A stretch of 64,000 bases of DNA from Chryseobacterium sp. Lineage in GTDB: Bacteria; Bacteroidota; Bacteroidia; Flavobacteriales; Weeksellaceae. Made by a program: the position numbers and the translations under genes. Location: NCBI RefSeq assembly GCF_008014695.1, contig NZ_VOXE01000001.1:1-64000 (forward strand), in the 5' to 3' direction. The notes under the pieces are model-generated. The model was not told the origin of the DNA and did not search any database. It worked only from the letters and a program-made list of their open reading frames with translations. Position 1 is the first letter of the stretch; every line of letters begins with the position of its first letter. This document shows positions 1 through 64,000 of this stretch, piece by piece.

Positions 1-1749
1 ATCCTTCAGAATTCCTTTAACCAGTTTTTCACTGACCTCTAAACGGCTTCCCTGCGGCGCATCAATTCTCATCTGAAAATCGGAACTGTCCGATACCGGC
101 ATGATGTCCGTACCGAGTGATTTTATCAACAGGAAAATAAGCAGTCCGCACAGGACCATATATCCCGAAAATAATGCCAGGGTCCTGCCTGACCATTTTC
201 TTAACCGGTGACTGTAACCCGTTCGGAATCTATAAAAAAAGCTTCGGTCTTTTACGGATCTTTTTTCAGTGTGTTTGTTTTTCATCATCCAGTTGGCGAG
301 AATAGGAACAAAGGTCTGTGAGGCCACAAAGGAGGCTGCCATTGCGAATGCTACCGCCATAGAAAGGGGCAGGAACATATCTTTCGGAATGCCGGTCATG
401 ATAAACGCCGGCGTCAATACAGCAAGGATGCATAGTAAAATAAGCAGCTTCGGGACGGAAATTTCGAGGACCGCATCCAGTATAGCTTTCGGTTTGCTTT
501 TGCCCATCTCCATATGCTGATGGATGTTCTCGATGGTTACGGTTGCCTCATCTACGAGTATTCCTATGGAAAGTGCCAAACCGCTTAAAGTCATGATGTT
601 GATGGTATAGCCGGCAAAATAGAGCGCCGATACTGCCGTTAAAATGGCAATCGGAATGGTCAGGACTACGATAAGAGCACCCTTAAAATCACCCAGAAAA
701 AGAATGATTACCACTCCGGTGAAAAGTGCCCCCAAAATGCCTTCGTGGACCAGGTTCGAAAGTGATCTTTCAATGTATTTGGACTGATCAAATTCGTAGC
801 GGACGTTGACCCCTTCGGGAAGCTGGTCTTTCAGTTTCGGGAGCGCTTTTTTGAGATGATCTACTGCGGTAAGGGTAGATGCATCTGCTTTTTTAATCAC
901 CGGAAGGTAAACGGAACGTTTCCCGTTGATGAGCGCGTATCCCACGGTTTGGTCGGCGGCATCCTGTACGGTGGCTACATCGCCTACATATAAAGTCCTT
1001 CCGTCCGCAGTCTGAATAGGAATGGAGAGAAATTCAGATGGGTCTTTCGCAATCGAATTGATCGGCGCCATATAATTGGTTTCACCGATCCTGATGTTTC
1101 CGGCAGGTGATGGGTGGCTGCTTTTGGTGATGGCCAGCGTAATTTCTTCGGGACTCAACCCATTGCTCTGCATTGCAGCAGGATCGATATTGATGACCAT
1201 GGAGCGGATGTTTCCGCCGAAAGGAGCCGGTGCTGTTATCCCGGGGATTTCTACAAACATGGGTCGGATCTTTGTCAGTACCATCGTCTGAAGTTCAGTC
1301 ACCGAATGCGTCGAGCTTTCAAAAACCAGTTGGCCGACCGGCAGGGAATTTCCGTCAAACCGCACCACCATCGGCGGTACTGCACCCGTTGGCAAAAACC
1401 CCATCGCCCGGGATACCTGGGTGGACACTTCGCCTGCGGCCTGCGCCATATCGGTGCCGGGATAAAAGGTGAGTTTCATAAGGGTTAATCCCTGTACACT
1501 TTTAAAGTCTATATTTTTGACGCCATTTACAAAAAGCAATACTTTCTGAAATTCGTTGGACATGAATCCGTCCATATATTGTGGGGACAGACCTCCGTAA
1601 GGCATTGCAATGTACATGGAGGGCAGTTCGACCTCAGGAAAAATATCGACTTTTATTTTTTTAATAGCTGTGAAGGAAAGGATGCCGATCGCCAAAACCA
1701 TCACCATAATGACAATGGGCTTCCGCAGGGCAAAACGTATGATATTCAT
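1..1749 (-). CDS. RND efflux transporter permease, partial (3' end outside window)
   Basis: Inner-membrane proton-driven pump of the AcrB/CzcA superfamily; it would export drugs or metal ions through a TolC-type channel. About 583 residues are visible, starting MNIIRFALRKPIVIMV at an ATG 9 bases after the tolC stop. The usual order is present: first membrane helix (residues about 8-27), the FPEVELP segment after it, periplasmic porter domain, then a cluster of helices from about residue 330 holding the conserved run LSIGILVDEATVTIENI. Full-length family members are about 1000-1050 residues, so roughly half is missing beyond position 1. The substrate cannot be told from this half. Being the next gene after tolC, it is probably co-transcribed; the membrane-fusion partner would lie outside the window. 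Family call is secure; metal versus drug is open. Confidence 0.93.
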   Translation of the reverse strand, partial: MNIIRFALRKPIVIMVMVLAIGILSFTAIKKIKVDIFPEVELPSMYIAMPYGGLSPQYMDGFMSNEFQKVLLFVNGVKNIDFKSVQGLTLMKLTFYPGTDMAQAAGEVSTQVSRAMGFLPTGAVPPMVVRFDGNSLPVGQLVFESSTHSVTELQTMVLTKIRPMFVEIPGITAPAPFGGNIRSMVINIDPAAMQSNGLSPEEITLAITKSSHPSPAGNIRIGETNYMAPINSIAKDPSEFLSIPIQTADGRTLYVGDVATVQDAADQTVGYALINGKRSVYLPVIKKADASTLTAVDHLKKALPKLKDQLPEGVNVRYEFDQSKYIERSLSNLVHEGILGALFTGVVIILFLGDFKGALIVVLTIPIAILTAVSALYFAGYTINIMTLSGLALSIGILVDEATVTIENIHQHMEMGKSKPKAILDAVLEISVPKLLILLCILAVLTPAFIMTGIPKDMFLPLSMAVAFAMAASFVASQTFVPILANWMMKNKHTEKRSVKDRSFFYRFRTGYSHRLRKWSGRTLALFSGYMVLCGLLIFLLIKSLGTDIMPVSDSSDFQMRIDAPQGSRLEVSEKLVKGILKD

Positions 1750-1758
1750 GATAAGTAT

Positions 1759-3126
1759 TTAAAGGTTATTAAACAGGTATTCGAAATCTGCAGTAAGCTC
1801 GGCTTCGCTGATGACCTGCTGCCAGTACTCTCTGGAAGCATCGAGCTGAGTGGTTTCCGTATTTTCGAGAATGGTCCGGATCTGTAACAGTTCAATAAGG
1901 GTAATGAGACCGCTTTTGTACCGTGCCGAGTACATTTCGTAGGCCTGCGAGGCGGCTTTCACTGCGCCGGCTTCTTTCAGGAGCTGTTTCTGTTTTTCAG
2001 CAAGGTTTTCCTGCAGGGCTTTGCGCTCCACACTCAGGGCGAGTTGATACTGATCCCGCAGGTAGCCGAGGCGTTCGGCTTCCTTGGTCAGGGCGCCGGA
2101 TTTCTGGCTGTTCGTATATACACTGCTGATGTTCCAGGTCATTCCCAATCCCACCAGCACATTGTTGGTGGAGTTTGAAAAACCGTCGTACCAGCTTCCT
2201 GAGGCATAACCGCTGCGGTTTATTCCTGTTCCGCGGTATGCGTAACCGCCTAACATTTTTAGGGAAGGCAGCGCAGCTTTTGTCTGCGCCTCTGCTTTGG
2301 CCTGATAATATTCGGATTCATACTGCAGGGCACGTACAAAAGGATGTTCGCTTACAGCTGAATCGCGTTTCGTTAAATTCATTTCCGGATTCAGAAAGTC
2401 ATTTCTGTCCATATCTTCAGTATGGAGATCTCTCCGAAGAAATTCTTTCAGTTTTTCGGTGGCAGCCCTGTATCTTCCCATCAGATTGTCCTGCATGGCC
2501 AATGCCTGAACATAGGAAGAATAGGTTAATGCTGAATCTGCTTCAGGTTTAAGACCGGAGCGGGAGAGCGCTTTACTTACGGTATGAATTTCTGCCAAAC
2601 GCTGGGAATTTTTTTCTGCCCAGCTGAGTTTTGAGCCGTAGAAAATCCAGTCCAGATATCGTTGCGAGACTTCTTTTTTCAGCTTTAACAGATAGACCTC
2701 GCGGTCCGTTTTTACTTTTTCGGTGAAAAAAGCAGCGGCCTTTTCCTCACTTTTCTGCCGTCCGAAATTGTACAGTTCATATTCTGCGGTAGCGGAGCCG
2801 AAATTATTGGCAACTGCGGATGCACCTGAAATGGTGTTTCCTGATACATTGAAAGTCCCGGGCTGGGGGAAAAATCCCCCACTGCTGCCTTCAAAGGTTC
2901 CGTAAGTGTTTTGGTACTGAATCCGTACCTGCGGCAAAGCGTTTGCCTTTACCGCTTTAGCGTTAAGTACCGAAGCAATGACCGCAGATTCTGCCGCCTT
3001 GGCTCCTGCGTAATTTGTTTCTGTTTCTGACCACATCTGGCGTAGCGTATGCCGTTCTTGGGCAAAAAAGACAGCATTATGGATGATCACTCCGAAGAGG
3101 GTGATCAATAGAATTTTTCTTATCAT
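1759..3126 (-). CDS. TolC family outer membrane efflux protein
   Basis: Outer-membrane channel of a tripartite efflux pump. The 455-residue length fits the family. It has an N-terminal signal peptide (residues 1-22, ending in FFAQ), then long amphipathic alanine/glutamate-rich helices typical of the TolC periplasmic barrel, twice repeated (coiled-coil stretches near residues 120-240 and 340-430), with beta-strand segments between. It lies directly upstream of the RND permease (9-base gap), which supports one operon. The order tolC then RND is seen in several Bacteroidota CusC/CzcC-type operons. Substrate is not defined by the sequence. Confidence 0.93.
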   Translation of the reverse strand: MIRKILLITLFGVIIHNAVFFAQERHTLRQMWSETETNYAGAKAAESAVIASVLNAKAVKANALPQVRIQYQNTYGTFEGSSGGFFPQPGTFNVSGNTISGASAVANNFGSATAEYELYNFGRQKSEEKAAAFFTEKVKTDREVYLLKLKKEVSQRYLDWIFYGSKLSWAEKNSQRLAEIHTVSKALSRSGLKPEADSALTYSSYVQALAMQDNLMGRYRAATEKLKEFLRRDLHTEDMDRNDFLNPEMNLTKRDSAVSEHPFVRALQYESEYYQAKAEAQTKAALPSLKMLGGYAYRGTGINRSGYASGSWYDGFSNSTNNVLVGLGMTWNISSVYTNSQKSGALTKEAERLGYLRDQYQLALSVERKALQENLAEKQKQLLKEAGAVKAASQAYEMYSARYKSGLITLIELLQIRTILENTETTQLDASREYWQQVISEAELTADFEYLFNNL

Positions 3127-3143
3127 TTTTTGAAATCATCAGT

Positions 3144-3167
3144 TTTACCGGACGTGACGCCGGTAAA
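3144..3167. promoter_or_regulatory. Hairpin in the leader of the tolC-RND operon
   Basis: TTTACCGG (3144-3151) and CCGGTAAA (3160-3167) form a perfect 8-bp inverted repeat with an 8-base loop, 17 bases upstream of the tolC start. There is no following T-run on either strand, so it is not a clear terminator. It could be an operator or a leader hairpin. Confidence 0.35.
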
Positions 3168-3231
3168 GGATTAATATTTATTAAAACAATGGACTTCTGC
3201 TCCTGAGTGCAGAATCTTCAGATTTTAATAA

Positions 3232-3624
3232 TCAAATGATAAGTTTGCGGTATTGTAAAAATATAGGAATGGCATGGCCTATTTTCGTCGAGTCGTAAAC
3301 AGGATGCTTTTGAATTTTGAGAAGCATGAAAGCCCCTCCGAGAATGATAAAGGTGAACGCAGCCAGGTCGCGTAATGCCGTAGCCGAGAGTGTTGTTTCG
3401 CTTTTGGTGATGATCTCGTGCTCCTTACAGAAACTGCATTGCGAACCTGAGCCGTTGCCAGTGAATTTAGCTGCCGGTGAATGGGTTCTGGAAGTGGTCT
3501 CCAGATTCAGAATATTTTTAATCCCGAATTTTACGGCACAGGATGAAATCAGAATGCAGAGCATGAAAACCACTCCGAAAAGGGTTCTCATTTTATGACG
3601 CATGGATGACTTCTGATTATTCAC
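3232..3624 (-). CDS. Small membrane protein of unknown function upstream of efflux operon
   Basis: Not recognised as a named family. The 130 residues show one N-terminal hydrophobic segment (about 14-30) containing a lipobox-like ISSC, a soluble loop with a CSFC motif (about residues 63-66) followed by KEHE, and a second hydrophobic segment (about 88-104). Two helices with Cys/His in the loop between them suggest a small membrane protein that might bind metal; that is inference. It is in the same orientation as tolC, 105 bases upstream, so it may be the first gene of the efflux operon. An internal start at MRHKMRT (8 residues in) is equally possible. Confidence 0.6.
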   Translation of the reverse strand: MNNQKSSMRHKMRTLFGVVFMLCILISSCAVKFGIKNILNLETTSRTHSPAAKFTGNGSGSQCSFCKEHEIITKSETTLSATALRDLAAFTFIILGGAFMLLKIQKHPVYDSTKIGHAIPIFLQYRKLII

Positions 3625-3975
3625 TGAGGCAAAAATAGCGGTTTAAATTCATGTGAGAAAAATATTAACAGTTTTTATGCTACATCAGTCAGTGAAATCC
3701 TTCATTTTGCGCCTTATGTGTTAAAAACTTTTTTCAGGCCACAGCAAGTTACGTAATGAATTTATAGTCACTTTCCAACGCAGAAGGGGTATTGTCAAGA
3801 TCAACAGTAGAAATAGTGTCACGATTGATGTTTCCATAATGTTGCCTTTCCATATCACATTTTCATGGACCTACAATTGTTACTTCATTTTTTGTCTGTT
3901 GTGGTGTCGTATCGTAACTTGTAAATACAAGCTGTTAGTCCAGTAGGTATAAAATCTGAATTGTGATCATTTCGT
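3625..3975. other. Intergenic region, nothing recognised
   Basis: 351 AT-rich bases between the divergent-free ends of the small membrane protein (start side) and dps (end side). No open frame of convincing composition, no strong hairpin and no repeat were seen. Promoter elements for the leftward efflux operon presumably lie at its left end. Confidence 0.4.
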
Positions 3976-4452
3976 CTATTTATTTAAAAACGACGAATAC
4001 ATCCAAACTAATTTTTCTTGTGCCCTTATATAATCGCTCATTAGTGCATTTGTTCCTTCGTCTTCTGTTTCTGCTGAGAGCGTAAGTAATTCTCTTTGTA
4101 GAGTGATAATAATTTTGAAAGAATTTACGATGTCTTCAACAGCTTCAATTCCGTCCGAAACTTGATCGCTCTCTTGAATTTTTGACGATATTTTATATCC
4201 CGAATAATTATGATTGGGAGTGTGTCCCAATGTCAGTATTCTCTCTGCTACTTCGTCTATTTTTAAAAGCAGGTCGTTATAAAGTTCTTCAAACTTCAAA
4301 TGAAGTTCAAAAAATTTTTGACCCTTAATATTCCAATGATACCCTCTGGTATTTTGGTAAAAAATTGAATAGTTAGCTAGCAGCTCATTTAGTCTTATTG
4401 CTAATTCTTCAGATTTGGATTTGTCTAATCCAATTGCATTTAGATTTTTCAT
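3976..4452 (-). CDS. dps: Dps family ferritin-like DNA-protection protein
   Basis: Cytoplasmic dodecameric iron-storage protein that uses hydrogen peroxide to oxidise Fe2+ and shields DNA in stationary phase. The 158 residues match the family length. The first ferroxidase helix carries YHWNIKG (about residues 39-45) and the next helix HLKFEELYNDL...KIDEVAER, which supply the conserved His, Asp and Glu of the inter-subunit iron site. No signal peptide. It stands alone, AT-rich, with its own start 25 bases from a 5' intergenic region. Its place beside an efflux operon and an iron/peroxide regulon (rubrerythrin, VIT) to the right fits an oxidative-stress neighbourhood. Confidence 0.93.
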   Translation of the reverse strand: MKNLNAIGLDKSKSEELAIRLNELLANYSIFYQNTRGYHWNIKGQKFFELHLKFEELYNDLLLKIDEVAERILTLGHTPNHNYSGYKISSKIQESDQVSDGIEAVEDIVNSFKIIITLQRELLTLSAETEDEGTNALMSDYIRAQEKLVWMYSSFLNK

Positions 4453-4873
4453 TTTGGTTATGTTTTACAGTGGTTTAAAATGGTATTATGTTGTCACTAT
4501 GCCCGCTAACTCCAAATATACGCATATTCTTCAGTACTGAGCTTGAGATATGGCAAATACCAAAAGGAACATTCAATCCTGAATTTTATGATAATTCATT
4601 GGTAGGATGCTCGGAAAAGAAATAGTCCGGTTTTGTAAATTCTTTTTTGGTCGGAACCTTTGGGTCAGCACAAGATCAAAGGTATAGCTGGGAACTGGTA
4701 CTGGAAGCACTACCGTACTATAATTGTGCTTTTGAATTGATCTGTACTTGGTTGATGGTAATTTTGGAAGTCGTGGAAGGGGAGAACCGGCACCATGCCT
4801 GGAAAGAAAAATCCTTTAAAGGTATGCCGGGAAACCACAACAGCGAAAGAATGGACGAAGAGGTAATTACACT
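4453..4873. other. Intergenic region with one doubtful open frame
   Basis: No recognised gene. A plus-strand frame of 84 codons (4647-4901) opens with TTG, has no clear ribosome-binding site and runs into the xseB-like remnant on the other strand; its product resembles nothing I know. I treat it as non-coding or decayed. Confidence 0.35.
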
Positions 4874-4936
4874 TCATTTTTTCGTAAAGTCGGCGACATA
4901 GACTTCTTCAGATTCTATCGATTTGGTGATTCCTGA
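4874..4936 (-). pseudogene. Short xseB-like remnant beside XRE copy 1
   Basis: On the minus strand this stretch reads SGITKSIESEEVYVADF then two Lys and a stop. The same place beside XRE copy 2 reads SGNTKATESEEVLVDDF, which continues into a clear C-terminal part of exonuclease VII small subunit. The phrase IESEEV-x-VD is typical of Bacteroidota XseB. So this is probably a short duplicated piece of the same gene, already decayed. The homology to copy 2 is visible; the XseB label rests on family knowledge. Confidence 0.4.
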
Positions 4937-4962
4937 AGTTCCTGAAAGACTTTTAAGTAAGT

Positions 4963-5178
4963 CTATATTTGAAAATTCTGAAGAAATTCTGCTAAATCAC
5001 TAATCGTTAATGAAAAAAAATTAAAAACAGCTACTAAAAAATAAAGACTTGGTTTTAACCTGCCGTTCTCTATTTTTGATAATTTACCTTGCGATATATT
5101 TAATTCATGAGCTAATTCCTCTTGCGAGATATTTTTATCCTCCCGCATTTTTTTGATGATATAGCCTGCATTTTTCAT
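4963..5178 (-). CDS. XRE-family HTH repressor, module copy 1
   Basis: A 71-residue protein that is almost wholly a Cro/C1-type helix-turn-helix: residues 5-60 with NISQEELAHELNISQGKLSKIENG-type pattern (SQEELA, ISQGKLSKIENGR). It is 61 of 71 residues identical to the protein at 14944-15159. A second half without charged residues (FNFFSLTISDLAEF) is probably a dimer or helix-packing segment. It is divergent from the peptide/membrane-protein pair at 5261-5633; a GAATATTCC-N2-type palindrome between them (5206-5225) is its likely operator. Likely role: repressor of the neighbouring peptide genes (inference). Confidence 0.85.
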   Translation of the reverse strand: MKNAGYIIKKMREDKNISQEELAHELNISQGKLSKIENGRLKPSLYFLVAVFNFFSLTISDLAEFLQNFQI

Positions 5179-5205
5179 TTTTCAAAAATTATATTCAAAT
5201 ATATC

Positions 5206-5225
5206 GAATATTCCAATATGGAATT
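5206..5225. promoter_or_regulatory. Candidate operator of XRE copy 1
   Basis: GAATATTCCAATATGGAATT is an imperfect inverted repeat (TTCC-N5-GGAA core). The corresponding place before XRE copy 2 (15190-15209) has GAATATTCCAAAACGGAATT, with both arms kept and only the spacer changed. Conservation of the arms in both module copies supports a repressor site. Confidence 0.5.
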
Positions 5226-5260
5226 GTATGAAAAATTTTAATAATATAATTTTGGTTTAA

Positions 5261-5440
5261 TTCAAGAAAAAAAAATCAACGGTTGGTTTTGCTTTTGCTG
5301 CAATAGCTTTGACAACCATTGAAGTTGGTTCATGGGGCACTGGAACAGTACTGGTATGTGCCGGATACGCTTGGACATGTGGAGAATGGGTTGCAGCATG
5401 TAGAAAAACTAATTTACTACCATACAATGTTAAGGATTAA
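5261..5440 (+). pseudogene. Gly/Ala-rich, Cys-containing peptide gene lacking a start (module copy 1)
   Basis: An open frame from 5261 to the TAA at 5438-5440 encodes a small hydrophobic peptide with TVGFAFAAIAL, GSWGTGTVLVCAGYAW, TCGEWVAAC as successive segments, so three cysteines in a glycine-rich tail. No ATG lies in frame after the stop at 5258; only a TTG at 5309 is available. In copy 2 the matching gene begins with a lipoprotein signal peptide, which is missing here, so the 5' part was probably deleted. The stop overlaps the start of the next gene (ATG at 5427), a coupling seen again in copy 2. Bacteriocin-like character is inference from composition and layout. Confidence 0.5.
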
Positions 5441-5633
5441 TTTAAAAATACAGTTTGTATTACTTCTAATTTCACTTTTTTTTGTTGGTTGGGGTATAGA
5501 AAACATTCTAGAAGAAGGATTCATATCTTGGACCTATCTTTTTAAACAAATTTCACATATAGTTCCTTTCCTTATTTCAAGTTTTGTATTCATATGGAAT
5601 ATTTATTATAAAAAAAATGAAAATCAAAAATAA
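5427..5633 (+). CDS. Small two-helix membrane protein, module copy 1
   Basis: 68 residues from the ATG at 5427 (MLRINLKIQF), which overlaps the end of the preceding peptide frame. Two hydrophobic segments (about residues 7-25 and 43-60) are joined by a short loop, and the C-terminus is lysine-rich, so it is probably an inner-membrane hairpin with both ends inside. A TTG 108 bases upstream would give a longer version, but the overlap at 5427 mirrors the ATGA overlap in copy 2. Size, topology and position directly after a secreted-peptide gene resemble bacteriocin immunity proteins; this is inference. Confidence 0.6.
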   Translation: MLRINLKIQFVLLLISLFFVGWGIENILEEGFISWTYLFKQISHIVPFLISSFVFIWNIYYKKNENQK

Positions 5634-5711
5634 TTTTTTTGTAATAAAAACGAGTCTTCTGGCAACACGGGTATAGCGCAATGCGGAGAGAAGTTCTTTT
5701 GTAAAAGATTT

Positions 5712-5735
5712 CGGCAAGTTTTCTTGCCGTTTTTC
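5712..5735 (+). terminator. Rho-independent terminator
   Basis: CGGCAAG (5712-5718), loop TTTT, CTTGCCG (5723-5729), then TTTTTC. A 7-bp GC-rich stem followed directly by a T-run, placed 79 bases after the small membrane protein. Confidence 0.8.
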
Positions 5736-5815
5736 TTTTGAAAATTTAGTTATAACAGGCTCCGCCGACGCCAAGCCCCAAACCGTTATAGCCAATGCTT
5801 TAAAACATTAACTCG

Positions 5816-6033
5816 ATGACCTATGCCATTAGATTAACAGACATTTTCTTAGTTGGATTTTCAAGTCGTGCGTTGTTCGATTTGAAGAAGAAAACGAAGT
5901 TTTCAACAAAGAAGCAAAGTCGGAAAACAGCAAAGAATGGAAAGATACCCCTTATTCACAACTGGAAGAGAAAATAATTCGGGTGGTCGCTTATGCTGAA
6001 GTGTATTCAGAACACTTCTGTGAATCGTTATAG
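5816..6033 (+). pseudogene. Decayed fragment, weakly like cytosolic 5'-nucleotidase
   Basis: From an ATG at 5816 one frame reads ...FLVGFSSRALFDL, and after a one-base frame change the next reads FEEENEVFNKEAKSE and ends at TAG 6031-6033. The phrase SSRALFDLEEEN-x-xF is reminiscent of the N-terminus of cytosolic 5'-nucleotidases, but the rest does not fit. The label is weak; the frame change within a coding-like stretch is what the sequence shows. Confidence 0.25.
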
Positions 6034-6108
6034 GATGTGTTTTTTTTGTAAGCCATTTGATGATGAAAGGTTCGACATTCGGGAATTTCATAATAAGATT
6101 GTATCTGG

Positions 6109-7299
6109 TTATTTAAATCTTATATTCAATGAAATAATATCAGACTTCATACCCACTGATTTGGTATAATGTCCGTATCTGACTTCCACCATATTAAGGC
6201 GTTCGATTCCAAACAGTCCATTATTCGGACTGAAACGGATGCCCGCCCCGTAAAAATGACTGTCGAATTTTGAAAGGTCATAATTGCTGGTATAAAAGTC
6301 ATCAAAAGCGGTATGCTGTTCAAATGGCGCGAAATATTGAGCTGAAGTCTGGGAATAATATCTGTAAAACGGACTCACTGACAAAAATGGAGAGATTTTA
6401 ACAGGTGTTTCCAGGCTGAATGTATTGGATTTCAAGCCCCAGTCATCCGTGTAGTATCGGTAATATGCCCTTACAATTAACCGGTCTCCCAAAAAATAAT
6501 TGGCGCGTACTCCCACAGGTATTTTAAATTTTCTGTCCGGTAATGCTTCCTGATGAACAGAATGATCCGTAAAATAAACCCTGTGAAAGGGCAAACTGAG
6601 ATAACCCGTTTGCTGAATGCCGTCTGCCAAAAACTCCACCTGAAAATTCTGATTGATGATTTGAGAGTAAGAAAGTGAAAGCGCAAAGGTATTTCTGCCG
6701 CTCACTCCATAACTATCATGTTCCCCTCCGGTATTCCCTGCAGTTCTGAGCTCAATTGGGGCAATAAGACTTACCTGATCCATGTAAGCCTGAAATTTTG
6801 CGGTAAATTCCCCCATTTTGTTAGGCGTTTTTTTTGCAAAACCAATATTGGCACCGTAGGATTGGTAATCAAATTCCGAAGAAAATGAAACGCCGGCGAA
6901 AATCGTGGTTCCTTTGGCTTCATTCTCCCGGCTCCATCCGAGTGTTGGATAAATTCTGTTGTCAGAATACGACGCTGATGAATTCGCCTGCAAGTCTATC
7001 TTATCAGATGACGCTGAGCTATAATGATCGATCCCCACGCTTAAATCAAATTTGTTTTTTCTTTCCTTTTTATCGTATTTAACCATGGTAACATCAATGG
7101 TATTTGAAATATCTGACAGTTTTTCAGAGCCGATTCCGCCGGTGACCGCTGAATTGTTTCCGTCCTGTCGATAATAGCTCGATACCAGATTCACTTCGTC
7201 CAGAGTGAGTTTTTTAGGATGCTCGGTAGTGGTGTTTTCCTGCGCTTTTGCATGTAGAAATCCAAAGAGCGCAACAATGCTTATAATAATTTTTTTCAT
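6109..7299 (-). CDS. DUF3570 outer-membrane beta-barrel protein
   Basis: 396 residues with a signal peptide (1-19, ending AKAQ) and then alternating aromatic/polar strands to a C-terminal phenylalanine-lysine, as expected of an outer-membrane barrel. Near the mature N-terminus it carries the family's hallmark NNSAVTGGIGSEKL. It is the last gene of the thioredoxin - ApbE - DUF4266 - DUF3570 set, which recurs in many Gram-negative bacteria. Known: DUF3570 and DUF4266 genes travel with ApbE genes; the barrel's own function is not established. Inference: it is the outer-membrane part of a flavin-dependent extracytoplasmic redox or modification process. Confidence 0.85.
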   Translation of the reverse strand: MKKIIISIVALFGFLHAKAQENTTTEHPKKLTLDEVNLVSSYYRQDGNNSAVTGGIGSEKLSDISNTIDVTMVKYDKKERKNKFDLSVGIDHYSSASSDKIDLQANSSASYSDNRIYPTLGWSRENEAKGTTIFAGVSFSSEFDYQSYGANIGFAKKTPNKMGEFTAKFQAYMDQVSLIAPIELRTAGNTGGEHDSYGVSGRNTFALSLSYSQIINQNFQVEFLADGIQQTGYLSLPFHRVYFTDHSVHQEALPDRKFKIPVGVRANYFLGDRLIVRAYYRYYTDDWGLKSNTFSLETPVKISPFLSVSPFYRYYSQTSAQYFAPFEQHTAFDDFYTSNYDLSKFDSHFYGAGIRFSPNNGLFGIERLNMVEVRYGHYTKSVGMKSDIISLNIRFK

Positions 7300-7399
7300 T
7301 TGTTAAAACTTGTTTTTAGATGTGAGATGTAACGGTTTTGATTCCTGTTTGTTGGAAATTTCTGTTTTAAGCGCTTCATCTTTAACACATTTGTGATAT

Positions 7400-7630
7400 T
7401 TAGTTGCATCCACAGCCGCCTCCTGCTTTTCCCGCATTGGCGCCGGACGATCCTTCCCGGTAAGACTGAAAGCTTAGTTCTGTTTTCTCGATGGTTCTGT
7501 TCCCAAGGACCATTTCGGAATCATTAAGTTTATTTTTTTCGTATTCCTTTACTGCGGTGCAGGAGTGAAAGGTATTTATTGCAGTTACAAAAAATACAAA
7601 TGTTGCGGTTTTTATAATCTTGTTTTTCAT
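7400..7630 (-). CDS. DUF4266 small lipoprotein with CGCN tail
   Basis: 76 residues. The signal sequence ends in a lipobox-like FHSC (Cys about 24). The centre (KNKLNDSEMVLGNRTIEKTEL) follows the DUF4266 pattern, and the tail is glycine-rich, ending GKAGGGCGCN. The Cys-Gly-Cys-Asn end is conserved in the family and looks like a modification or metal/flavin attachment site (inference). Its partners on the same strand are DUF3570 downstream (100 bases) and ApbE upstream (67 bases). Too short for most gene finders but well supported by context. Confidence 0.85.
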   Translation of the reverse strand: MKNKIIKTATFVFFVTAINTFHSCTAVKEYEKNKLNDSEMVLGNRTIEKTELSFQSYREGSSGANAGKAGGGCGCN

Positions 7631-7697
7631 GAGATTTGTTTAAAAAGTTAACAGCATCGCCAGAATTTGGTTCTAACCATAAATTTGAATGACGATT

Positions 7698-8624
7698 CTA
7701 CTTGAAATTGATGTTTTGTGATGAATAAATCCGGTCCTGATCATCGATGATGATGCATTCCAGATGATTGATCTGGTTCACCATATCCAGTGCAGATTCA
7801 ATTCCCATAATACTTACAGGAGTTGCCATTGCATCGGCAATTTCTGCATTAGGGCAGAACATAGTGACACTTTTTACGCCTGAAACAGGCATTCCTGTTT
7901 TTGGATTAATGGTATGAGAATATTTTTTTCCGTTGATGATGACAAACTTTTCATATGTTCCGGAAGTAGCCACGGCCATATCGGTAATATTCATATAAGA
8001 AAAGGGTTGCGCTGCATTTTCGGGATCGGCAATGCCAACGGTCCAGGGCTTTCCGTTCGCCTGATTTCCCCACGTGGTAAGATCGCCGGAAGCATTTACA
8101 ATTCCTGAACTTACACCTCTTTTCTGAAGCAGCCTTTTGGCCATTTCTGCCGCATATCCTTTCCCGATGCCGCCGAAACCGATCCTCATTCCTTTTTCTT
8201 TAAGAAATACTGTTTCATCATTGCGATCAAGAAGAATGTTTTTGTAATTGACCAGTTTTAAATGTTCTTTTATGATCTCGGGATCAGGGAGCCGCTTCAT
8301 CCCGCGGTCGAAGTTCCACAAACTTTTATCAATGCCGCCATACGAAATATCAAAATATCCATCGGTAATAGAACTGATCCTGAGGCTTCTTTCAATCAGG
8401 TCAAAAACTTCCGGAACAGTTTTTACAGGGTACAGTCCAGCTTTTCTGTTGATACGGTTGGTTTCGCTCTTATCATTAAAAGTCGTCAACAGTTTTTCAA
8501 TTCTCCGGATTTCCTGGACGGCGGCGTCAATATGGAGCAGAGCATCTTCTCCGTCATCCCTTACAACGGTAATTTCAAAAGCATTCCCCATTAATTTCTC
8601 GGGTCTTCTGAATTCTCTCAGCAT
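7698..8624 (-). CDS. apbE: ApbE family FAD:protein FMN transferase
   Basis: Transfers FMN from FAD to a Ser/Thr of a target protein. The 308 residues carry the family features in order: TTFNDKSETNRIN near residue 47, the ISYGGIDKSLW segment (about 96-108), RIGFGGIGKGYAAE (about 146-160), GIVNASGDLTTWG (about 174-187) and YSHTINPKTGMPV (about 235-247) with the nucleotide-binding TG. There is no signal peptide or lipobox, whereas many ApbE proteins are exported, so it may act in the cytoplasm before export of its target or the exported domain start is mis-set. Its ATG follows the thioredoxin stop with no gap, so the two are translated together. Confidence 0.92.
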   Translation of the reverse strand: MLREFRRPEKLMGNAFEITVVRDDGEDALLHIDAAVQEIRRIEKLLTTFNDKSETNRINRKAGLYPVKTVPEVFDLIERSLRISSITDGYFDISYGGIDKSLWNFDRGMKRLPDPEIIKEHLKLVNYKNILLDRNDETVFLKEKGMRIGFGGIGKGYAAEMAKRLLQKRGVSSGIVNASGDLTTWGNQANGKPWTVGIADPENAAQPFSYMNITDMAVATSGTYEKFVIINGKKYSHTINPKTGMPVSGVKSVTMFCPNAEIADAMATPVSIMGIESALDMVNQINHLECIIIDDQDRIYSSQNINFK

Positions 8625-9068
8625 TTATTTTTGCTTGCGTTTGATATCCCTGATCTCTGTACTGAAAGCCAATGCATTTTCCGTTGGAAGCCCTTCCCAG
8701 CTTTTCAGAACTTTTCCTTCCGGACTCAGTAACAGAGTGTAAGGGAATATTCCATTGGGGTTATAGCGGTCGGCTAATGAGGCATTTTCTTTTTTCAGTT
8801 CGGCTGATAACTGATTTTTTTTATTTCTCGGAAAATCTGCGTTAAGATATACAATGACATTTTCTGTTTGCAGTTTTTTAAAATCCTCAGCCTCTATGAT
8901 ATTTTTGTGAAGTTTGATACACGGTATGCACCAGTCTGATCCGGAGAAATTAAGTAAAATAAGTTCTTTATGAGCTGCTGCCGTTTTTTTTGCATTTTCG
9001 AAACGGTTTTGAGCGTGAACTGCAATCGAAAGTACAGCCACTGTTAGGATTGAAAGTAATTTTTTCAT
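8625..9068 (-). CDS. Exported thioredoxin-fold protein
   Basis: 147 residues with a signal peptide (1-19, VHAQ) and a thioredoxin fold of the thioredoxin_7/DUF255-like type. The active site is SGSDWCIPCIKLH (about residues 44-56). It would reduce or oxidise disulfides in the periplasm. It is the first gene of the operon with apbE, DUF4266 and DUF3570; a role in keeping the CGC motif of the DUF4266 protein reduced is a reasonable inference. Confidence 0.9.
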   Translation of the reverse strand: MKKLLSILTVAVLSIAVHAQNRFENAKKTAAAHKELILLNFSGSDWCIPCIKLHKNIIEAEDFKKLQTENVIVYLNADFPRNKKNQLSAELKKENASLADRYNPNGIFPYTLLLSPEGKVLKSWEGLPTENALAFSTEIRDIKRKQK

Positions 9069-9181
9069 TATTTATATTGGATAATGATTGTTAAAGTTAT
9101 GGATAGGAGGAGTGATAAAGCGGTAAAATCAACTTTATATACTGAAAAATCCTGATCATGGAGCGATCAAAATTATATGAT

Positions 9182-9570
9182 TTATGAAAGGGAAACTCTG
9201 GGCGGCTGCCAGACAGAATTCAGAAAAACGCTGTAATTACAACCGGTATCAGACGAAGGTATCTTTTCGTTTTTTATCGGAGCAAAATCATTAGGCTGGA
9301 TTTCAAACTTAAAGCCCTGCACTACTGTAAAAATAAATACATGTGGTGCAGAATGATGATAAAAGGTAATTTCCGGTCTTTTTTATAGTCACGGTCTTTA
9401 GCTGGATGATCATAATGCATCTTAAGGAATGCAATAGGAGACATTTCTCTGTTCAAAGCGTGGTGCTCGCAATAATACGCTATAAGATCTGGAATTTTAA
9501 AAAGTTGAGACACTTCAGTCGCAGAAACCGAATACAAGGAAATTAACAAGATGGAAATCAACTTTTTCAC
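9182..9570 (-). pseudogene. Small exported Bacteroidota protein, frameshifted
   Basis: The first frame (start 9570) gives a signal peptide and then LFKIPDLIAYYCEHH...DYKKDRKLPF before drifting and stopping at 9322. In the next frame the natural continuation is found: HHSAPHVFIFTVVQGF... to SVWQPPRVSLS and a stop at 9182-9184. Small exported proteins of this kind (HYxEH, DRDYxxDxKLPF, ending in WQPP) are common beside metal-efflux loci in Bacteroidota. One extra base in the AAAA run at 9361-9364 would join the two frames as KLPFYHHSAPH. Whether this is a true mutation or a sequencing error cannot be told. Confidence 0.65.
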
Positions 9571-9693
9571 CCATCAAAATTATAAAATATTTCGGTATGA
9601 ATCATATTAAATTTCATTTATAAATTTTCTTGACACCATTGTGAGCTCTGCACGGAATCTTCATGTATTGGTCACCTGTATTATTTTATTAGT

Positions 9694-9709
9694 TTAAGAC
9701 AATCTTAAG
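9694..9709 (-). promoter_or_regulatory. Candidate response-regulator site upstream of DUF2231/two-component operon
   Basis: On the minus strand: CTTAAGATTGTCTTAA, two TTAA(G) half-sites 11 bases apart. It matches 14 of 16 bases of the site at 12315-12330 in front of the lipoprotein gene. Direct half-sites with an 11-bp period are the usual target form of OmpR/PhoB regulators, and one is encoded at 10252. Confidence 0.5.
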
Positions 9710-9765
9710 AAATCACTAACCCATTCTAAATCCAAAGCTTGCCATCTTTGTTGAAACTTAACAGC

Positions 9766-10212
9766 ATGATTTCACCAACCCACCTGCATGCCATGGTAAT
9801 CCATTTTCCAATAGCATTGCTTTTAACCGCATTTTTAGGAGAGATAATTGGTCTGATATTAAAGAAAACCTTTTTAAACCAGGCTGCTTTTTACTTGCTA
9901 ATATTGGGTACCTTTGGTACGCTGATCGCTTACCTTTCCGGTGATGCTGCGGGCGACGGAATGGAGGGGGGTTCTTTAGGTAAAGCGATAATGTTGCATG
10001 AAGAGGCTGCAGCCTTAACTTTATGGCTTGCCATTATTACAACGCTGTTATATGGAGCTTTATATTTTTTTAAGAGCCATAATAGATGGTACAGAATAGT
10101 GGGAATAATACTGTTTGCAACGGTAATCGGATCAGTTACCCGTACGGCCTATTTGGGTGGACAGCTCGTATACCGGCATGGCGCCGGTGTAGAATTAGAG
10201 ATTAGTGAATGA
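9766..10212 (+). CDS. DUF2231-type four-helix membrane protein (first paralogue)
   Basis: 148 residues from the ATG at 9766 (MISPTHLHAMVIHFPIAL); a TTG nine codons upstream is less likely. Four hydrophobic helices, with histidines at the start of helix 1 (H-x-H-x4-H-F-P), GDAAGD after helix 2, HEE before helix 3 and TRTAYLGGQLVYRHG after helix 4. The His pattern suggests haem or metal in the membrane (inference; DUF2231 has no proven function). A paralogue with the same landmarks lies at 13357. It heads the operon with the response regulator, 39 bases upstream of it. Confidence 0.8.
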   Translation: MISPTHLHAMVIHFPIALLLTAFLGEIIGLILKKTFLNQAAFYLLILGTFGTLIAYLSGDAAGDGMEGGSLGKAIMLHEEAAALTLWLAIITTLLYGALYFFKSHNRWYRIVGIILFATVIGSVTRTAYLGGQLVYRHGAGVELEISE

Positions 10213-10251
10213 AGCGTTAATTTATAAACATTGCGTTAAATACTCTAAAAT

Positions 10252-10926
10252 ATGAGAATTTTAATTGTGGAAGATGAGCCGGCTATTTCAGGTTTTTTGA
10301 AAGAAGGTCTGGAAGAAGAAGGCTTCGCTGTTGATTTAGCGGATAATGGTAGGCGAGGTCTCGAACTGGCTTTAGACTGCGTTAATGAGTACGACATTAT
10401 ATTGCTAGACTGGATGCTCCCCGGGGTGAGTGGTATAGAAATTTGTCGCAACGTCAGAAATGTAAATCCGCAGGTGCCTATTATTTTCTTAACCGCTAAA
10501 AATACGGTCGATGATACCGTATTCGGTTTGGAGACCGGAGCGAATGATTACTTAAAAAAACCTTTCGCTTTCGAAGAATTATTGGCGCGAATTAGAGTGT
10601 TGATGCGTAAAAATGACGGAGAACAGTCAGTTTTTAAAATTGCGGATATTCAGATGAATATTGATGCGCATGAAGTTACTAAGGCTGGAAAACAGATTGC
10701 CTTAACCCAAAAAGAATATGCACTGCTGGAATTGCTTTTGCGAAACAAAGGAAAAGTCTGCCGTCGTTCACGGATTATGGAAAAAATATGGGACATCCAT
10801 TTTGATAAAGATACCGCGGTAATCGATGTATTCATTAACGGGTTGCGAAAAAAGTTGGATGATAAAAATGGATCTTTTATCCATACCGTCAGAGGTGTAG
10901 GCTACATAATCAACGAGGACGCATGA
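10252..10926 (+). CDS. OmpR-family response regulator
   Basis: 224 residues. Receiver domain 1-115 with acidic pocket E7-D8, phosphorylation site D53 (LLDWMLPG), T81 and the lysine of LKKPF (102-103). C-terminal winged helix about 125-222 with the recognition-helix end DVFINGLRKKLD and RGVGYII. It would be phosphorylated by the histidine kinase that overlaps its end by four bases (ATGA). Likely targets are the two TTAAG-N6-TTAAG sites at 9694 and 12315. Confidence 0.95.
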   Translation: MRILIVEDEPAISGFLKEGLEEEGFAVDLADNGRRGLELALDCVNEYDIILLDWMLPGVSGIEICRNVRNVNPQVPIIFLTAKNTVDDTVFGLETGANDYLKKPFAFEELLARIRVLMRKNDGEQSVFKIADIQMNIDAHEVTKAGKQIALTQKEYALLELLLRNKGKVCRRSRIMEKIWDIHFDKDTAVIDVFINGLRKKLDDKNGSFIHTVRGVGYIINEDA

Positions 10927-12299
10927 AATTAAGCTTTAAAAAAAGGATCGCTGCCTATAATTTGGTGGCAATTGCTGCTTTGCTGGCCTTCGCTTTCGCG
11001 GTGATTTATGCGGTAGTTTATTATACTTCCTACAAACATTTAGATGACGATATCATCAGTGAAAAAACTGAAGTATTTTCCAACTTAGACTGGAATGACG
11101 ATGCTGTTATCATGAACAAAATGCCCGAATGGGAGGAAGCGGAACACCGGCAGATAGAAGTCAATCCTACCTTTATTCAGATCGTGGATTCCAGTGGCAA
11201 AACTCTTTTTAAATCTGCCAATCTTCAGGACGATCATTTCCTTTTTAATCCCAGAAATAAAAACACCGTCTTTTATAATACCACCTTATATCAGCAAAAA
11301 ATAAGACAGGGTCAGTTCCCCATTCGTAATGATCAAGGCAGGATTATAGGACAGCTGACCATCGGAGTGTCCCAGCAGGAATCATATAACGTTTTACACA
11401 ACTTATTATTGGTGCTGGTGACCACCTATATTTTCATTGTTTCCATTTTATATTTCATCATGATTTTTGTGGCCTCTAAGGCGATAGCCCCGGTACATCA
11501 GTTAATTCAGTCGGCTTCTCAAATTAGTTATGCCAACATCAGCTCGAGGTTAACGCTGCCGGATAATGAGGATGAGATCCGCCAGCTTGCGACCACCATT
11601 AACGACCTGCTGAGCCGGCTCGAAAGCAGCTTTTACCAACAGAAACAATTTACTGCCGATGCCTCCCACGAAATGCAGACCCCTTTAGCGGCCATCAAAG
11701 GTACGATTGAAGTGCTCCTGAGAAAACCCCGCACGTCGCAACGCTATGAAGAAAAAATGCGGGAAATATTGCTTCAGACCGACCGCCTGTCCCAACTGCA
11801 CGACCAGCTCCTGCAGCTGGCCCGTCTGGAATCACCGCTTTTTGAAGTGAATAAGCAGGAAATACCTTTGAAAACCGCAGTGGACAGGAGCGTAAAAACA
11901 AATGCTGCGCTCATCTCCTCTAATATGCTCAATATTCAAAACCATATTGCCTCAGATACAGTAGTTTGGGCCGATCCTGTGCTGTTTGAAATGGTGATAG
12001 ACAATCTTATTTCCAATGCCGCCAAGTATAATAAAAGGGGCGGCAGCATTTTCATCCATTGGCAGACGGGATCGTATACGCTAACAATTACAGATGAAGG
12101 GATAGGAATTGACAGTGATCAGTTACCGTTACTTTTTAACAGGTTCTTCAGAGCCGATGATTCCCGAAGCTCCCTGATTCCCGGGAATGGTCTGGGTTTG
12201 TCTATTGCCAAACGCTTGTGCGACGCACAGCACATTTCATTGACCGTCAGCAGTGTTAAGTACCAGGGCACCACTTTTCACCTGCAGTTTTCCGCCTGA
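10923..12299 (+). CDS. Sensor histidine kinase
   Basis: 458 residues, inner membrane. Helices at about 10-32 and 158-182 bound a periplasmic sensing domain of some 125 residues; then HAMP linker (about 184-235), HisKA with H249 in DASHEMQTPLAAIKG, and an ATPase domain with N box (NLISNAAKYNKRGG), G1 (DEGIGID), F box and G2 (GNGLGLSIAK). Pairs with the upstream regulator (ATGA overlap). The signal is unknown; the surrounding regulon (rubrerythrin, VIT transporter) suggests peroxide, iron or manganese (inference). Confidence 0.95.
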   Translation: MKLSFKKRIAAYNLVAIAALLAFAFAVIYAVVYYTSYKHLDDDIISEKTEVFSNLDWNDDAVIMNKMPEWEEAEHRQIEVNPTFIQIVDSSGKTLFKSANLQDDHFLFNPRNKNTVFYNTTLYQQKIRQGQFPIRNDQGRIIGQLTIGVSQQESYNVLHNLLLVLVTTYIFIVSILYFIMIFVASKAIAPVHQLIQSASQISYANISSRLTLPDNEDEIRQLATTINDLLSRLESSFYQQKQFTADASHEMQTPLAAIKGTIEVLLRKPRTSQRYEEKMREILLQTDRLSQLHDQLLQLARLESPLFEVNKQEIPLKTAVDRSVKTNAALISSNMLNIQNHIASDTVVWADPVLFEMVIDNLISNAAKYNKRGGSIFIHWQTGSYTLTITDEGIGIDSDQLPLLFNRFFRADDSRSSLIPGNGLGLSIAKRLCDAQHISLTVSSVKYQGTTFHLQFSA

Positions 12300-12314
12300 A
12301 AATTTAAGCTGATT

Positions 12315-12330
12315 TTAAGATTGTATTAAG
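12315..12330 (+). promoter_or_regulatory. Candidate response-regulator site upstream of lipoprotein/rubrerythrin genes
   Basis: TTAAGATTGTATTAAG: two TTAAG half-sites 11 bases apart, 62 bases before the lipoprotein start and just after the kinase stop. The near-identical site in opposite orientation is at 9694-9709. Probably lets the regulator control the second half of the locus separately. Confidence 0.5.
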
Positions 12331-12391
12331 AGAAAGAAAAGACCAATGGTCAGATCTTTACATCATTATTAATCCTTAAAACAGTTATCTT

Positions 12392-12619
12392 ATGAAAACG
12401 CAAATCATTACTTTCAGTTTATTTCTGGTAGCACTCAGTTTTACTTCCTGCAAAAAAAATCAGGCTTCAGCTCCGGAAAAGTCCTCCGCTGCCCCAGCAA
12501 CAACGCCAACAACTTCAACGGTGACACCGGCAGTTGTCACCGCGAAAGATTCAGTAAAAACCGATGAAAAGCGAGAAAAATCAGAAAATGAAGCCAACGA
12601 AAAAAACGAAAGAGAGTAA
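12392..12619 (+). CDS. Small low-complexity lipoprotein
   Basis: 75 residues. Signal peptide with lipobox FTSC (Cys 20), then a Pro/Ala/Thr/Ser-rich stretch and a C-terminal half made almost entirely of Lys and Glu. No fold is suggested; such proteins are typical flexible periplasmic lipoproteins of Flavobacteriia. It follows the candidate regulator site and precedes the rubrerythrin gene by 20 bases, so the two are probably one transcript. Confidence 0.75.
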   Translation: MKTQIITFSLFLVALSFTSCKKNQASAPEKSSAAPATTPTTSTVTPAVVTAKDSVKTDEKREKSENEANEKNERE

Positions 12620-12639
12620 CACCACCAAAATTTAAAGTC

Positions 12640-13344
12640 ATGAAAAAACAGACAATCTTATGGAGCCTCCTGCTCACAGCAGGCTTCTTTTTAAATGCTT
12701 GCAAAGACACAGGCGAAAATAAATCAGAAATGAAAACCCCGGTAGATGCAGCTAGAACCCCGTCTGGCAGTTCGCTGACGGTCGCGGAAGCCAAGACAAA
12801 AACCATAGCCGACCTTCAGGAAGCCTTTAGCGGCGAGTCAAATGCCACGGCACGCTACGCTGCTTTTTCTAAAAAAGCCGCAGAAGAGGGTTATAAAGAG
12901 ATTGCTCTGCTCTTTAAAGCGGCATCTCTTGCCGAAAAAGTGCATGCCGGCAATCACAAAGCAGTACTCGAGGAAATGGGTATCGCCGTGACACCTGCTA
13001 AAATTGAGGTAAAGGTATTATCCACTAAAGAAAATCTGGAATTTGCCATTAAAGGGGAGACCTATGAAGCCACTACAATGTACCCTAACTTTCTGAAAGA
13101 TGCTGATGCCGCAGGAAATCAACTGGCGCTGATCAGTTTAAACTATGCGTACAAGACCGAGAAAAAACACAAAGCATTCTACGAACAGGCCTTGGCAGCC
13201 CTAACAGCAAACAAATTAAGTTCATTGCCTTCTGTTTATTTTGTTTGCCCGACCTGTGGTAATACCTATGAAACGGCCGCACCGAAACGTTGTGGTATTT
13301 CAATGACCAGCGGCGAAAAATTTATTAAAATAAACACCCTTTAA
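12640..13344 (+). CDS. Exported rubrerythrin lipoprotein with a degenerate rubredoxin site
   Basis: 234 residues. An N-terminal lipobox (NAC, Cys about 21) and linker precede a ferritin-like di-iron domain (about 55-190: FSGESNATARYAAF and the ExxxH helices) and a C-terminal rubredoxin-like knuckle. Rubrerythrins reduce hydrogen peroxide. In the knuckle C203-x2-C206 is intact, but the second pair is C218-G-I-S221: the last iron ligand is serine (TCA 13300-13302), where relatives have CxxC. Export of a rubrerythrin as a lipoprotein is itself unusual, since most are cytoplasmic. Neighbours (two DUF2231 proteins, VIT transporter) suggest an envelope peroxide/iron defence unit. Confidence 0.85.
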   Translation: MKKQTILWSLLLTAGFFLNACKDTGENKSEMKTPVDAARTPSGSSLTVAEAKTKTIADLQEAFSGESNATARYAAFSKKAAEEGYKEIALLFKAASLAEKVHAGNHKAVLEEMGIAVTPAKIEVKVLSTKENLEFAIKGETYEATTMYPNFLKDADAAGNQLALISLNYAYKTEKKHKAFYEQALAALTANKLSSLPSVYFVCPTCGNTYETAAPKRCGISMTSGEKFIKINTL

Positions 13345-13356
13345 ATAACGGAAATA

Positions 13357-13851
13357 ATGGATCAAACACATATACATCTGCTGATCACTCACCTGCCTGT
13401 ATTCGGGTCACTCTTAGGGACTTTAATATTGGGGTATGGGATGTGGAAAAAAAGCAATACCACCGTAATAGCCTCCTACTATGTATTGGTGATTTCTGCA
13501 TTGGGTGCTGTGGTAGCCTATGTAACGGGAGAGGGCGCCGAAGAAACAGTGGAGAACATTCAGGGTGTTTCCGAAAAGGTCATCGAGCAGCATGCCGATT
13601 TTGCGGTTTTTGCTTTAGTGGCCCTTATTGCAGTCGGCGTTTTTTCACTGCTCGGAATATTTGCCCGGCTTACAGCGAGCACTCTTGCCAAACCGGCTGC
13701 AACAGTCGCGCTGTTATTGGGAATAATCAGTTTTGGCCTGGTTGCACGTACCGGGTATTTGGGTGGACAGATCCGGCATACGGAAATTGCTTCAGGCGCA
13801 ACGCAAAACGCGGTTGACCAGGGGGGCGCAGACAGCGGCGATGATGATTAG
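13357..13851 (+). CDS. DUF2231-type four-helix membrane protein (second paralogue)
   Basis: 164 residues, 12 bases after the rubrerythrin gene. Four helices with HIHLLITHLPVFG at the start, GEGAEE after helix 2, EQHADFA before helix 3 and ARTGYLGGQIRHTE after helix 4; these match the landmarks of the protein at 9766 in order and spacing. The tail is acidic (SGDDD). Conserved membrane histidines suggest a cofactor; an electron path to the exported rubrerythrin is an attractive but unproven idea. Confidence 0.8.
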   Translation: MDQTHIHLLITHLPVFGSLLGTLILGYGMWKKSNTTVIASYYVLVISALGAVVAYVTGEGAEETVENIQGVSEKVIEQHADFAVFALVALIAVGVFSLLGIFARLTASTLAKPAATVALLLGIISFGLVARTGYLGGQIRHTEIASGATQNAVDQGGADSGDDD

Positions 13852-13881
13852 CACCATGGCTGCAGGAAAAACATAATCCTG

Positions 13882-13911
13882 AAAAGCGATTCGTATTCGG
13901 ATCGCTTTTTT
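13882..13911 (+). terminator. Rho-independent terminator
   Basis: AAAAGCGAT (13882-13890), 10-base loop, ATCGCTTTTTT (13901-13911). Ends the lipoprotein-rubrerythrin-DUF2231 unit and separates it from the VIT gene. Confidence 0.85.
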
Positions 13912-13955
13912 AGCATATAATAGTCTTAAATTTAAACAGTTAAAAAAACAGAAAA

Positions 13956-14657
13956 ATGGTCACAATTGAAAATTATTTAGACAGTCATTATATCCACCGG
14001 AGCAATTGGTTAAGGGCTGCGGTGTTGGGAGCAAATGATGGGATAATTTCTATTTCCAGCCTCGCAATAGGAGTAGCAGCGGCAAGTGCTGCCAGGGAAC
14101 CTATAGTGTTGGCAACAGTCGCCGGGCTTGTAGCAGGAGCCTTATCCATGGCGGCAGGCGAATATGTTTCGGTCAGTTCTCAAACCGATACCGAAAAAGC
14201 TGATATTGAAAGGGAAATACAGGAACTCAGAGAGATGCCCGATGAAGAGTTGCAGATATTGGCGCAGATCTACGAAAGAAGAGGTTTAAAGAAAGATACC
14301 GCCATGCAGGTAGCTGTTGAATTAACAGAAAAAGACGCTTTGGGCGCACACATTCGGGACGAACTGGGCATCAACGAGATAACCAAGGCCAATCCTATCC
14401 AGGCAGCTGGAGCCTCAGGTGCAGCATTTACGGTGGGTGGCGTATTACCCTTGTTGGTAATACTCTTCGCGCCGGTAAAAAACATGGAGTATTGGATGTA
14501 TGGTCTTACGATCGTTTTCTTAATGATCTTGGGTACCATTGCGGCAAAAACAGGAGGTTCAGATGTGAAAAAAGCGATCTTGAGAATAACGGTATGGGGG
14601 ACAATTGCAATGGGGCTGTCTGCTTTGGTAGGATATCTTTTTGGGGTAAAAATATAG
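13956..14657 (+). CDS. VIT1/CCC1-family Fe2+/Mn2+ transporter
   Basis: 233 residues, inner membrane. Begins with HYIHRSNWLRAAVLGANDGIISISSL, the signature of the family, followed by helix 2 (GLVAGALSMAAGEYVSVSSQ), a long acidic cytoplasmic helix (about 70-140) with ExxE metal-binding repeats, and three more helices. Homologues move iron or manganese out of the cytoplasm. It lies after a terminator so it has its own promoter, but thematically belongs with the rubrerythrin regulon. Confidence 0.92.
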   Translation: MVTIENYLDSHYIHRSNWLRAAVLGANDGIISISSLAIGVAAASAAREPIVLATVAGLVAGALSMAAGEYVSVSSQTDTEKADIEREIQELREMPDEELQILAQIYERRGLKKDTAMQVAVELTEKDALGAHIRDELGINEITKANPIQAAGASGAAFTVGGVLPLLVILFAPVKNMEYWMYGLTIVFLMILGTIAAKTGGSDVKKAILRITVWGTIAMGLSALVGYLFGVKI

Positions 14658-14761
14658 AAGGATAAAATACAGACGGCCTTTACACAACGAAGTAGATATT
14701 TGAAATCTCTAGATGATTACAGTTGCAAAGCTTTTTATTTTAAAATCAGGTGTTGCGTAGC

Positions 14762-14926
14762 TCAACTGCTGATCCGCTCAATAATCCTATTAACCTCCTC
14801 CTCAGTCTCTTTCAGCCGCGCATTGCAGATCTCCGGATGTTCCGCCGCGCGCTTCACCTTTTTCCCAAAGTCGTCCACCAACACTTCTTCAGACTCGGTC
14901 GCTTTCGTGTTTCCTGAAGTTCCTCA
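14762..14926 (-). pseudogene. xseB: Exonuclease VII small subunit, C-terminal fragment
   Basis: The minus-strand frame ending at TGA 14762-14764 reads SGNTKATESEEVLVDDF, then KKVKRAAEHP and EICNARLKETEEEVNRII. The pattern ESEEV-x-VD-x-x-x-KVKRA...C-x-x-x-L-x-x-TEEEVN is that of Bacteroidota XseB. Its N-terminal part is gone: a TGA interrupts the frame just upstream and the XRE gene begins 18 bases further on. An N-terminal fragment of xseA lies in the same orientation 1.65 kb upstream (16572-16865). Together they look like an xseAB operon split by the module between them. Confidence 0.6.
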
Positions 14927-14943
14927 AAGACTTTTCGGTAAGT

Positions 14944-15159
14944 CTATAATTGAAAATTTTGAAGGAATTCTGCTAAGTCGTTCAGTGTTAATGAAAAAAA
15001 ATTAAAGGCAGTAACTAAAAAAAGCAGACTTGGTTTTAACCTGCCGTTCTCTATTTTTGATAATTTACTTTGCGAGATATTTAATTCATGAGCTAATTCC
15101 TCTTGTGAAAGATTTTTATCTTCACGCATTTTTTTGATGATATACCCTAAATCTTTCAT
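14944..15159 (-). CDS. XRE-family HTH repressor, module copy 2
   Basis: 71 residues from the ATG at 15157-15159 (MKDLGYIIKKMRED); a longer upstream frame lacks support. 61 of 71 residues match the copy at 4963-5178; flanking DNA is also similar (for example TTCCTGAAGTTCCT after both). The whole protein is a Cro/C1 helix-turn-helix with SQEELAHELNISQSKLSK. It is divergent from the Gly-rich lipoprotein gene at 15288, with the conserved palindrome 15190-15209 between them. Confidence 0.85.
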   Translation of the reverse strand: MKDLGYIIKKMREDKNLSQEELAHELNISQSKLSKIENGRLKPSLLFLVTAFNFFSLTLNDLAEFLQNFQL

Positions 15160-15189
15160 TTTCCAGTAAAATACAAATGCAAATATACC

Positions 15190-15209
15190 GAATATTCCAA
15201 AACGGAATT
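15190..15209. promoter_or_regulatory. Candidate operator of XRE copy 2
   Basis: GAATATTCCAAAACGGAATT, TTCC-N5-GGAA core, 31 bases upstream of the XRE start and 79 before the peptide gene. Same arms as the site at 5206-5225. Confidence 0.5.
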
Positions 15210-15287
15210 GTGTGGAAAATTTCAATAATTCAATTTTGACAAATTATAGAATATAAAAAGCCATTTAATTAATTTAAACGAAAAACG

Positions 15288-16217
15288 ATGAAAAACAAAT
15301 TATTGACCATTTCTGCATTTGCATTAATGCTGAGTTTATCTAATTGCACACAGGACGGTAGGAATAGTATGGATTTACAACCTGAACCGTCTTCTACAAA
15401 TGCAGTTACTTTGAAATCAAACCTGCTTTCATTTAATAAGAATTTCAAATATGCACCAAACAGTAATGTTGTTAATGGCAAGAAATGGTGGCAATAGGTT
15501 GGGCAAGCTTGTGCAATTGCAGGTGGTGATGCAGGAGGTGCTGTTGCAGCAATGGCGGGTACGCATCATCTTGCTCTTGCTGTCGGCCTAGCGTCTGAAG
15601 GAACAGGTTATGCAGTTGTGCAGACTGTTTCGGGAGTTATTGGTGCTGCTGGAGGATCCTATGCAGCTTATTGCACAACAGGCGGATCTTGTAAGGGGAC
15701 GTTTAATGCCAACCCTACAAATGGACATGCAGTAAAGTACGATTTTCCTTCAGAATACGATTATATAGAAAATTTTGGAGAACTTCATAATCAAGATTTA
15801 AATAGCTCATATATGTCTGAAACTGCTATTCCGGAAATTGATTGGATTGGACAAAATATACCAAATGTTAATACTATTGATTATAATTTGTTATATAGTA
15901 GCGAAGAGTTTCAGCAATTGCGTGATAAAATAAATGAGATTTCCAATAATTACAAAAACTCTAACTATGATTATGTAAAAATGTTGGATGAGTACAAAGA
16001 GGCGAACCTCATGACAAGTGATACTTATGATATCTTAAATTTATATTTTTCAGCTACAATGAAATCTGAAAGTTTTGATGAATATCAAGCGATCACAGAT
16101 TATTACGTACAACAGGTTATACAGTCCAATCTCAGCCCGGATGATAAAAAAGCTCTTTTTGCATGTTTTTCGGTATCAATACAGAGTTATTATTATTGGT
16201 TAAATTTAGAGATATGA
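15288..16217 (+). pseudogene. Gly/Ala-rich secreted lipoprotein gene with in-frame TAG (module copy 2)
   Basis: The first part (15288-15497) has a lipoprotein signal (LSLSNC, Cys 20) and ends ...NGKKWWQ followed by TAG at 15495-15497. The same frame then continues without a gap: VGQACAIAGGDAGGAVAAMA, a second glycine/alanine-rich hydrophobic run with AAYCTTGGSCK, and a soluble C-terminal domain to the TGA at 16217. Restored, it is 309 residues with one stop. The central Gly/Ala/Cys region recalls pore-forming or bacteriocin peptides (inference); no family is recognised. A downstream ATG at 15552 could still give the C-terminal 221 residues but without the signal peptide. The stop overlaps the next gene (ATGA). 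Confidence 0.65.
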
Positions 16218-16399
16218 AACGGGAAATTAATTTAATATATTATAAAATAGCGCTACTGTTTCTGTTAATTTCACAATATGAAAACTTATTTAATAAGGGT
16301 ATTGTTTTATCAAAAGTTACTTATCTTATTTTAATTCTTTTGCTGGCTTTTGACTCGGGAGTATTTATAATTAATTTAATGGGCAATAGAAAAAAATAG
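16214..16399 (+). CDS. Small two-helix membrane protein, module copy 2
   Basis: 61 residues from the ATG at 16214, which overlaps the upstream TGA as ATGA. Two hydrophobic segments (about 8-22 and 33-52) and a basic C-terminus (NRKK), the same topology as the product of 5427-5633, although the sequences have diverged. Translational coupling to the secreted protein suggests a partner or immunity function (inference). Confidence 0.6.
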   Translation: MKREINLIYYKIALLFLLISQYENLFNKGIVLSKVTYLILILLLAFDSGVFIINLMGNRKK

Positions 16400-16422
16400 T
16401 AACCAATCGCATATTTTATTTC

Positions 16423-16446
16423 AAAAGGGTGTTTTTCACCCTTTTT
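16423..16446 (+). terminator. Rho-independent terminator
   Basis: AAAAGGGTG (16423-16431), loop TTTTT, CACCCTTTTT (16437-16446) followed by more T. Ends the peptide/membrane-protein unit. Confidence 0.85.
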
Positions 16447-16571
16447 CTTTTTTCAAGGCAGACAATTCATAATTCTCTGCTATGATATTGCTGAAGTGAA
16501 ATTTACTGTTTATCGGTCAAGATAGAATTCTCCATGAATAATTTCATTGTTGCGTCCGGTTTCGCTGGTAC

Positions 16572-16865
16572 CTAATTCCTACAGACTAATGCATATATTT
16601 TCTTAAACAACTTCCGCCCGGTCGCGGTTTCAAAGGCCCTGATTCTCTGCGATGCATTTCCCCACGCGCTGGCTTTTATTTTGGCCACGATCCGGTTCGT
16701 GTTCGGGTCCTTCTCCACGAATTCAAAATAGTGGTAACCGGTGGCTTCTTTATAGCGGTGCTCCGTCACGTCCGCCACGATCCAGAACGACCGGCTGCCC
16801 AGCGCACTGTTGAGCGCCGACTGTATAAGGCCGTTGAGTTCCGAAAGGGTGAGGTGGTCTGTCAT
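16572..16865 (-). pseudogene. xseA: Exonuclease VII large subunit, N-terminal fragment
   Basis: 97 residues from MTDHLTLSELNGLIQSAL. The segment FWIVADVTEHRY...GYHYFEFVEKD...IVAKIKASAWG is the OB-fold that binds single-stranded DNA at the start of XseA. Family members are about 400-450 residues with a catalytic domain after it; here the frame ends ...GRKLFKKIYALVCRN then stop. So the nuclease domain is absent. The fragment is GC-richer than the module to its left, as is the xseB piece at 14762, which supports their being parts of one older operon. Confidence 0.85.
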
Positions 16866-17115
16866 TTATAAGTTTAGAAATTGGAAACGAATTTACAAAT
16901 TTTGCTGTGATTCAAAATATATTGCTGCAATCCGTATATTTGATTTGTACACTGTATCAAATGAAAAACTTTAATTTCACGATACTAGATATTAATAAAA
17001 AAATTCCCGAAAATTGCTCAGTTAAATAAAGTACATTTGAGTCTTCTGGAAGGTGAAGCATTAATTTTCTTACTAAATATAGGGATAGTGTATAAATAAA
17101 GTTATTATTTTAAAT

Positions 17116-18975
17116 ATGGAAGTAAAAGACCTTATACAGCAACTTAATCTTACTGATGAGTGTAATTGGATTGAAGCTAAACGAGCTTCTGCTATCGACC
17201 GATCAATTATGGAGACGGTTAATTCTTTTTCCAACGAACCTGGTTTAGGAGGAGGCTATCTTGTACTGGGGGTCGAACAAGAAGAAGCTTCTCTTTTCCC
17301 ATCCTATGTATTGACAGATCTGTTAGATACAGATAAATTGCAGCTTGATCTCAGTAGTCAGTGTGCAAGTATGTTTAATATTCCTATACGTCCGGAAATT
17401 AAGGTCGAGATAATAGATGGAAAAAAAGTAATATCTGTTTTTGTTCCTGAACTTCCGGATACACAAAAGCCTGTATATTTTAAAAATGAAGGACTTCCTC
17501 GGGGTGCATATAGAAGAATCGGTTCCAGTGATCAACGTTGTACGGACGATGATCTTTTTGTTTTTTTTAATAATGATGATTCTTTAGATGGTTCCATAGT
17601 TCAGAAATCTTCTTGGGATGATATTAGTGAGGAGGCTGTAGAACTGTATCGTAGCTTACGAGCTAAAGTAAATACTTTTGCTGAAGAATTACAATACGAT
17701 GACGTTGATTTGTTACATTCATTAGGTTGTATTATTAAGGAGAAAGATGCAATTTATCTTACCTACGCGGGCTTACTGTTATTTGGTAAAAGAAGTTCTC
17801 ATAGGAGACTTATGCCAATGGTGCGTGTGGACTATATAAGAGTACCAGGAAATGTTTGGATAGAAGATCCTGAAAATAGATTTACAACGATAGATATGCG
17901 CGGATCACTTTTAGAAATGGTACAGCGAATTTTTAGTCAAATAACAGATGATTTACCCAAAGGTTTTTTATTGCCAGAAGGTGAACTTCAGGCAGAAAAT
18001 ATTGGATTACCGAGTAGGGTATTGCGCGAAGCCATTGTGAATTCACTTATACATAGAACCTATAGAGAAAATCAACCGATCCAGATTATTAGGTATAGTA
18101 ACCGTATTGAAATCAAAAACCCGGGTTTTTCGCTGAAACCAGAAGAATTTTTAGGGGAACCTGGTTCTAAAAACAGAAACCCATTTATTGCAGCCGTTTT
18201 TCATGAAACTAACCTCGCAGAAACAAAAGGGTCCGGGATCCGGTCTATGAGAACGTTGATGTCCCAAGCGAAGTTGATGCCTCCTACTTTTGAAAGTGAC
18301 CATGGTAGAAATCAGTTTACGGCTAGATTATTATTACATCATTTTCTTGGAGTAGAAGATATCCGCTGGTTAACTTTATTTGATAGTTACGCACTGAATG
18401 AGGATCAAAAAAAAGCGCTAATTTTTGTGAAAGAGCTAGGAGCTATTGACAATAATGCATATCGCCAGCTTAACACTGTTGATACCCTAAAAGCTTCTCA
18501 GGATTTAAGAGATTTAAAGCGTAAAGAAATTCTAGATCAGAAGGGAAAAGGTAAAGCAACCTATTATATACCAGGAGAAAAATATGTAAATATTGATGTA
18601 CATCAGTTAAGCACTCGTAGTGCACAAGTTGATGGCGTTAGTGCACCAGCTAATGATCTTAGTGCACCAGTTATTGTTCTTAGTACACCAGCTGTTGCTG
18701 TTAGTACACTAGCTGATACAAGAATAAGTACAGAACTAAAGCTAAAGATTGCTGGTCTGGGTCAAAGAATTAATGATAATGAAAAACTCAAATCAATCAT
18801 TATGGAGATCTGTACGGGTCAATATTTTAAGTCCACTGAAATAGCACGAATACTTTTAAAACGTGAGGATTATTTAAAACGAAAGTTCTTGAAACCAATG
18901 ATTGAAAATGGAGAACTCGAATACCAATATCCTGAAATGCCAAATCATCCAAATCAGGCATATACGAAAAAATAA
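17116..18975 (+). CDS. AlbA_2 (Schlafen-type) and GHKL-ATPase domain protein
   Basis: 619 residues. N-terminal AlbA_2 domain (about 10-140: WIEAKRASAIDRSIMETVNSFSNEPGLGGGYLVLGV, PRGAYRRIGSSDQRC), then a RecG-like ATP-binding C-terminal domain (about 290-410) with LREAIVNSLIHRTYREN and GSGIRSM. Between about residues 502 and 536 lie five 7-residue repeats. Proteins of this build are often called RecG-like or transcriptional regulators, and several occur in phage-defence islands; the actual substrate is unknown. It stands alone at the left edge of the defence island. Confidence 0.85.
   Translation: MEVKDLIQQLNLTDECNWIEAKRASAIDRSIMETVNSFSNEPGLGGGYLVLGVEQEEASLFPSYVLTDLLDTDKLQLDLSSQCASMFNIPIRPEIKVEIIDGKKVISVFVPELPDTQKPVYFKNEGLPRGAYRRIGSSDQRCTDDDLFVFFNNDDSLDGSIVQKSSWDDISEEAVELYRSLRAKVNTFAEELQYDDVDLLHSLGCIIKEKDAIYLTYAGLLLFGKRSSHRRLMPMVRVDYIRVPGNVWIEDPENRFTTIDMRGSLLEMVQRIFSQITDDLPKGFLLPEGELQAENIGLPSRVLREAIVNSLIHRTYRENQPIQIIRYSNRIEIKNPGFSLKPEEFLGEPGSKNRNPFIAAVFHETNLAETKGSGIRSMRTLMSQAKLMPPTFESDHGRNQFTARLLLHHFLGVEDIRWLTLFDSYALNEDQKKALIFVKELGAIDNNAYRQLNTVDTLKASQDLRDLKRKEILDQKGKGKATYYIPGEKYVNIDVHQLSTRSAQVDGVSAPANDLSAPVIVLSTPAVAVSTLADTRISTELKLKIAGLGQRINDNEKLKSIIMEICTGQYFKSTEIARILLKREDYLKRKFLKPMIENGELEYQYPEMPNHPNQAYTKK
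18619..18723 (+). repeat. 5 x 21-bp tandem repeat inside the AlbA_2 gene
   Basis: Five consecutive 21-base units, each starting AGTGCAC or AGTACAC, at 18619, 18640, 18661, 18682 and 18703. They are in frame and encode SAQVDGV, SAPANDL, SAPVIVL, STPAVAV and STLADTR, so copy-number change would lengthen or shorten the linker by 7 residues without a frameshift. Confidence 0.9.
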
Positions 18976-19182
18976 AATGTAAAATGAGTCCTAAGATAGC
19001 TACCAGTAAACAACTAGAACCATAATAGTTTACGCAATTCATTTACTGTAGCGTAGGTGGAAAATATAAGCATCGGTTCCTCGCGCTTCTTCGCTCCGTG
19101 TTCCGGCACATTTATTCTGACCTTTGTAAATAAGCGATCCACGGAATATCATATAAAAGAGGCTGTTACCAATAAATTTAAT

Positions 19183-19190
19183 TATTTTTG
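19183..19190 (+). promoter_or_regulatory. Candidate -7 box for the restriction-modification operon
   Basis: TATTTTTG fits the Bacteroidota -7 consensus TAnnTTTG and lies 26 bases before the start of the RM gene. No clear TTTG -33 box was found. Confidence 0.4.
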
Positions 19191-19216
19191 ATTTCCATTA
19201 GAAATAAAACTAAATA

Positions 19217-22200
19217 ATGAACATTCAGCAGTATCTCACGATCCTCAACCAAAGATATCAGTTAGGCAATGCAACAGAACATACTTTTCGTGGAGATCTG
19301 GCTTCTTTGATCGAAACAATCATTCCGCACATTGTGGCCACCAACGAGCCCAAAAGGCAATCGTGCGGTGCGCCTGATTATATCCTGACCAAAAAAGATA
19401 TTCCTGTAGGTTTTATTGAAGCCAAAGATATTGGTGATAAAGACTTAGGCGGACTTAAAAAAACGGGTAATAAAGAACAGTTTGATCGCTATAAGGCCTC
19501 CCTTAATAATATTATTTTCACCGATTATTTAGATTTTCATCTGTACAGAAATGGGGAGTTTGTGACCAAAATAGCATTGGGCGAAATTGTAGAGCATCAG
19601 ATCGTGCCACATCCTGAAAACTTTGCAGGTTTTGAAAACCTGATCAAAGATTTTGGCTCCCACATTGGGCAAACCATCAAAAGCCCAAAAAAGCTGGCAG
19701 AAATGATGGCCGGAAAAGCCAGACTCCTTTCAGATGTGATAGAGAAAGCCCTGACGAGCGACGAAGAAACCTCCAGCAACAGTACACTCAAAGAACAGCA
19801 GGATGCTTTCAAACAGTTACTGATCCACGATATTACGTCCAAAGGTTTTGCCGACGTCTATGCGCAAACCATTGCTTACGGAATGTTTGCAGCAAGACTT
19901 CATGATCCTACCTTGCCTACGTTTAGCAGGCAGGAAGCGGCGGAACTCATTCCAAAATCAAATCCGTTCTTAAGGAAACTGTTCGGCTATATTGCAGGTC
20001 CCGATATCGATGACCGCATCAAGTGGATTGTAGACAGTCTGGTAGAAATCTTCCTGGCGTGCAATGTAGAAGAGATTCTGAAAAACTACGGTCGCAGTAC
20101 CAAGATGGAAGATCCCATCATCCATTTTTATGAAACCTTCCTGAGTGAGTATGACCCTAAACTGAGAAAGGCCAGAGGTGTCTGGTACACGCCGGCTCCG
20201 GTGGTTAATTTTATTGTTCGGGCGGTAGATGATATTTTAAAATCGGACTTTGATCTGCCGCAAGGCTTGGCAGACACCAGCAAGACCAAGATAAAAGTCA
20301 ACTTGCAGGCGACCGACAAACGGTACACCGACAATATAAAAACGGTAGAAAAGGAGGTGCATAAAGTACAGATCCTCGATCCTGCAACAGGGACTGGAAC
20401 ATTTCTGGCAGAAGTGGTAAAGCACATTCACAAAAAGTTTGGCGGGCAGCAGGGCATCTGGAGCAACTATGTAGAGACCCATCTTTTGCCAAGGCTGAAC
20501 GGGTTTGAATTGATGATGGCGAGTTATGCGATGGCACATTTACAGATGGATCTTCTGCTGACAGAAACGGGCTATAAACCGACCAAAGACCAGAGACTGC
20601 GGGTGTATCTCACCAACAGCCTGGAAGAAAGCCATCCTGATACCGGAACTTTGTTTGCCAACTGGCTGAGTGCTGAAGCCAATGAAGCCAACCACATCAA
20701 ACGGGATTCGCCCGTGATGTGTATTATTGGTAATCCACCGTACAGTGGCGAGAGTGCCAATAAAGGGGAGTGGATAATGAAGCTGATGCAGGATTATAAA
20801 AAAGAACCTGGCGGAAAAGAAAAACTGAAAGAACAAAATTCAAAGTTCATTAATGATGATTATGTCAAGTTTCTGCGCTATGGCCAGCATTTTATTGAGA
20901 AGAATGGGAGTGGGGTATTGGCATTTATCAATCCTCACGGCTTTTTAGACAATCCTACTTTTCGGGGAATGCGTTGGAATCTATTGAAAACGTACGATAA
21001 GATTTATACGATAGACCTGCACGGGAATAACAAAAAAAAAGAAACCTCACCAGATGGCTCACCCGATGTTAATGTATTTGATATAGAACAGGGAGTTTCG
21101 ATAAATCTATTAGTAAAAACAGGAAATAAAAAACCAAATGAATTATGCCAAGTTTTTCATTACGATTTGTATGGAAAGCGAGATGATAAATATAATTTTT
21201 TATTAGATAATAAGTTAAGTTCCATTTCATTTAAAACTGTAATACCCATTGCAAACAGTTATATTTTTAAAGAAATAGATGAATCTGCTTACAAGCTTTA
21301 CAATGAAGGAATAAATCCAGTCGAACTTTTTAAAGTAAATGTGATGGGTTTCCAAACTCATAGGGATGACTTTTCTATAGACTTTGATAAACAAAATATA
21401 TATAATAGAGCATTAGATTTGCGAGATAGTTCTATTATAAATGAAGAATTAAATAAAAAATACTCATTAAAGGATAATCGTGATTGGAAATTAGAAAAGG
21501 CAAGAAGCATTATTCAAAATGATAATGACTGGGAGAACAAAATAATTAATTGTAATTACAGACCGTTTGATAATAGACCTTGTTATTTTAGTTATGTAAT
21601 GATGGATTATCCAAGGAAGGAACTAATCCAAAATTTTCTAAATAAAAAAAATTTATTAATTGGTATTGGCAGGCAAGGCTTAGCTGTCGGGAATATTGAA
21701 TGGTGCCTTACAACAGTATCTAAAAATCCTGTGGATGCAAATATTTTTCGTCGTGGCGGTGTAAATCTGTTTCCTCTTTATCTCTATCCAGAAAAAAAGG
21801 GCCAACTTTCTATTGAAGATCAAAAAGAAAGAATCCCTAACTTCAATATGCAAATCGTTGCAGAGTTGGAGAAGAAACTCAACCACGTTTTTTTGCCGGA
21901 AGAAAATTTGGTATGTGATTTAGCAGAAGGAGTTGAGGGTGCGTTCACACCTATCGACATTTTAGATTACATCTACGCCGTACTGCATTCGCCCGCTTAC
22001 AGAGAGAAATACAAAGAATTTTTAAAGATCGATTTCCCCCGAGTGCCTTACCCTGAAAACGCCGATACGTTTTGGAAGCTGGTAGAACTGGGCGGACAGA
22101 TCCGCCAGATTCACCTGCTGGAAAGTCCTGACGTCGAAAACTACATCACACAGTATCCCGAAGACGGCAGCAATATCGTAGGCAAAATCATATACAAAGA

Positions 22201-22435
22201 CGGTAATGTCTATATCAACGAAGCGCAATACTTTGACAATGTGCCGGAAGTCGCCTGGAACTTCTACATTGGTGGCTATCAGCCTGCTCAAAAATGGCTG
22301 AAAGACCGCAAAGATCGCATGCTTGAGTTTGATGATATTCTGCATTATCAGAAGATTATTGTCGCACTTACCGAGACTGATAGGCTGATGAAAGAGGTAG
22401 ATAAAGTCATCGATATTAAAGCCGAGGTATTTTAA
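19217..22435 (+). CDS. Single-chain (type IIG-like) restriction-modification enzyme
   Basis: 1072 residues that combine nuclease, methyltransferase and specificity functions. N-terminal PD-(D/E)xK nuclease: P53-D54 in CGAPDYIL and E68-A-K70 in GFIEAKDIG. Adenine-N6 methyltransferase: motif I DPATGTGTF (from residue 388) and motif IV NPPY (506). The C-terminal third (about 650-1000), AT-richer at the DNA level than the rest, would be the target-recognition domain. No helicase motifs are seen, so it is not a type I HsdR or a translocating type ISP enzyme. It is followed 24 bases later by an Mrr-type nuclease gene. Confidence 0.9.
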   Translation: MNIQQYLTILNQRYQLGNATEHTFRGDLASLIETIIPHIVATNEPKRQSCGAPDYILTKKDIPVGFIEAKDIGDKDLGGLKKTGNKEQFDRYKASLNNIIFTDYLDFHLYRNGEFVTKIALGEIVEHQIVPHPENFAGFENLIKDFGSHIGQTIKSPKKLAEMMAGKARLLSDVIEKALTSDEETSSNSTLKEQQDAFKQLLIHDITSKGFADVYAQTIAYGMFAARLHDPTLPTFSRQEAAELIPKSNPFLRKLFGYIAGPDIDDRIKWIVDSLVEIFLACNVEEILKNYGRSTKMEDPIIHFYETFLSEYDPKLRKARGVWYTPAPVVNFIVRAVDDILKSDFDLPQGLADTSKTKIKVNLQATDKRYTDNIKTVEKEVHKVQILDPATGTGTFLAEVVKHIHKKFGGQQGIWSNYVETHLLPRLNGFELMMASYAMAHLQMDLLLTETGYKPTKDQRLRVYLTNSLEESHPDTGTLFANWLSAEANEANHIKRDSPVMCIIGNPPYSGESANKGEWIMKLMQDYKKEPGGKEKLKEQNSKFINDDYVKFLRYGQHFIEKNGSGVLAFINPHGFLDNPTFRGMRWNLLKTYDKIYTIDLHGNNKKKETSPDGSPDVNVFDIEQGVSINLLVKTGNKKPNELCQVFHYDLYGKRDDKYNFLLDNKLSSISFKTVIPIANSYIFKEIDESAYKLYNEGINPVELFKVNVMGFQTHRDDFSIDFDKQNIYNRALDLRDSSIINEELNKKYSLKDNRDWKLEKARSIIQNDNDWENKIINCNYRPFDNRPCYFSYVMMDYPRKELIQNFLNKKNLLIGIGRQGLAVGNIEWCLTTVSKNPVDANIFRRGGVNLFPLYLYPEKKGQLSIEDQKERIPNFNMQIVAELEKKLNHVFLPEENLVCDLAEGVEGAFTPIDILDYIYAVLHSPAYREKYKEFLKIDFPRVPYPENADTFWKLVELGGQIRQIHLLESPDVENYITQYPEDGSNIVGKIIYKDGNVYINEAQYFDNVPEVAWNFYIGGYQPAQKWLKDRKDRMLEFDDILHYQKIIVALTETDRLMKEVDKVIDIKAEVF

Positions 22436-22459
22436 AAAGCTGGTAATAAAATAAGAAAC

Positions 22460-23356
22460 ATGTCAAAATCAAGATCACAAAAGATTGCCGAGAAAACAAT
22501 CTTTGCCGCATTTCAAATTATCATTGCGAATGGTGGGGAAATGAGAGGGAAGGAGGTCGTCGATAAAATCCGTCAGACGGTAAAGTTTGATGAATACGAA
22601 AGCCACCGTTACGAAAAAACAGGCTACATCCGCTGGGAATCGATTCTTCATTTTTATACCATTGACTGTATGAAAGCGGGATTCCTGCGCAAGCAAAAAG
22701 GAATCTGGACAATTACAGAAGAAGGAGAAAAAGCAATGGCACTGGGACCGGAAAAGTTTCTTTATACCGCAACAAAACTGTACCGCGAGTGGGATGGAAA
22801 ACGAAAAGCTGCAGATACAATCGAAAATGATCTTGGGAACGGCAGTGAAGAAGATACCATCCAGCTGCAGAAATCACTACTGAGTCAGTATGAAGAAGAA
22901 GCCTACAACGGAATCCGGGATTATATCTGCGCCAAAAACCCTTATGAATTTCAGGATTTAGTAGCGGAACTGCTGAAGGCGATGGGGTATTATATTTCAG
23001 AAGTCGCTAAGAGAGGGCCTGACGGTGGTATTGATATCATTGCCTACACCGATCCTTTAGGAACGAGGCATCCGAGGATTATTGTGCAGGTGAAACACAG
23101 GCCTAACGATGCCATCTCAAGCGACGAGGTGCAGAAACTAGCCGGAACTTTAAAACGGAACACGGATGTCGGAATATTTGTGACCTCAGGTACCTTTTCT
23201 AAACCGGCAATAAAAGAAGCGCGTGACAGCAGGGAGCATATTGAACTGATCGATTTTGAACGGTTGGTGTCGCTCTGGCAGTCGTACTACGATAAGTTAG
23301 AAGATGCGCAAAAGACCTATTTACCGTTGCATCCTATATATTTTGTTGGAGAGTGA
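22460..23356 (+). CDS. mrr: Mrr-family restriction endonuclease
   Basis: 298 residues. N-terminal Mrr_N winged-helix domain (about 8-95; IRWESILHFYTIDCMKAGFL) and C-terminal Mrr catalytic domain (about 155-280) of the PD-(D/E)xK fold: D188 and D192 in GPDGGIDI, Q210-V-K212 in VQVKH. Mrr enzymes cut DNA with foreign methylation. Likely co-transcribed with the upstream RM gene (24-base spacing), though it may act independently on modified phage DNA. Confidence 0.92.
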   Translation: MSKSRSQKIAEKTIFAAFQIIIANGGEMRGKEVVDKIRQTVKFDEYESHRYEKTGYIRWESILHFYTIDCMKAGFLRKQKGIWTITEEGEKAMALGPEKFLYTATKLYREWDGKRKAADTIENDLGNGSEEDTIQLQKSLLSQYEEEAYNGIRDYICAKNPYEFQDLVAELLKAMGYYISEVAKRGPDGGIDIIAYTDPLGTRHPRIIVQVKHRPNDAISSDEVQKLAGTLKRNTDVGIFVTSGTFSKPAIKEARDSREHIELIDFERLVSLWQSYYDKLEDAQKTYLPLHPIYFVGE

Positions 23357-23568
23357 TGATTTGTCTTCATTAGTAAAAGAACACTCTATTGCTGAATCTT
23401 ACGACGCCGTTTATCGGCAATACCACAATATTATAGAATAGCGCTATAGAAAGTTAATTCAAACCTGTTTTTGCTGCTAAAAGATCTAATTCCTGGGCTT
23501 AAAGCTGGCTGATATCAATGCCTGATACACGGATATTAAGTATGTAAGGCCTTCACTAGAATTTACAG

Positions 23569-26262
23569 CTATACTGGGATTTCGACAGGAACTTCAATCA
23601 TATTTTTAACCGTCGTATATAGTTCGATGTCTTGTGCCGGTGTTTCAAGGGAAATAATGAGCGAATAGCGGGTTTTATTTTCTACTTTTCCTAAATGTTT
23701 TCGTTCACGCCACCAACCGATAATAGGATAAACAGCAATATGATTACAAGTTGCTAAAGCGGCAGCTGTACCTTCCCAAAAATCAGAATGGATGGAACCT
23801 GTACTACGATTGTTTATACCTATTGCCCAACGACTGCTACCTGCATCTCCACTTACCTCATCATTCTCTTCTCGTGCAGCAATATTGACACGACTTCTAA
23901 AAACATTTTCTGTTTCGTGTACGTTGTTCACATCAAAACGCAAACCGTGGGACGGATAACGATACTTGTCTTTCCAGCCAATTTCGCCTGCTCCAGGTTC
24001 GATAAAATAAGATAGTGTAATTTTTAGTTTTACGGGTATTTCTCCCATTTCCAATAGCAAATCACTAGCCCAAGGTAAATTAAAAAAGTGAATTTCATTG
24101 GTTTCAGGTGTGCTGCTACCTTCTTTAAAATTGAAAGGTTGAATGTAGTCTTGTACAATGTAGGTCAATGCACTTTCCTCACTATAAAGTGCTCGTTCTA
24201 GATCAGGAATACCATAACCAAAAGTTCGCAATAAATTTCGATAACTCCCTCGGTTGCCTGGTTGAGTATGTAGTTGTAACAGCATTGCTGCATTCCAATT
24301 AGCGGAATGAACAATTAAACCTCTGATTGTTTCTGGCCAAGCATTCGGATATTCATAAGCTACTTTAGCAGCGAACCAAGATCCCTGCGCTGTTGCTGCA
24401 CTTGTTGCCCAGATGGTATCAAATTGTCCTCTTGTATTAAATTGTTTTGATGTGGACAGAAGTTCTAAATCTATATGTCCAGTAATACTATTGTCGGAGG
24501 CTCTTAATAAATTTCCACCTTCAAAAACTACATCCGGTCTGATAGCCCATTTTCTTTCCCAAATTAATGAAGTAGAACTATATGGTGAAAGTTCACCCTC
24601 CTTTGCAACCGGTGTGTAGTTTTGAAAACTAGTGTCATATACTTGAACTTTTTCAGTATGTGCTCCTACTACTAAAACATTCCACGCCTGCGCTGGATTT
24701 TGGACAGAAGATGTAAAGTTTGATTCGGGATAGTTTTGCCACGATTCTTCGTCTCGTATATTTCCTGAAGAAATAATTATCAACCGCTGGTTCTCACCTT
24801 CGCCAAATGCCAAATTATCCATCGCACCCGACCACGAAGATGGTCTGCCCATGTTTACATCTTCAGGAGAAGTTACTGACATACAGTAAATCAAAACCAT
24901 ATTTGGGTTTTCAATTTCTGCTCTTAAAATCCCTTGTGCTGTCACATCTCCCCATAATTCTTTTGGAGTTCCCCCGCGATTTGGTAAGATTTTTACTGAA
25001 CACAATTTGTGAGTTAGCTGAATGGAATCAGACGAAAGTAGTATTTGTTCCATCTGTCCATAGCCCGCAATTCCTGCCATAAGCGTACCGTGACCTGCCC
25101 CAGTTTCGTGATCATTTGTTCCCCATGCATTATCAACTGTTAAAGTATTTGCATCGTCGATAAGAGGTAGCAAAAGTTGATGTCCATTGTTTACACCGGA
25201 ATCCAACAGACAGACTTTTACATTACTCTCAACAATATTTATTCTTTGCAATAAATCATCGACCCAAACTTGTTGCTCAATGTTGCTTTCGTTGACCCAA
25301 AACCCTGCTGGTTCTTGCCCTGCTCGGAATTCTGCCAACAGATCGCTTTGCAACATTAATTCCAGCAATTGCTCCCGGTTTGCATATATTAAAAGAACCA
25401 CTCTTTCAGGAAAAATAATACTGTTTTGTTTTACTTCTATACCTATATTTTCAAGTGTAATAAGAAACTGTGCTATTTGTTGTTGTTCTTGATTTTCCTT
25501 AGTATTTACATTTAACCAAGCTTCACACCATTTTTTATTTTCATTAGGAATAGCCTGTAGATTATCAGTCCAAAGACCTTCTAATAACGCAATACTTACA
25601 TCTTCAATACTATTTACTAAGTCAGCATTCGACGGTGTTATTTTTATTGTGGTATTTGGAAAGAGTCTTGTAATTTCACTTATAAAGAATTCTTCTTGTC
25701 CAACTGGTAAATTAATTAAGGATTTGGTTTTAATCACTCCGCCAACAACATTATCTTTTATACTTTTGAGGCTAATATTGTTACCGATTTGGTTAATTGC
25801 AGTAGTAGCGGCTTCGTGATCTATCGAATTTGAGAAAGTAATAGCCGTATTATTCTTTGTGCTATAAGAGTTGATTTTACTAATAAATACACCTTCTTTG
25901 CCATTGGGAACATACACAGTGGCTCGTATTTGCGTTTGATTTTCTATAAGTGGAACTTCTTTGATGTTCAATAAGCGAATGCCTTGTCTTAGGTCTTCTA
26001 AACTTTTTGTAATTAAATCGTGACCTGCGGCACTGTTAAATGAAATATATGTTCCCTCGCGGGTTGCAACTTGTTCAGCTCCTCGCTGTTGTTCAATTTG
26101 CTCTTTCTGTTGCCAGATCTCATCAAATTGCTGCAATAATTTTTGGCTTTGAGATACTCTATTTCTAACGGGTATTCGTGGTTGCGCACCCATTGAAGGA
26201 GGTGCTCTGTATTTTTCGCTACTTCTTACATTTTCTATAAAAATGTGTTTGTATGATGCCAT
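23569..26262 (-). CDS. ietS: Subtilase (S8) protease of an IetAS-like defence pair
   Basis: 897 residues, cytoplasmic (no signal peptide). Subtilisin triad: D354 in LLDSGVNNGH, H391 in GAGHGTLMAG and S621 in ATSAATAQG, with the oxyanion Asn in IISSGN. The N-terminal 340 residues include a Gln-rich coiled-coil (about 38-65). It begins 8 bases after the AAA ATPase gene ends. Known: IetAS pairs (AAA ATPase plus subtilase) act as anti-phage systems and as plasmid-addiction modules. The pairing, order and domain make-up fit; sequence-level identity to characterised IetS cannot be tested here. Confidence 0.85.
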   Translation of the reverse strand: MASYKHIFIENVRSSEKYRAPPSMGAQPRIPVRNRVSQSQKLLQQFDEIWQQKEQIEQQRGAEQVATREGTYISFNSAAGHDLITKSLEDLRQGIRLLNIKEVPLIENQTQIRATVYVPNGKEGVFISKINSYSTKNNTAITFSNSIDHEAATTAINQIGNNISLKSIKDNVVGGVIKTKSLINLPVGQEEFFISEITRLFPNTTIKITPSNADLVNSIEDVSIALLEGLWTDNLQAIPNENKKWCEAWLNVNTKENQEQQQIAQFLITLENIGIEVKQNSIIFPERVVLLIYANREQLLELMLQSDLLAEFRAGQEPAGFWVNESNIEQQVWVDDLLQRINIVESNVKVCLLDSGVNNGHQLLLPLIDDANTLTVDNAWGTNDHETGAGHGTLMAGIAGYGQMEQILLSSDSIQLTHKLCSVKILPNRGGTPKELWGDVTAQGILRAEIENPNMVLIYCMSVTSPEDVNMGRPSSWSGAMDNLAFGEGENQRLIIISSGNIRDEESWQNYPESNFTSSVQNPAQAWNVLVVGAHTEKVQVYDTSFQNYTPVAKEGELSPYSSTSLIWERKWAIRPDVVFEGGNLLRASDNSITGHIDLELLSTSKQFNTRGQFDTIWATSAATAQGSWFAAKVAYEYPNAWPETIRGLIVHSANWNAAMLLQLHTQPGNRGSYRNLLRTFGYGIPDLERALYSEESALTYIVQDYIQPFNFKEGSSTPETNEIHFFNLPWASDLLLEMGEIPVKLKITLSYFIEPGAGEIGWKDKYRYPSHGLRFDVNNVHETENVFRSRVNIAAREENDEVSGDAGSSRWAIGINNRSTGSIHSDFWEGTAAALATCNHIAVYPIIGWWRERKHLGKVENKTRYSLIISLETPAQDIELYTTVKNMIEVPVEIPV

Positions 26263-26270
26263 TCGCTAAA

Positions 26271-27224
26271 TTATTTGTGATATGCTGCATTACGATCTTT
26301 AATTGCTTTTAAGATTAACTCATTATTCATCGGTTGTTTTTCATTCAAAACCGTTTCTTTAATGGCATCAATACAGGCAAGCGATATTTCAGCGTGGCTT
26401 AAGCCGTTTATGTCAGGCAGTAGATCTTTAAATTTGATTTTTTTTGCAAACTGGGCAAGTCGGTTTTTGAGCAATTCTTCTTTCTCTTCCGAACTTGGCA
26501 AATTGTATAAAATTACGTCATCAAACCTACGGAACAGAGCCTGGTCTAATAGTTCTTTATTGTTTGTAATGGCAATTATAAGGCTGTCCGAACTATCCCT
26601 TTCAATAAACTGAAGGAAAGAATTTAGTACCCTTCTCATTTCGCCTACATCATTGTCTCTGCTTCTTTCCCCACCAATAGCATCAAATTCATCAAATAGG
26701 TAAACACCCTGTCGTTGCTCAATCAAATCAAAAACTTGTCGAAGCTTTGCACTGGTTTCCCCCATAAATTTTGTCACCATTTTATCCATCAAAATGGTAT
26801 AAAGTGGTAGTTTTAATTCGTTCGCAACAATAGAAGCTGTTAATGTTTTACCCGTCCCCGGAGGGCCTGAAAGCATAATTTTTCTACGGTTTTCCAAGTC
26901 GTGTTTAAGAAGTTTGTCTCTTTGTACAAATTCTGAAATTATACGATTTATTTTTGATTTAATATCTTGGGGGGCAATAATGTTTGAAAGATTTACGGCA
27001 GGTACGTTTTCTTGAATTAAACCTTGTAAATCAGGGGCAAGTATTTTATTTTTATGCTTAGTTTCCTTTGCTTTGTCTATTATGTTTTTTATTTCGTTAG
27101 CAACAAAGGTATGCCCCAACTTAGCCTCGTGAGCAGCTATTTGCAAAGCTACTGTTGAGAAACGTTCAGGTTCGTTATTGTAATGCGACTTAATTAAAGA
27201 TATTATGTATTCAGCTTTTGCCAT
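26271..27224 (-). CDS. ietA: AAA+ ATPase of an IetAS-like defence pair
   Basis: 317 residues. A helical N-terminal region (about 1-75) precedes one AAA+ module: Walker A LSGPPGTGKTLTAS (about 117-130), Walker B VYLFDEFDAIGG, sensor-1 AITNN and arginine finger FRRFD. It resembles the FtsH/spastin-like ATPases that unfold or remodel proteins. Adjacent protease gene downstream (8 bases). Expected role: sensing the phage or holding the protease inactive (inference from the system). Confidence 0.88.
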   Translation of the reverse strand: MAKAEYIISLIKSHYNNEPERFSTVALQIAAHEAKLGHTFVANEIKNIIDKAKETKHKNKILAPDLQGLIQENVPAVNLSNIIAPQDIKSKINRIISEFVQRDKLLKHDLENRRKIMLSGPPGTGKTLTASIVANELKLPLYTILMDKMVTKFMGETSAKLRQVFDLIEQRQGVYLFDEFDAIGGERSRDNDVGEMRRVLNSFLQFIERDSSDSLIIAITNNKELLDQALFRRFDDVILYNLPSSEEKEELLKNRLAQFAKKIKFKDLLPDINGLSHAEISLACIDAIKETVLNEKQPMNNELILKAIKDRNAAYHK

Positions 27225-27560
27225 TTACGCAAAATTACACTTTTTTCCTATAAGATCTATTTACATCTAAAGAAGCAATGTTGTTGTTGAAAGCACCCCC
27301 GAAAACAGTACGGTTTAAGTATAGAATTAATTAACCATTAACTCGTATTTAAGACAATGCAAAAGAGTGCATTCGGTCCTCGATAGATCGCTATCTCAAG
27401 AAGTTTACCGGAGGGCCAACTGCCGAAAAGTTTGCCTCCGTGGGCGCTACGGTTTTTGCCCACTTTCCAACATCCAACAGCAACAGCAAAACATCAATAA
27501 AAAATTCTACTTTTGAAGCGTACTGAAAATGGGGAGCTTACACACAACACATATTAGTTA
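27225..27560. other. Intergenic region between the IetAS-like and PARIS-like pairs
   Basis: 336 bases. No gene recognised. Bases 27410-27480 are GC-richer than the surroundings and could be a scrap of an older gene; no start or conserved motif was found. The ietA promoter should lie at the left end. Confidence 0.4.
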
Positions 27561-28526
27561 TTAGGCGACGTTTTTATTTATAGTATTGTCGACAATATAT
27601 TTTTTCAAACAGTCGTGGGTTATCGCACAACTTGATAATTGAGAAATCATCGTGGCATATTCATAACGTAATGAAGATGAAAACCTTTTTGTGAAAATTG
27701 TACTATTTTTTTGAGCTATATCTTCTTGAAACCTTTTTAAAAAACAAACCAGAAATTTTAATTCAAATTTTCCTCTAAAATTTTCCTCATATTTTAGTGA
27801 ACTGAATAGCGATATTTTAGCATTTACAATTTCATTTGATATTGGAGGTGCTGACGGAAAAATGCTTGAAAATTTTGAAATATCATTAATGTCTGAATCC
27901 AAATTAATCGAAAAATTACTTTTTACACAATTTTCAAAAATGTCCCTGCTATAATATGTTCTTAAAGAATCATCAATATTTAACCTTGTACTAGTCTTAT
28001 TAATATTTCTATAGTCAGCTTGACATGCTAGCCAACTATTAATATTTAACAATTTCGAATGAAATTCATTTTGACTGGCTTTAAATAACTCCAAAGATTT
28101 AGAAAAGTTTTCATCATTTGGTGAAATATGATATTCATTTATTAAAATATTTTTGAATGATTCTTCAACCGAATAGAAGTTTTCTATACCATAAAACTTT
28201 GTGACATAAATCTCATTCGATATATGTAGGTTGTCATCAAAATCTTTATCAATAAAGTATAAAAGATTACATTGAGAGTACACCGAATTTTTTTTCAAAA
28301 GTTTCTCAATACCAATAACATTACTTTTACCATTACATGTATAATGAAATTTTTGCATATTAGATCCAGTAATTAAATCAATTCGAACAGAATAGTAGCT
28401 TCTATCTTCTTTTCCTTCATAAAAACAATATACAGAATTATTATCTTTTTTAAAATCCAACATGAATTCAGTATAAGCAACTAGTTTAGTTTCTAGCTCT
28501 TGCTTAGATTCTTCAACAATATTCAT
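27561..28526 (-). CDS. ariB: AriB, DUF4435 TOPRIM nuclease of a PARIS-like system
   Basis: 321 residues. The DUF4435/TOPRIM pattern is clear: an early glutamate in YCFYEGKEDRSYY (about 32-44), GKSNVI near 66-72, and the acidic metal site YFIDKDFDD (about 90-98). In known PARIS systems AriB is held by AriA and released when a phage anti-restriction protein is sensed, then attacks host tRNA to abort infection. It starts 5 bases after ariA ends. AT-rich like its partner. Confidence 0.88.
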   Translation of the reverse strand: MNIVEESKQELETKLVAYTEFMLDFKKDNNSVYCFYEGKEDRSYYSVRIDLITGSNMQKFHYTCNGKSNVIGIEKLLKKNSVYSQCNLLYFIDKDFDDNLHISNEIYVTKFYGIENFYSVEESFKNILINEYHISPNDENFSKSLELFKASQNEFHSKLLNINSWLACQADYRNINKTSTRLNIDDSLRTYYSRDIFENCVKSNFSINLDSDINDISKFSSIFPSAPPISNEIVNAKISLFSSLKYEENFRGKFELKFLVCFLKRFQEDIAQKNSTIFTKRFSSSLRYEYATMISQLSSCAITHDCLKKYIVDNTINKNVA

Positions 28527-28531
28527 TTTTC

Positions 28532-29941
28532 TTAATCTATAAATACGTTTAAACCTACTGTATACTCTTCTAAGTAATTAGAAAAAATAAATGGAGAATG
28601 TGTTACTGCAAGTAGAAAACTACATTTTTTTGATTCCAAAATATGCGGAAGTAATTGCTTCTGCCATTTTATTGAAAGTGAAAGCTCTGGTTCATCGAAA
28701 AATACTAAAAAATCATTTTTTTCTTCTAAATAAATTTTTGAGAATAAAGAAACAATCTGTTTTTCACCTGAAGATAATTGATTTAATTCAACTCTGTCAT
28801 CAGTGATGTTATTATAAATATAAAGAGTTACGTTACTTTCGTCGAATATGAATCTCTTTCCGACAAGATATTCATTGCAAATTCGTTCAAATACCTTAAT
28901 AGAATTGTCTAATTCTCTTTGTTGCAAGTAAATATTTTCTAGTTTTATAAGAAAATATGCAAGTTCTTGTTTTTCAACAATTTCACCAGATTCCAACAAT
29001 TTCAATATATTCTCTCTGTCTGTAGAAGATAAATTATTTTTTACTCTGTTTAGAATTATTTCAATATTATTTCGGTTTATGTCTAGAAGTTCACTTTTTG
29101 TCATTATTGGAAAACCTTCTTGAAGTTGATGCAAAATTTCGGCAGATACTCGTGAAAATCCTTTTACAGAACTTTCATTTATCTCTGCAATTATACTTTG
29201 AATTCTTTTTACAACATCTTCCATACCAAATTGAATTAGAGTTTCTTCCTCTAATTCTTCTGTCTCTTCTTTTTCATCTTCATCCCAAAAAATTTTCAGT
29301 TCATCAGATGCTACTTTCCGTATTTTTCCTAAGTTATGAAGTTCCTCTTCAACTCGTCTATATGTTGGGAAATACAAAATATTTTTACTAAAGCTGTTGT
29401 CAATATAATTTATTAGATCAATTAAAGATTGATAATTATTATTCTTATAAATTTGGTCGATTAATTCAACGGCTAAACCTAAAGGGATAGGACTTTCAAA
29501 TTCTTTGTGAAATTTGGATTTTCTTACATATTCTAAGATGATTCTATGTCTATCTACTTTTGATGAGTAAAAATTTTCGTAATAATTTTTTTCCTTTAAA
29601 AATTCTGTCAAATCATCGGGATTAAACTTATTAATTATTTCACTTTTTAGGCCACCAAAACGATATTCTGTCTTTTTATTGAAATATTGTATATAGCTTG
29701 ATAATTGTTCTTTTGAAAATTCAAATTCAATATTATCATCAAATTTTATATAAATGCTTTCGAAATTAATTTTTAAAAGTTTATTCCATTTTTTTGTTAG
29801 AGTAAAATAAATTGAATTTAGGATAGACGTTTTCCCAAGACCATTTTCACCCATTAGAATAAGCTTGTCATCATTAAATACCAAATTTATATTTTGATAT
29901 CCAAATAAATTTCTAATTGAAAATTTTTTCAAGTTGTTCAT
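28532..29941 (-). CDS. ariA: AriA, ABC/SMC-like ATPase (AAA_15) of a PARIS-like system
   Basis: 469 residues. Walker A GENGLGKTSI (about 32-41), a long helical insert with acidic coiled-coil (about 225-345), ABC signature LSSGEKQIVS, Walker B FLVFFDEPELSLS and switch histidine AVTHSPF. This is the AAA_15/OLD-like ATPase type. Followed directly by the DUF4435 gene, the diagnostic pairing of PARIS. The system is expected to respond to phage-encoded anti-restriction proteins, which would back up the RM genes next door. Confidence 0.88.
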   Translation of the reverse strand: MNNLKKFSIRNLFGYQNINLVFNDDKLILMGENGLGKTSILNSIYFTLTKKWNKLLKINFESIYIKFDDNIEFEFSKEQLSSYIQYFNKKTEYRFGGLKSEIINKFNPDDLTEFLKEKNYYENFYSSKVDRHRIILEYVRKSKFHKEFESPIPLGLAVELIDQIYKNNNYQSLIDLINYIDNSFSKNILYFPTYRRVEEELHNLGKIRKVASDELKIFWDEDEKEETEELEEETLIQFGMEDVVKRIQSIIAEINESSVKGFSRVSAEILHQLQEGFPIMTKSELLDINRNNIEIILNRVKNNLSSTDRENILKLLESGEIVEKQELAYFLIKLENIYLQQRELDNSIKVFERICNEYLVGKRFIFDESNVTLYIYNNITDDRVELNQLSSGEKQIVSLFSKIYLEEKNDFLVFFDEPELSLSIKWQKQLLPHILESKKCSFLLAVTHSPFIFSNYLEEYTVGLNVFID

Positions 29942-30177
29942 AAGTAGTTCTTTAAAATGTCGCCAAACGGTTGGGTATTTCTGTTGGCGGGGATTATGTT
30001 AACTGGATTATGTGAATATAACAAAAGAAGAACTGGCGTAAAATCTTTATTCGCTGGTAGGCGACGTTTCGGAAATAAAATCGGAATCTACCGGCTACCG
30101 TAAGCAAAAATATGAAAAAAACTCTTGAGTTTTACACGAAACAGCAATGGCGTTTACCAAGCTGTTACCAGCTGTTT

Positions 30178-30618
30178 TTATTCTTCACGATTTATTTCTA
30201 CAAACTGATAAGTTTCTCGACCATTGTATCCGTTTATTAAACTTTTAGATTTAATTTTTATACTTCCATTTCGCATTATTCGACCCTTGTACTTCACTCT
30301 TCCAACTTTACTTGTAGTATGAAATAGTAGTTTTCTTCTTTTAATAACATAATTCCCGGCAGATACATATTCTTTTTAAGGATTAAACCAATCTTTTAAA
30401 TCATATGCTGTAGCACCACATTCAGTTCCAACGCCAATTACTTTTTGATTTGGATAAAATCTCAAAAATGACATTTCACCCTCATCATCACCTTCATAAT
30501 CACATCTAGTTTGATAAAGCCCGTCAAATCTAATTAATTTATTTTCTATAGATTGTCCCAATATTGAGGAGCAAATAAATAGAAACGTTACTGCAAATAA
30601 ACTTGTTGGTTTTCTCAT
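30178..30618 (-). pseudogene. Small exported protein gene with in-frame TAA
   Basis: From ATG 30618 the frame encodes a signal peptide (ending SSILGQ) and a domain containing RFDGLYQTRCDYEGDDEGE and VGVGTECGATAYDLKDWFNP, where it meets TAA (30376-30378). The same frame continues immediately as KEYVSAGNYVIKRRKL through INGYNGRETYQFVEINREE to a stop at 30178-30180. Restored length 146 residues with the single nonsense codon (GAA to TAA would explain it). Function unknown. A truncated 80-residue product may still be made. Confidence 0.6.
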
Positions 30619-31069
30619 CTTCTCGTAAAATAGCGGCTAACTTTTATATAGATCTTACATCATCAGACAAATACAACATAATTGGTAGGGATTTATCTGA
30701 TAGCTGTAAAGCATATTTCTAACCACTAAGATATATTTTATTTCTCATAAATCGTCGAACGGACTCTCTGGATCAGTTCATACAGATATAATCATAAAAA
30801 CAAATAATGCTGTTTCTATACGACTAAGTAATTCCTGTCTTGTACTGCTCTGATGTTTGAAGGAGAGTTCTAGAGTCGTAATAAACGGGGAATCCAAGGT
30901 ATAAAAATAATAAACTAACTTTTTTGTGATACAATATTATGTATGGGGCCTGAACCTAGAGAAGTTCAAGTCATTATATTTAAATTAATTGTCAAGAATA
31001 TTACGTAGCGGAAATAAAGTGCATCATCACAATCTGCAAAAATCCTAAATTTATCCTAAATTAATTTAA
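30619..31069. other. Intergenic region, nothing recognised
   Basis: 451 AT-rich bases with no convincing open frame. A short GAACCTAGAGAAGTTC inverted repeat near 30952 is the only structure noticed. Promoters for genes on both sides are probably here. Confidence 0.35.
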
Positions 31070-31219
31070 ATGAAGACCCTAAAAATCTACAACATCGTTG
31101 CCATAGTTTTATTGTTTATTTTAGCAGTATGGGTACGAGAACTCCGTAAAGAATTACAAGAGACAAATGTCCTATTGGAGCAATGTTCTGAAAGATATTA
31201 TAAGCAAATAAACAAATAA
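31070..31219 (+). CDS. 49-residue membrane-anchored peptide
   Basis: ATG at 31070 (MKTLKIYNIVAIVLL). One N-terminal transmembrane helix (about 7-23) and a charged, helical C-terminus (REL RKE LQE pattern) that may be a coiled coil. It precedes a 70-residue protein by 12 bases, so the two are likely one transcript. No family recognised. Confidence 0.5.
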   Translation: MKTLKIYNIVAIVLLFILAVWVRELRKELQETNVLLEQCSERYYKQINK

Positions 31220-31231
31220 GTGTATTCTGTA

Positions 31232-31444
31232 ATGCAGAAGAAATTACCTTTCTATGAGTTCACATTGCTTCCTGATAGCGAGCAGTTTTCTTTGGTGTTT
31301 TTAGATGGCGAGTTTAAGAATTCTAGGGAAGTGGGTAATCGCATATATTGCTTATATCAACTATATGATTTTTTGGTAGAAATCGAATATGATATATGTG
31401 AAAATAAAATCGCTGGGAAAGTGGCTTTTCAACCAAAAGTTTGA
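31232..31444 (+). CDS. Small hypothetical protein
   Basis: 70 residues from ATG 31232 (MQKKLPFYEFTLLPDSEQF); a GTG four codons upstream is the alternative. Composition is that of a small soluble alpha/beta protein with an acidic surface (EIEYDICENK). It runs to three bases before the end of the convergent HTH gene. Not recognised. Confidence 0.5.
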   Translation: MQKKLPFYEFTLLPDSEQFSLVFLDGEFKNSREVGNRIYCLYQLYDFLVEIEYDICENKIAGKVAFQPKV

Positions 31445-31447
31445 GAG

Positions 31448-31711
31448 TTATTTAAGGTCATTGCGTTGAAATAATGGATCATCAAAGAATATATCAAGAG
31501 TAATGTTAATGGTTTTGCAAAACTTATTTATTGAATAAATGCTCACCCCTCTCATATTATTCTCATTGAACCATCTATTAACAGATTGCCTGTCTTTATA
31601 GGCTTCTGAGGCATATGTTGCCTGATTGAGTCCTTTTAATTCTAAAAGGTTATTCATGCGAATTTTTATTTTACTCTTAAGAAGGTGATCTTCTTCGGTC
31701 AGCTTTGCCAT
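31448..31711 (-). CDS. Small HTH repressor divergent from the SusC leader
   Basis: 87 residues from ATG 31709-31711 (MAKLTEEDHLLKSKI); a TTG two codons upstream is less likely. A helix-turn-helix of XRE/phage-repressor type spans about 14-75 (LELKGLNQATYASEAYKDRQSVNRWF, CKTINITLDIFFD). Directly upstream lies a perfect 11-bp inverted repeat (31720-31747), the probable autoregulatory operator, and beyond it a consensus promoter pointing the other way. It therefore likely controls both itself and the transcript entering the structured RNA and SusC locus. Confidence 0.75.
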   Translation of the reverse strand: MAKLTEEDHLLKSKIKIRMNNLLELKGLNQATYASEAYKDRQSVNRWFNENNMRGVSIYSINKFCKTINITLDIFFDDPLFQRNDLK

Positions 31712-31719
31712 AAGCAATT

Positions 31720-31747
31720 TTACAGTAAAAACTAAATTTTACTGTAA
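31720..31747. promoter_or_regulatory. Perfect palindromic operator upstream of the small HTH gene
   Basis: TTACAGTAAAA (31720-31730), spacer ACTAAA, TTTTACTGTAA (31737-31747): an exact 11-bp inverted repeat starting 9 bases upstream of the HTH start codon. A related half-site pair TTACAGAAATGTAA follows at 31793-31806, just after the divergent promoter. Confidence 0.7.
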
Positions 31748-31751
31748 TCCA

Positions 31752-31783
31752 TTTGGTTTACATTGCTATATTTTATATATTTG
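31752..31783 (+). promoter_or_regulatory. Bacteroidota-type promoter facing the structured RNA and SusC
   Basis: TTTG at 31752-31755 and TATATTTG at 31776-31783, separated by 20 bases, match the -33 TTTG and -7 TAnnTTTG consensus of Bacteroidota sigma factor ABfr/RpoD. The start point would be near 31790, inside the TTACAG-type half-site pair, so repression by the divergent HTH protein is plausible. Confidence 0.65.
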
Positions 31784-31853
31784 GAAAATCGATTACAGAA
31801 ATGTAATTTTGCGACACTTCAAATAAAAACAAGAAGCATTCGCTTAGAATCTC

Positions 31854-31960
31854 GTATCAGAAAACTGGTAATTTTTAGCACACGAGAGGATAAGTAGAAG
31901 GCTCACGTCCCGGGCGTGGGCTCTCTTATCTGTGTGCGGGTATACCAGTACCTCTGATAC
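31854..31960 (+). ncRNA. Rod-like structured RNA, 107 nt, upstream of SusC
   Basis: Four nested stems can be drawn by eye. Outer: GTATCAG (31854-31860) with CTGATAC (31954-31960). Second: CTGGTA (31865-31870) with TACCAG (31943-31948). Third: GCACAC (31878-31883) with GTGTGC (31932-31937), and GATAAG (31889-31894) with CTTATC (31925-31930). Tip: GCTCACG (31901-31907) with CGTGGGC (31915-31921, one G-U). Internal loops are short and roughly balanced. The tip strand GCGTGGG can instead pair with CCCACGC at 31973-31979. It lies about 65 bases after the promoter at 31752-31783. Either a free small RNA (6S-like rods look similar) or a switchable leader of SusC; not matched to a known family. Confidence 0.6.
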
Positions 31961-32310
31961 GGTAAGTTGAGTCCCACGCTTATTTTATGCCCAGTTCTCA
32001 ACAATCCTAAGCCAGCTTTCCATAAAGTTTCGCACAGTTAGAAACTTACAGTGGGGTGCACAGCCACTGCGGCCTTCCGGCTTTCACGGGACCTATTTTT
32101 ACATTCATATCAATTTTTGTAGCAGGTAAGGGGATTCCATATTTACCGTGCCTTCCCCCCCTGTGGAAAAAATCCAATGCATGAATGCAGAAAAGGAGCA
32201 CCCAATCCACCGCCATCGGTGCACTGCAACCGCTCCTGCCTCTAACCCAACACGAAACCAAATTCCATATCCTGAATCTCGAACCTCGTCTCGTGTCTAA
32301 CCAAAAAACT
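31961..32310 (+). other. Leader between structured RNA and SusC
   Basis: 350 GC-rising bases without an ATG-started gene of good composition. The frame upstream of SusC stays open from 32185 but lacks a signal peptide at its start. The segment contains CCCACGC (31973-31979), the alternative partner of the RNA tip. Confidence 0.4.
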
Positions 32311-35300
32311 ATGGAACTAAACCAACAATTAACCATTCCAATCATTCTGCTCCTGAGCGTCCTCTGCTCGCAGGCCCACGCCCAAACCCATACCGTTTCC
32401 GGCACGGTCACCGCGGACGGCAAACCCCTTTCAGGCGTCACCGTCTCCGAAGAGGGCAGGGACGTGGCCGCCGTTACCGGTGCCTCGGGAACGTATCAAC
32501 TTACAGTCCAAGGCGAACAGCCCGTCCTTCTCTTCCGCCACCCGTCCTTCGGCGAAAGGCGCGAGGAGATCGGCAGCCAGACCGTCTTTGATCTTTCCCC
32601 GGATGAAAAGGTCAGCGAGATCAAAGAGGTCGTCCTCAATGCCGGCTACTACGAAGTAAAGGCCAAGGAAAGCACGGGCAGCATCTCAAAGGTCACCGCC
32701 AAGGACATCGAGAACCAGCCCGTTACCAATGTCCTCTCCGCCGTTCAGGGCAGGATGGCCGGGGTGAACATCACGCAGAACTCCGGGGTTCCGGGCGGAG
32801 GCTACGATGTTCAGATCCGCGGCCGCAACAGTTTGCGGAACATGGTGAACAGCCTGAACGACGGCAACAGTCCCCTCTATATCGTTGACGGGGTTCCGTG
32901 GGCGGTACAGCTCTCCACGACCTATTCGGCAGGAATTATTCCGGTGCGCAGCATCAGCCCACTCAACAGCATTAACCCCAATGACATTGAGAGCATCGAG
33001 GTACTCAAAGATGCCGATGCCACGGCGATCTACGGAAGCCGGGGCGGGAACGGAGTGATCCTGATCACGACCAAAAAAGGAAAGTCAGGCCCGGTCCGGG
33101 TAACCCTGAACTCAAGCCAAAGCTACAGCAGAGCCACGAACCGGCTTCAAATGATGAATACCGCTGATTATATCACCATGCGGAGGCAGGCATACGCCAA
33201 TGTGGGTGTTACCGCCCTGCCGGCAAATGCCTATGACATCAATGGCTCCTGGGATACCAGCCGCTACACCGACTGGCAGAAGGCACTGACCGGGGAGACT
33301 GCAGAACAACTGAGCGTGCAGCTGTCGGTGGCAGGCGGGTCGGAAAAGAACAGCTTTTCAGTAAGTGCCGGACATCAGGACCAGACATCGGTCTTCCCCG
33401 GCGACCAGCATTATAAGGTGAATACGATAGCCGCAAGCTACAGCCACCGTTCCGCAGACCGCAAGTTTACCTTGGGGCTCAGCAACACCTTTTCTGCCGC
33501 GGTGAACAACAATCTGGCAACGGATTTTACGAACAGGGCACTGAGCCTGTCACCGAACGCACCGGCGCTGTACGATGCCGAAGGAAATCTGAACTGGCAG
33601 AACAACACCTTTAACAATCCGCTGGCACAGCTGAACGCCAGCTACCTGAATGAGGTCAAAACCCTGAGTCAGAACCTGAATGTAGGGTATAAGCCTCTTA
33701 CAGATATTACCGTGAAGCTGAACACCGGCTTTACCCTGCAGGACCTGGAAGAATATTCGCTGATTCCTAATACCGCTTACAGTCCTGCGTCCGCATCGGG
33801 AGCGGGCCCGGCCAGCTCCTCCGCAAGTCGCGGCACAAGTGCCGTATTTTCCTACCTCCTCGAACCGCAGGTCTCCTGGAAGAAGCAGTACGGCAACCAC
33901 AGCCTTGAGGTGCTGGCAGGAATGACCTTTCAGGAAAGCCGTTCTAAACTTTCCGCCATGCGGGGAACCGGTTTTGCCAGCAATGCCCTGATGCAGAACA
34001 TTGCAGCAGCCACCAACATTACGCTTTCCGATTTCAGCGACACCCGGTACCGGTATGCCGCCTTCTTCGGGAGGGCCAACTGGCAGTATAAGGAGCGGTA
34101 CATCCTGAACCTTACCGCGAGGCGGGACGGCTCTAGCCGCTTCGGCCCTTCTGACCGTTTTGCTGACTTCGGGGCGCTCGGTGCTGCATGGATCCTGTCC
34201 GAAGAGCCTTTCCTGAAGGAGATCCCGTGGCTCTCCCTGGCCAAACTCAGAGGAAGCATTGGAAGGACGGGAAGTGATGCCATCGGGGATTTCCAGTATG
34301 AGGATACCTATACGCTGGGTTCTTCATCCTATAACGGCATTCCGGGCCTTTATCCTTCCCGGCTTTACAACCCCGGTTTCTCCTGGGAAAAGACCGACAA
34401 GCTGGAAGCAGCTGCAGAACTGGCCTTCTGGAAGGACCGGCTTCAGGTTACGGCAGCATGGTACCGCAACCGGTCTTCGAACCAGCTGATTGGGATTCCT
34501 TTACCTACGACCACAGGCTTCACAAGCATCCTGGCCAATCTGGGGGCAACTGTGGAGAATAGCGGAATGGAGGTGGAAGTGGCGGGGACTCCCCTCAAAG
34601 GTCAAGACTGGAAGTGGTCTGTTGGTTTCAACATCAGTATGCCGCGCAACAGGCTGCTCGCGTTCCCGGGGCTTGAAGGCTCTACCTATGCCAATACCTA
34701 TGTGGTCGGGGAATCGATCTACGCCGTAAAGCTCCTGGATTATCAGGGCATCAGCCCCGCCACTGGGCAGTACCAGTTCACTGATTATAATAAGGACGGC
34801 AAGATATCAACCCCGGACGATGCGCAGGCGCTGCGCACCCTCGGTCCGGAATATTTCGGCGGGTTTCAGAACAGCTTCACCTACCGGAATCTGAGTTTCT
34901 CCTTCCTCCTGCAGTTCGTGAAACAGGAGAACTGGAATTACATCCGAACGATGAGTACTCCGGGAGTAATGGTCAATCAACCCACTGAATTCCTGAATGT
35001 ATGGTCGGCAACCAATCCCGGGGGGATCATTATGCCTTATACACCGGGAACCAATGCTGTGACCAATACCCTGACGGCAAACTTCAAAAACAGTACGGCC
35101 GCGGTGGGCGATGCCTCCTTCATCCGGCTGAAGAATTTCCAGCTGAACTACCGCATCCCTGTGAGAACTCCCGTCTTACGGGAAGTCAGCCTGTATGTGC
35201 AGGGCCAAAACCTGTGGACCTGGACGAAGTATTTCGGCGCAGACCCTGAATTTATTACTTCCGGATTCCTGCCTCCGCTGAAGACCGTCTCTATGGGAAT

Positions 35301-35316
35301 GCAGTTAACCTTTTAA
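32311..35316 (+). CDS. SusC/RagA family TonB-linked outer membrane transporter
   Basis: 1001 residues from ATG 32311 (MELNQQLTIPIILLL), which gives a proper signal peptide (QAHAQ at its end); an upstream ATG at 32185 would put 42 non-signal residues before it. Order: carboxypeptidase-D-like regulatory domain (about 27-100), TonB plug (about 130-250: LSAVQGRMAGVNITQN, DADATAIYGSRGGNGVILITTKKG) and a 22-strand barrel to the C-terminal phenylalanine. Imports oligosaccharides or peptides with the SusD partner 11 bases downstream. The S9 peptidase in the same operon favours peptides. Markedly GC-richer than the defence island to its left. Confidence 0.93.
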   Translation: MELNQQLTIPIILLLSVLCSQAHAQTHTVSGTVTADGKPLSGVTVSEEGRDVAAVTGASGTYQLTVQGEQPVLLFRHPSFGERREEIGSQTVFDLSPDEKVSEIKEVVLNAGYYEVKAKESTGSISKVTAKDIENQPVTNVLSAVQGRMAGVNITQNSGVPGGGYDVQIRGRNSLRNMVNSLNDGNSPLYIVDGVPWAVQLSTTYSAGIIPVRSISPLNSINPNDIESIEVLKDADATAIYGSRGGNGVILITTKKGKSGPVRVTLNSSQSYSRATNRLQMMNTADYITMRRQAYANVGVTALPANAYDINGSWDTSRYTDWQKALTGETAEQLSVQLSVAGGSEKNSFSVSAGHQDQTSVFPGDQHYKVNTIAASYSHRSADRKFTLGLSNTFSAAVNNNLATDFTNRALSLSPNAPALYDAEGNLNWQNNTFNNPLAQLNASYLNEVKTLSQNLNVGYKPLTDITVKLNTGFTLQDLEEYSLIPNTAYSPASASGAGPASSSASRGTSAVFSYLLEPQVSWKKQYGNHSLEVLAGMTFQESRSKLSAMRGTGFASNALMQNIAAATNITLSDFSDTRYRYAAFFGRANWQYKERYILNLTARRDGSSRFGPSDRFADFGALGAAWILSEEPFLKEIPWLSLAKLRGSIGRTGSDAIGDFQYEDTYTLGSSSYNGIPGLYPSRLYNPGFSWEKTDKLEAAAELAFWKDRLQVTAAWYRNRSSNQLIGIPLPTTTGFTSILANLGATVENSGMEVEVAGTPLKGQDWKWSVGFNISMPRNRLLAFPGLEGSTYANTYVVGESIYAVKLLDYQGISPATGQYQFTDYNKDGKISTPDDAQALRTLGPEYFGGFQNSFTYRNLSFSFLLQFVKQENWNYIRTMSTPGVMVNQPTEFLNVWSATNPGGIIMPYTPGTNAVTNTLTANFKNSTAAVGDASFIRLKNFQLNYRIPVRTPVLREVSLYVQGQNLWTWTKYFGADPEFITSGFLPPLKTVSMGMQLTF

Positions 35317-35327
35317 AAAACCAAAAA

Positions 35328-36710
35328 ATGAAAAAACAACATACCCGATATGCCGCCGGAGCGGCCCTTGTCCTCTTTACCCTGCTCTCTTCCTGTGAAG
35401 ACCTCGTAGAGGTAAACGAACCCATTAACCAGATCAGTACCGGACAGGTATTTGAATCGGTAAGCACTGCCGATGCGGCACTCAGCAACCTGTATGCGGA
35501 GATGCAGGCCTATTCCCTTATCAGCGGAGGCTCGCCGGGTGCAGGTGCCGAGTTGGGAGCCTATGCCGATGACCTTTACGGGTACGGAGTAGCCACGCAG
35601 AATTCCGACTTCGATATTTTCAGCAATACACAACTGCCCTCCAATACCAGGATTAAATTGGTCTGGAGCAATGCCTACAAGGAGATTTATATGGCCAATT
35701 CAATTATAGAAGGCATCGAGAGCAGTACGGCCATTTCAGAGCCGGACCGGAGAAGGATCAGGGGGGAATCGCTTTTCCTGCGTTCACTCGTGTATTTTTA
35801 CCTGACCGAGGTCTTCGGGGACATCCCGTACACCACCACGACCGATTACATGGTGAACAAAAGCCTGTCCCGTACAGCTGAAGCGGAAGTGTTGCTGAAG
35901 ATCCGCCAGGATCTGTATGATGCTGCTGCAATGATGGAGGATTCCTATCGCAGTACGGAACGCATTTATGCGAACCGCAAGACTGCTGAAATCTTACTGG
36001 CTACGGTGTTGATGACCCGGCAGCAGTACGCTGAAGCCGAGACCCTGCTGAAAGGAATCGTGCAGAATCCGCTCTATATATGGCAGCCCGACCTCACTAA
36101 GACCTTCAAGATGACTGGAAAACATATCCTGTGGCAACTGAAACCGCTGAAACCCGGCAATCCCACCAATGAGGCCACGCTGTATTATTTTGTAAGCGCA
36201 TTGCCCAATACCTACACACTGTCCGATCCGCTGGCTCTTAGTTTTGCATCCAATGACCTGCGTAAACAGAATTGGGTCAAATCAATAGTGATCGCAGGCA
36301 AAACCTATTACCGACCCGACAAATACCGCAACACGGTGAACAATACGGATGAATACTCGGTCGTGTTCAGGCTGGAGGAGGCCTACCTGCTTCTGGCTGA
36401 GGCCTTGGTGCAGCAAAATAAACTGGGCGAAGCCCTTCCTTATCTGAATGCCGTCAAACAGAAGGCAGGAATCAGTGCAGCACCGTTAACCCTCACAAAA
36501 GTCCAGTTGCTCAATGAGATCCTTAACGAGAACAGGAAAGAGTTTTTCACCGAAAGGGGCATCCGCTTCCTTACCCTTAAAAGAGCTGGCCGCCTGAACG
36601 ATCTTAGTGCGGTAAAACCCAACTGGAAATCCTGGCATATCCATTGGCCGGTGCCGGTGTCCGAACTGCTACTCAATCCCAATCTTAATCCGCAGAATGA
36701 TGGGTATTAA
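35328..36710 (+). CDS. SusD/RagB family substrate-binding lipoprotein
   Basis: 460 residues. Lipobox LLSSC (Cys about 22), then the SusD-like N-terminal segment (NEPINQISTGQVFESVSTADAALSNLYAEM) and the helical TPR scaffold with RGESLFLRSLVYFYLTEVFGDIPY. Surface-exposed lid over the SusC barrel. Its end overlaps the S9 peptidase start by 14 bases, so the three genes are one operon. Confidence 0.93.
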   Translation: MKKQHTRYAAGAALVLFTLLSSCEDLVEVNEPINQISTGQVFESVSTADAALSNLYAEMQAYSLISGGSPGAGAELGAYADDLYGYGVATQNSDFDIFSNTQLPSNTRIKLVWSNAYKEIYMANSIIEGIESSTAISEPDRRRIRGESLFLRSLVYFYLTEVFGDIPYTTTTDYMVNKSLSRTAEAEVLLKIRQDLYDAAAMMEDSYRSTERIYANRKTAEILLATVLMTRQQYAEAETLLKGIVQNPLYIWQPDLTKTFKMTGKHILWQLKPLKPGNPTNEATLYYFVSALPNTYTLSDPLALSFASNDLRKQNWVKSIVIAGKTYYRPDKYRNTVNNTDEYSVVFRLEEAYLLLAEALVQQNKLGEALPYLNAVKQKAGISAAPLTLTKVQLLNEILNENRKEFFTERGIRFLTLKRAGRLNDLSAVKPNWKSWHIHWPVPVSELLLNPNLNPQNDGY

Positions 36711-39183
36711 GTGGAAAATGCAGCTGAAACTGCCGCTTGGTGTTCTCCTGCTCTTTTTTATAGGCATCCGATTATCCGCGCAGAATAAAGGTCTTTCTGC
36801 AGGAAGTCCCTTCACTGGGAAAACCTACGATCTGGCATGGATAAGGCCATCCCCCGACAGTAAATACATTTCATTCCAGAAAAACTATGAAAGCGGTGCC
36901 GATACACTGGTGTTGGTTTCTGCCACCATCCCGGGCCGCATCATTTTTCAGACAGCGGGAGTATATCCTAACCTGCTGCACTATTCAAAGAATGGCTACC
37001 TGTTTATGACGGGAAGCGGTACGGTAAAATACCTGAAACTCCCTCTCCTGAGACCGCAGGTCTGGGAGGGCGTTACCAAGGCTTTTTTTCTGGAGAAGGA
37101 TAATGGCTTTGTGTTACTGCAGAAGGGGATTCTGAGGATATATGATGAGGAGGCGCATGTTGTTGAAGAGATAAAAGAAGTCACCACAATAGAGCAGAGG
37201 GAGGATCAGCTGTTTTATATTCAGAAGAGGGGGAATTCGTATGTTCTCGTGCAGTGGTCAAGTCTATTAAAGCAATTGGTGTACACCGCTTCCAGTCCCA
37301 AAATTACACTTGATTTTTATGAAGGACAGCGCTTCATTGTTCATGAAACCGATCCGGTCACCGGAGAAGTAGCGGTAAACCATATTGATATCGGAGCAGG
37401 TACCACCTCACCGCTGCTAAATGATAAGTCGCTGTCCTTTAAGAACGTTGCTGCAGTTTCCGAAAGTCAACCCGGAAACTATTTCATGACGATGACGGCA
37501 TCTGCCCCTGTCGTTCAGAAATCCGCCGTTGACATTTGGTACGGCAATGACAATGATCTGGGAAAGAAATTTCAGAACGGCCTTTCCCTGAAATATTACC
37601 TATGGGAGCCCGCACAGGATAGGGTAACGCCGCTTGAGGATGTGCGGTTTACAAAACACGTCGATCCGGGCAACGAGCGCTTCCTGCTGGCGCTCAATCC
37701 GTCCCTGCATCAGGATTACACCAAAGAACGAATTCCGTATGAGCTCTGGCGCTATGACCTCGTGCAGGGTAAATATGACCTGCTTGGAACAACGGGGGTG
37801 TATTGTATGATGGATCCGAAAGGAAAGTACCTGCTCTCCTACGACTATACCGACTGGGTGCTTTTTTCGCTGGATACCAAAGAAAAACGAATCATAAAAG
37901 CAGACCCGGATGCCAGACCGTATTTTGATGAAAAAGGGGAGAGAATTGTATTTGCCGGCGCGGGCACGATCAACGAATATGATATTTATGACAATACCAT
38001 GGAGGTCATTCCGTTACCGGAAGGGTTTGAAGCTTCGGTACTGAACGGCACAAGGACCAGGCTGGGCGCGGAAAGCCGTTTCAGCACCGATTGGTTTGAC
38101 GGCTCCTGCCCGCTGCTGATAAAGATTACCCACCCTGAAACCATGGAGCAGGCAGTGGGTGTTTACCATAAGAATAAGTTCCGGCTGCTCTATAAGCCCT
38201 CGGCAGAATACGTGAATCTGGCAGCTGCGATGCCGGATGGGAGGAGTTTTTTGTATGTGAAGAGCAATTACAACCGCCCGCCGGTTTTGATGTTGAACAG
38301 GAAGGGTAACGAGAAGGAACTCTTTCGGAGCAACCCAGCTGATACCCGTTCAGCATTGGTGAGGATGGAGAAGAAAATTTATAAGAACTCCCGTGGTGTC
38401 CCGCTGCAGAGCCTCCTTTTTTATCCGTCACACTACGATCCGCAAAAGAAGTACCCAATGATCACCGGCATCTATGAGCTTTTGCGGAACCAGAGCAACA
38501 GATATTTACGGGACGGTTTTGCCAGCAGGATCGAAGGGATGAACATCCGTTATTACCTCGAAAGAGGCTACTTCATTTACCTTCCGGATATCGTGTATGA
38601 CGGAAGGGGGCCTGGCCGCTCGGCTCTGGACTGTGTGGAAAGTGCACTGGATGCCCTGAAGGATATGCCTTCCGTAGATATGCAGAAGGTGGGGCTGATG
38701 GGCCATTCACATGGCGGCTATGAAACCAACTTCATTGCGACCCAGAGCAGGCGTTTTGCTGCTTATGTGGGCGGAGCCGGAAACAGCGATCTGGTTCGGT
38801 CCTACCATTCATTCAACTACAACTTTGTCAGTCCGTTTTACTGGCAGTTTGAGGAACAGCAGTACCGCATGTTCAAACCTTTTGCGGAAGACAAGAACCT
38901 CTATACAGACAACAGTCCCGTTTATCATGCCGAGAAGGTGAGCAGCCCCATTCTCCTGTGGGCCGGGACGAAGGATGAAAACATTGCCTGGGACCAGACC
39001 ATGGAATTTTACCTCGGGCTCCGCAGGAACGGGAAGAAGGTGGTGGCCCTTTTTTATAGAGGAGATGGACATAACCTCCTGAATACTGCCAACCGCGAAG
39101 ACCTTTTTATCAGGATTTCGGATTGGTTCGGTTACCATCTTAAAGGACTTGAAAAGGATTGGATCCGGGAAGGGGAAAATTAA
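36697..39183 (+). CDS. S9 family serine peptidase (prolyl oligopeptidase type)
   Basis: 828 residues with an N-terminal membrane/signal segment (LGVLLLFFIGIRLSAQ). A long beta-propeller region (about 40-590) precedes the alpha/beta-hydrolase domain with S671 in GHSHGGY, D760 in GTKDENIAW and H792 in GDGHN. Such enzymes cut short peptides, often after proline or alanine, and in the periplasm would process what SusCD imports. Start chosen as ATG 36697, overlapping the SusD stop; a second ATG follows directly. Ends at a strong bidirectional terminator. Confidence 0.9.
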   Translation: MMGIKWKMQLKLPLGVLLLFFIGIRLSAQNKGLSAGSPFTGKTYDLAWIRPSPDSKYISFQKNYESGADTLVLVSATIPGRIIFQTAGVYPNLLHYSKNGYLFMTGSGTVKYLKLPLLRPQVWEGVTKAFFLEKDNGFVLLQKGILRIYDEEAHVVEEIKEVTTIEQREDQLFYIQKRGNSYVLVQWSSLLKQLVYTASSPKITLDFYEGQRFIVHETDPVTGEVAVNHIDIGAGTTSPLLNDKSLSFKNVAAVSESQPGNYFMTMTASAPVVQKSAVDIWYGNDNDLGKKFQNGLSLKYYLWEPAQDRVTPLEDVRFTKHVDPGNERFLLALNPSLHQDYTKERIPYELWRYDLVQGKYDLLGTTGVYCMMDPKGKYLLSYDYTDWVLFSLDTKEKRIIKADPDARPYFDEKGERIVFAGAGTINEYDIYDNTMEVIPLPEGFEASVLNGTRTRLGAESRFSTDWFDGSCPLLIKITHPETMEQAVGVYHKNKFRLLYKPSAEYVNLAAAMPDGRSFLYVKSNYNRPPVLMLNRKGNEKELFRSNPADTRSALVRMEKKIYKNSRGVPLQSLLFYPSHYDPQKKYPMITGIYELLRNQSNRYLRDGFASRIEGMNIRYYLERGYFIYLPDIVYDGRGPGRSALDCVESALDALKDMPSVDMQKVGLMGHSHGGYETNFIATQSRRFAAYVGGAGNSDLVRSYHSFNYNFVSPFYWQFEEQQYRMFKPFAEDKNLYTDNSPVYHAEKVSSPILLWAGTKDENIAWDQTMEFYLGLRRNGKKVVALFYRGDGHNLLNTANREDLFIRISDWFGYHLKGLEKDWIREGEN

Positions 39184-39187
39184 AAAA

Positions 39188-39211
39188 GGATGCCTTGCGG
39201 CATCCCTTTTT
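39188..39211. terminator. Bidirectional terminator between S9 peptidase and DUF6520 genes
   Basis: GGATGCC (39188-39194), loop TTGC, GGCATCC (39199-39205), flanked by AAAAAA on the left and TTTT on the right. Serves the plus-strand SusCD-S9 operon and the converging minus-strand operon. Confidence 0.85.
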
Positions 39212-39222
39212 GGCTGTTAACC

Positions 39223-39495
39223 TTACTGGATTTCCCAGAGGCTGTTTGGGCAGCCCGTACCGCTGAGTTCATACAGCGTCTCAGTGCCCATGCCCACATC
39301 ACCGGTACATACTACAGTACCTTGGGTATCGCACTCTTTCTGCGCGTCAATACATTCCGGGTTTTCTCCGAAATGATAAGCAAACCCCGGCCTTACAGCC
39401 TTGGTATTCTCTTTGTTCACATGAGTTGCGAATGCACTTCCTGCTCCTGCAAGCACCATAAAGGCGGGCAGCAGAAATTTTTTAAAATTTTTCAT
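39223..39495 (-). CDS. DUF6520 family small exported Cys protein
   Basis: 90 residues with a signal peptide (KKFLLPAFMVLAGAGSAFAT), the usual start of DUF6520 proteins in Bacteroidota. The mature part has four cysteines (ECIDAQKECD, VVCTG, TGCPNSLWEIQ), likely two disulfides. Function unknown. It is the last gene of the operon lipoprotein - 55-aa protein - MauE protein - DUF6520; the MauE-type membrane protein 24 bases upstream is of a family linked to disulfide formation, which would suit a Cys-rich exported peptide (inference). Confidence 0.85.
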   Translation of the reverse strand: MKNFKKFLLPAFMVLAGAGSAFATHVNKENTKAVRPGFAYHFGENPECIDAQKECDTQGTVVCTGDVGMGTETLYELSGTGCPNSLWEIQ

Positions 39496-39519
39496 TTCAT
39501 AAAAATTTAATTGTTTTGC

Positions 39520-41037
39520 CTACTCTGAACCGGGTTTTCGGCTTCTCCCGTTGATGAAATGGTCTGTAAGTGCTTGCGCGCAGCGGTAACGGACTATCAC
39601 ATCACCCGACAGTACATAGAAATACTGGTCGGTTATGAACATCCTGGACATTTTATTTTTATCGCGGTTCTGGACATACATACTGCCCCAGTAGCCCGCA
39701 GGTGCTGTTGTATATACATCTACAACAGTATTCTTTTTCCAAAGCTCTTTTGATTCATGCCTGCCGATCAGATTGGATGCACTGAAAAGCAGGCCTTTGT
39801 GCACGGCCATATACCTGTTCACCCTGAGGGGCGGTTCGGTCATCTTTTTTCGCCCGTCCTGCAAATTTTTCACCTTTATTCGTGCTGTAGAAACCGTGTC
39901 AATGGTTTTCATACGTGAAACGACTTTGAGTGAACTGTTTAGCTTAAGGATCTGGTTTCTGTAATAAAACAGATAGTAGGCATATCCCTCTGCAGTATCA
40001 TACAGCAGCTGCCCGTCGGCATCGAAACCCCCGTCTGCCTTAGCCGTCAGTACGCTGCTGTTAATCTGTACCCGGTATTTTTCTCCTAACGTAAGAGTGG
40101 CAAGTCCTGTCCGCTGCGATGTTTTTTCTTCCACCCGTAACATGAATTGGGTGGGAGAAAGCACTACAAACTGATCGAAGTACGCTTGATCACTGCTGAT
40201 CTCGCGCAGCGGATGCTGCAGCGAATCGATGGGTGCTGCATAAATTACTGGCACCATACCGTCGTAGGCAAAGAGCATACTGTTCTGCACCAGATACCTG
40301 AGATGGCGGAAGTCTCTGTCCGTGCTCGGCACCACGTCGATGGTGTCGGGTTTTTTGAAAAGGCTGTCCATCTTCAGGATTCTGAAAGGGCTGGTGGGAT
40401 TCCCAAGATAGATGCTGCCCGCTTCGCTTCCGGCAAAATAATAGGAGTTGACTTTCAGGTCATAAGACTTGTCCTCAACAATCGGATGGTGGGGATACCT
40501 CCTCGTAAAATTATTTTCTCTTTCTATGAGATGTTCCGAAGAAAAGAAGAGGGCAATCATACCGCCTGATCCCAGAAGAAATACCGCCGCCATCTTCAGT
40601 ATCGGTCTGCGCAGGCCGGCAGCATGGTCTTTTTCCAGAACCTGTACCCCTGTTGCAGCCAGAACCACACAGCCGATATTGAAGATCAGATGCTCCGTCC
40701 ATCCCATTTTCTCCAGGATGCCGCCGCATGAGCACGGGACAAAATCACTGTAATTCAGGATCAGGTAAATATAGACGGTAAACGCCACCATTAGGGTGAA
40801 TGATGCGTACAGCCCGGCAAGCCGTGTCCTTTGGTTCAGCAGCAGACCTGAAATAAGGAGTTCTGCTGCAATCACTGCGTACGAAACGAATCCGGCGTAA
40901 GCACTGAGCAGCGGCGACTGCCCGATCTGCACCTGGAAATTCTCAAAATCCATCATCTTGCTCATACCAGCGTAAATAAACAGCAGTACAAAAAAGTATG
41001 ATATCAGATCAACGATTATGGAAGGTATCTTTCTCAT
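39520..41037 (-). CDS. MauE/DoxX-like membrane protein with C-terminal propeller-like domain
   Basis: 505 residues. The first 150 residues form four to five helices of the MauE/DoxX type with the hallmark CSCGGILEKMGW (about 101-112). A fifth hydrophobic helix (about 148-166) leads to a 330-residue periplasmic domain of repeated beta strands, resembling a six-bladed propeller. MauE proteins support disulfide formation and maturation of exported partners. Fusion to a large periplasmic domain is common in Bacteroidota beside DUF6520 and SusC genes, but its role has not been set out. Overlaps no gene; a 55-residue protein ends 17 bases upstream. Confidence 0.8.
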   Translation of the reverse strand: MRKIPSIIVDLISYFFVLLFIYAGMSKMMDFENFQVQIGQSPLLSAYAGFVSYAVIAAELLISGLLLNQRTRLAGLYASFTLMVAFTVYIYLILNYSDFVPCSCGGILEKMGWTEHLIFNIGCVVLAATGVQVLEKDHAAGLRRPILKMAAVFLLGSGGMIALFFSSEHLIERENNFTRRYPHHPIVEDKSYDLKVNSYYFAGSEAGSIYLGNPTSPFRILKMDSLFKKPDTIDVVPSTDRDFRHLRYLVQNSMLFAYDGMVPVIYAAPIDSLQHPLREISSDQAYFDQFVVLSPTQFMLRVEEKTSQRTGLATLTLGEKYRVQINSSVLTAKADGGFDADGQLLYDTAEGYAYYLFYYRNQILKLNSSLKVVSRMKTIDTVSTARIKVKNLQDGRKKMTEPPLRVNRYMAVHKGLLFSASNLIGRHESKELWKKNTVVDVYTTAPAGYWGSMYVQNRDKNKMSRMFITDQYFYVLSGDVIVRYRCAQALTDHFINGRSRKPGSE

Positions 41038-41054
41038 GGCGTATTTTTATAATT

Positions 41055-41222
41055 TTAACAGGCAATGATTAATTTCCAGCTGGTTTTTTTTCCACAGTAA
41101 TCAGGCATTTTCTCTCCTTTTAATACGGTGACTGTCGTTCGGAAATTCCCCATACTTTCCCAGATGCCGCTTTCCGGACATGGTAAGCCTGTGACAACTG
41201 ATATGGAGGTACGGGGAATCAT
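41055..41222 (-). CDS. 55-residue CPxSGxW / GEKMP motif protein
   Basis: Below the usual size cutoff but well placed: ATG 41220-41222, stop 41055-41057, 20 bases after the lipoprotein stop and 17 before the MauE gene start. The product has TGLPCPESGIWE (about 11-22), a short beta-like stretch and LKGEKMPDYCGKKTSW (about 34-49). The combination CPxSGxW...GExMP...W recurs in short proteins of several Gram-negative groups (from memory). There is no signal peptide. No other frame in this gap is open. Likely co-expressed with its neighbours. Confidence 0.6.
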   Translation of the reverse strand: MIPRTSISVVTGLPCPESGIWESMGNFRTTVTVLKGEKMPDYCGKKTSWKLIIAC

Positions 41223-41242
41223 AGGTCATAAAAATTGAACAG

Positions 41243-41461
41243 TTATTTAGGGACATGCCGCCAATTGTCACCATCTCTGACCGGCGGATCCGGATCTACA
41301 GTTTCTTCTGATGTTTGGGTTGAATCTCCCTTCATCATTGTCGTTTTTACGATTTCATCGAGCTGATTATTTTCTGAAATGACATCTTCATCTCGGTTTG
41401 TACAGTTTTGAAGGAAAACTGACCCTATTGCTAGACTAAAAATTGGGATAAACTTTTTCAT
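41243..41461 (-). CDS. Small lipoprotein ending in VRDGDNWRHVPK
   Basis: 72 residues from ATG 41459-41461 (MKKFIPIFSLAIGSVFL); a longer upstream frame has no signal sequence at its start. Lipobox FLQNC (Cys about 20), an acidic low-complexity middle and the tail DPDPPVRDGDNWRHVPK. Flavobacterial genomes hold other small lipoproteins with a proline-rich, VRDGD-x-WR tail next to AraC/TPR regulators (from memory). First gene of the four-gene minus-strand operon; divergent from the TPR-AraC gene. Confidence 0.65.
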   Translation of the reverse strand: MKKFIPIFSLAIGSVFLQNCTNRDEDVISENNQLDEIVKTTMMKGDSTQTSEETVDPDPPVRDGDNWRHVPK

Positions 41462-41702
41462 TTTAATTTTTTTTAATTGGTTATCCCGGCCGGATTGAAT
41501 TAGAATTCTGAAGCCAAAGTTATAGGGCACCAGCCCCTGAAAAAACTGCTCTATGAGGCAATTTTAAAATAGATACGTGTCAATTTTAAAATTGATACGT
41601 AAATAATTTACCTTTATTCCGTTATGGATCAGGAGTTTGGAAAAGTATTCCTTTACGAGCTCTCAACTCTCTGAAAACTGGCAGATTTAGATACAAAATG
41701 TT

Positions 41703-41710
41703 TAATTTTG
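41703..41710 (+). promoter_or_regulatory. Candidate -7 box of the TPR-AraC gene
   Basis: TAATTTTG matches TAnnTTTG and lies 26 bases before the start codon. No TTTG at -33. Confidence 0.4.
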
Positions 41711-41736
41711 AGAGGATGAGGTTCTAATATGGGTAT

Positions 41737-43440
41737 ATGAAAAAGTTAAATTACCTTCTTGTTCTGTTTTCTGCATTTTCCAATGTGCTGTTTTCCCAGC
41801 AAAAGAAAGAATGGACGTTCAGTGAGATCAGAAAAAACTATGAAAAGATGACCATTGATGACAGGGATGCGATGCCCTATGTGCAATTGTACATTCAAAA
41901 GGCTAAAAAGGAAAACAGCCCTCTTAAATTAATTCAGGGGTACAGAGACGGCAGACAGTTTGATCTGCATAACAAGATCAGATATGCGGACAGTGTCATA
42001 GCCGTAAGTTTGAATCACGGAACAACTGACGATATCAGCAAAGATTATCTGAGCAAGGGAATCATCTATTACTTCTATCACAAAAAGTATAAACTTGCCC
42101 TGGATCAATACCTGAAAGCCTATGAATATTCGAAAGGATCAAAAGATGAATATCATCATTATAAAGTCATTTACCACCTGGGGATCGTCAAAGAACATTT
42201 GGGGTATTATGATGAAGCTCTGGAACACTTTCGGGAATGCGCAGATTTTTACGGATCAAGGTTAAAACAGAATCTTCACGACAATGAACGGTTCAATTAT
42301 AAGAAGGCCTATCTCAACAGTCTTCATCAGCTGACGGTCACCAACAGGTACCTTAAGAACTTCATAAAAAGTGACAGCCTGAGCAAGTTGGGATATCAAC
42401 TCACTGCAGGTGATGCTGATTTCGCGCTCGAACACAGCTATTTTCTTAAAAGCATGGGGATTATAAAATTTCACAAGAAAGACTATGCCGGGGCAGAGAA
42501 AGACCTGAACAGCGCATTGCCTTTGATCTCCAAACGAAGAGATTTTGCGTGGGTTTCAGTGATCTACTATTATCTGGGCCGGATTTCCGAAGCCCAAAAT
42601 GATCCAGGCCAAGCGGTCCATTATTACAGTGAAATAGATGCCATCTTCAATAAGCACGGATATATAGCGCCTGAGGTTTACGGGAGTTATTATTATCTTA
42701 TTGAATATTATAAGGACAACAATTTGAACAGACAGCTGTACTATACCAGTCAGCTGCTTAAGGCCGACAGTATGATTTCACGGGATTATCCTTACCTGTC
42801 TTCAAAGCTTCATAAAGATTATGACCGGAAAACACTGATCGACCAAAAGAATGATATTGAGAAGGCCGGTAAGAGAAAAATAAGGCTTGCCAAGATTCTC
42901 ATATTATCCGGAATAATTCTCCTTGCTTTATTTGTAGTAAGATATATTAAAGACCGGAAAATAAAGAAACAGTATGACCTGCTGCAGAAGAGACTGTCAG
43001 AAGGAAGTTATAACGTCCAAGATATTATACAGGCAGAACCGGCAGAACCTGCCTTGAGGAAGACTTTTTTGACACCGGAAATGACCATAGAGATAAGAGG
43101 AAAGCTGGAAAAATTTGAACTGGAAAAGCAGTTTTTGAAAAAGGGGCTAACCGAAAAGGATGTCGCCGTCAAGTTGTCGACCAATTCCCATTATCTGTCC
43201 GTCTATATTAATGAACAAAAGGGGATGAACTTCAATAAATATATGGCGGAACTCAGGATAAACTATATTACCCATCTGCTCAATAACAATAATATGTACC
43301 TCCGCTTCACCATCGAAGCACTGGCGAATGAGTGCGGCATCGCATCCCGCCAGAATTTCTCGAACCTGTTCTTTGAAATCAACGGAATCCGCCCTGCCGA
43401 CTACATCAAGAAGCGCAAACAGGAATTAGGAATCAGCTGA
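41737..43440 (+). CDS. Membrane-anchored TPR regulator with AraC-type HTH
   Basis: 567 residues. Signal/anchor 1-20, about eight TPR-like helix pairs in the periplasm (about 70-380), one transmembrane helix (about 382-403, ILILSGIILLALFVVRYI), and a cytoplasmic AraC-type DNA-binding domain (about 455-560) with KLSTNSHYLSVYINEQKGMNFNKYM and a second HTH IEALANECGIASRQNFSNLF. This one-component sensor type is frequent in Flavobacteriia. Its place beside the SusCD/S9/DUF6520 locus suggests it senses a peptide or other substrate outside and controls these genes (inference). Confidence 0.88.
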   Translation: MKKLNYLLVLFSAFSNVLFSQQKKEWTFSEIRKNYEKMTIDDRDAMPYVQLYIQKAKKENSPLKLIQGYRDGRQFDLHNKIRYADSVIAVSLNHGTTDDISKDYLSKGIIYYFYHKKYKLALDQYLKAYEYSKGSKDEYHHYKVIYHLGIVKEHLGYYDEALEHFRECADFYGSRLKQNLHDNERFNYKKAYLNSLHQLTVTNRYLKNFIKSDSLSKLGYQLTAGDADFALEHSYFLKSMGIIKFHKKDYAGAEKDLNSALPLISKRRDFAWVSVIYYYLGRISEAQNDPGQAVHYYSEIDAIFNKHGYIAPEVYGSYYYLIEYYKDNNLNRQLYYTSQLLKADSMISRDYPYLSSKLHKDYDRKTLIDQKNDIEKAGKRKIRLAKILILSGIILLALFVVRYIKDRKIKKQYDLLQKRLSEGSYNVQDIIQAEPAEPALRKTFLTPEMTIEIRGKLEKFELEKQFLKKGLTEKDVAVKLSTNSHYLSVYINEQKGMNFNKYMAELRINYITHLLNNNNMYLRFTIEALANECGIASRQNFSNLFFEINGIRPADYIKKRKQELGIS

Positions 43441-43486
43441 TCATATACTGAATAGCCGAATTTTTGTAAATTTCTGAAAAAAGGAC

Positions 43487-44332
43487 ATGGTAACAAGAAC
43501 TGTTTTCAGAAAAATTACGAGATTACGTGACGACCTGGAGTTAAAGATCAAAGAAGTGTACGACGATGATCAGGATATGGTAAAGGTCGCAGAGAATTCA
43601 TTGATACTGATTGATGAATCCATCAGAAAATTAAAGGAAATGATTTCAGATCATCATTTTGAAAGCATCCCTGAGGAGGTGTATTTCTTTAAAATACTGA
43701 AGCCCCCGTTCATTTCAAAATTCATCTATTATTCCACCATTTTAGAGCTTGAATCCCACAAGCCGAATGCCGGGAATAAGGCCGTGAAAAAATACTACGA
43801 GGCGGAACAGGAAAAATTAAGACAATTTTATCAGGAGCATGCTGAGTTTTACAGTTATTACCGACGGGAAGCCACCTATCTCGACCACAAAATATTCGTC
43901 AGAAATTCTTACGATCTGAAAATGAAATTATCGTTTGGCTTTTACAATTTTGACCAGAGTTTTACCACTTCTCACGATCATATGATCGCAAGATTTATGG
44001 CAAACCAGCAAATGGACAAATACCTGAAAAAGCAACTTGAAGGATTAAGTGAAAATGCAAATGGCAAAACCCTGTCACCGTTGGTTTGGTCAGCATCCAA
44101 GGTGGGTCTGATCGAACTGGTGTATGGCCTGTATCAGATGCGGTGTTTCAACGGGGGCAATATTGAACTTAGTGAAGTTGTCAAATTTGTGGAAAAATCT
44201 CTGGACACAGACCTCGGCAACTTTCACAAAACAATATTTGAAATCCGGAACCGGAAACAGGGTCCCACAAAGTTTTTGCACTTAGTCAGTGATCATCTCA
44301 GTCAGCACTTTAAGGACACTGAAGGTGAATAA
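43487..44332 (+). CDS. rteC: RteC-like regulator of conjugative transposon excision
   Basis: 281 residues, all helical, with the RteC-family features: FFKILKPPFISKFIYY near residue 67, YYEAEQEKLRQFYQEH (about 104-120) and the C-terminal VWSASKVGLIELVYGLYQMRCFNGG followed by FHKTIFEIRNRK. In CTnDOT, RteC activates the excision operon. It is separated from the coupling-protein gene by a terminator, as a free-standing regulator should be. Confidence 0.88.
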   Translation: MVTRTVFRKITRLRDDLELKIKEVYDDDQDMVKVAENSLILIDESIRKLKEMISDHHFESIPEEVYFFKILKPPFISKFIYYSTILELESHKPNAGNKAVKKYYEAEQEKLRQFYQEHAEFYSYYRREATYLDHKIFVRNSYDLKMKLSFGFYNFDQSFTTSHDHMIARFMANQQMDKYLKKQLEGLSENANGKTLSPLVWSASKVGLIELVYGLYQMRCFNGGNIELSEVVKFVEKSLDTDLGNFHKTIFEIRNRKQGPTKFLHLVSDHLSQHFKDTEGE

Positions 44333-44341
44333 CTTAAATTG

Positions 44342-44380
44342 GAAAACCTTGAATGGTGTTCAATTCCAATTGAGGTTTTC
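44342..44380. terminator. Bidirectional terminator between rteC and the coupling-protein gene
   Basis: GAAAACCTTGAATGG pairs with CCAATTGAGGTTTTC across a short loop (8 perfect outer pairs plus inner pairs), with T/A-rich flanks on both strands. It sits between two converging genes. Confidence 0.7.
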
Positions 44381-44381
44381 T

Positions 44382-46382
44382 TTAGCTTTTATTGATCAGA
44401 TGCAACAGTTCCGGATCATTTGATATTCTATCCGTTTCATCCCTGATGATCATAAGGACATCGGCTTTGATACTTTTATAGTTATTGGTGATTTCTTCCT
44501 GCATGCGGTCATTTCCATGATCATCAACAAATGAACGGATCTGGGGTATTTTTTGATAGTACCTTTCCTGCGCAGAAAGTTTGATGTTGTCAACGACAAT
44601 CTCTGAATGGAATATTTTCTGTTCTATTCTTTCATCAAAATTGTCAGCAACTGCCCCTACGAAAAACCCCTGGGTCAGTGTTGAGATCTTTGAGGCTGGA
44701 ATCAAGCTGTCCAGTTGGGTGGAAATGGATGTGGAAGTATCATTTCTGTTGATGGAGATGCTTTGTCTTTTCTGCAGGACTTTGCCAAATCTTTCAGATA
44801 ATGCTTTAGCAGTTTCTCCCACGACCTGTCCGCTGAAAATATTACCCACCGTATTTTGAATCACCTTGCTTTCCTTGTCCCCATAGTCCCTTGTCAACTG
44901 AGAAAAGTCCTGAAACCCCAGGCATACAGATACCTTGTTGCTTCTTGCGGTTGCGATCAGATTGTCTAATCCTCTAAAATAAATGGTAGGTAGTTCATCA
45001 ATGATCACCGAACTTTTCAGTTGACCCTTTTTATTGATCAGCTTGACAATTCTGGAATTATAGAGACCCAAGGCAGCGGAGTATATATTCTGCCGATCAG
45101 GGTTATTACCGACGCATAATATTTTAGGTTCCTTTGGATTATTGATGTCCAGAGAGAAGTCATCTCCGGTCATCACCCAATAGAGTTGCGGTGAGATCAT
45201 CCTCGACAAAGGGATCTTTGCTGAAGCAATCTGTCCCTGCAGCTGGTCCTGCGCTCCGCCCTGCCAGGCATCCATAAAAGGGGAGAGGTAGTTCTCCAGT
45301 TCGGAGTAGGAAGTTAGGATTGTAAAAACATCCTCATATTTCTTATTCAGCAGTTCAATGGCATGCGGAAAGGTGCAGTATTTACCATTCTTAAATATTT
45401 TTAAAAACCAGATGATGGCAGCTAAAAGGATAATTGGTGATTCAACAAAAAAGTCTCCTTGTTTCTGAATCCAACTTCTGTTAAGGTTCAGCATTATGGT
45501 ATATGCGGCTTCATAAGCATCGGATATATCGGTCATAAAAACAGGATTCAAAGGATTGCAGCGGTGGCTCTTCCCTGGATCGTCAAAGTTGATGATATAG
45601 AATTTAGGTTTTATGGGGTAAGCCTCCGAATGATTTAATAAATGGTTATAGGCAATGGTGGAAAGATCATCGAATTTAAAATCGTAGATGTACATTGAAA
45701 ATCCTTTTTCAATCTGCTGTTTGATGTAGCTGTTTACGATAGCGTAGGATTTTCCGGAACCTGGAGTCCCCAGGACAATTGTGGCACGAAAGGGATTCAC
45801 GATATTGATCCAACCATCATTCCATTTGCCTTTGTAGAAGAATTTTGTTGGCAGGTTAACGGAATATTCGTTTTCCATTAATTTAGTTTCCTGCAGAAAA
45901 CTCTCGTTCTCATTATTGAAAACATCATCCATCAAATGGGTGCGGAGCAAACGGCTCATCCAGACACCCGCAACCATTAATGCAATATAACCAAAGCTTG
46001 TGGTAAGGATATAAAGAAATGCGGCGGTTTTAAGTGATAACTTCAGTAAAGGGGAATTAAAAAAGAACAGGACAAGACCAACTGCTAAAGCCGCATAAAT
46101 CCTGGACCAGGTTATTTTTTCATTCTTTATGCCTTTTGTACCTAAGCAACTTAAAGCCAGCAATACCAAAGCAAACACTTTTGTATAAAGGAGGTGCGAA
46201 AACAAGCCGGCCGTGCGTTGGAAATTAGCTAATATTTTATTGATGAGTTCCAGCGTCCAGCCCCGTTGTGTAAAAAAGCCGTAGCAAAACCAATAAAGAT
46301 GCATCAGTACCAGTAGAATGCTGACCGCCCGCATAAAAGCCATAATTTTGGCAAGCCCTCTTAAATCATCTTCTCCCTGCAT
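44382..46382 (-). CDS. mobC: Type IV coupling ATPase (MobC/TraG of Bacteroidota elements)
   Basis: 666 residues. Three to four N-terminal membrane helices (about 13-160), Walker A LGTPGSGKSYAIV (about 198-210), Walker B SSVIIDELPTIYF (about 460) and the RecA-like core typical of VirD4/TraD proteins, which feed relaxase-DNA into the conjugation channel. It lies 99 bases after the relaxase gene on the same strand. Confidence 0.92.
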   Translation of the reverse strand: MQGEDDLRGLAKIMAFMRAVSILLVLMHLYWFCYGFFTQRGWTLELINKILANFQRTAGLFSHLLYTKVFALVLLALSCLGTKGIKNEKITWSRIYAALAVGLVLFFFNSPLLKLSLKTAAFLYILTTSFGYIALMVAGVWMSRLLRTHLMDDVFNNENESFLQETKLMENEYSVNLPTKFFYKGKWNDGWINIVNPFRATIVLGTPGSGKSYAIVNSYIKQQIEKGFSMYIYDFKFDDLSTIAYNHLLNHSEAYPIKPKFYIINFDDPGKSHRCNPLNPVFMTDISDAYEAAYTIMLNLNRSWIQKQGDFFVESPIILLAAIIWFLKIFKNGKYCTFPHAIELLNKKYEDVFTILTSYSELENYLSPFMDAWQGGAQDQLQGQIASAKIPLSRMISPQLYWVMTGDDFSLDINNPKEPKILCVGNNPDRQNIYSAALGLYNSRIVKLINKKGQLKSSVIIDELPTIYFRGLDNLIATARSNKVSVCLGFQDFSQLTRDYGDKESKVIQNTVGNIFSGQVVGETAKALSERFGKVLQKRQSISINRNDTSTSISTQLDSLIPASKISTLTQGFFVGAVADNFDERIEQKIFHSEIVVDNIKLSAQERYYQKIPQIRSFVDDHGNDRMQEEITNNYKSIKADVLMIIRDETDRISNDPELLHLINKS

Positions 46383-46481
46383 TTTATAAATTTTTATTGT
46401 TCAGGCGTGAATTTAAAGGCCCGGCGGAATGACTGTTAAAGGTGGTAACCGTTGGCGTTAGGTGACCGTGTTTGGCCTACT

Positions 46482-47762
46482 TCAACCTTGCCGTTTGCGT
46501 TTTTTCTTCATTCTGTTTGCAAAATCAATTTCCTCGTAATCTTCCCCCTGCGCTTCGGGAAGCAAACCGGCCAATGCCCCAATAAAATCGGATTCCTGTT
46601 TTTCAAAAGTGTTCATGAATTCAACTGAATGATGGGGTGGTTCCGCAGGAAGAGTGGTGTCATTTGATTCGGATCCTTTAGGCTGAAGTTTAACAGTTTC
46701 ATTACCGGGGGCTTTGATACTGTTATTCCAATGCTCATTAAATCTGTTGGCTGAAAGTTCCGTTCCCAATCGGGAACCGTTCCAAACTGTTTTAGAATGG
46801 TGGTCTATAAAAGTGATCCCATAAATACGCTCTGCCTGATTTCTGCGGACCATAATGTCAATGCCCTGCTCCATTAACTGTTTTTTAAACTCCTGTTCAT
46901 TGGTTGTAGTCTGAAGGGTTATGGTAAGAATAGATTTTAAAGTGTGTTTGATCGGGGAATCTTTCAAAGCTGTTTTGCATTTCGAACAATGGAATTCCAA
47001 AGCCGTAAGCCCCGCTTTTTTACCGAATAGGGAAGCTTTAAACGGATGCCCGGCTCTTTCGCCATTCTCATTTAAAGCAAAGTACAGTAAACCCCGCCAG
47101 TGCTTACCGTGAAGTTCACCCTCCACTTTTTCGGTAGTCATGTGTAACAGGGACAGTAATGCATTGTACTCGCCAAAAGTCTGAAATTTATAATGGTTCG
47201 GCAAATGCCGGATAATGGAAGCCATCTGACTTTTTATATCCCCGGTCCTGTAATCCACCGGTCGAAAAATTTTATCATTCTGACGATGTTTTTTATCCTG
47301 TACGGCGATCAGTCCGTATTTTCTTTCCAATTCCCGGCAAGACTTCATAGAGCGGATTTTTTCAAATTTATCAGAAATTTTTTTTCCCGCCTCATCAACG
47401 CAGACAGATACAATATGGATGTGGTTGCGGTCTATATCGGTATGTTTGAATACGATAAAAGGCTGCTCTCCATAACCCATTTCCCGCATATAGTCTTCCG
47501 CCATTTCCCTGTACCTGTCATCATTGACCTTATCTCTTGGGTCCGGATTGAGCGAAATATGCAGGGTATGCTTTTCTGTATTGCGGTTTGCAGTCAGATA
47601 AGGTTCAAATGATTTCACCAATTGAGCAACAGAGTAACTGCCGTCAGGCGTTTCAATCATTTTGTTCAGCAACAGTATTTCTCCCTTACCCTTTTCAATT
47701 TTTAAATTGTTGTAGGATAATGTTCCGTAGAGATTACTGCTTCTTCCAATTTTTGCAATCAT
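46482..47762 (-). CDS. mobB: Relaxase (MobB, relaxase/mobilisation nuclease)
   Basis: 426 residues. N-terminal relaxase domain with MIAKIGRSSNLYGTLSYN, the likely active-site tyrosines at about 12-18, and the metal-binding three-histidine motif KHTDIDRNHIHIVSV (about 105-118). It would nick at oriT and stay linked to the DNA strand. The C-terminal half has a zinc-like CSKCKTAL stretch (about 258). Begins one base after the mobA stop. Confidence 0.92.
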   Translation of the reverse strand: MIAKIGRSSNLYGTLSYNNLKIEKGKGEILLLNKMIETPDGSYSVAQLVKSFEPYLTANRNTEKHTLHISLNPDPRDKVNDDRYREMAEDYMREMGYGEQPFIVFKHTDIDRNHIHIVSVCVDEAGKKISDKFEKIRSMKSCRELERKYGLIAVQDKKHRQNDKIFRPVDYRTGDIKSQMASIIRHLPNHYKFQTFGEYNALLSLLHMTTEKVEGELHGKHWRGLLYFALNENGERAGHPFKASLFGKKAGLTALEFHCSKCKTALKDSPIKHTLKSILTITLQTTTNEQEFKKQLMEQGIDIMVRRNQAERIYGITFIDHHSKTVWNGSRLGTELSANRFNEHWNNSIKAPGNETVKLQPKGSESNDTTLPAEPPHHSVEFMNTFEKQESDFIGALAGLLPEAQGEDYEEIDFANRMKKKRKRQG

Positions 47763-47763
47763 T

Positions 47764-48204
47764 TCATTCTGAATTTTTCAAATGTTTCTGATTAAATTCT
47801 TCTGTAAGCTGGATTACTTTTTTGAAAATATCGGTCAATTCCAAGCTTTGTCTTTCCAATCTGTATAAAATAGCGGCCGCTTTTTTCTCGGAAAAATTAA
47901 GGTATAACAGTTTCACCATCTGGTTATAATTCACTCCAACAGCACGAAACTGACTGTGAAATGAGGTTAACCGCATATAGAAATCCACCGTTCCCTTATC
48001 CACTTTTATGGTTTTGACCGTCTTTCCAAAAATGCAGGATGTAATAAAATGAGCTTTTACTTCCATTCCCGACTGTTCAAAAAGTTCAAGAAAGCGAGAA
48101 TGATCCACTTCATTGAACGAAATTGTATACCGGATCTTGGCGGGATCAGTTTTTGGACGGCGTCCTGTCTTTTTCATTTGTTTACCATTATGATCATTCA
48201 TCAT
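47764..48204 (-). CDS. mobA: Mobilisation accessory protein MobA
   Basis: 146 residues. A basic N-terminus (KKTGRRPKTDPAKIRYTISFNEVDH) followed by a ribbon-helix-helix-like DNA-binding region and a long helical C-terminus; this is the MobA/BmgB type that helps the relaxase recognise oriT. First gene of mobABC, start adjacent to the oriT-like region. Confidence 0.88.
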   Translation of the reverse strand: MMNDHNGKQMKKTGRRPKTDPAKIRYTISFNEVDHSRFLELFEQSGMEVKAHFITSCIFGKTVKTIKVDKGTVDFYMRLTSFHSQFRAVGVNYNQMVKLLYLNFSEKKAAAILYRLERQSLELTDIFKKVIQLTEEFNQKHLKNSE

Positions 48205-48261
48205 CGTCTGATTAATTTTTTATAAAACCTCGACTTCGGAGAGCGTTTTCTGCCCCCGGCA

Positions 48262-48319
48262 GGGCAAGTTGTTTTGAGCATCCGAAAACGTTTCGGGAAG
48301 CTCAAAACACAACTTGCCC
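48262..48319. other. Probable oriT inverted repeat
   Basis: GGGCAAGTTGTTTTGAGC (48262-48279) pairs with GCTCAAAACACAACTTGCCC (48300-48319), 18 matches with a 2-base bulge. Inside it lies a second hairpin, CCGAAA (48282-48287) / TTTCGG (48291-48296). A long imperfect inverted repeat next to mobA is the usual form of a transfer origin. Confidence 0.6.
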
Positions 48320-48481
48320 CTTTCGGGTGAAAGGATACTCCTAATCAATACAATAGATCTAATCCCTCTGACCTACTCTGGAGATTTAAAACAGGGAGAT
48401 ATTGAAAACCTCCCAAGGCCGCTCCGTTCTTCAGTGACAAAGTAATTGAGAATCGATAAAAGTGTATCTGCCCTTGGCCAT

Positions 48482-48514
48482 GCCAAAGGCAACCATTTCG
48501 AGCCAAAGGCAACC
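48482..48514 (+). repeat. 13-bp direct repeat, 20-bp period
   Basis: GCCAAAGGCAACC at 48482-48494 and again at 48502-48514. Could be an iteron-like binding site near the transfer origin; function not shown. Confidence 0.6.
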
Positions 48515-48603
48515 GGCACGGCACTGCACATATCAGTATTTGATTTATTTGCACAGGAATGTCAGCAGGCGTGCCATATGGCAGAATTGTTTGAGACCTT
48601 TAA

Positions 48604-48623
48604 GGCAAGCCTTCAAGCTTGCC
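48604..48623. other. Short hairpin in the mobA-traA region
   Basis: GGCAAGC (48604-48610), 6-base loop, GCTTGCC (48617-48623). Its arm repeats the GGCAAG seen in the oriT arms. No T-run, so not a standard terminator. Confidence 0.45.
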
Positions 48624-48862
48624 GGCTTTCCGGAATGACTGCTCACCGGATAACGATCAAGAAATACATCTTGACTGAAGTACAGAAACTGTTCACCGCA
48701 GCATGCCTGAACGGTTTACTGAAAGCTTCCCATACAGCGGGAAGTCAGGAATCCTTGCACAGATTCTTGTGCTGTCAGGACGGCCAGGTTCGGTCTCATT
48801 CAAACATGAACGGAAACCATGAAATATTAATACGAACCAAGTTTAACTATAAAATCAAAAAA

Positions 48863-49630
48863 ATGAAAACAAAAAAGCAACCGTCAATTATTGCCTTTTC
48901 GACTCAGAAAGGAGGAGTAGGGAAAAGCACTTTTACCGCACTGATCGCCAGTATCCTCCATTACAGAATGGGTTATAATGTCGCAGTTTTTGACTGTGAC
49001 TTTCCCCAGTACAGTTTGGTCCAGATGAGAGAAAGGGATTTAAAAACAGTGATGCAAAATGAGGTTCTGAAAAAAATGGCACATAAGCAGTTTACCACCA
49101 TTAATAAAAAAGCGTATCCTGTCTTCCAAAGCAAGACCGATACGGTTCTGGAAGAGCTCGAAGCATATGTTGGCAACTCCGAAGTTACCCCGGACGTTGT
49201 TTTCCTGGATTTACCCGGAACGGTCAATTCAGCAGGCATTTTGAACACCCTTGCTAACGTGCATTATATCTTTTCTCCCATAATGGCAGACCGGGTCGTT
49301 CTGGAAAGTACCCTGAGCTTTACGGATGTGCTGACCAATGTCCTGATGAAAGAAAAGCATACCGAGATTAAAAGCATCCAGCTTTTCTGGAATCAGGTTG
49401 ATGGCAGGGAAAAAACATCACTGTATAAAAATTATGAGAAAGTCATCAAAGATCTGGGTCTTCGATTAATGGAAACCTCCATCAAGGACAGCAAAAGATT
49501 CCGCAAAGAAGGCGAAATAGTTGCAAAAACAGTTTTCCGTTCGACCTTGTTGCCGGCCAACCCGAAACTGATGACTTTATGCAGGCTGGACCAGCTTATG
49601 GATGAATTTTTAAAAATTGTCAAATTGTAA
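48863..49630 (+). CDS. traA: TraA, ParA-type ATPase
   Basis: 255 residues from ATG 48863 (MKTKKQPSIIAFSTQKGG). Deviant Walker A KGGVGKST at about 15-22, DCDFPQ (switch I) and VVFLDLPG (Walker B). MinD/ParA-like ATPases open the tra operon of Bacteroidota conjugative transposons. A longer start at TTG 48446 is possible but the sequence there is not conserved in kind. Confidence 0.85.
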   Translation: MKTKKQPSIIAFSTQKGGVGKSTFTALIASILHYRMGYNVAVFDCDFPQYSLVQMRERDLKTVMQNEVLKKMAHKQFTTINKKAYPVFQSKTDTVLEELEAYVGNSEVTPDVVFLDLPGTVNSAGILNTLANVHYIFSPIMADRVVLESTLSFTDVLTNVLMKEKHTEIKSIQLFWNQVDGREKTSLYKNYEKVIKDLGLRLMETSIKDSKRFRKEGEIVAKTVFRSTLLPANPKLMTLCRLDQLMDEFLKIVKL

Positions 49631-49634
49631 TCGA

Positions 49635-50021
49635 ATGGAAAATAAGAACGGAGAGGACAACATTATCGATGAACAATATCTGATGTCCATAATGGCTGGT
49701 GGAAAGAAGGAACCACCGGCCAACGAGATAGATTTCGCAAAGGAAAAACCGGTTCAAAAAAACAAAGACAAAAGTAAAAGAAATAACGATGTAAGGTACG
49801 TTGAGAATTTTTTGACCCATCATTCCATGACCAAGCGTGGAGATAAAAGCATATACATACGTGCGGAATATCATGAGCGGTTATCACGTATCATTCAGAT
49901 CATTGCTGATGATCAAATTCCTTTGTACGCTTATCTCGACAATATACTGGCCCATCACTTTGAAATGTTTGAAAAAGAGATCACAGATGATTTCCACAAT
50001 AAATACCGTCCCATCTTTTAA
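49635..50021 (+). CDS. DUF3408 conjugation protein (TraB/TraC position)
   Basis: 128 residues from ATG 49635, four bases after the traA stop. A charged N-terminus and a C-terminal ribbon-helix-helix-like domain (about 60-120: FLTHHSMTKRGDKSIYIR, IPLYAYLDNILAHHF) define DUF3408, found second in these tra operons. Confidence 0.85.
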   Translation: MENKNGEDNIIDEQYLMSIMAGGKKEPPANEIDFAKEKPVQKNKDKSKRNNDVRYVENFLTHHSMTKRGDKSIYIRAEYHERLSRIIQIIADDQIPLYAYLDNILAHHFEMFEKEITDDFHNKYRPIF

Positions 50022-50031
50022 ATATGAGTTT

Positions 50032-50655
50032 ATGGAAAAAATAATCATAATCGGTCTGCTGACCATTATAGTGCTGCTGCTTTTGGATAAGAAGTTTTCC
50101 AGTACCTGCCCACAGGAAAAAAGGGACAATACTCCGTTGGATATGCCTTCTGTTATGGGAGAAATAAAGAAAACTGACAGACAATTGATGCAAAGTGCTT
50201 CTGATCAACGCCAGGAAGTTTCCATAATAACGGATGAAGGTAATTTTGATTCAGAAACCAAGGAGGAAATTTTTGACAGGAATGATCAGAAGAAAGATCC
50301 TGGTGATATATCGGTCAAAAATAATGATTGGGAGGAAGAGGAGGAAGACTGGCAATATCAGGAAGTTTCTCAGATTGAAAGCGGGTTTGCTACAGGGGTT
50401 ACCTTTCAGGAATTAAGTACTGCGGGACATTTGCTTCAACAAGATATGTTGAATCCTGTCTTAGAACAACAAGCGGTCCATATAATTCAAAAAATTCACG
50501 GAACCGAGCTTTTCAGTCTTTTAGAAAATTCACTGGATGACGCTGCAAAGCGAATTGCTTCTTTGCTGAGCCAGAGTATTCCGAATGACGGAGCGGCCAT
50601 TTCTTCCAAACGCAAAGATGATGCAGAAGGTTTCGATATTGGGGAGTTTGTTTAA
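50032..50655 (+). CDS. traD: TraD-like conjugation protein
   Basis: 207 residues from ATG 50032 (MEKIIIIGLLTIIVLLL). One N-terminal membrane helix, an acidic low-complexity centre (DWEEEEEDWQYQ) and a helical C-terminal half (FATGVTFQELSTAGHLL, HIIQKIHGTELFSLLE) found in the TraD proteins of Bacteroidota elements. Eleven bases after the DUF3408 gene. Family call is by position and this C-terminal pattern. Confidence 0.75.
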   Translation: MEKIIIIGLLTIIVLLLLDKKFSSTCPQEKRDNTPLDMPSVMGEIKKTDRQLMQSASDQRQEVSIITDEGNFDSETKEEIFDRNDQKKDPGDISVKNNDWEEEEEDWQYQEVSQIESGFATGVTFQELSTAGHLLQQDMLNPVLEQQAVHIIQKIHGTELFSLLENSLDDAAKRIASLLSQSIPNDGAAISSKRKDDAEGFDIGEFV

Positions 50656-50709
50656 TCAAGCTCCTCTTTTATTTGAGAATGTGTCATAGCAATTTTAGCT
50701 GCTATAACA

Positions 50710-51996
50710 TTATTTAAATGATTTAATTATGCTGCTATCTATCAGTTCTTTTAAATCTTTATTTACTTTACAACTATCTGCATAATAAGACCATTCATTA
50801 ACAGCACTAAGCACATTCTGGATTATCTTTTCCGGATTCCGAATTGAATTTTGCTTTGCAATAGACAAAAGATCCTCCATTACAAAATTACTCCTTTTAC
50901 CATTTATGCTGAGATTATGCTGACTCACCCATGCACTATCTGGGCGATATGCATAGCAAACATCATAAGCGGGAGATAGAGACCATTCACCTTCCTGGTT
51001 CATTAAAAAAGCAAAATTCTTGGTGTGATCATCACAATTTCTTGCCAAGACATTGAACACCATTCTTAAAAACATCTGTTCAGCTTCCGCATAGGACAGT
51101 TTCAATAGTCTCATCGTCTGAAACAGTTGTTCGTAACTATAACTTGTTATTTGACTAAAATCATAATGTTGGATAGCACAAAGCGTTTGCACATGTAATT
51201 TCTGATTACCCTGTAGTCGGTCAAATCGTTTAGTCATGAAATGTGCTCTCCCATCTTCTTCTATCAACCGGCTTTCCATCATATTTATACCAATGGAAGT
51301 AGCCATTTTATAGTATGCCATCTCTACTGTGCCATATCCATAGCTTATTCCGAACTGTGCATCATTTACACCGTCAAATTTAAGTAACCAATGTTCAAAT
51401 CCCTCATCGTGTAATGTCTGACCAGATCTTATTGTGCCATTTTTTTCGTTGTATGCAACAATAGCCTTAGGGCGAGCCCCACCTGCTGATGTACCCATTT
51501 TCAGAACATCAAGCATCACATCTTGCATTTCCTGATCGGTGTGAGCTTCAAAATTCTCTCTGCTTTTTAATAGAGTCATTGTCGTCTCGATTAGACTTGT
51601 CAACTCTATATCTTTAGAAATTGCCGTAGGAGACAGTGTATTAGGTTCAAATTCTAAAGCCCCCATTCCGCGGCTGCCTATAAAGCATAATAATTCTACA
51701 GGATTAGCCGAGTTTTCAACTCTTCCGTTTCTTGCCAACCATATATTAATCAATTCATTACCATATTTATCTGGAAGACTATCAGCCAAAAGACCAGGTA
51801 ACCCCTTAAAAGTAAATGTATTTCTCAATTCCGGAAAAGAGTAGACTTTAGAGGATAATGGCATTTTTAGAGGCGCAACATTGAGATTATCAGATAAAAA
51901 TGATTTCTCATATTCAAAAAAACCTATATTTTGTGTTTCATCCCAAACAACGGCTCCAATTCTTTTACCCCATAATTTCACATGTGCTGTTACCAT
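50710..51996 (-). CDS. hipA: HipA-type serine/threonine kinase toxin
   Basis: 428 residues, full length. N-terminal HipA_N (about 8-110: WGKRIGAVVWDE, LLADSLPDKYGN) and kinase domain with the P-loop lysine region GTSAGGARPKAIVAYN, catalytic NCDDHTKNFAFLM and metal-binding LSPAYDVCYA. HipA kinases phosphorylate aminoacyl-tRNA synthetases and stop growth. The HipB gene overlaps its start by seven bases. It lies inside the tra operon, opposite in strand, as cargo. Confidence 0.9.
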   Translation of the reverse strand: MVTAHVKLWGKRIGAVVWDETQNIGFFEYEKSFLSDNLNVAPLKMPLSSKVYSFPELRNTFTFKGLPGLLADSLPDKYGNELINIWLARNGRVENSANPVELLCFIGSRGMGALEFEPNTLSPTAISKDIELTSLIETTMTLLKSRENFEAHTDQEMQDVMLDVLKMGTSAGGARPKAIVAYNEKNGTIRSGQTLHDEGFEHWLLKFDGVNDAQFGISYGYGTVEMAYYKMATSIGINMMESRLIEEDGRAHFMTKRFDRLQGNQKLHVQTLCAIQHYDFSQITSYSYEQLFQTMRLLKLSYAEAEQMFLRMVFNVLARNCDDHTKNFAFLMNQEGEWSLSPAYDVCYAYRPDSAWVSQHNLSINGKRSNFVMEDLLSIAKQNSIRNPEKIIQNVLSAVNEWSYYADSCKVNKDLKELIDSSIIKSFK

Positions 51997-52334
51997 CCCA
52001 AATCATTTTTATCAGATTGATTATCTTTTCTTGAGGCTCTTCTACGTATAGACTCGGCGCTCTTTGCCAATAGTATTGGACTAATGTTCTGTACAGGCTT
52101 GAAATGTTCTAAAACATATAATGCATCTAAAGTCCTTAAGATTTTTAAAAGATTAGTAATTGCAATGCTTTCTCCTCTTTCTGCTAAACTCAATGTTGAT
52201 CTACTTACAGCAGCTCTTTTAGCCACTTCATCCTGTGTCATATTCTTATCAATCCTTTTTGATTTAATAAAATTTCCAATTTCCCGTAGGATTAAATTAT
52301 CACTTGTGCCGCTATTGTATGATAAATCATTCAT
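51990..52334 (-). CDS. hipB: HipB-type antitoxin, XRE HTH
   Basis: 114 residues with one helix-turn-helix (about 16-72: IGNFIKSKRIDKNMTQDEVAKRAAVSRSTLSLAERG) and a basic C-terminal tail. It would bind HipA and repress the operon through the inverted repeats at 52402-52466. Confidence 0.88.
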   Translation of the reverse strand: MNDLSYNSGTSDNLILREIGNFIKSKRIDKNMTQDEVAKRAAVSRSTLSLAERGESIAITNLLKILRTLDALYVLEHFKPVQNISPILLAKSAESIRRRASRKDNQSDKNDLGW

Positions 52335-52401
52335 AAAGTATAGATATGTCAGTTAATGAATCAAATACCATACAAATGTACAAAAAGAATTATAGAATAT
52401 A

Positions 52402-52466
52402 TTACGTATGAAATTTCATTCATTAATATTATATATTGTCACTTACGCGTTAAATTTCATACATAA
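52402..52466. promoter_or_regulatory. Candidate HipB operators
   Basis: TTACGTATGAAATTT (52402-52416) and AAATTTCATACATAA (52452-52466) are inverted copies (14 of 15 bases), and the first overlaps the perfect 12-bp palindrome ATGAAATTTCAT (52408-52419). They lie 68-132 bases upstream of hipB. Confidence 0.5.
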
Positions 52467-52554
52467 GAAAATAAATTTTGGATTATTAAAAAAAGAATTA
52501 CATGTTACGTGTAAAAATAAAAAAAAAGGAAAGCACAGCCCTCCTTAGAGGTAC

Positions 52555-52911
52555 TTATAGTATTCGTATTCGTTCTCTCAACAGTGTTGAGATTTTATAA
52601 TTTCCTTGTAGGGGTCTTACACTTGCTTCAATCTCCATTTGATTCATATTCGAAAAATCCTTGATATCAGGTTCATTGCTTTGAATGTACTGTGACAGTT
52701 CTTTGGCCACAGCTTGTCCCCATTCCGTCAGTTCCGCCTTTTTACCGATATATCACCAACATTCCCATATAAACTGATCAGTTGTGAATTGCCTGATTTT
52801 ATCGCCATTTAACAGCCAAACAGTTCCCTTAAATACCAATTTTTCATAACGCCTCCATTTCTGAAACACCTTTGTCGCGAAAGCCCACAAGGTGTGGGTT
52901 AAAGAGAACAT
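52555..52911 (-). pseudogene. Small element gene with in-frame TGA
   Basis: From ATG 52909-52911 the frame gives ...KVFQKWRRYEKLVFKGTVWL and ...FTTDQFIWECW, then TGA at 52753-52755. It continues in the same frame YIGKKAELTEWGQAVAKELS to ...STLLRERIRIL and a stop at 52555-52557. 118 codons with one nonsense codon. Not recognised; the even composition on both sides of the TGA suggests a decayed gene of the element. Confidence 0.45.
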
Positions 52912-52926
52912 CTAAAGTGTTTCAAT

Positions 52927-53232
52927 ATGAAAAAACAAAGAAAAAAACTACTGTTATTAGGTTTAAGCTTTATAGCAGTAACAGGTGTCTATGCACAGGG
53001 AAATGGCTCGGCAGGTATTAACGAGGCCACCCAAATGGTCACCTCTTATTTTGATCCCGCCACGCAATTGATTTATGCGATCGGTGCCGTAGTGGGTCTA
53101 ATCGGAGGGGTTAAGGTGTATAACAAATTCAGTAACGGAGATCCCGACACCAGCAAAACGGCGGCAAGCTGGTTTGGTGCGTGTATCTTCCTGATTGTAG
53201 CCGCTACCATCCTGCGTTCATTCTTCCTTTAA
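52927..53232 (+). CDS. traE: TraE, DUF4134 membrane protein
   Basis: 101 residues. Signal peptide (1-23, ending VYAQ), two helices (about 50-68 and 82-99) and the conserved NKFSNGDPDTSKTAASWFGACIF. Equivalent to small pilin-like or VirB2-type subunits of the conjugation channel. Starts the second tra operon after the hipBA insertion. Confidence 0.92.
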   Translation: MKKQRKKLLLLGLSFIAVTGVYAQGNGSAGINEATQMVTSYFDPATQLIYAIGAVVGLIGGVKVYNKFSNGDPDTSKTAASWFGACIFLIVAATILRSFFL

Positions 53233-53243
53233 ACCTTTGTCTT

Positions 53244-53576
53244 ATGAAAAACTACAATATCAACAAAGGTATCGGGAAAACGGTGGAATTTAAGGGATTG
53301 AAGGCGCAATATCTGTTCATTTTTGCAGGAGGTTTGCTTGGGCTGCTAGTGTTCGTGATGATCCTTTATATGGCAGGAGTTAATACTTACATCTGTCTGT
53401 CCCTTGGAGTAATAAGCAGCAGTGTGCTCATCTGGCAGACCTTTTCACTGAACGGCAAGTATGGAGAACACGGTCTGATGAAATTGGGCGCTCAAAAAAA
53501 GCATCCCCGTTATATCATCAGCCGAAAATGCATCTATCGCTACCTGAAAAGTAACCGTCAAAAAGCTTCAGTATGA
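53244..53576 (+). CDS. traF: TraF, DUF4133 membrane protein
   Basis: 110 residues from ATG 53244 (MKNYNINKGIGKTVEFKG). Two adjacent helices (about 24-70) and a basic tail (KKHPRYIISRKCIYRYLKS). VirB3-like in position and size. Its stop overlaps the traG start by four bases. Confidence 0.92.
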   Translation: MKNYNINKGIGKTVEFKGLKAQYLFIFAGGLLGLLVFVMILYMAGVNTYICLSLGVISSSVLIWQTFSLNGKYGEHGLMKLGAQKKHPRYIISRKCIYRYLKSNRQKASV

Positions 53577-56080
53577 GAAATACCTCCAAGTCAGCAACAC
53601 TGGAGCGTAAATTTCCACTGCTTGCGATAGAAAATGGCTGCATCATTTCAAAAGATGCGGATGTGACGGTTTGCTTCAAGGTAAGGCTTCCCGAACTTTT
53701 TACAGTGGCTTCAGCAGAGTATGAAGCGATTCATTCTTCCTGGTTCAAAGCAATCAAAACGCTGCCTGATTATTCGGTCATTCATAAGCAGGATTGGTAT
53801 ATCAAAGAAAACTACAGTCCTGATCTTTCCAGGGAAGACCAGAGCTTTCTTTCTAAATCCTTTGAACGCCATTTCAATGAGCGCCCTTTCTTAAATCACT
53901 ACTGTTACCTTTTCATTACGAAGACGAGCAAAGAAAGGATGCGGATGCAGAGCAACTTTTCATCACTTTGCAAAGGCAGACTGATCCCAAAGGAGCTTAA
54001 GGACAAAGAAGCTGTCGCCCGATTTATGGAGTCTGTTGATCAGTTCGAAAGAATTATGAATGACAGTGGTTACGTCCAATTGGAAAGGATGACTGAGAAT
54101 GAGATTTCGGGAACTGCAGCGCATTCCGGCCTGCTCGAACAGTATCTTACTTTGTCAAGAGAGGTGAATCCGTCTTTACAGGACATCAGGCTGGGGCCTG
54201 AGGAAATGAGAATCGGCAACAACCGCTTAATTATGCACACCTTATCCGATACCGAAGACTTGCCCGGCACTGTTGCATCACACAGCAGATATGAAAAATT
54301 AAGCACTGACAGGAGTGATTGCCTGCTGTCTTTTGCTTCTCCGGTAGGACTCCTCTTGAGCTGTAACCACATTTACAACCAATATTTGTTTCTGGATAAC
54401 AGCGAAGCCAATCTGGAAAAGTTTGAGAAATCCGCAAGGAATATGAACTCGCTGGCAAGATACAGCCGGGCCAATCAGATCAACAGGGAGTGGATCGAAA
54501 AGTACCTTAACGAAGCGCATTCGTACGGCCTCCAGTCCATCCGTGCCCATTTCAATGTGATGACATGGTCGGATCATCCATCAGAGTTAAAGCAGCTGAA
54601 GAATGATACCGGAAGTGCTTTGTCGTTAATGGAATGCAAGCCCCGTCACAACACGACGGACACTGCTACTCTCTACTGGGCGGGCATACCCGGTAATGCC
54701 GGTGATTTTCCCAGCGAGGAAAGTTTTTACACCTTCATCGAGCCCGCATTGTGCTTTTTCACTGAAGAAACCAACTATAAGGATTCTCCTTCACCTTTCG
54801 GAATCAAAATGGCTGACCGGCTGACCGGGAAACCGATTCACTTGGATATCTCTGACCTGCCGATGAAACAGGGCATTATCACCAACCGGAACAAGTTTAT
54901 TTTGGGACCATCGGGCAGCGGAAAATCATTTTTCACCAACCACATGGTAAGACAGTATTATGAGCAGGGAGCTCACGTGCTGCTGATCGATACCGGAAAC
55001 TCCTATCAGGGTTTGTGCGAACTGATCAAAGGCAGGACAAAAGGGGAGGATGGTGTCTATTTCACTTATACTGAGGACAACCCCATTGCCTTTAATCCCT
55101 TCTATACCGATGACGGAATCTTTGATATTGAAAAAAGAGAAAGCATCAAAACGCTGATCCTCACTTTATGGAAAAGGGATGATGAGCCGCCTGCCCGTTC
55201 AGAGGAAGTTGCCCTGTCCAATGCCGTGAGTGGATACATTGAAAAGATCAAGTCTTCTCATCAGCATCCTTCATTCAATGGGTTCTATGATTATGTAAAG
55301 GACGACTACCGTAAGATATTGCAAGAAAAACAGGTAAGGGAAAAGGATTTTGATGTTGCCAATTTCCTCAACGTACTGGAACCTTACTACAAAGGTGGGG
55401 AATATGACTACCTGCTCAATTCTGAGAAGCAGCTCGATCTTCTGTCCAAGCGTTTCATCGTTTTTGAGATCGATGCAATCAAAGATCATAAGATACTGTT
55501 TCCCATTGTCACGATCATCATTATGGAAGTTTTCATCAACAAGATGCGCCGATTGAAGGGCATCCGAAAACTGATCCTCATTGAAGAAGCGTGGAAAGCC
55601 ATTGCCAAGGAAGGTATGGCTGAGTATATTAAATATCTGTTCAAAACGGTCAGGAAATTCTTTGGGGAGGCGATCGTGGTCACGCAGGAAGTAGATGACA
55701 TCATTCAGTCACCGGTTGTCAAGGAAAGCATCATCAACAATTCAGACTGCAAGATCCTTCTTGACCAGCGCAAGTACATGAACAAATTCGATGATATTCA
55801 GACAATGCTCGGTTTGACCGATAAAGAAAAAGCGCAGGTACTTTCCATCAATATGAATAATGATCCGAAGAGACTCTATAAGGAGGTTTGGATCGGACTG
55901 GGCGGAACGCACTCTGCGGTGTATGCGACTGAAGTTTCAACAGAAGAATATTTAGCTTATACCACTGAAGAGACAGAGAAAATTGAAGTAATGAATCTGG
56001 CCTCTGAACTGGATGGTAATGTAGAACATGCCATCAGGAAGATCGCTCTCAGGAAAATCAAAACCAACAAAGAAAATTAA
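53573..56080 (+). CDS. traG: TraG, VirB4-type conjugation ATPase
   Basis: 835 residues. N-terminal VirB4-like domain, then Walker A LGPSGSGKSFFTN (about 444-456), HVLLIDTGNSYQGLC and Walker B KLILIEEAWKAIAKEG. Powers assembly of the mating channel. Overlaps traF (ATGA) and precedes traI by 20 bases. Confidence 0.94.
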   Translation: MRNTSKSATLERKFPLLAIENGCIISKDADVTVCFKVRLPELFTVASAEYEAIHSSWFKAIKTLPDYSVIHKQDWYIKENYSPDLSREDQSFLSKSFERHFNERPFLNHYCYLFITKTSKERMRMQSNFSSLCKGRLIPKELKDKEAVARFMESVDQFERIMNDSGYVQLERMTENEISGTAAHSGLLEQYLTLSREVNPSLQDIRLGPEEMRIGNNRLIMHTLSDTEDLPGTVASHSRYEKLSTDRSDCLLSFASPVGLLLSCNHIYNQYLFLDNSEANLEKFEKSARNMNSLARYSRANQINREWIEKYLNEAHSYGLQSIRAHFNVMTWSDHPSELKQLKNDTGSALSLMECKPRHNTTDTATLYWAGIPGNAGDFPSEESFYTFIEPALCFFTEETNYKDSPSPFGIKMADRLTGKPIHLDISDLPMKQGIITNRNKFILGPSGSGKSFFTNHMVRQYYEQGAHVLLIDTGNSYQGLCELIKGRTKGEDGVYFTYTEDNPIAFNPFYTDDGIFDIEKRESIKTLILTLWKRDDEPPARSEEVALSNAVSGYIEKIKSSHQHPSFNGFYDYVKDDYRKILQEKQVREKDFDVANFLNVLEPYYKGGEYDYLLNSEKQLDLLSKRFIVFEIDAIKDHKILFPIVTIIIMEVFINKMRRLKGIRKLILIEEAWKAIAKEGMAEYIKYLFKTVRKFFGEAIVVTQEVDDIIQSPVVKESIINNSDCKILLDQRKYMNKFDDIQTMLGLTDKEKAQVLSINMNNDPKRLYKEVWIGLGGTHSAVYATEVSTEEYLAYTTEETEKIEVMNLASELDGNVEHAIRKIALRKIKTNKEN

Positions 56081-56100
56081 ATCATTTAAAATTTACAACA

Positions 56101-56733
56101 ATGAAAAATTTAATCATTAAAGCAGCAATGGTGGTGTTTATCGCTACCACAACCTGTGCAAAAGCACAGTTCGTCGTAACCGATCCCGGTAACCTGGCAT
56201 CGGGAATCCTTAATTCCGCCAATGAGATTGTACAGACCTCCTCTACGGTTTCTAATGTCGTCAAAAACTTCAATGAGGTCAAGAAAGTTTATGAGCAGGG
56301 CAAGGAATATTATGACAAACTCAAAGCGATCAACAGTCTGGTGAAAGATGCCCGAAAAGTACAGCAGACGGTTTTACTTGTTGGAGACGTTTCCGAAATC
56401 TATGTCACTAATTTCAGCAAAATGCTCAACGATCCCAACTTCAACGCTCAGGAGCTTACGGCGATTGCGAACGGGTATTCGGCATTGCTTACTGAAAGCA
56501 CGGAACTGCTGAAAGAACTGAAGGAAATTATTACAGCCAATGGGCTGTCTTTAAACGATAAGGAACGGATGGACGTGATTGACAGGGTTTACAAAGAGGT
56601 CAAAGATTACCATAATCTGGTACGGTATTACACGAACAAAAATATTTCTGTCAGCTACCTGAGGGCAAAAAAACAGAACAATACGAAAAGGGTGTTGGAT
56701 CTGTACGGAACCTCAAACCAAAAATACTGGTAA
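56101..56733 (+). CDS. traI: TraI, DUF4141 protein
   Basis: 210 residues, signal peptide (AKAQ at about 20-23), then a helical periplasmic protein with NEVKKVYEQGKEYYDKLKAINSL and DYHNLVRYYTNKN; DUF4141 is the family found here. VirB5-like by position. Confidence 0.9.
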   Translation: MKNLIIKAAMVVFIATTTCAKAQFVVTDPGNLASGILNSANEIVQTSSTVSNVVKNFNEVKKVYEQGKEYYDKLKAINSLVKDARKVQQTVLLVGDVSEIYVTNFSKMLNDPNFNAQELTAIANGYSALLTESTELLKELKEIITANGLSLNDKERMDVIDRVYKEVKDYHNLVRYYTNKNISVSYLRAKKQNNTKRVLDLYGTSNQKYW

Positions 56734-56734
56734 G

Positions 56735-57727
56735 ATGGAACCGAACAATTTACACGAGGTACTTCGTTCTGTTTACGATGAGATGATGCCTTTATGCGCC
56801 GATATGGCCGCTGTTGCAAAGGGCGTAGCTGGCTTGGGAGCATTGTTTTATGTGGCTATTAAGGTGTGGCAGTCTCTGAGCCGCGCTGAACCGATTGATC
56901 TGTATCCGATGCTCAGACCTTTTGCAATCGGCATCTGCATTATGTTTTTTTCAACACTGGTATTAGGGAGTATCAATGGCGTATTAAGTCCAATTGTCCA
57001 GGGAAGCCATTCGATGCTGGAGGATCAGGTATTGGATCTGAATGATCTGCAGGAGAAAAAGGATTTGTTGGAAAGGGAAGCGATGCTGCGGAATCCAGAA
57101 ATGGCATATCTGGTATCGGATGAAGAATTTGACAAAAAACTTGAAGAGCTGGGGTGGTCACCATCAGATTTGGTCACCATGTCGGGAATGTATATCGAAA
57201 GAGAGATGTTTGATGTCAAGAAGCAGATCAGGGACGGCTTCCGTGAGTTTCTGGAGATTCTGTTCCAATCTGCTGCCCTGGTCATTGATACGATCCGAAC
57301 CTTCTTTCTTATTGTACTTTCGATATTGGGACCCATTGCATTTGCCATTTCAGTCTGGGATGGATTTCAGACCACGCTCACCCAATGGCTGACCCGATAC
57401 ATCAGTGTCTACTTGTGGTTACCCGTCGCGGATATTTTCAGTTCCATTTTAGCAAAAATACAATCGCTCATCCTGGAACGGGACATTGAAATGCTGGCGG
57501 ATCCCAACTTCATTCCCGATACCTCCAATACGGTGTATATCATTTATATGGTAATCGGGATCATAGGGTACTTTACAGTTCCCACCGTTACAGGATGGGT
57601 CATTCAGGCGGGAGGGGCCGGGAACTTCATCCGCAACGTCAACCAGACCGCCACCAAGTCAGGAAATATCGCAGGCGCAGCAGCCGGTTCGGCAACAGGC
57701 AATATCTCAGGAAGATTATTAAAATAA
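56735..57727 (+). CDS. traJ: TraJ, polytopic channel protein
   Basis: 330 residues, start one base after the traI stop. Several membrane helices (about 25-45, 60-80, 180-200, 220-260, 270-295) and the family's FAISVWDGFQTTLTQWLTRYI. VirB6-like, inner-membrane part of the channel. Confidence 0.92.
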   Translation: MEPNNLHEVLRSVYDEMMPLCADMAAVAKGVAGLGALFYVAIKVWQSLSRAEPIDLYPMLRPFAIGICIMFFSTLVLGSINGVLSPIVQGSHSMLEDQVLDLNDLQEKKDLLEREAMLRNPEMAYLVSDEEFDKKLEELGWSPSDLVTMSGMYIEREMFDVKKQIRDGFREFLEILFQSAALVIDTIRTFFLIVLSILGPIAFAISVWDGFQTTLTQWLTRYISVYLWLPVADIFSSILAKIQSLILERDIEMLADPNFIPDTSNTVYIIYMVIGIIGYFTVPTVTGWVIQAGGAGNFIRNVNQTATKSGNIAGAAAGSATGNISGRLLK

Positions 57728-57739
57728 AATTACAATCCT

Positions 57740-58363
57740 ATGGAATTTAAAACTTTAAGAAATATTGAGAACAGCTTTAAGCAGATCCGTCTGTTCACCT
57801 TTGTTTTTGCAGTGCTGTGCTTTGCAGTGGTGGGAGTTGTGGTGTACAAGTCCTACGAATTTGCCGAAGAACAGCGCCAGAAAATCTATGTACTGGATAA
57901 TGGCAAATCGCTGATGGTAGCGCTGTCACAAGACATAGCAATCAACCGGCCGGTCGAGGCCAGGGAGCACGTTAGGCGTTTTCATGAATTGCTCTTTACG
58001 GTGGCACCGGATAAGAATGCGATCGAAAGCAATGTGAAAAGAGCATTTAATCTTGCCGATCAGTCAGCTTTTGATTATTACAAAGATCTGCAGGAGAAAG
58101 GATATTACAACAGGATCATTTCAGGTAACATCCAACAGAGGATCGAGGTCGACAGTGTCGTCGCCGACTTCAATACTTACCCTTACCCGGTCAGAACCTA
58201 TGGAAGGCAGTTTATTATCAGGTCAAGCAACCTTACGGTGAGAAGCTTGATCACCACCTGTACACTCGTCAATTCTGTACGGTCAGACAGCAATCCTCAG
58301 GGATTTACCATTGAAAAATTCAACGTCACTGAAAACAAAGACGTCGAAACGGTTGAACGTTAA
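57740..58363 (+). CDS. traK: TraK, VirB8-like protein
   Basis: 207 residues, one N-terminal helix (about 18-40) and a periplasmic domain with LFTVAPDKNAIESNVKRAFNL; conserved Bacteroidota TraK. Bridges inner-membrane channel parts. Confidence 0.92.
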   Translation: MEFKTLRNIENSFKQIRLFTFVFAVLCFAVVGVVVYKSYEFAEEQRQKIYVLDNGKSLMVALSQDIAINRPVEAREHVRRFHELLFTVAPDKNAIESNVKRAFNLADQSAFDYYKDLQEKGYYNRIISGNIQQRIEVDSVVADFNTYPYPVRTYGRQFIIRSSNLTVRSLITTCTLVNSVRSDSNPQGFTIEKFNVTENKDVETVER

Positions 58364-58373
58364 AATAAAAACA

Positions 58374-58649
58374 ATGAAAAAGATAAGAGATAAAATCGAA
58401 GATCAGGTGATACATCTGGAAAGAAGATGGAACGCTTTGCCGTCAGGAAGACAGCGGTTATTCACCAAGCTCTTTTTTGCTGGTTACGCTGTTCTTACGG
58501 TACTGGTGGTCATCAGCATATGGATCTCCACTGCAGATAAGCAAAACACCATGTTCATCGGACACATCAGTGCCATTTCAGATCAACCTGCAGCGAAAGA
58601 AACGGCAAAGGCCACTGTCAAATCAACCGTCAAAAAAACGAATCCATGA
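58374..58649 (+). CDS. traL: TraL small membrane protein
   Basis: 91 residues from ATG 58374 (MKKIRDKIEDQVIHLERRW). One helix (about 32-51) and a polar tail. The LERRWNALPSGRQRL start is the TraL signature. Its stop overlaps traM (ATGA); an earlier TTG would overlap traK and is rejected. Confidence 0.85.
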   Translation: MKKIRDKIEDQVIHLERRWNALPSGRQRLFTKLFFAGYAVLTVLVVISIWISTADKQNTMFIGHISAISDQPAAKETAKATVKSTVKKTNP

Positions 58650-59935
58650 GAGATACAGATAAAATCAAGGTCACTGAAGGTGAATCGCCGGCACCACAAA
58701 ACAGTTCAGAAGGTTTACACAGATTCCACTGGGAAAAGCTGAAGAAACCAGTCATTTACTGTTTGATGGCAATTGTATGTGCAGGTTGTCTCTATCTCAT
58801 ATTTAAGCCAATGGATCATCAGATCATTGAAGAGTCAGGGTTCAATGCAGGAATTCCACAGGCAAAAGAGAACAAGCTGCAGTCAGACAAGCAGAAAGCC
58901 TATGAGGAGCAACTGCTGGAACAAAAGACTGAAGAACAAAAGAATGCCATCACCTCACTGGCCGATTACTGGAACGGCCCTGAAAGTTCCGGTCCAACGC
59001 CATTGGAAGGTAAGCAGGGTATACAATCTCCATCTGATCAGAATGCAGTGAACAGCTATCGGCAAGCGCAGCAAACCCTGAGCTCTTTTTATGGACGGGA
59101 TGAGCAGGAGGTGAATAACCTCAGGAAAGAGATTACAAGACTGAAGAATGAAGCGGTACAGAACAAAGATGTTCCGCCCGGCCTTGGAGTGAATGATCAG
59201 CTTGAACTGATGGAAAAGTCCTATCAAATGGCTGCCAAATATCTTCCAACGACTAATAAGCAGGAGGAATCTGCATCAAAAGACCGGGAATTAAAACAGT
59301 CAGCTGAAAGCAAAGCTGTGCTTACCCCTGCAAGACCTGCGCGTCAGAGTATTGTAACAACTTTATACAGGGAGCCATCCGACAGCGTCTTTCTGGCTGG
59401 CCTATACGGTAAACGTTTTTTTAGCAGCCAGAATAATGGCAGGGAAATGACCGGTCAGCCCAAAAATGCGGTCAGAGGTATTGTACAGGAATCAAAGACC
59501 ATGACCAATGATGGGACATTATCCGTCAGATTAGTGGAAAGTATGGTGGTGGGTACCGTTGAAATTCCGGCCGGAACCACACTAAAAGCATCAGGTAAAT
59601 TTCAGGGGGGGAGACTTCAGTTGAAGATTTCATCCATTGAATATCGCGGCAGTATCTATCCTGTAGAGATCAATATTCATGATAATGACGGTCAGCCTGG
59701 CCTATATGTTCCGTATTCACCGGAGCAAAACGCCTTAACAGATATTGTGGGCAATATGAGTCAAAGTTCAGGAACCAATATCATGATGAACCAGTCAGCA
59801 GGTCAGCAAATCGCTTCGGATCTGAGCAGGGGTGTTGTGCAGGGTTTGTCAGGCTATTTCCAAAAGAGGGTCAGACAACCGAAAGTTAATGTTAAGGCTG
59901 GTCACCAGCTGTTTCTTTTACCAAAAAGCAATTAA
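58646..59935 (+). CDS. traM: TraM, VirB10-like conjugation protein
   Basis: 429 residues. One membrane helix (about 30-50), a Gln/Glu-rich coiled-coil stretch (about 75-190) and a C-terminal beta domain with NAVRGIVQESKTMTNDGTLSVRL and AGTTLKASGKFQGGRLQL, ending in the anchor KVNVKAGHQLFLLPK. Links inner and outer membrane parts. Confidence 0.92.
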   Translation: MRDTDKIKVTEGESPAPQNSSEGLHRFHWEKLKKPVIYCLMAIVCAGCLYLIFKPMDHQIIEESGFNAGIPQAKENKLQSDKQKAYEEQLLEQKTEEQKNAITSLADYWNGPESSGPTPLEGKQGIQSPSDQNAVNSYRQAQQTLSSFYGRDEQEVNNLRKEITRLKNEAVQNKDVPPGLGVNDQLELMEKSYQMAAKYLPTTNKQEESASKDRELKQSAESKAVLTPARPARQSIVTTLYREPSDSVFLAGLYGKRFFSSQNNGREMTGQPKNAVRGIVQESKTMTNDGTLSVRLVESMVVGTVEIPAGTTLKASGKFQGGRLQLKISSIEYRGSIYPVEINIHDNDGQPGLYVPYSPEQNALTDIVGNMSQSSGTNIMMNQSAGQQIASDLSRGVVQGLSGYFQKRVRQPKVNVKAGHQLFLLPKSN

Positions 59936-59950
59936 TAAAAAATTAAAATA

Positions 59951-60853
59951 ATGAACAAAATAAAAAGTTCCTCAATTTTTATAATCCTGTTTCTGCTGGT
60001 CGCGACCAGGTCATTTTCGCAGGATTCTGCATCGGTCAACCTTCCGCTTGAAGAGGCAAGGGTAGATCCATATAAAATGCAGGTCACGTACAGTAAGACC
60101 ACCCATCTGATGTTTCCTTCGCCCATCAGATACGTTGACCTTGGAAGCGATCTTTTGGTCGCCAATAAGGCGGAACCTATCGGAAATGTTCTGCGGATCA
60201 AGTCGGCAGTAAGAGATTTCGAAGAGGAAACTAATTTTTCTGTAATTACAGAGGATGGTAAATTTTACAATTTCGATGTTTTTTACAGTCCTTATCCGGA
60301 AGTACTGAATTACGATCTGCTGAAGCTGCAGAGAGCAGGCGAGCGGCAGTTTTCTCCTGATGTTTTGTTTGAGGATCTAAAGGGAAGTTCGTCTTCCCTG
60401 ACGGCACTCATTATGGAAAACCTGTATGAAAAAAGCAAAAAAACAATCAGACATATTTCTTCAAGGAGCTTAGGGATTCTTTTTTCAGTTCGGGCGCTTC
60501 ATGTGAATGACAGTAAATTCTATTTTACTTTACAGATCGACAACAGCAGCAACATAGCGTTTGATGTAGATCTGGTGAATTTCAGGATTGTGGACAAAAA
60601 AAATCTTAAAAGAACAGTCGTTCAGGATAAGCTCTTAAAACCGGTTCGAATCTATAATCCGGTGATGACCGCAAACCATCATTCCAATATGCGGGCGGTC
60701 TACTTACTCGATCAGTTTACCCTGTTGAAAGATCAGGCTTTAGAAATTGAAATTCTTGAGAAGAATGGAGGCAGGCACCAAAAAGTTCAGCTTGAAAATG
60801 CAGACCTTATCAATGCCAGAATGATCAGCAATTTAACCATAAAATCTAAATAA
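59951..60853 (+). CDS. traN: TraN, DUF4138 VirB9-like protein
   Basis: 300 residues, signal peptide (RSFSQ at about 21-25), then KTTHLMFPSPIRYVDLGS, the start of the DUF4138 domain. Periplasmic/outer-membrane core component, 15 bases after traM. Confidence 0.92.
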   Translation: MNKIKSSSIFIILFLLVATRSFSQDSASVNLPLEEARVDPYKMQVTYSKTTHLMFPSPIRYVDLGSDLLVANKAEPIGNVLRIKSAVRDFEEETNFSVITEDGKFYNFDVFYSPYPEVLNYDLLKLQRAGERQFSPDVLFEDLKGSSSSLTALIMENLYEKSKKTIRHISSRSLGILFSVRALHVNDSKFYFTLQIDNSSNIAFDVDLVNFRIVDKKNLKRTVVQDKLLKPVRIYNPVMTANHHSNMRAVYLLDQFTLLKDQALEIEILEKNGGRHQKVQLENADLINARMISNLTIKSK

Positions 60854-60854
60854 G

Positions 60855-61412
60855 ATGAACAGGATATTTTCATTAATGATTTTATTTACAATAAGCATGA
60901 AACTGCAGGCTCAGCAGATGATCCCGAAACAGAAGGGTCTTGAACTGGCCTATTCAGTATTTCCACAATCTCCGGAAAAACAAAATTATGCGGTCAGCGC
61001 AGGACTCATTTCTTACGCAAAAAAAGGAAATTACTTTTTCTGCCTGGCAGAGTACAGCAGAAAGTATTACGAATATACGAATGTTGATATTCCAATTGAT
61101 ATCTATCTGTTTAATGGAGGTTACAGCGTATATCTTTGGGGAGATGCTATGAGGAATGTCAATTTTAATATAGGTTTAGGCGGAGTTGTCGGTTATGAGG
61201 AGGTGAACGCGGGTGTGAAAACCCTCAGTGATAGTGCTGTGATTAATTCAGCCCGGCAATTTATCTATGGTGGATCTGGAAAGCTTTCGATAGAAAGTTA
61301 CCTGTCAGAACATCTGGTGTTTTTAGTGAACGGACAGCTGCGATTCCTACATAACAGCCAGCCTGGGGGATTTTATTCATTATTCGGCTGTGGAGTAAGG
61401 TTTAATTTTTAA
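60855..61412 (+). CDS. traO: TraO outer membrane protein
   Basis: 185 residues with a signal peptide (MKLQAQ at about 15-20) and beta-strand pattern ending in a C-terminal phenylalanine (FGCGVRFNF). TraO of CTnDOT elements. One base after the traN stop. Confidence 0.85.
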   Translation: MNRIFSLMILFTISMKLQAQQMIPKQKGLELAYSVFPQSPEKQNYAVSAGLISYAKKGNYFFCLAEYSRKYYEYTNVDIPIDIYLFNGGYSVYLWGDAMRNVNFNIGLGGVVGYEEVNAGVKTLSDSAVINSARQFIYGGSGKLSIESYLSEHLVFLVNGQLRFLHNSQPGGFYSLFGCGVRFNF

Positions 61413-61417
61413 AAACG

Positions 61418-61861
61418 ATGGTCATGAAAAATCCAATCAACACAAAATTCCTGATAGCATTCAAGTATAGTCTGGCAATTTTAATCAGTCTTGTATTTAA
61501 TTCCTGTCAGGACAACTATCTGGAAATTCAGCAGAATTTTCCCTTTGAAGTATCGGTGATGCCTGTGCCTGCTAAAATACAAGAGGATGAGACCGTAGAA
61601 ATCCGCATATCACTTTTGACGGCTTCAAACTTTAGCGGCACAACCTACAGCATTCGGTATTTCCAGTACGAGGGAAACGGTAAACTTCAACATTATAACG
61701 ATTCACCTTATCTCCCTAATGATGAATATCCGCTCCCTGATAAAGTTTTCAGGCTTTACTATACTTCGGCGTCTTCTGAATCCCATCAATTTACCATTTG
61801 GATCAAAGATAATTTGGGCAATGAAAGAAAGGTGGAATTTGAATTTGAAAATGCGCCTTAG
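61418..61861 (+). CDS. traQ: TraQ, DUF3872 lipoprotein
   Basis: 147 residues (a second ATG two codons in). Lipobox FNSC (Cys about 28) and an Ig-like beta domain with ETVEIRISLLTASNFSGTTYSIRYFQ and FTIWIKDNLGNERKVEFEF. Normally preceded by a traP gene, which is missing here. Confidence 0.88.
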   Translation: MVMKNPINTKFLIAFKYSLAILISLVFNSCQDNYLEIQQNFPFEVSVMPVPAKIQEDETVEIRISLLTASNFSGTTYSIRYFQYEGNGKLQHYNDSPYLPNDEYPLPDKVFRLYYTSASSESHQFTIWIKDNLGNERKVEFEFENAP

Positions 61862-62074
61862 GAATACCCGTTTGTTTTCTGACGGGACAAAGACGTGTAA
61901 TGACAGAGCAATTTTCAGAATATCTGTTTAATTTAATATTAAATATGCAGTAACTCACAACTTTTATGATGCAGAAGGCTGAAGCCAGGATGATCATAGG
62001 AGTTGTATCATTTTAATCTGCGAAAGGACGTTTCCGACCGTCGGGAGGAATTGTCTTTTCGCCCGAAATTTTAA

Positions 62075-62117
62075 AAATGAGGACTGCATATTCTGCTGTC
62101 CTCATTTCTGTTTTTTA
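62075..62117. terminator. Terminator at the end of the tra operon
   Basis: AAATGAGGAC (62075-62084) and GTCCTCATTT (62098-62107), then CTGTTTTTT. A 10-bp stem with a 13-base loop. Also faces the converging RadC-like gene, whose stop lies at 62115. Confidence 0.85.
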
Positions 62118-62561
62118 ATTCAATAGGCCTTCATCCGCAAAGGAAAGATAAGCGGATGATGTAATGATGCAATGATCTAATAAAGAGATATCCAAAAGTT
62201 TGGAGGCGGCTTTGACCTTTGCTGTTAATTTCAGATCTTCATCAGAGGGTTTCAGATTGCCTGAAGGATGATTGTGTGCAATGATCACGGCGGATGCATT
62301 GCACAATAATGCAGCCTGCAGAATAATTCTTACATCAACCAGTGCAGAACTGATTCCGCATTCGGAAATTTTTCTAATACCTAAAACCTTATGAGCCTGA
62401 TTTAGATACAAGGCATAGAAAGATTCGCGGTAGTCTATCTCTGAAGAATCAAAATGCTCGAAAAAAATGTTGAACGCGTCGATTGACTTTGATATTACCA
62501 GTTCAGAATTTCCTCTTCTGGTGTAGCTTAATTTTATTTCATTGACGATATTAAATTTCAT
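62115..62561 (-). CDS. RadC-family JAB/MPN-domain protein
   Basis: 148 residues. JAMM metal motif in VIIAHNHPSGNLKPSDEDLKLT (about 93-114) and an upstream glutamate in the first beta strands; the N-terminal helix-hairpin-helix of chromosomal RadC is absent, the short form typical of mobile elements. Despite the name, no DNA repair role is established. Confidence 0.9.
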   Translation of the reverse strand: MKFNIVNEIKLSYTRRGNSELVISKSIDAFNIFFEHFDSSEIDYRESFYALYLNQAHKVLGIRKISECGISSALVDVRIILQAALLCNASAVIIAHNHPSGNLKPSDEDLKLTAKVKAASKLLDISLLDHCIITSSAYLSFADEGLLN

Positions 62562-62676
62562 AATGGTTGCTCTATATACGGCAGAGACTTGAATTTCCCG
62601 TATTTAAATTAAAATTGATAATGTTGCGGATTTAGTAATAATTAATCTAGGTGTTATAGGACTGTAATCTTCAAGT

Positions 62677-62704
62677 AAGGCAGCCGCACTAATGCGGTTG
62701 CCTT
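62677..62704. terminator. Stem-loop at the end of the DUF932 gene
   Basis: AAGGCAGCCGCA (62677-62688), loop CTAA, TGCGGTTGCCTT (62693-62704), 11 of 12 pairs. The T-run is poor on the minus strand, so terminator function is likely but not certain. Confidence 0.6.
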
Positions 62705-62706
62705 TA

Positions 62707-63780
62707 TTAATTCAGACTGAAAGCGTCAAGACCTGTTTTTTCAAATGAGGTGCAAAGTTCAAAGGCTTTTTGAGACTTAAGTTGAGCAGTCCCGCCTAGA
62801 ACAATGGACTGTAATTTGGCTTCATTGTTTTTATAGCTTCTGACATTTTGAAAATAACCGGATACGGCATTGTAGGCTCCAAATAAAGTTCCTTTCGTCG
62901 TTTCCATTTGTTGGTTTTCGCTGATCATTGCATATGCAAATGCATCTTCAACGGTATTTTTAAACACTGTGGAAAGATCATCTGTATTTCCCTTCTGTAG
63001 CTGTTTCAGTGTTTCTTTATTTGGGCAAAGTGATAACTGAATCAGTTTTTTCACTTCGATATCAGTCACATTGATCTTTGCCCAGTGGTTAAACCTGGCT
63101 TCCAATTCTATACTCAGATTATTAGCCAGTCCCATGACTTTATGAGCGTTTTCCAAACGTTGTTTAGCACCTGCCGTATGTCTGATTCTAACAACATTAC
63201 TCATGTTTTTCAATGATGCATTTAGCGTGTTCTGACAGACGATTCTCACAGGTGTAAATGCTGCTGTAATGCTTCCGCTGCCATCGTGGGAGGTGGTCAG
63301 AAAAATGTATTTTTCGGTGATGTCATCACCATTACCTACACGGATGTAATCAGGCAGTTTTGCCGTAATAAAGATTCGTTCCCCATTTCCTAAAGCGCCT
63401 GCGGTCTCGTATAAGATGCCATTTCCACTGCCTACAATAGAATCAAAAAATGAAAAGGCTTCACGGTTTTGAATAATTTGATAGTCCTTTCCTACGACAC
63501 CTAAGACGATATTATTATCAGTTCGGATATTGGCGAAATAATCAGGTACTTCCAATTCTGAGTCTGTAATAATTAAACCGTCTTTGTTTTCAATGATTCC
63601 GGAACCTTTGGTAAATAATGCGGATTTTTCCACTTCGTAATCAAGTCCTGCAAATTTTATTGCTTCTTCGCTTGTCGGGTATTCCTGTACGACCTGTCCC
63701 AAGTTGTGCCATGCTTTTTCCTTTACACTAAAAAATGAATATTTTCCTGTTCTGTTGTTGAAATTTAAATTGTGTGCCAT
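62707..63780 (-). CDS. DUF932 phage/plasmid-like protein
   Basis: 357 residues. Begins MAHNLNFNNRTGKYSFFSVKE and contains WHNLGQVVQEYPTSEEAIKFAGLDYEV, then ITAKLPDYIRVGNGDD and VRIVCQNTLNAS, all typical of DUF932 (TIGR03299-like) proteins carried on plasmids and conjugative elements. Role unknown; such genes sit with replication or anti-restriction functions. Confidence 0.9.
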   Translation of the reverse strand: MAHNLNFNNRTGKYSFFSVKEKAWHNLGQVVQEYPTSEEAIKFAGLDYEVEKSALFTKGSGIIENKDGLIITDSELEVPDYFANIRTDNNIVLGVVGKDYQIIQNREAFSFFDSIVGSGNGILYETAGALGNGERIFITAKLPDYIRVGNGDDITEKYIFLTTSHDGSGSITAAFTPVRIVCQNTLNASLKNMSNVVRIRHTAGAKQRLENAHKVMGLANNLSIELEARFNHWAKINVTDIEVKKLIQLSLCPNKETLKQLQKGNTDDLSTVFKNTVEDAFAYAMISENQQMETTKGTLFGAYNAVSGYFQNVRSYKNNEAKLQSIVLGGTAQLKSQKAFELCTSFEKTGLDAFSLN

Positions 63781-63822
63781 GATGCTAATATTTTAATTGT
63801 TAATTTTTTTAGAATAGGATGT

Positions 63823-63950
63823 CTATCCGATTCGTTCGCCTTGTTTGTTGCGATAATTGCCCTTCGTAGTAATTGGGAAATGGACTGTTTTTTTTCATTT
63901 GGCAAGTTGCGTACTTCCGCATCCCCTGTCAGTCTTCCGATAATTTTCAT
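63823..63950 (-). pseudogene. Single-strand DNA-binding protein, frameshifted N-terminal fragment
   Basis: Starts MKIIGRLTGDAEVRNLPNEK, the N-terminus of an SSB-like OB-fold. The frame then drifts at an 8-A run (63888-63895 as T on the plus strand). With one more A the sequence reads ...KKTVHFPITTKGNYRNKQGERIG and then meets TAG (63823-63825). The pattern KxVxF...N-x-x-Y-R-N-K-Q-G-E is that of Bacteroidota SSB. So there is a frameshift and also a truncation. Confidence 0.65.
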
Positions 63951-64000
63951 AACCGTTGATTTTTAAAGATTGTACATTATAATTATTTCACCATCTCTTC

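Follow-up and report, generated by a model that had tools for sequence, protein, structure and literature searches.

The DNA stretch of 64,000 nucleotides from Chryseobacterium sp. analyzed here (the window) contains a structured RNA upstream of a SusC/SusD operon. With a probability of roughly 0.6, it is a cis-acting 5′ leader of a Bacteroidota-wide family which comprises an attenuator, and to which a dCas12f-sigmaE layer is added in relatives. This reading is built on the family, the fold, the two-state pairing, the U tract, the cis position, the cassette in which the leader stands and the match between guides and leader tip, each of which can be seen in the sequences.

A rod-shaped leader RNA upstream of SusC

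All strings named in the preliminary description were found in place, namely GTATCAG (31854-31860), GCTCACG (31901-31907), GCGTGGG (31914-31920), CTGATAC (31954-31960) and CCCACGC (31973-31979). The 107-nt rod folds with a minimum free energy (MFE) of −49.1 kcal/mol, compared with −26.9 ± 3.6 kcal/mol for 200 dinucleotide shuffles, none of which was as low (z = −6.16), and a z-score of −5.29 was obtained for the fold of 31840-31990. The four nested stems that had been described from GTATCAG to CTGATAC are supported as a fold, by this z-score and by covariation, but not in their number, as the rod contains five conserved helices (31855-31959; plus strand, like all leader elements named here). 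These are H1 (31855-31860/31954-31959), H2 (31864-31870/31943-31949), H3 (31878-31883/31932-31937), H4 (31889-31894/31925-31930) and H5 (31901-31907/31915-31921).

The extent of 107 nt also had to be revised. The transcript of the conserved element is predicted to span about 31818-31985, both ends being predictions, and includes a 5′ hairpin AAGC/GCTT (31834-31845), which is seen in the alignment of the copies and in folds of growing transcripts, a covarying helix TCTCG/CGAGA that had not been listed, and a U-rich end. The covariance model R1 matches the window at 31831-31986 with 166.7 bits, and the DNA homology among the leader copies starts in the promoter region.

Segment 1 of the leader (31843-31854) pairs with 31883-31894 and forms helix S1. 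Segment 3 (31914-31930) is the switchable tip strand, which pairs either with segment 2, giving H4 and H5, or with segment 4 (GGTAAGTTGAGTCCCACGC, 31961-31979), the 3′ arm of an alternative, terminator-like stem (T) with seven core pairs. A U-rich tract with 6 T in the best 8 positions lies directly behind segment 4 (31980-31986). The tip sequence GGCGTGGGCTC (31913-31923) matches guides of dCas12f gRNAs of relatives and is a predicted RNA-guided target, which is an orphan in the window's genome.

The leader had not been recognized as a known family, in agreement with Rfam 15: at E ≤ 10 the region 31500-32400 yielded two sub-threshold chance matches and no leader, riboswitch or 6S family, the likeness to these families consisting in being a structured 5′ RNA. 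The sole Rfam match in the window at the gathering score is a DUF805b cis-regulatory RNA at 39517-39551 (minus strand), which is unrelated to the leader.

Conservation and covariation of the leader family

Judged by its sequence relatives, the leader is a member of a large Bacteroidota leader family that is absent from Rfam. A second copy in the same genome (C2:712267-712425, 153.5 bits) is also located upstream of a SusC; DNA and R1 searches yielded no third convincing copy there. In a DNA search of 60 genomes, including the window's own, leader matches were obtained in 23, one of which (G055) is a 22-base chance match. A pattern scan of named genomes returned at least 119 stretches, and the 80 loci examined belong, by their titles, nearly all to Bacteroidota, the genera among the listed loci including Kaistella, Chryseobacterium, Flavobacterium, Maribacter and Muricauda. 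A profile recovered the leader RNA in 77 of these 80 listed loci, the other three including Blautia and Patescibacteria records; five of the 77 copies, which were cut, weak or at contig ends, were dropped from one list. R1 was built from 36 copies, and its specificity rests on E-values and covariation. At E ≤ 0.001 it matched in 64 of 295 class-sampled and 35 of 296 phylum-sampled genomes, two samples that overlap, with up to 6 copies per genome; in the genomes compared for co-occurrence with dCas12f, copies reach 8 per genome.

Compensatory changes in homologues, on which the preliminary description had made its proposal depend, are present. Across 93 aligned copies (91 distinct), 98.3% of the rod cells are paired and 25 of the 30 pairs have changed on both sides, with a covariation score of 0.374, whereas shuffles gave 0.126 and slid partners no more than 0.030; none of 500 shuffles was as high by any measure. 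The same is seen in 68 distant copies (67 distinct), where 97.0% are paired, 29 of 30 pairs covary and the score is 0.733 against 0.186 (shuffled) and at most 0.073 (slid). Both alignments were fitted to the rod, so that these counts lean to it, while S1 and T lie outside the model. For S1, 96.4% of the cells are paired and four of eight pairs have changed on both sides. T is paired in 97.2% of the cells with three of seven pairs changed on both sides, mostly by G-U changes; among 500 shuffles, 46 reach its count of double-change pairs and 202 its count of further pair types.

By inspection, the letters of the internal loops (GAAAAC/ACCUC and AUUUUU/GG) are kept while several stems vary freely, and the copies within one genome differ in their stems. 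With regard to a metabolite riboswitch, in which a ligand-binding aptamer would precede the genes of one pathway, conserved internal loops were observed together with mixed cargo. As a possible phage or plasmid element, the window copy and L237 gave no phage match and two plasmid records were matched; this reading was rejected.

Promoter, operator candidates and the divergent HTH gene

A promoter-like site, TTTG-N20-TAATTTTG, is located at 31780-31811 on the plus strand, with TTTG at 31780-31783, a spacing of 20 nt and TAATTTTG at 31804-31811; transcription is predicted to start near 31818. The site is seen in many aligned copies and matches the Bacteroidota promoter consensus, and its position, 43-74 nt upstream of 31854, agrees with the consensus promoter that had been noticed there. 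A sigma-70 scan, which does not cover the Bacteroidota promoter type, found no site at this position. The −7 element is overlapped by an inverted repeat ATTACA-N4-TGTAAT (31792-31807, no strand assigned), and similar repeats occur in several copies.

Further upstream, a small XRE-like HTH gene (31448-31717, minus strand) is encoded divergently. Its product of 89 aa, with the ATG at 31711, is a predicted locus-specific repressor that is 47-50% identical to ORFs adjoining the leader copies L014, L016 and L037. A Pfam search of the protein at E ≤ 0.001 gave no match. Two further palindromic elements without strand lie in front of the promoter: an inverted repeat between HTH gene and promoter (31720-31747), which is a candidate operator and was not equalled by any of 20 shuffles, and the palindrome GTAATCCATTTGGTTTAC (31744-31761), whose core is also the best palindrome in L048, L063, L098, L132 and L143. 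Two of these loci carry related HTH proteins, those beside L016 (the L048 locus) and L037 (the L063 locus) being 50% and 47% identical to that of the window.

This arrangement is common in the family. Among the listed loci, 65 of 80 named ones have a divergent ORF of at least 60 aa ending 28-183 nt before the leader match, and a Cro/C1-type HTH model matches at least 42 of these 65 ORFs at E ≤ 0.01. The gap between HTH gene and leader holds an inverted repeat that was unmatched by any of 20 shuffles in 30 of 89 loci, compared with about 4 expected; the palindromes there vary from locus to locus.

Cis position and cargo genes

In the window, the leader precedes genes on the same strand coding for a SusC/RagA-type TonB-dependent receptor (32311-35316; Pfam Plug and TonB barrel), a SusD-like protein (35328-36710; Pfam) and a peptidase of the S9 prolyl-oligopeptidase family (36697-39183; Pfam), the ORF of which overlaps the end of the SusD gene. 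The SusC start lies 351 nt after 31960, matching the distance of about 350 bases given before. The spacer contains a second conserved element at 32041-32115 (plus strand), which occurs in some copies only: blastn matches to it or to the neighbouring part of 31991-32115 were obtained in 17 of 116 other leader loci, and an Rfam search of the element gave no match. Upstream, the region 19217-30000 is defence-island-like by ORF inspection, with a large R-M-like protein, an Mrr-like endonuclease, a subtilisin-like protease with an AAA ATPase, and a pair of AAA and DUF4435-like proteins.

Across relatives, the leader stands on the sense strand just 5′ of a gene. For the 67 distant copies, from which the duplicate L215 was left out here and in the list of first ORFs, the closest ORF of 80 aa or more on the downstream side shares the strand of the leader in 60 of 65 cases (p = 5e-13), compared with 36 of 67 for the closest one on the upstream side. 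Among first ORFs on the leader strand with this minimum length, 51 of 61 start no more than 85 nt behind the end of the RNA, 8 of these 51 being ATG calls within its last bases. Judged from this placement, the RNA is probably a cis-acting 5′ leader. An integron attC site had been considered for the distant copies with their mixed cargo. It was dropped because the upstream orientation is random and, by inspection, a conserved promoter-like sequence precedes many of these copies.

Flavobacterial copies usually form a cassette of a divergent XRE-type regulator, the leader and cargo. When the first downstream gene coding for 130 aa or more was tallied in the listed named loci (L091, L092 and L138 left out), 37 of 65 encoded SusC/RagA proteins (TIGR04056) and 5 of 65 sigma-70/ECF-type factors. 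In six Chryseobacterium copies (L094, L101, L128, L129, L132 and L160), the first cargo gene encodes a protein of about 174-197 aa starting with MKKxRTDF or MKKIKxDF. Some distant leaders precede R-M methylases. Pfam assigned four N6/N4 DNA methylases and four RibD_C proteins among 59 distant first genes, two of the 61 having been left out as too distant, and PADLOC methyltransferase models match up to 5 of the 59. The RibD_C-type genes stand behind four distant leaders of similar sequence (L273, L276, L281 and L290). By inspection, many other distant first genes resemble small secreted proteins or lipoproteins, and some copies (L072, L109) lie within conjugative-element-like gene sets with Tra-like and excisionase-like proteins.

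Alternatively, promoter and terminator might belong to an independent small RNA that acts in trans, and the cargo might depend on separate promoters, served in some species by dCas12f-sigmaE. This would account for the promoter-like site and the U tract, for the spacers to the next long ORF of several hundred to more than 1500 nt in many flavobacterial copies, and for the guide AGAGCTCCTCACATT of G017 and G026, whose sequence recurs in the spacer following a different leader in each of these genomes. It is hard to reconcile with the same-strand downstream ORFs and the close starts in the distant copies, and the conserved tail pairs with the tip and is not a free seed, while copies of the same genome differ in their stems. 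An independent small RNA, as had also been suggested, is therefore not the best fit and is considered rather unlikely.

Two exclusive folds and a uridine-rich tract

For the tip strand GCGTGGG two exclusive partners had been proposed, and both pairings are conserved. In the 89 of 93 rows without gaps there (four rows were left out), all 7 pairs of the tip with GCTCACG are kept in 83 and all 6 checked pairs with segment 4 in 76. Where the tip departs from CGTGGGC (19 rows), it fits the two partners with averages of 6.63 of 7 and 5.58 of 6 pairs. None of 2000 reshufflings reached these values (means 6.46 and 5.11), although the gain is small. A stem with the segment 3/4 sequences GGCGUGGG and UCCACGCC presumably also surrounds the 790 loop of 16S rRNA, probably by coincidence.

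The full fold of 31819-31990 reaches −60.9 kcal/mol, compared with −53.6 kcal/mol when S1 and T are forced. The rod is thus favoured by about 7 kcal/mol over the terminator state. By default, transcription would therefore read through, and the terminator state would be reachable but would require some factor to favour it. Transcripts with 3′ ends at 31886-31926 contain S1 in their MFE structure, and in longer ones the rod displaces it. RNAalifold on alignment A1 gave the alternative fold as consensus, with the rod absent, so that a two-state model was adopted. The loop of the T stem is long for an intrinsic terminator.

At the end of the model, a U tract (at least 5 T in 8) was found in 88 of 91 copies of alignment A4 and 63 of 66 of A5, the incomplete copies L115, L116 and L286 and the duplicate L215 having been left out. 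The surroundings are AT-rich, so that U-rich windows are common, up to 39% of the upstream controls (316 of 819 in A4, 173 of 594 in A5; downstream 149 of 797 and 115 of 585). A possible fifth segment pairing with segment 4 was set aside as suggestive only: complements of at least 6 nt were seen in 19 of 89 copies (shuffles 116 of 1780) and in 21 of 65 copies (shuffles 106 of 1300).

The leader thus has two exclusive folds, one of which is a stem followed by a U tract. Since the tip swap is conserved and the U tract lies behind it, attenuation appears to be the best mechanism. The earlier suggestion of an attenuator for nutrient uptake genes fits best, as the leader lies on the coding strand 5′ of SusC and SusD and combines both conserved pairings with the U tract.

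The rod could also act in processive antitermination of the put or EAR kind, by binding RNA polymerase or Nus factors so that later terminators are passed. The RNA lies close behind the promoter-like site, the cargo is diverse, flavobacterial spacers are long, and the internal loops are kept where stems vary, all of which would suit such a function. The conserved alternative pairing and the U tract would however be left unexplained, which makes this reading improbable.

Connection to dCas12f and RNA-guided sigma factors

In several loci the cargo consists of a 271-aa sigma factor and a 364-aa protein. The former matches chain C (RpoE) of PDB entry 9n9q (2e-81), the latter 9n9c, a nuclease-deactivated Cas12f (1e-157). 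Such dCas12f-sigmaE machines, which are reported to be the subject of a 2025 preprint by Hoffmann et al., are said to perform RNA-guided transcription with a 5′-G TAM and a start site set by the R-loop.

A profile search identified dCas12f in 22 of 395 genomes of the order (29 loci), and it was found in 5 of the 60 relatives; the search of the window's genome (G000), which has two leaders, did not find it. With 29 loci from the order-wide search, 2 from relatives and 3 from the named-genome pattern scan, 34 dCas12f loci were examined. A strong leader match lies 1.03-1.12 kb upstream of dCas12f in 27 of them; the match is weak at L316, and none was found upstream of dCas12f at L078, L311, L321, L324, L325 and L328. 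The leader itself was rejected as the gRNA scaffold of dCas12f, because dCas12f is far rarer than the leader in the 60 genomes (5 against 23, one of these a chance match) and separate gRNA-like scaffold repeats stand behind dCas12f.

The guides match the leader tip in the orientation of the cargo. A guide with the tip strand GCGTGGG is found in 29 of the 34 loci and one-base variants in 3 more (L323 GCGTGAG, L130 GCATGGG, L123 GTGTGGG), which gives 32 of 34; L320 and L321 have unrelated guides. These loci are related, so that the counts are not independent. At L123, the tip of the leader is changed too (GTGTGGGCTCACTTATT), and the guide GTGTGGGATTACTTATT shows two differences in 17; that both are altered is telling. 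The guide of L319 (GCGTGGGCTCTCTTATT) and its own leader (GCGTGGGCTCACTTATT) are one base apart, whereas five own leaders read GGCGTGAGC with the guide there still being GGCGTGGG. When the best guide was compared with its own leader, an exact plus-strand run of at least 9 nt was obtained in 8 of 27 loci and of at least 8 nt in 16 of 27, against none of 27 with at least 8 nt on the minus strand; among 200 shuffled guides, the longest run was 12 nt for one locus and 10 nt for another.

All 22 genomes with dCas12f have a leader at E ≤ 1e-6, compared with 13 of 19 listed genomes without dCas12f; the genomes are related and the 19 were not randomly drawn.

Another guide, AGAGCTCCTCACATT, is located directly behind the gRNA scaffold in G017 (L050) and G026 (L061). 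Each of these genomes also carries the 15 bases in the spacer that follows a different leader, 193 nt (L051) and 262 nt (L065) past the end of the match, and a further copy lies about 1.6 kb upstream of the L065 leader. G035 has the site behind its L057 leader, and the two arrays examined there lack this guide. Counting the gRNA itself, the 14-nt core is present three times in G017 and three times in G026; it also occurs three times in G035 and was not found in five other genomes tested. Tandem gRNA-like repeats and duplicated 3′ fragments of the dCas12f gene were observed in some of the loci L050, L055, L061 and L078, the L050 fragment comprising 94 C-terminal residues at 84%. It looks as if guides multiply through duplication of the end of the dCas12f gene.

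Given these matches, the conserved element might be mainly an address at the DNA level, the tip being the dCas12f-sigmaE target and the RNA fold secondary, which the 32 loci with tip-matching guides and the leaders in all 22 dCas12f genomes would favour. The stems nevertheless covary as RNA, and dCas12f was found in few of the genomes, the window's not among them, so that this reading is very improbable. A 6S-like RNA, which would mimic a promoter and bind the RNA polymerase holoenzyme, had initially been considered, and the long rod with internal loops might suggest it. This is extremely improbable, since no Rfam 6S family matches at E ≤ 10, up to 8 copies per genome stand ahead of different genes and the consensus lacks a large central bubble.

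Proposed mechanism

For the cis-acting leader with an attenuator, the following regulation can be envisaged. The divergent XRE-type protein would control the promoter by repression, and the transcript would then meet the attenuator. Pairing of segments 1 with 2 and 3 with 4 would lead to the terminator-like state, and pairing of segments 2 and 3 together with the long H1-H3 rod to the antiterminated state. A factor binding the conserved internal loops is assumed to choose between them and thereby to make termination conditional.

In relatives with the dCas12f-sigmaE pair, the guide matches the tip strand, so that the complex is predicted to assemble on the leader DNA, oriented toward the cargo. 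Transcription would then begin past the terminator's 5′ arm; such a restart inside the leader would leave out segment 3, prevent the terminator and bypass the attenuator. In the window's genome, the attenuator layer alone would act, since dCas12f was not found there.

Some observations speak against this explanation. The functionally mixed cargo argues against a simple metabolite riboswitch, the more stable of the two states is the rod and not the terminator, and the support for the T stem comes mostly from G-U changes.

Relation to known systems and significance

Attenuators of the trp and T-box type are laid out in segments with the pairings 1:2, 2:3 and 3:4. The leader resembles them in its three overlapping pairings and in the terminator-like 3:4 stem followed by a U tract, and differs by the long extra rod H1-H3 and by cargo that does not belong to one pathway (SusC, sigma/dCas12f, R-M). 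The cis-encoded small RNAs at polysaccharide-utilization loci of Bacteroides are reportedly antisense; they share with the leader the location next to susC, whereas the leader is on the sense strand and upstream. In relatives, the proteins of the dCas12f-sigmaE systems are themselves cargo of the leader, usually with guides that match its tip, but the leader is not the gRNA and is present in many genomes in which dCas12f was not found.

Literature searches on RNAs near SusC and on dCas12f and RNA-guided sigma factors yielded no paper describing the leader. For Flavobacterium psychrophilum, 64 structured 5′ elements have been described, some of which are conserved in other genera without Rfam matches (PMC9723704). 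The passages compared with the leader name none of these elements upstream of SusC.

Going beyond the single locus, it is tentatively proposed that the leader serves as a phylum-wide control port of accessory operons. XRE repressors would act on the promoter and the fold on elongation, and a general dCas12f-sigmaE guide would address the terminator-forming tip and so bypass the attenuator at many operons at once, including that of the complex itself. This may hold, although we rate it as less probable than its failing.

SusC/SusD operons help decide what Bacteroidota can eat, and to our knowledge it is not known how most of them are switched. A leader common to SusC operons, R-M genes, mobile elements and RNA-guided sigma factors would offer a common switch that can be tested. 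It also suggests a biological target for dCas12f-sigmaE machines, which may be a family of leaders and not one operon.
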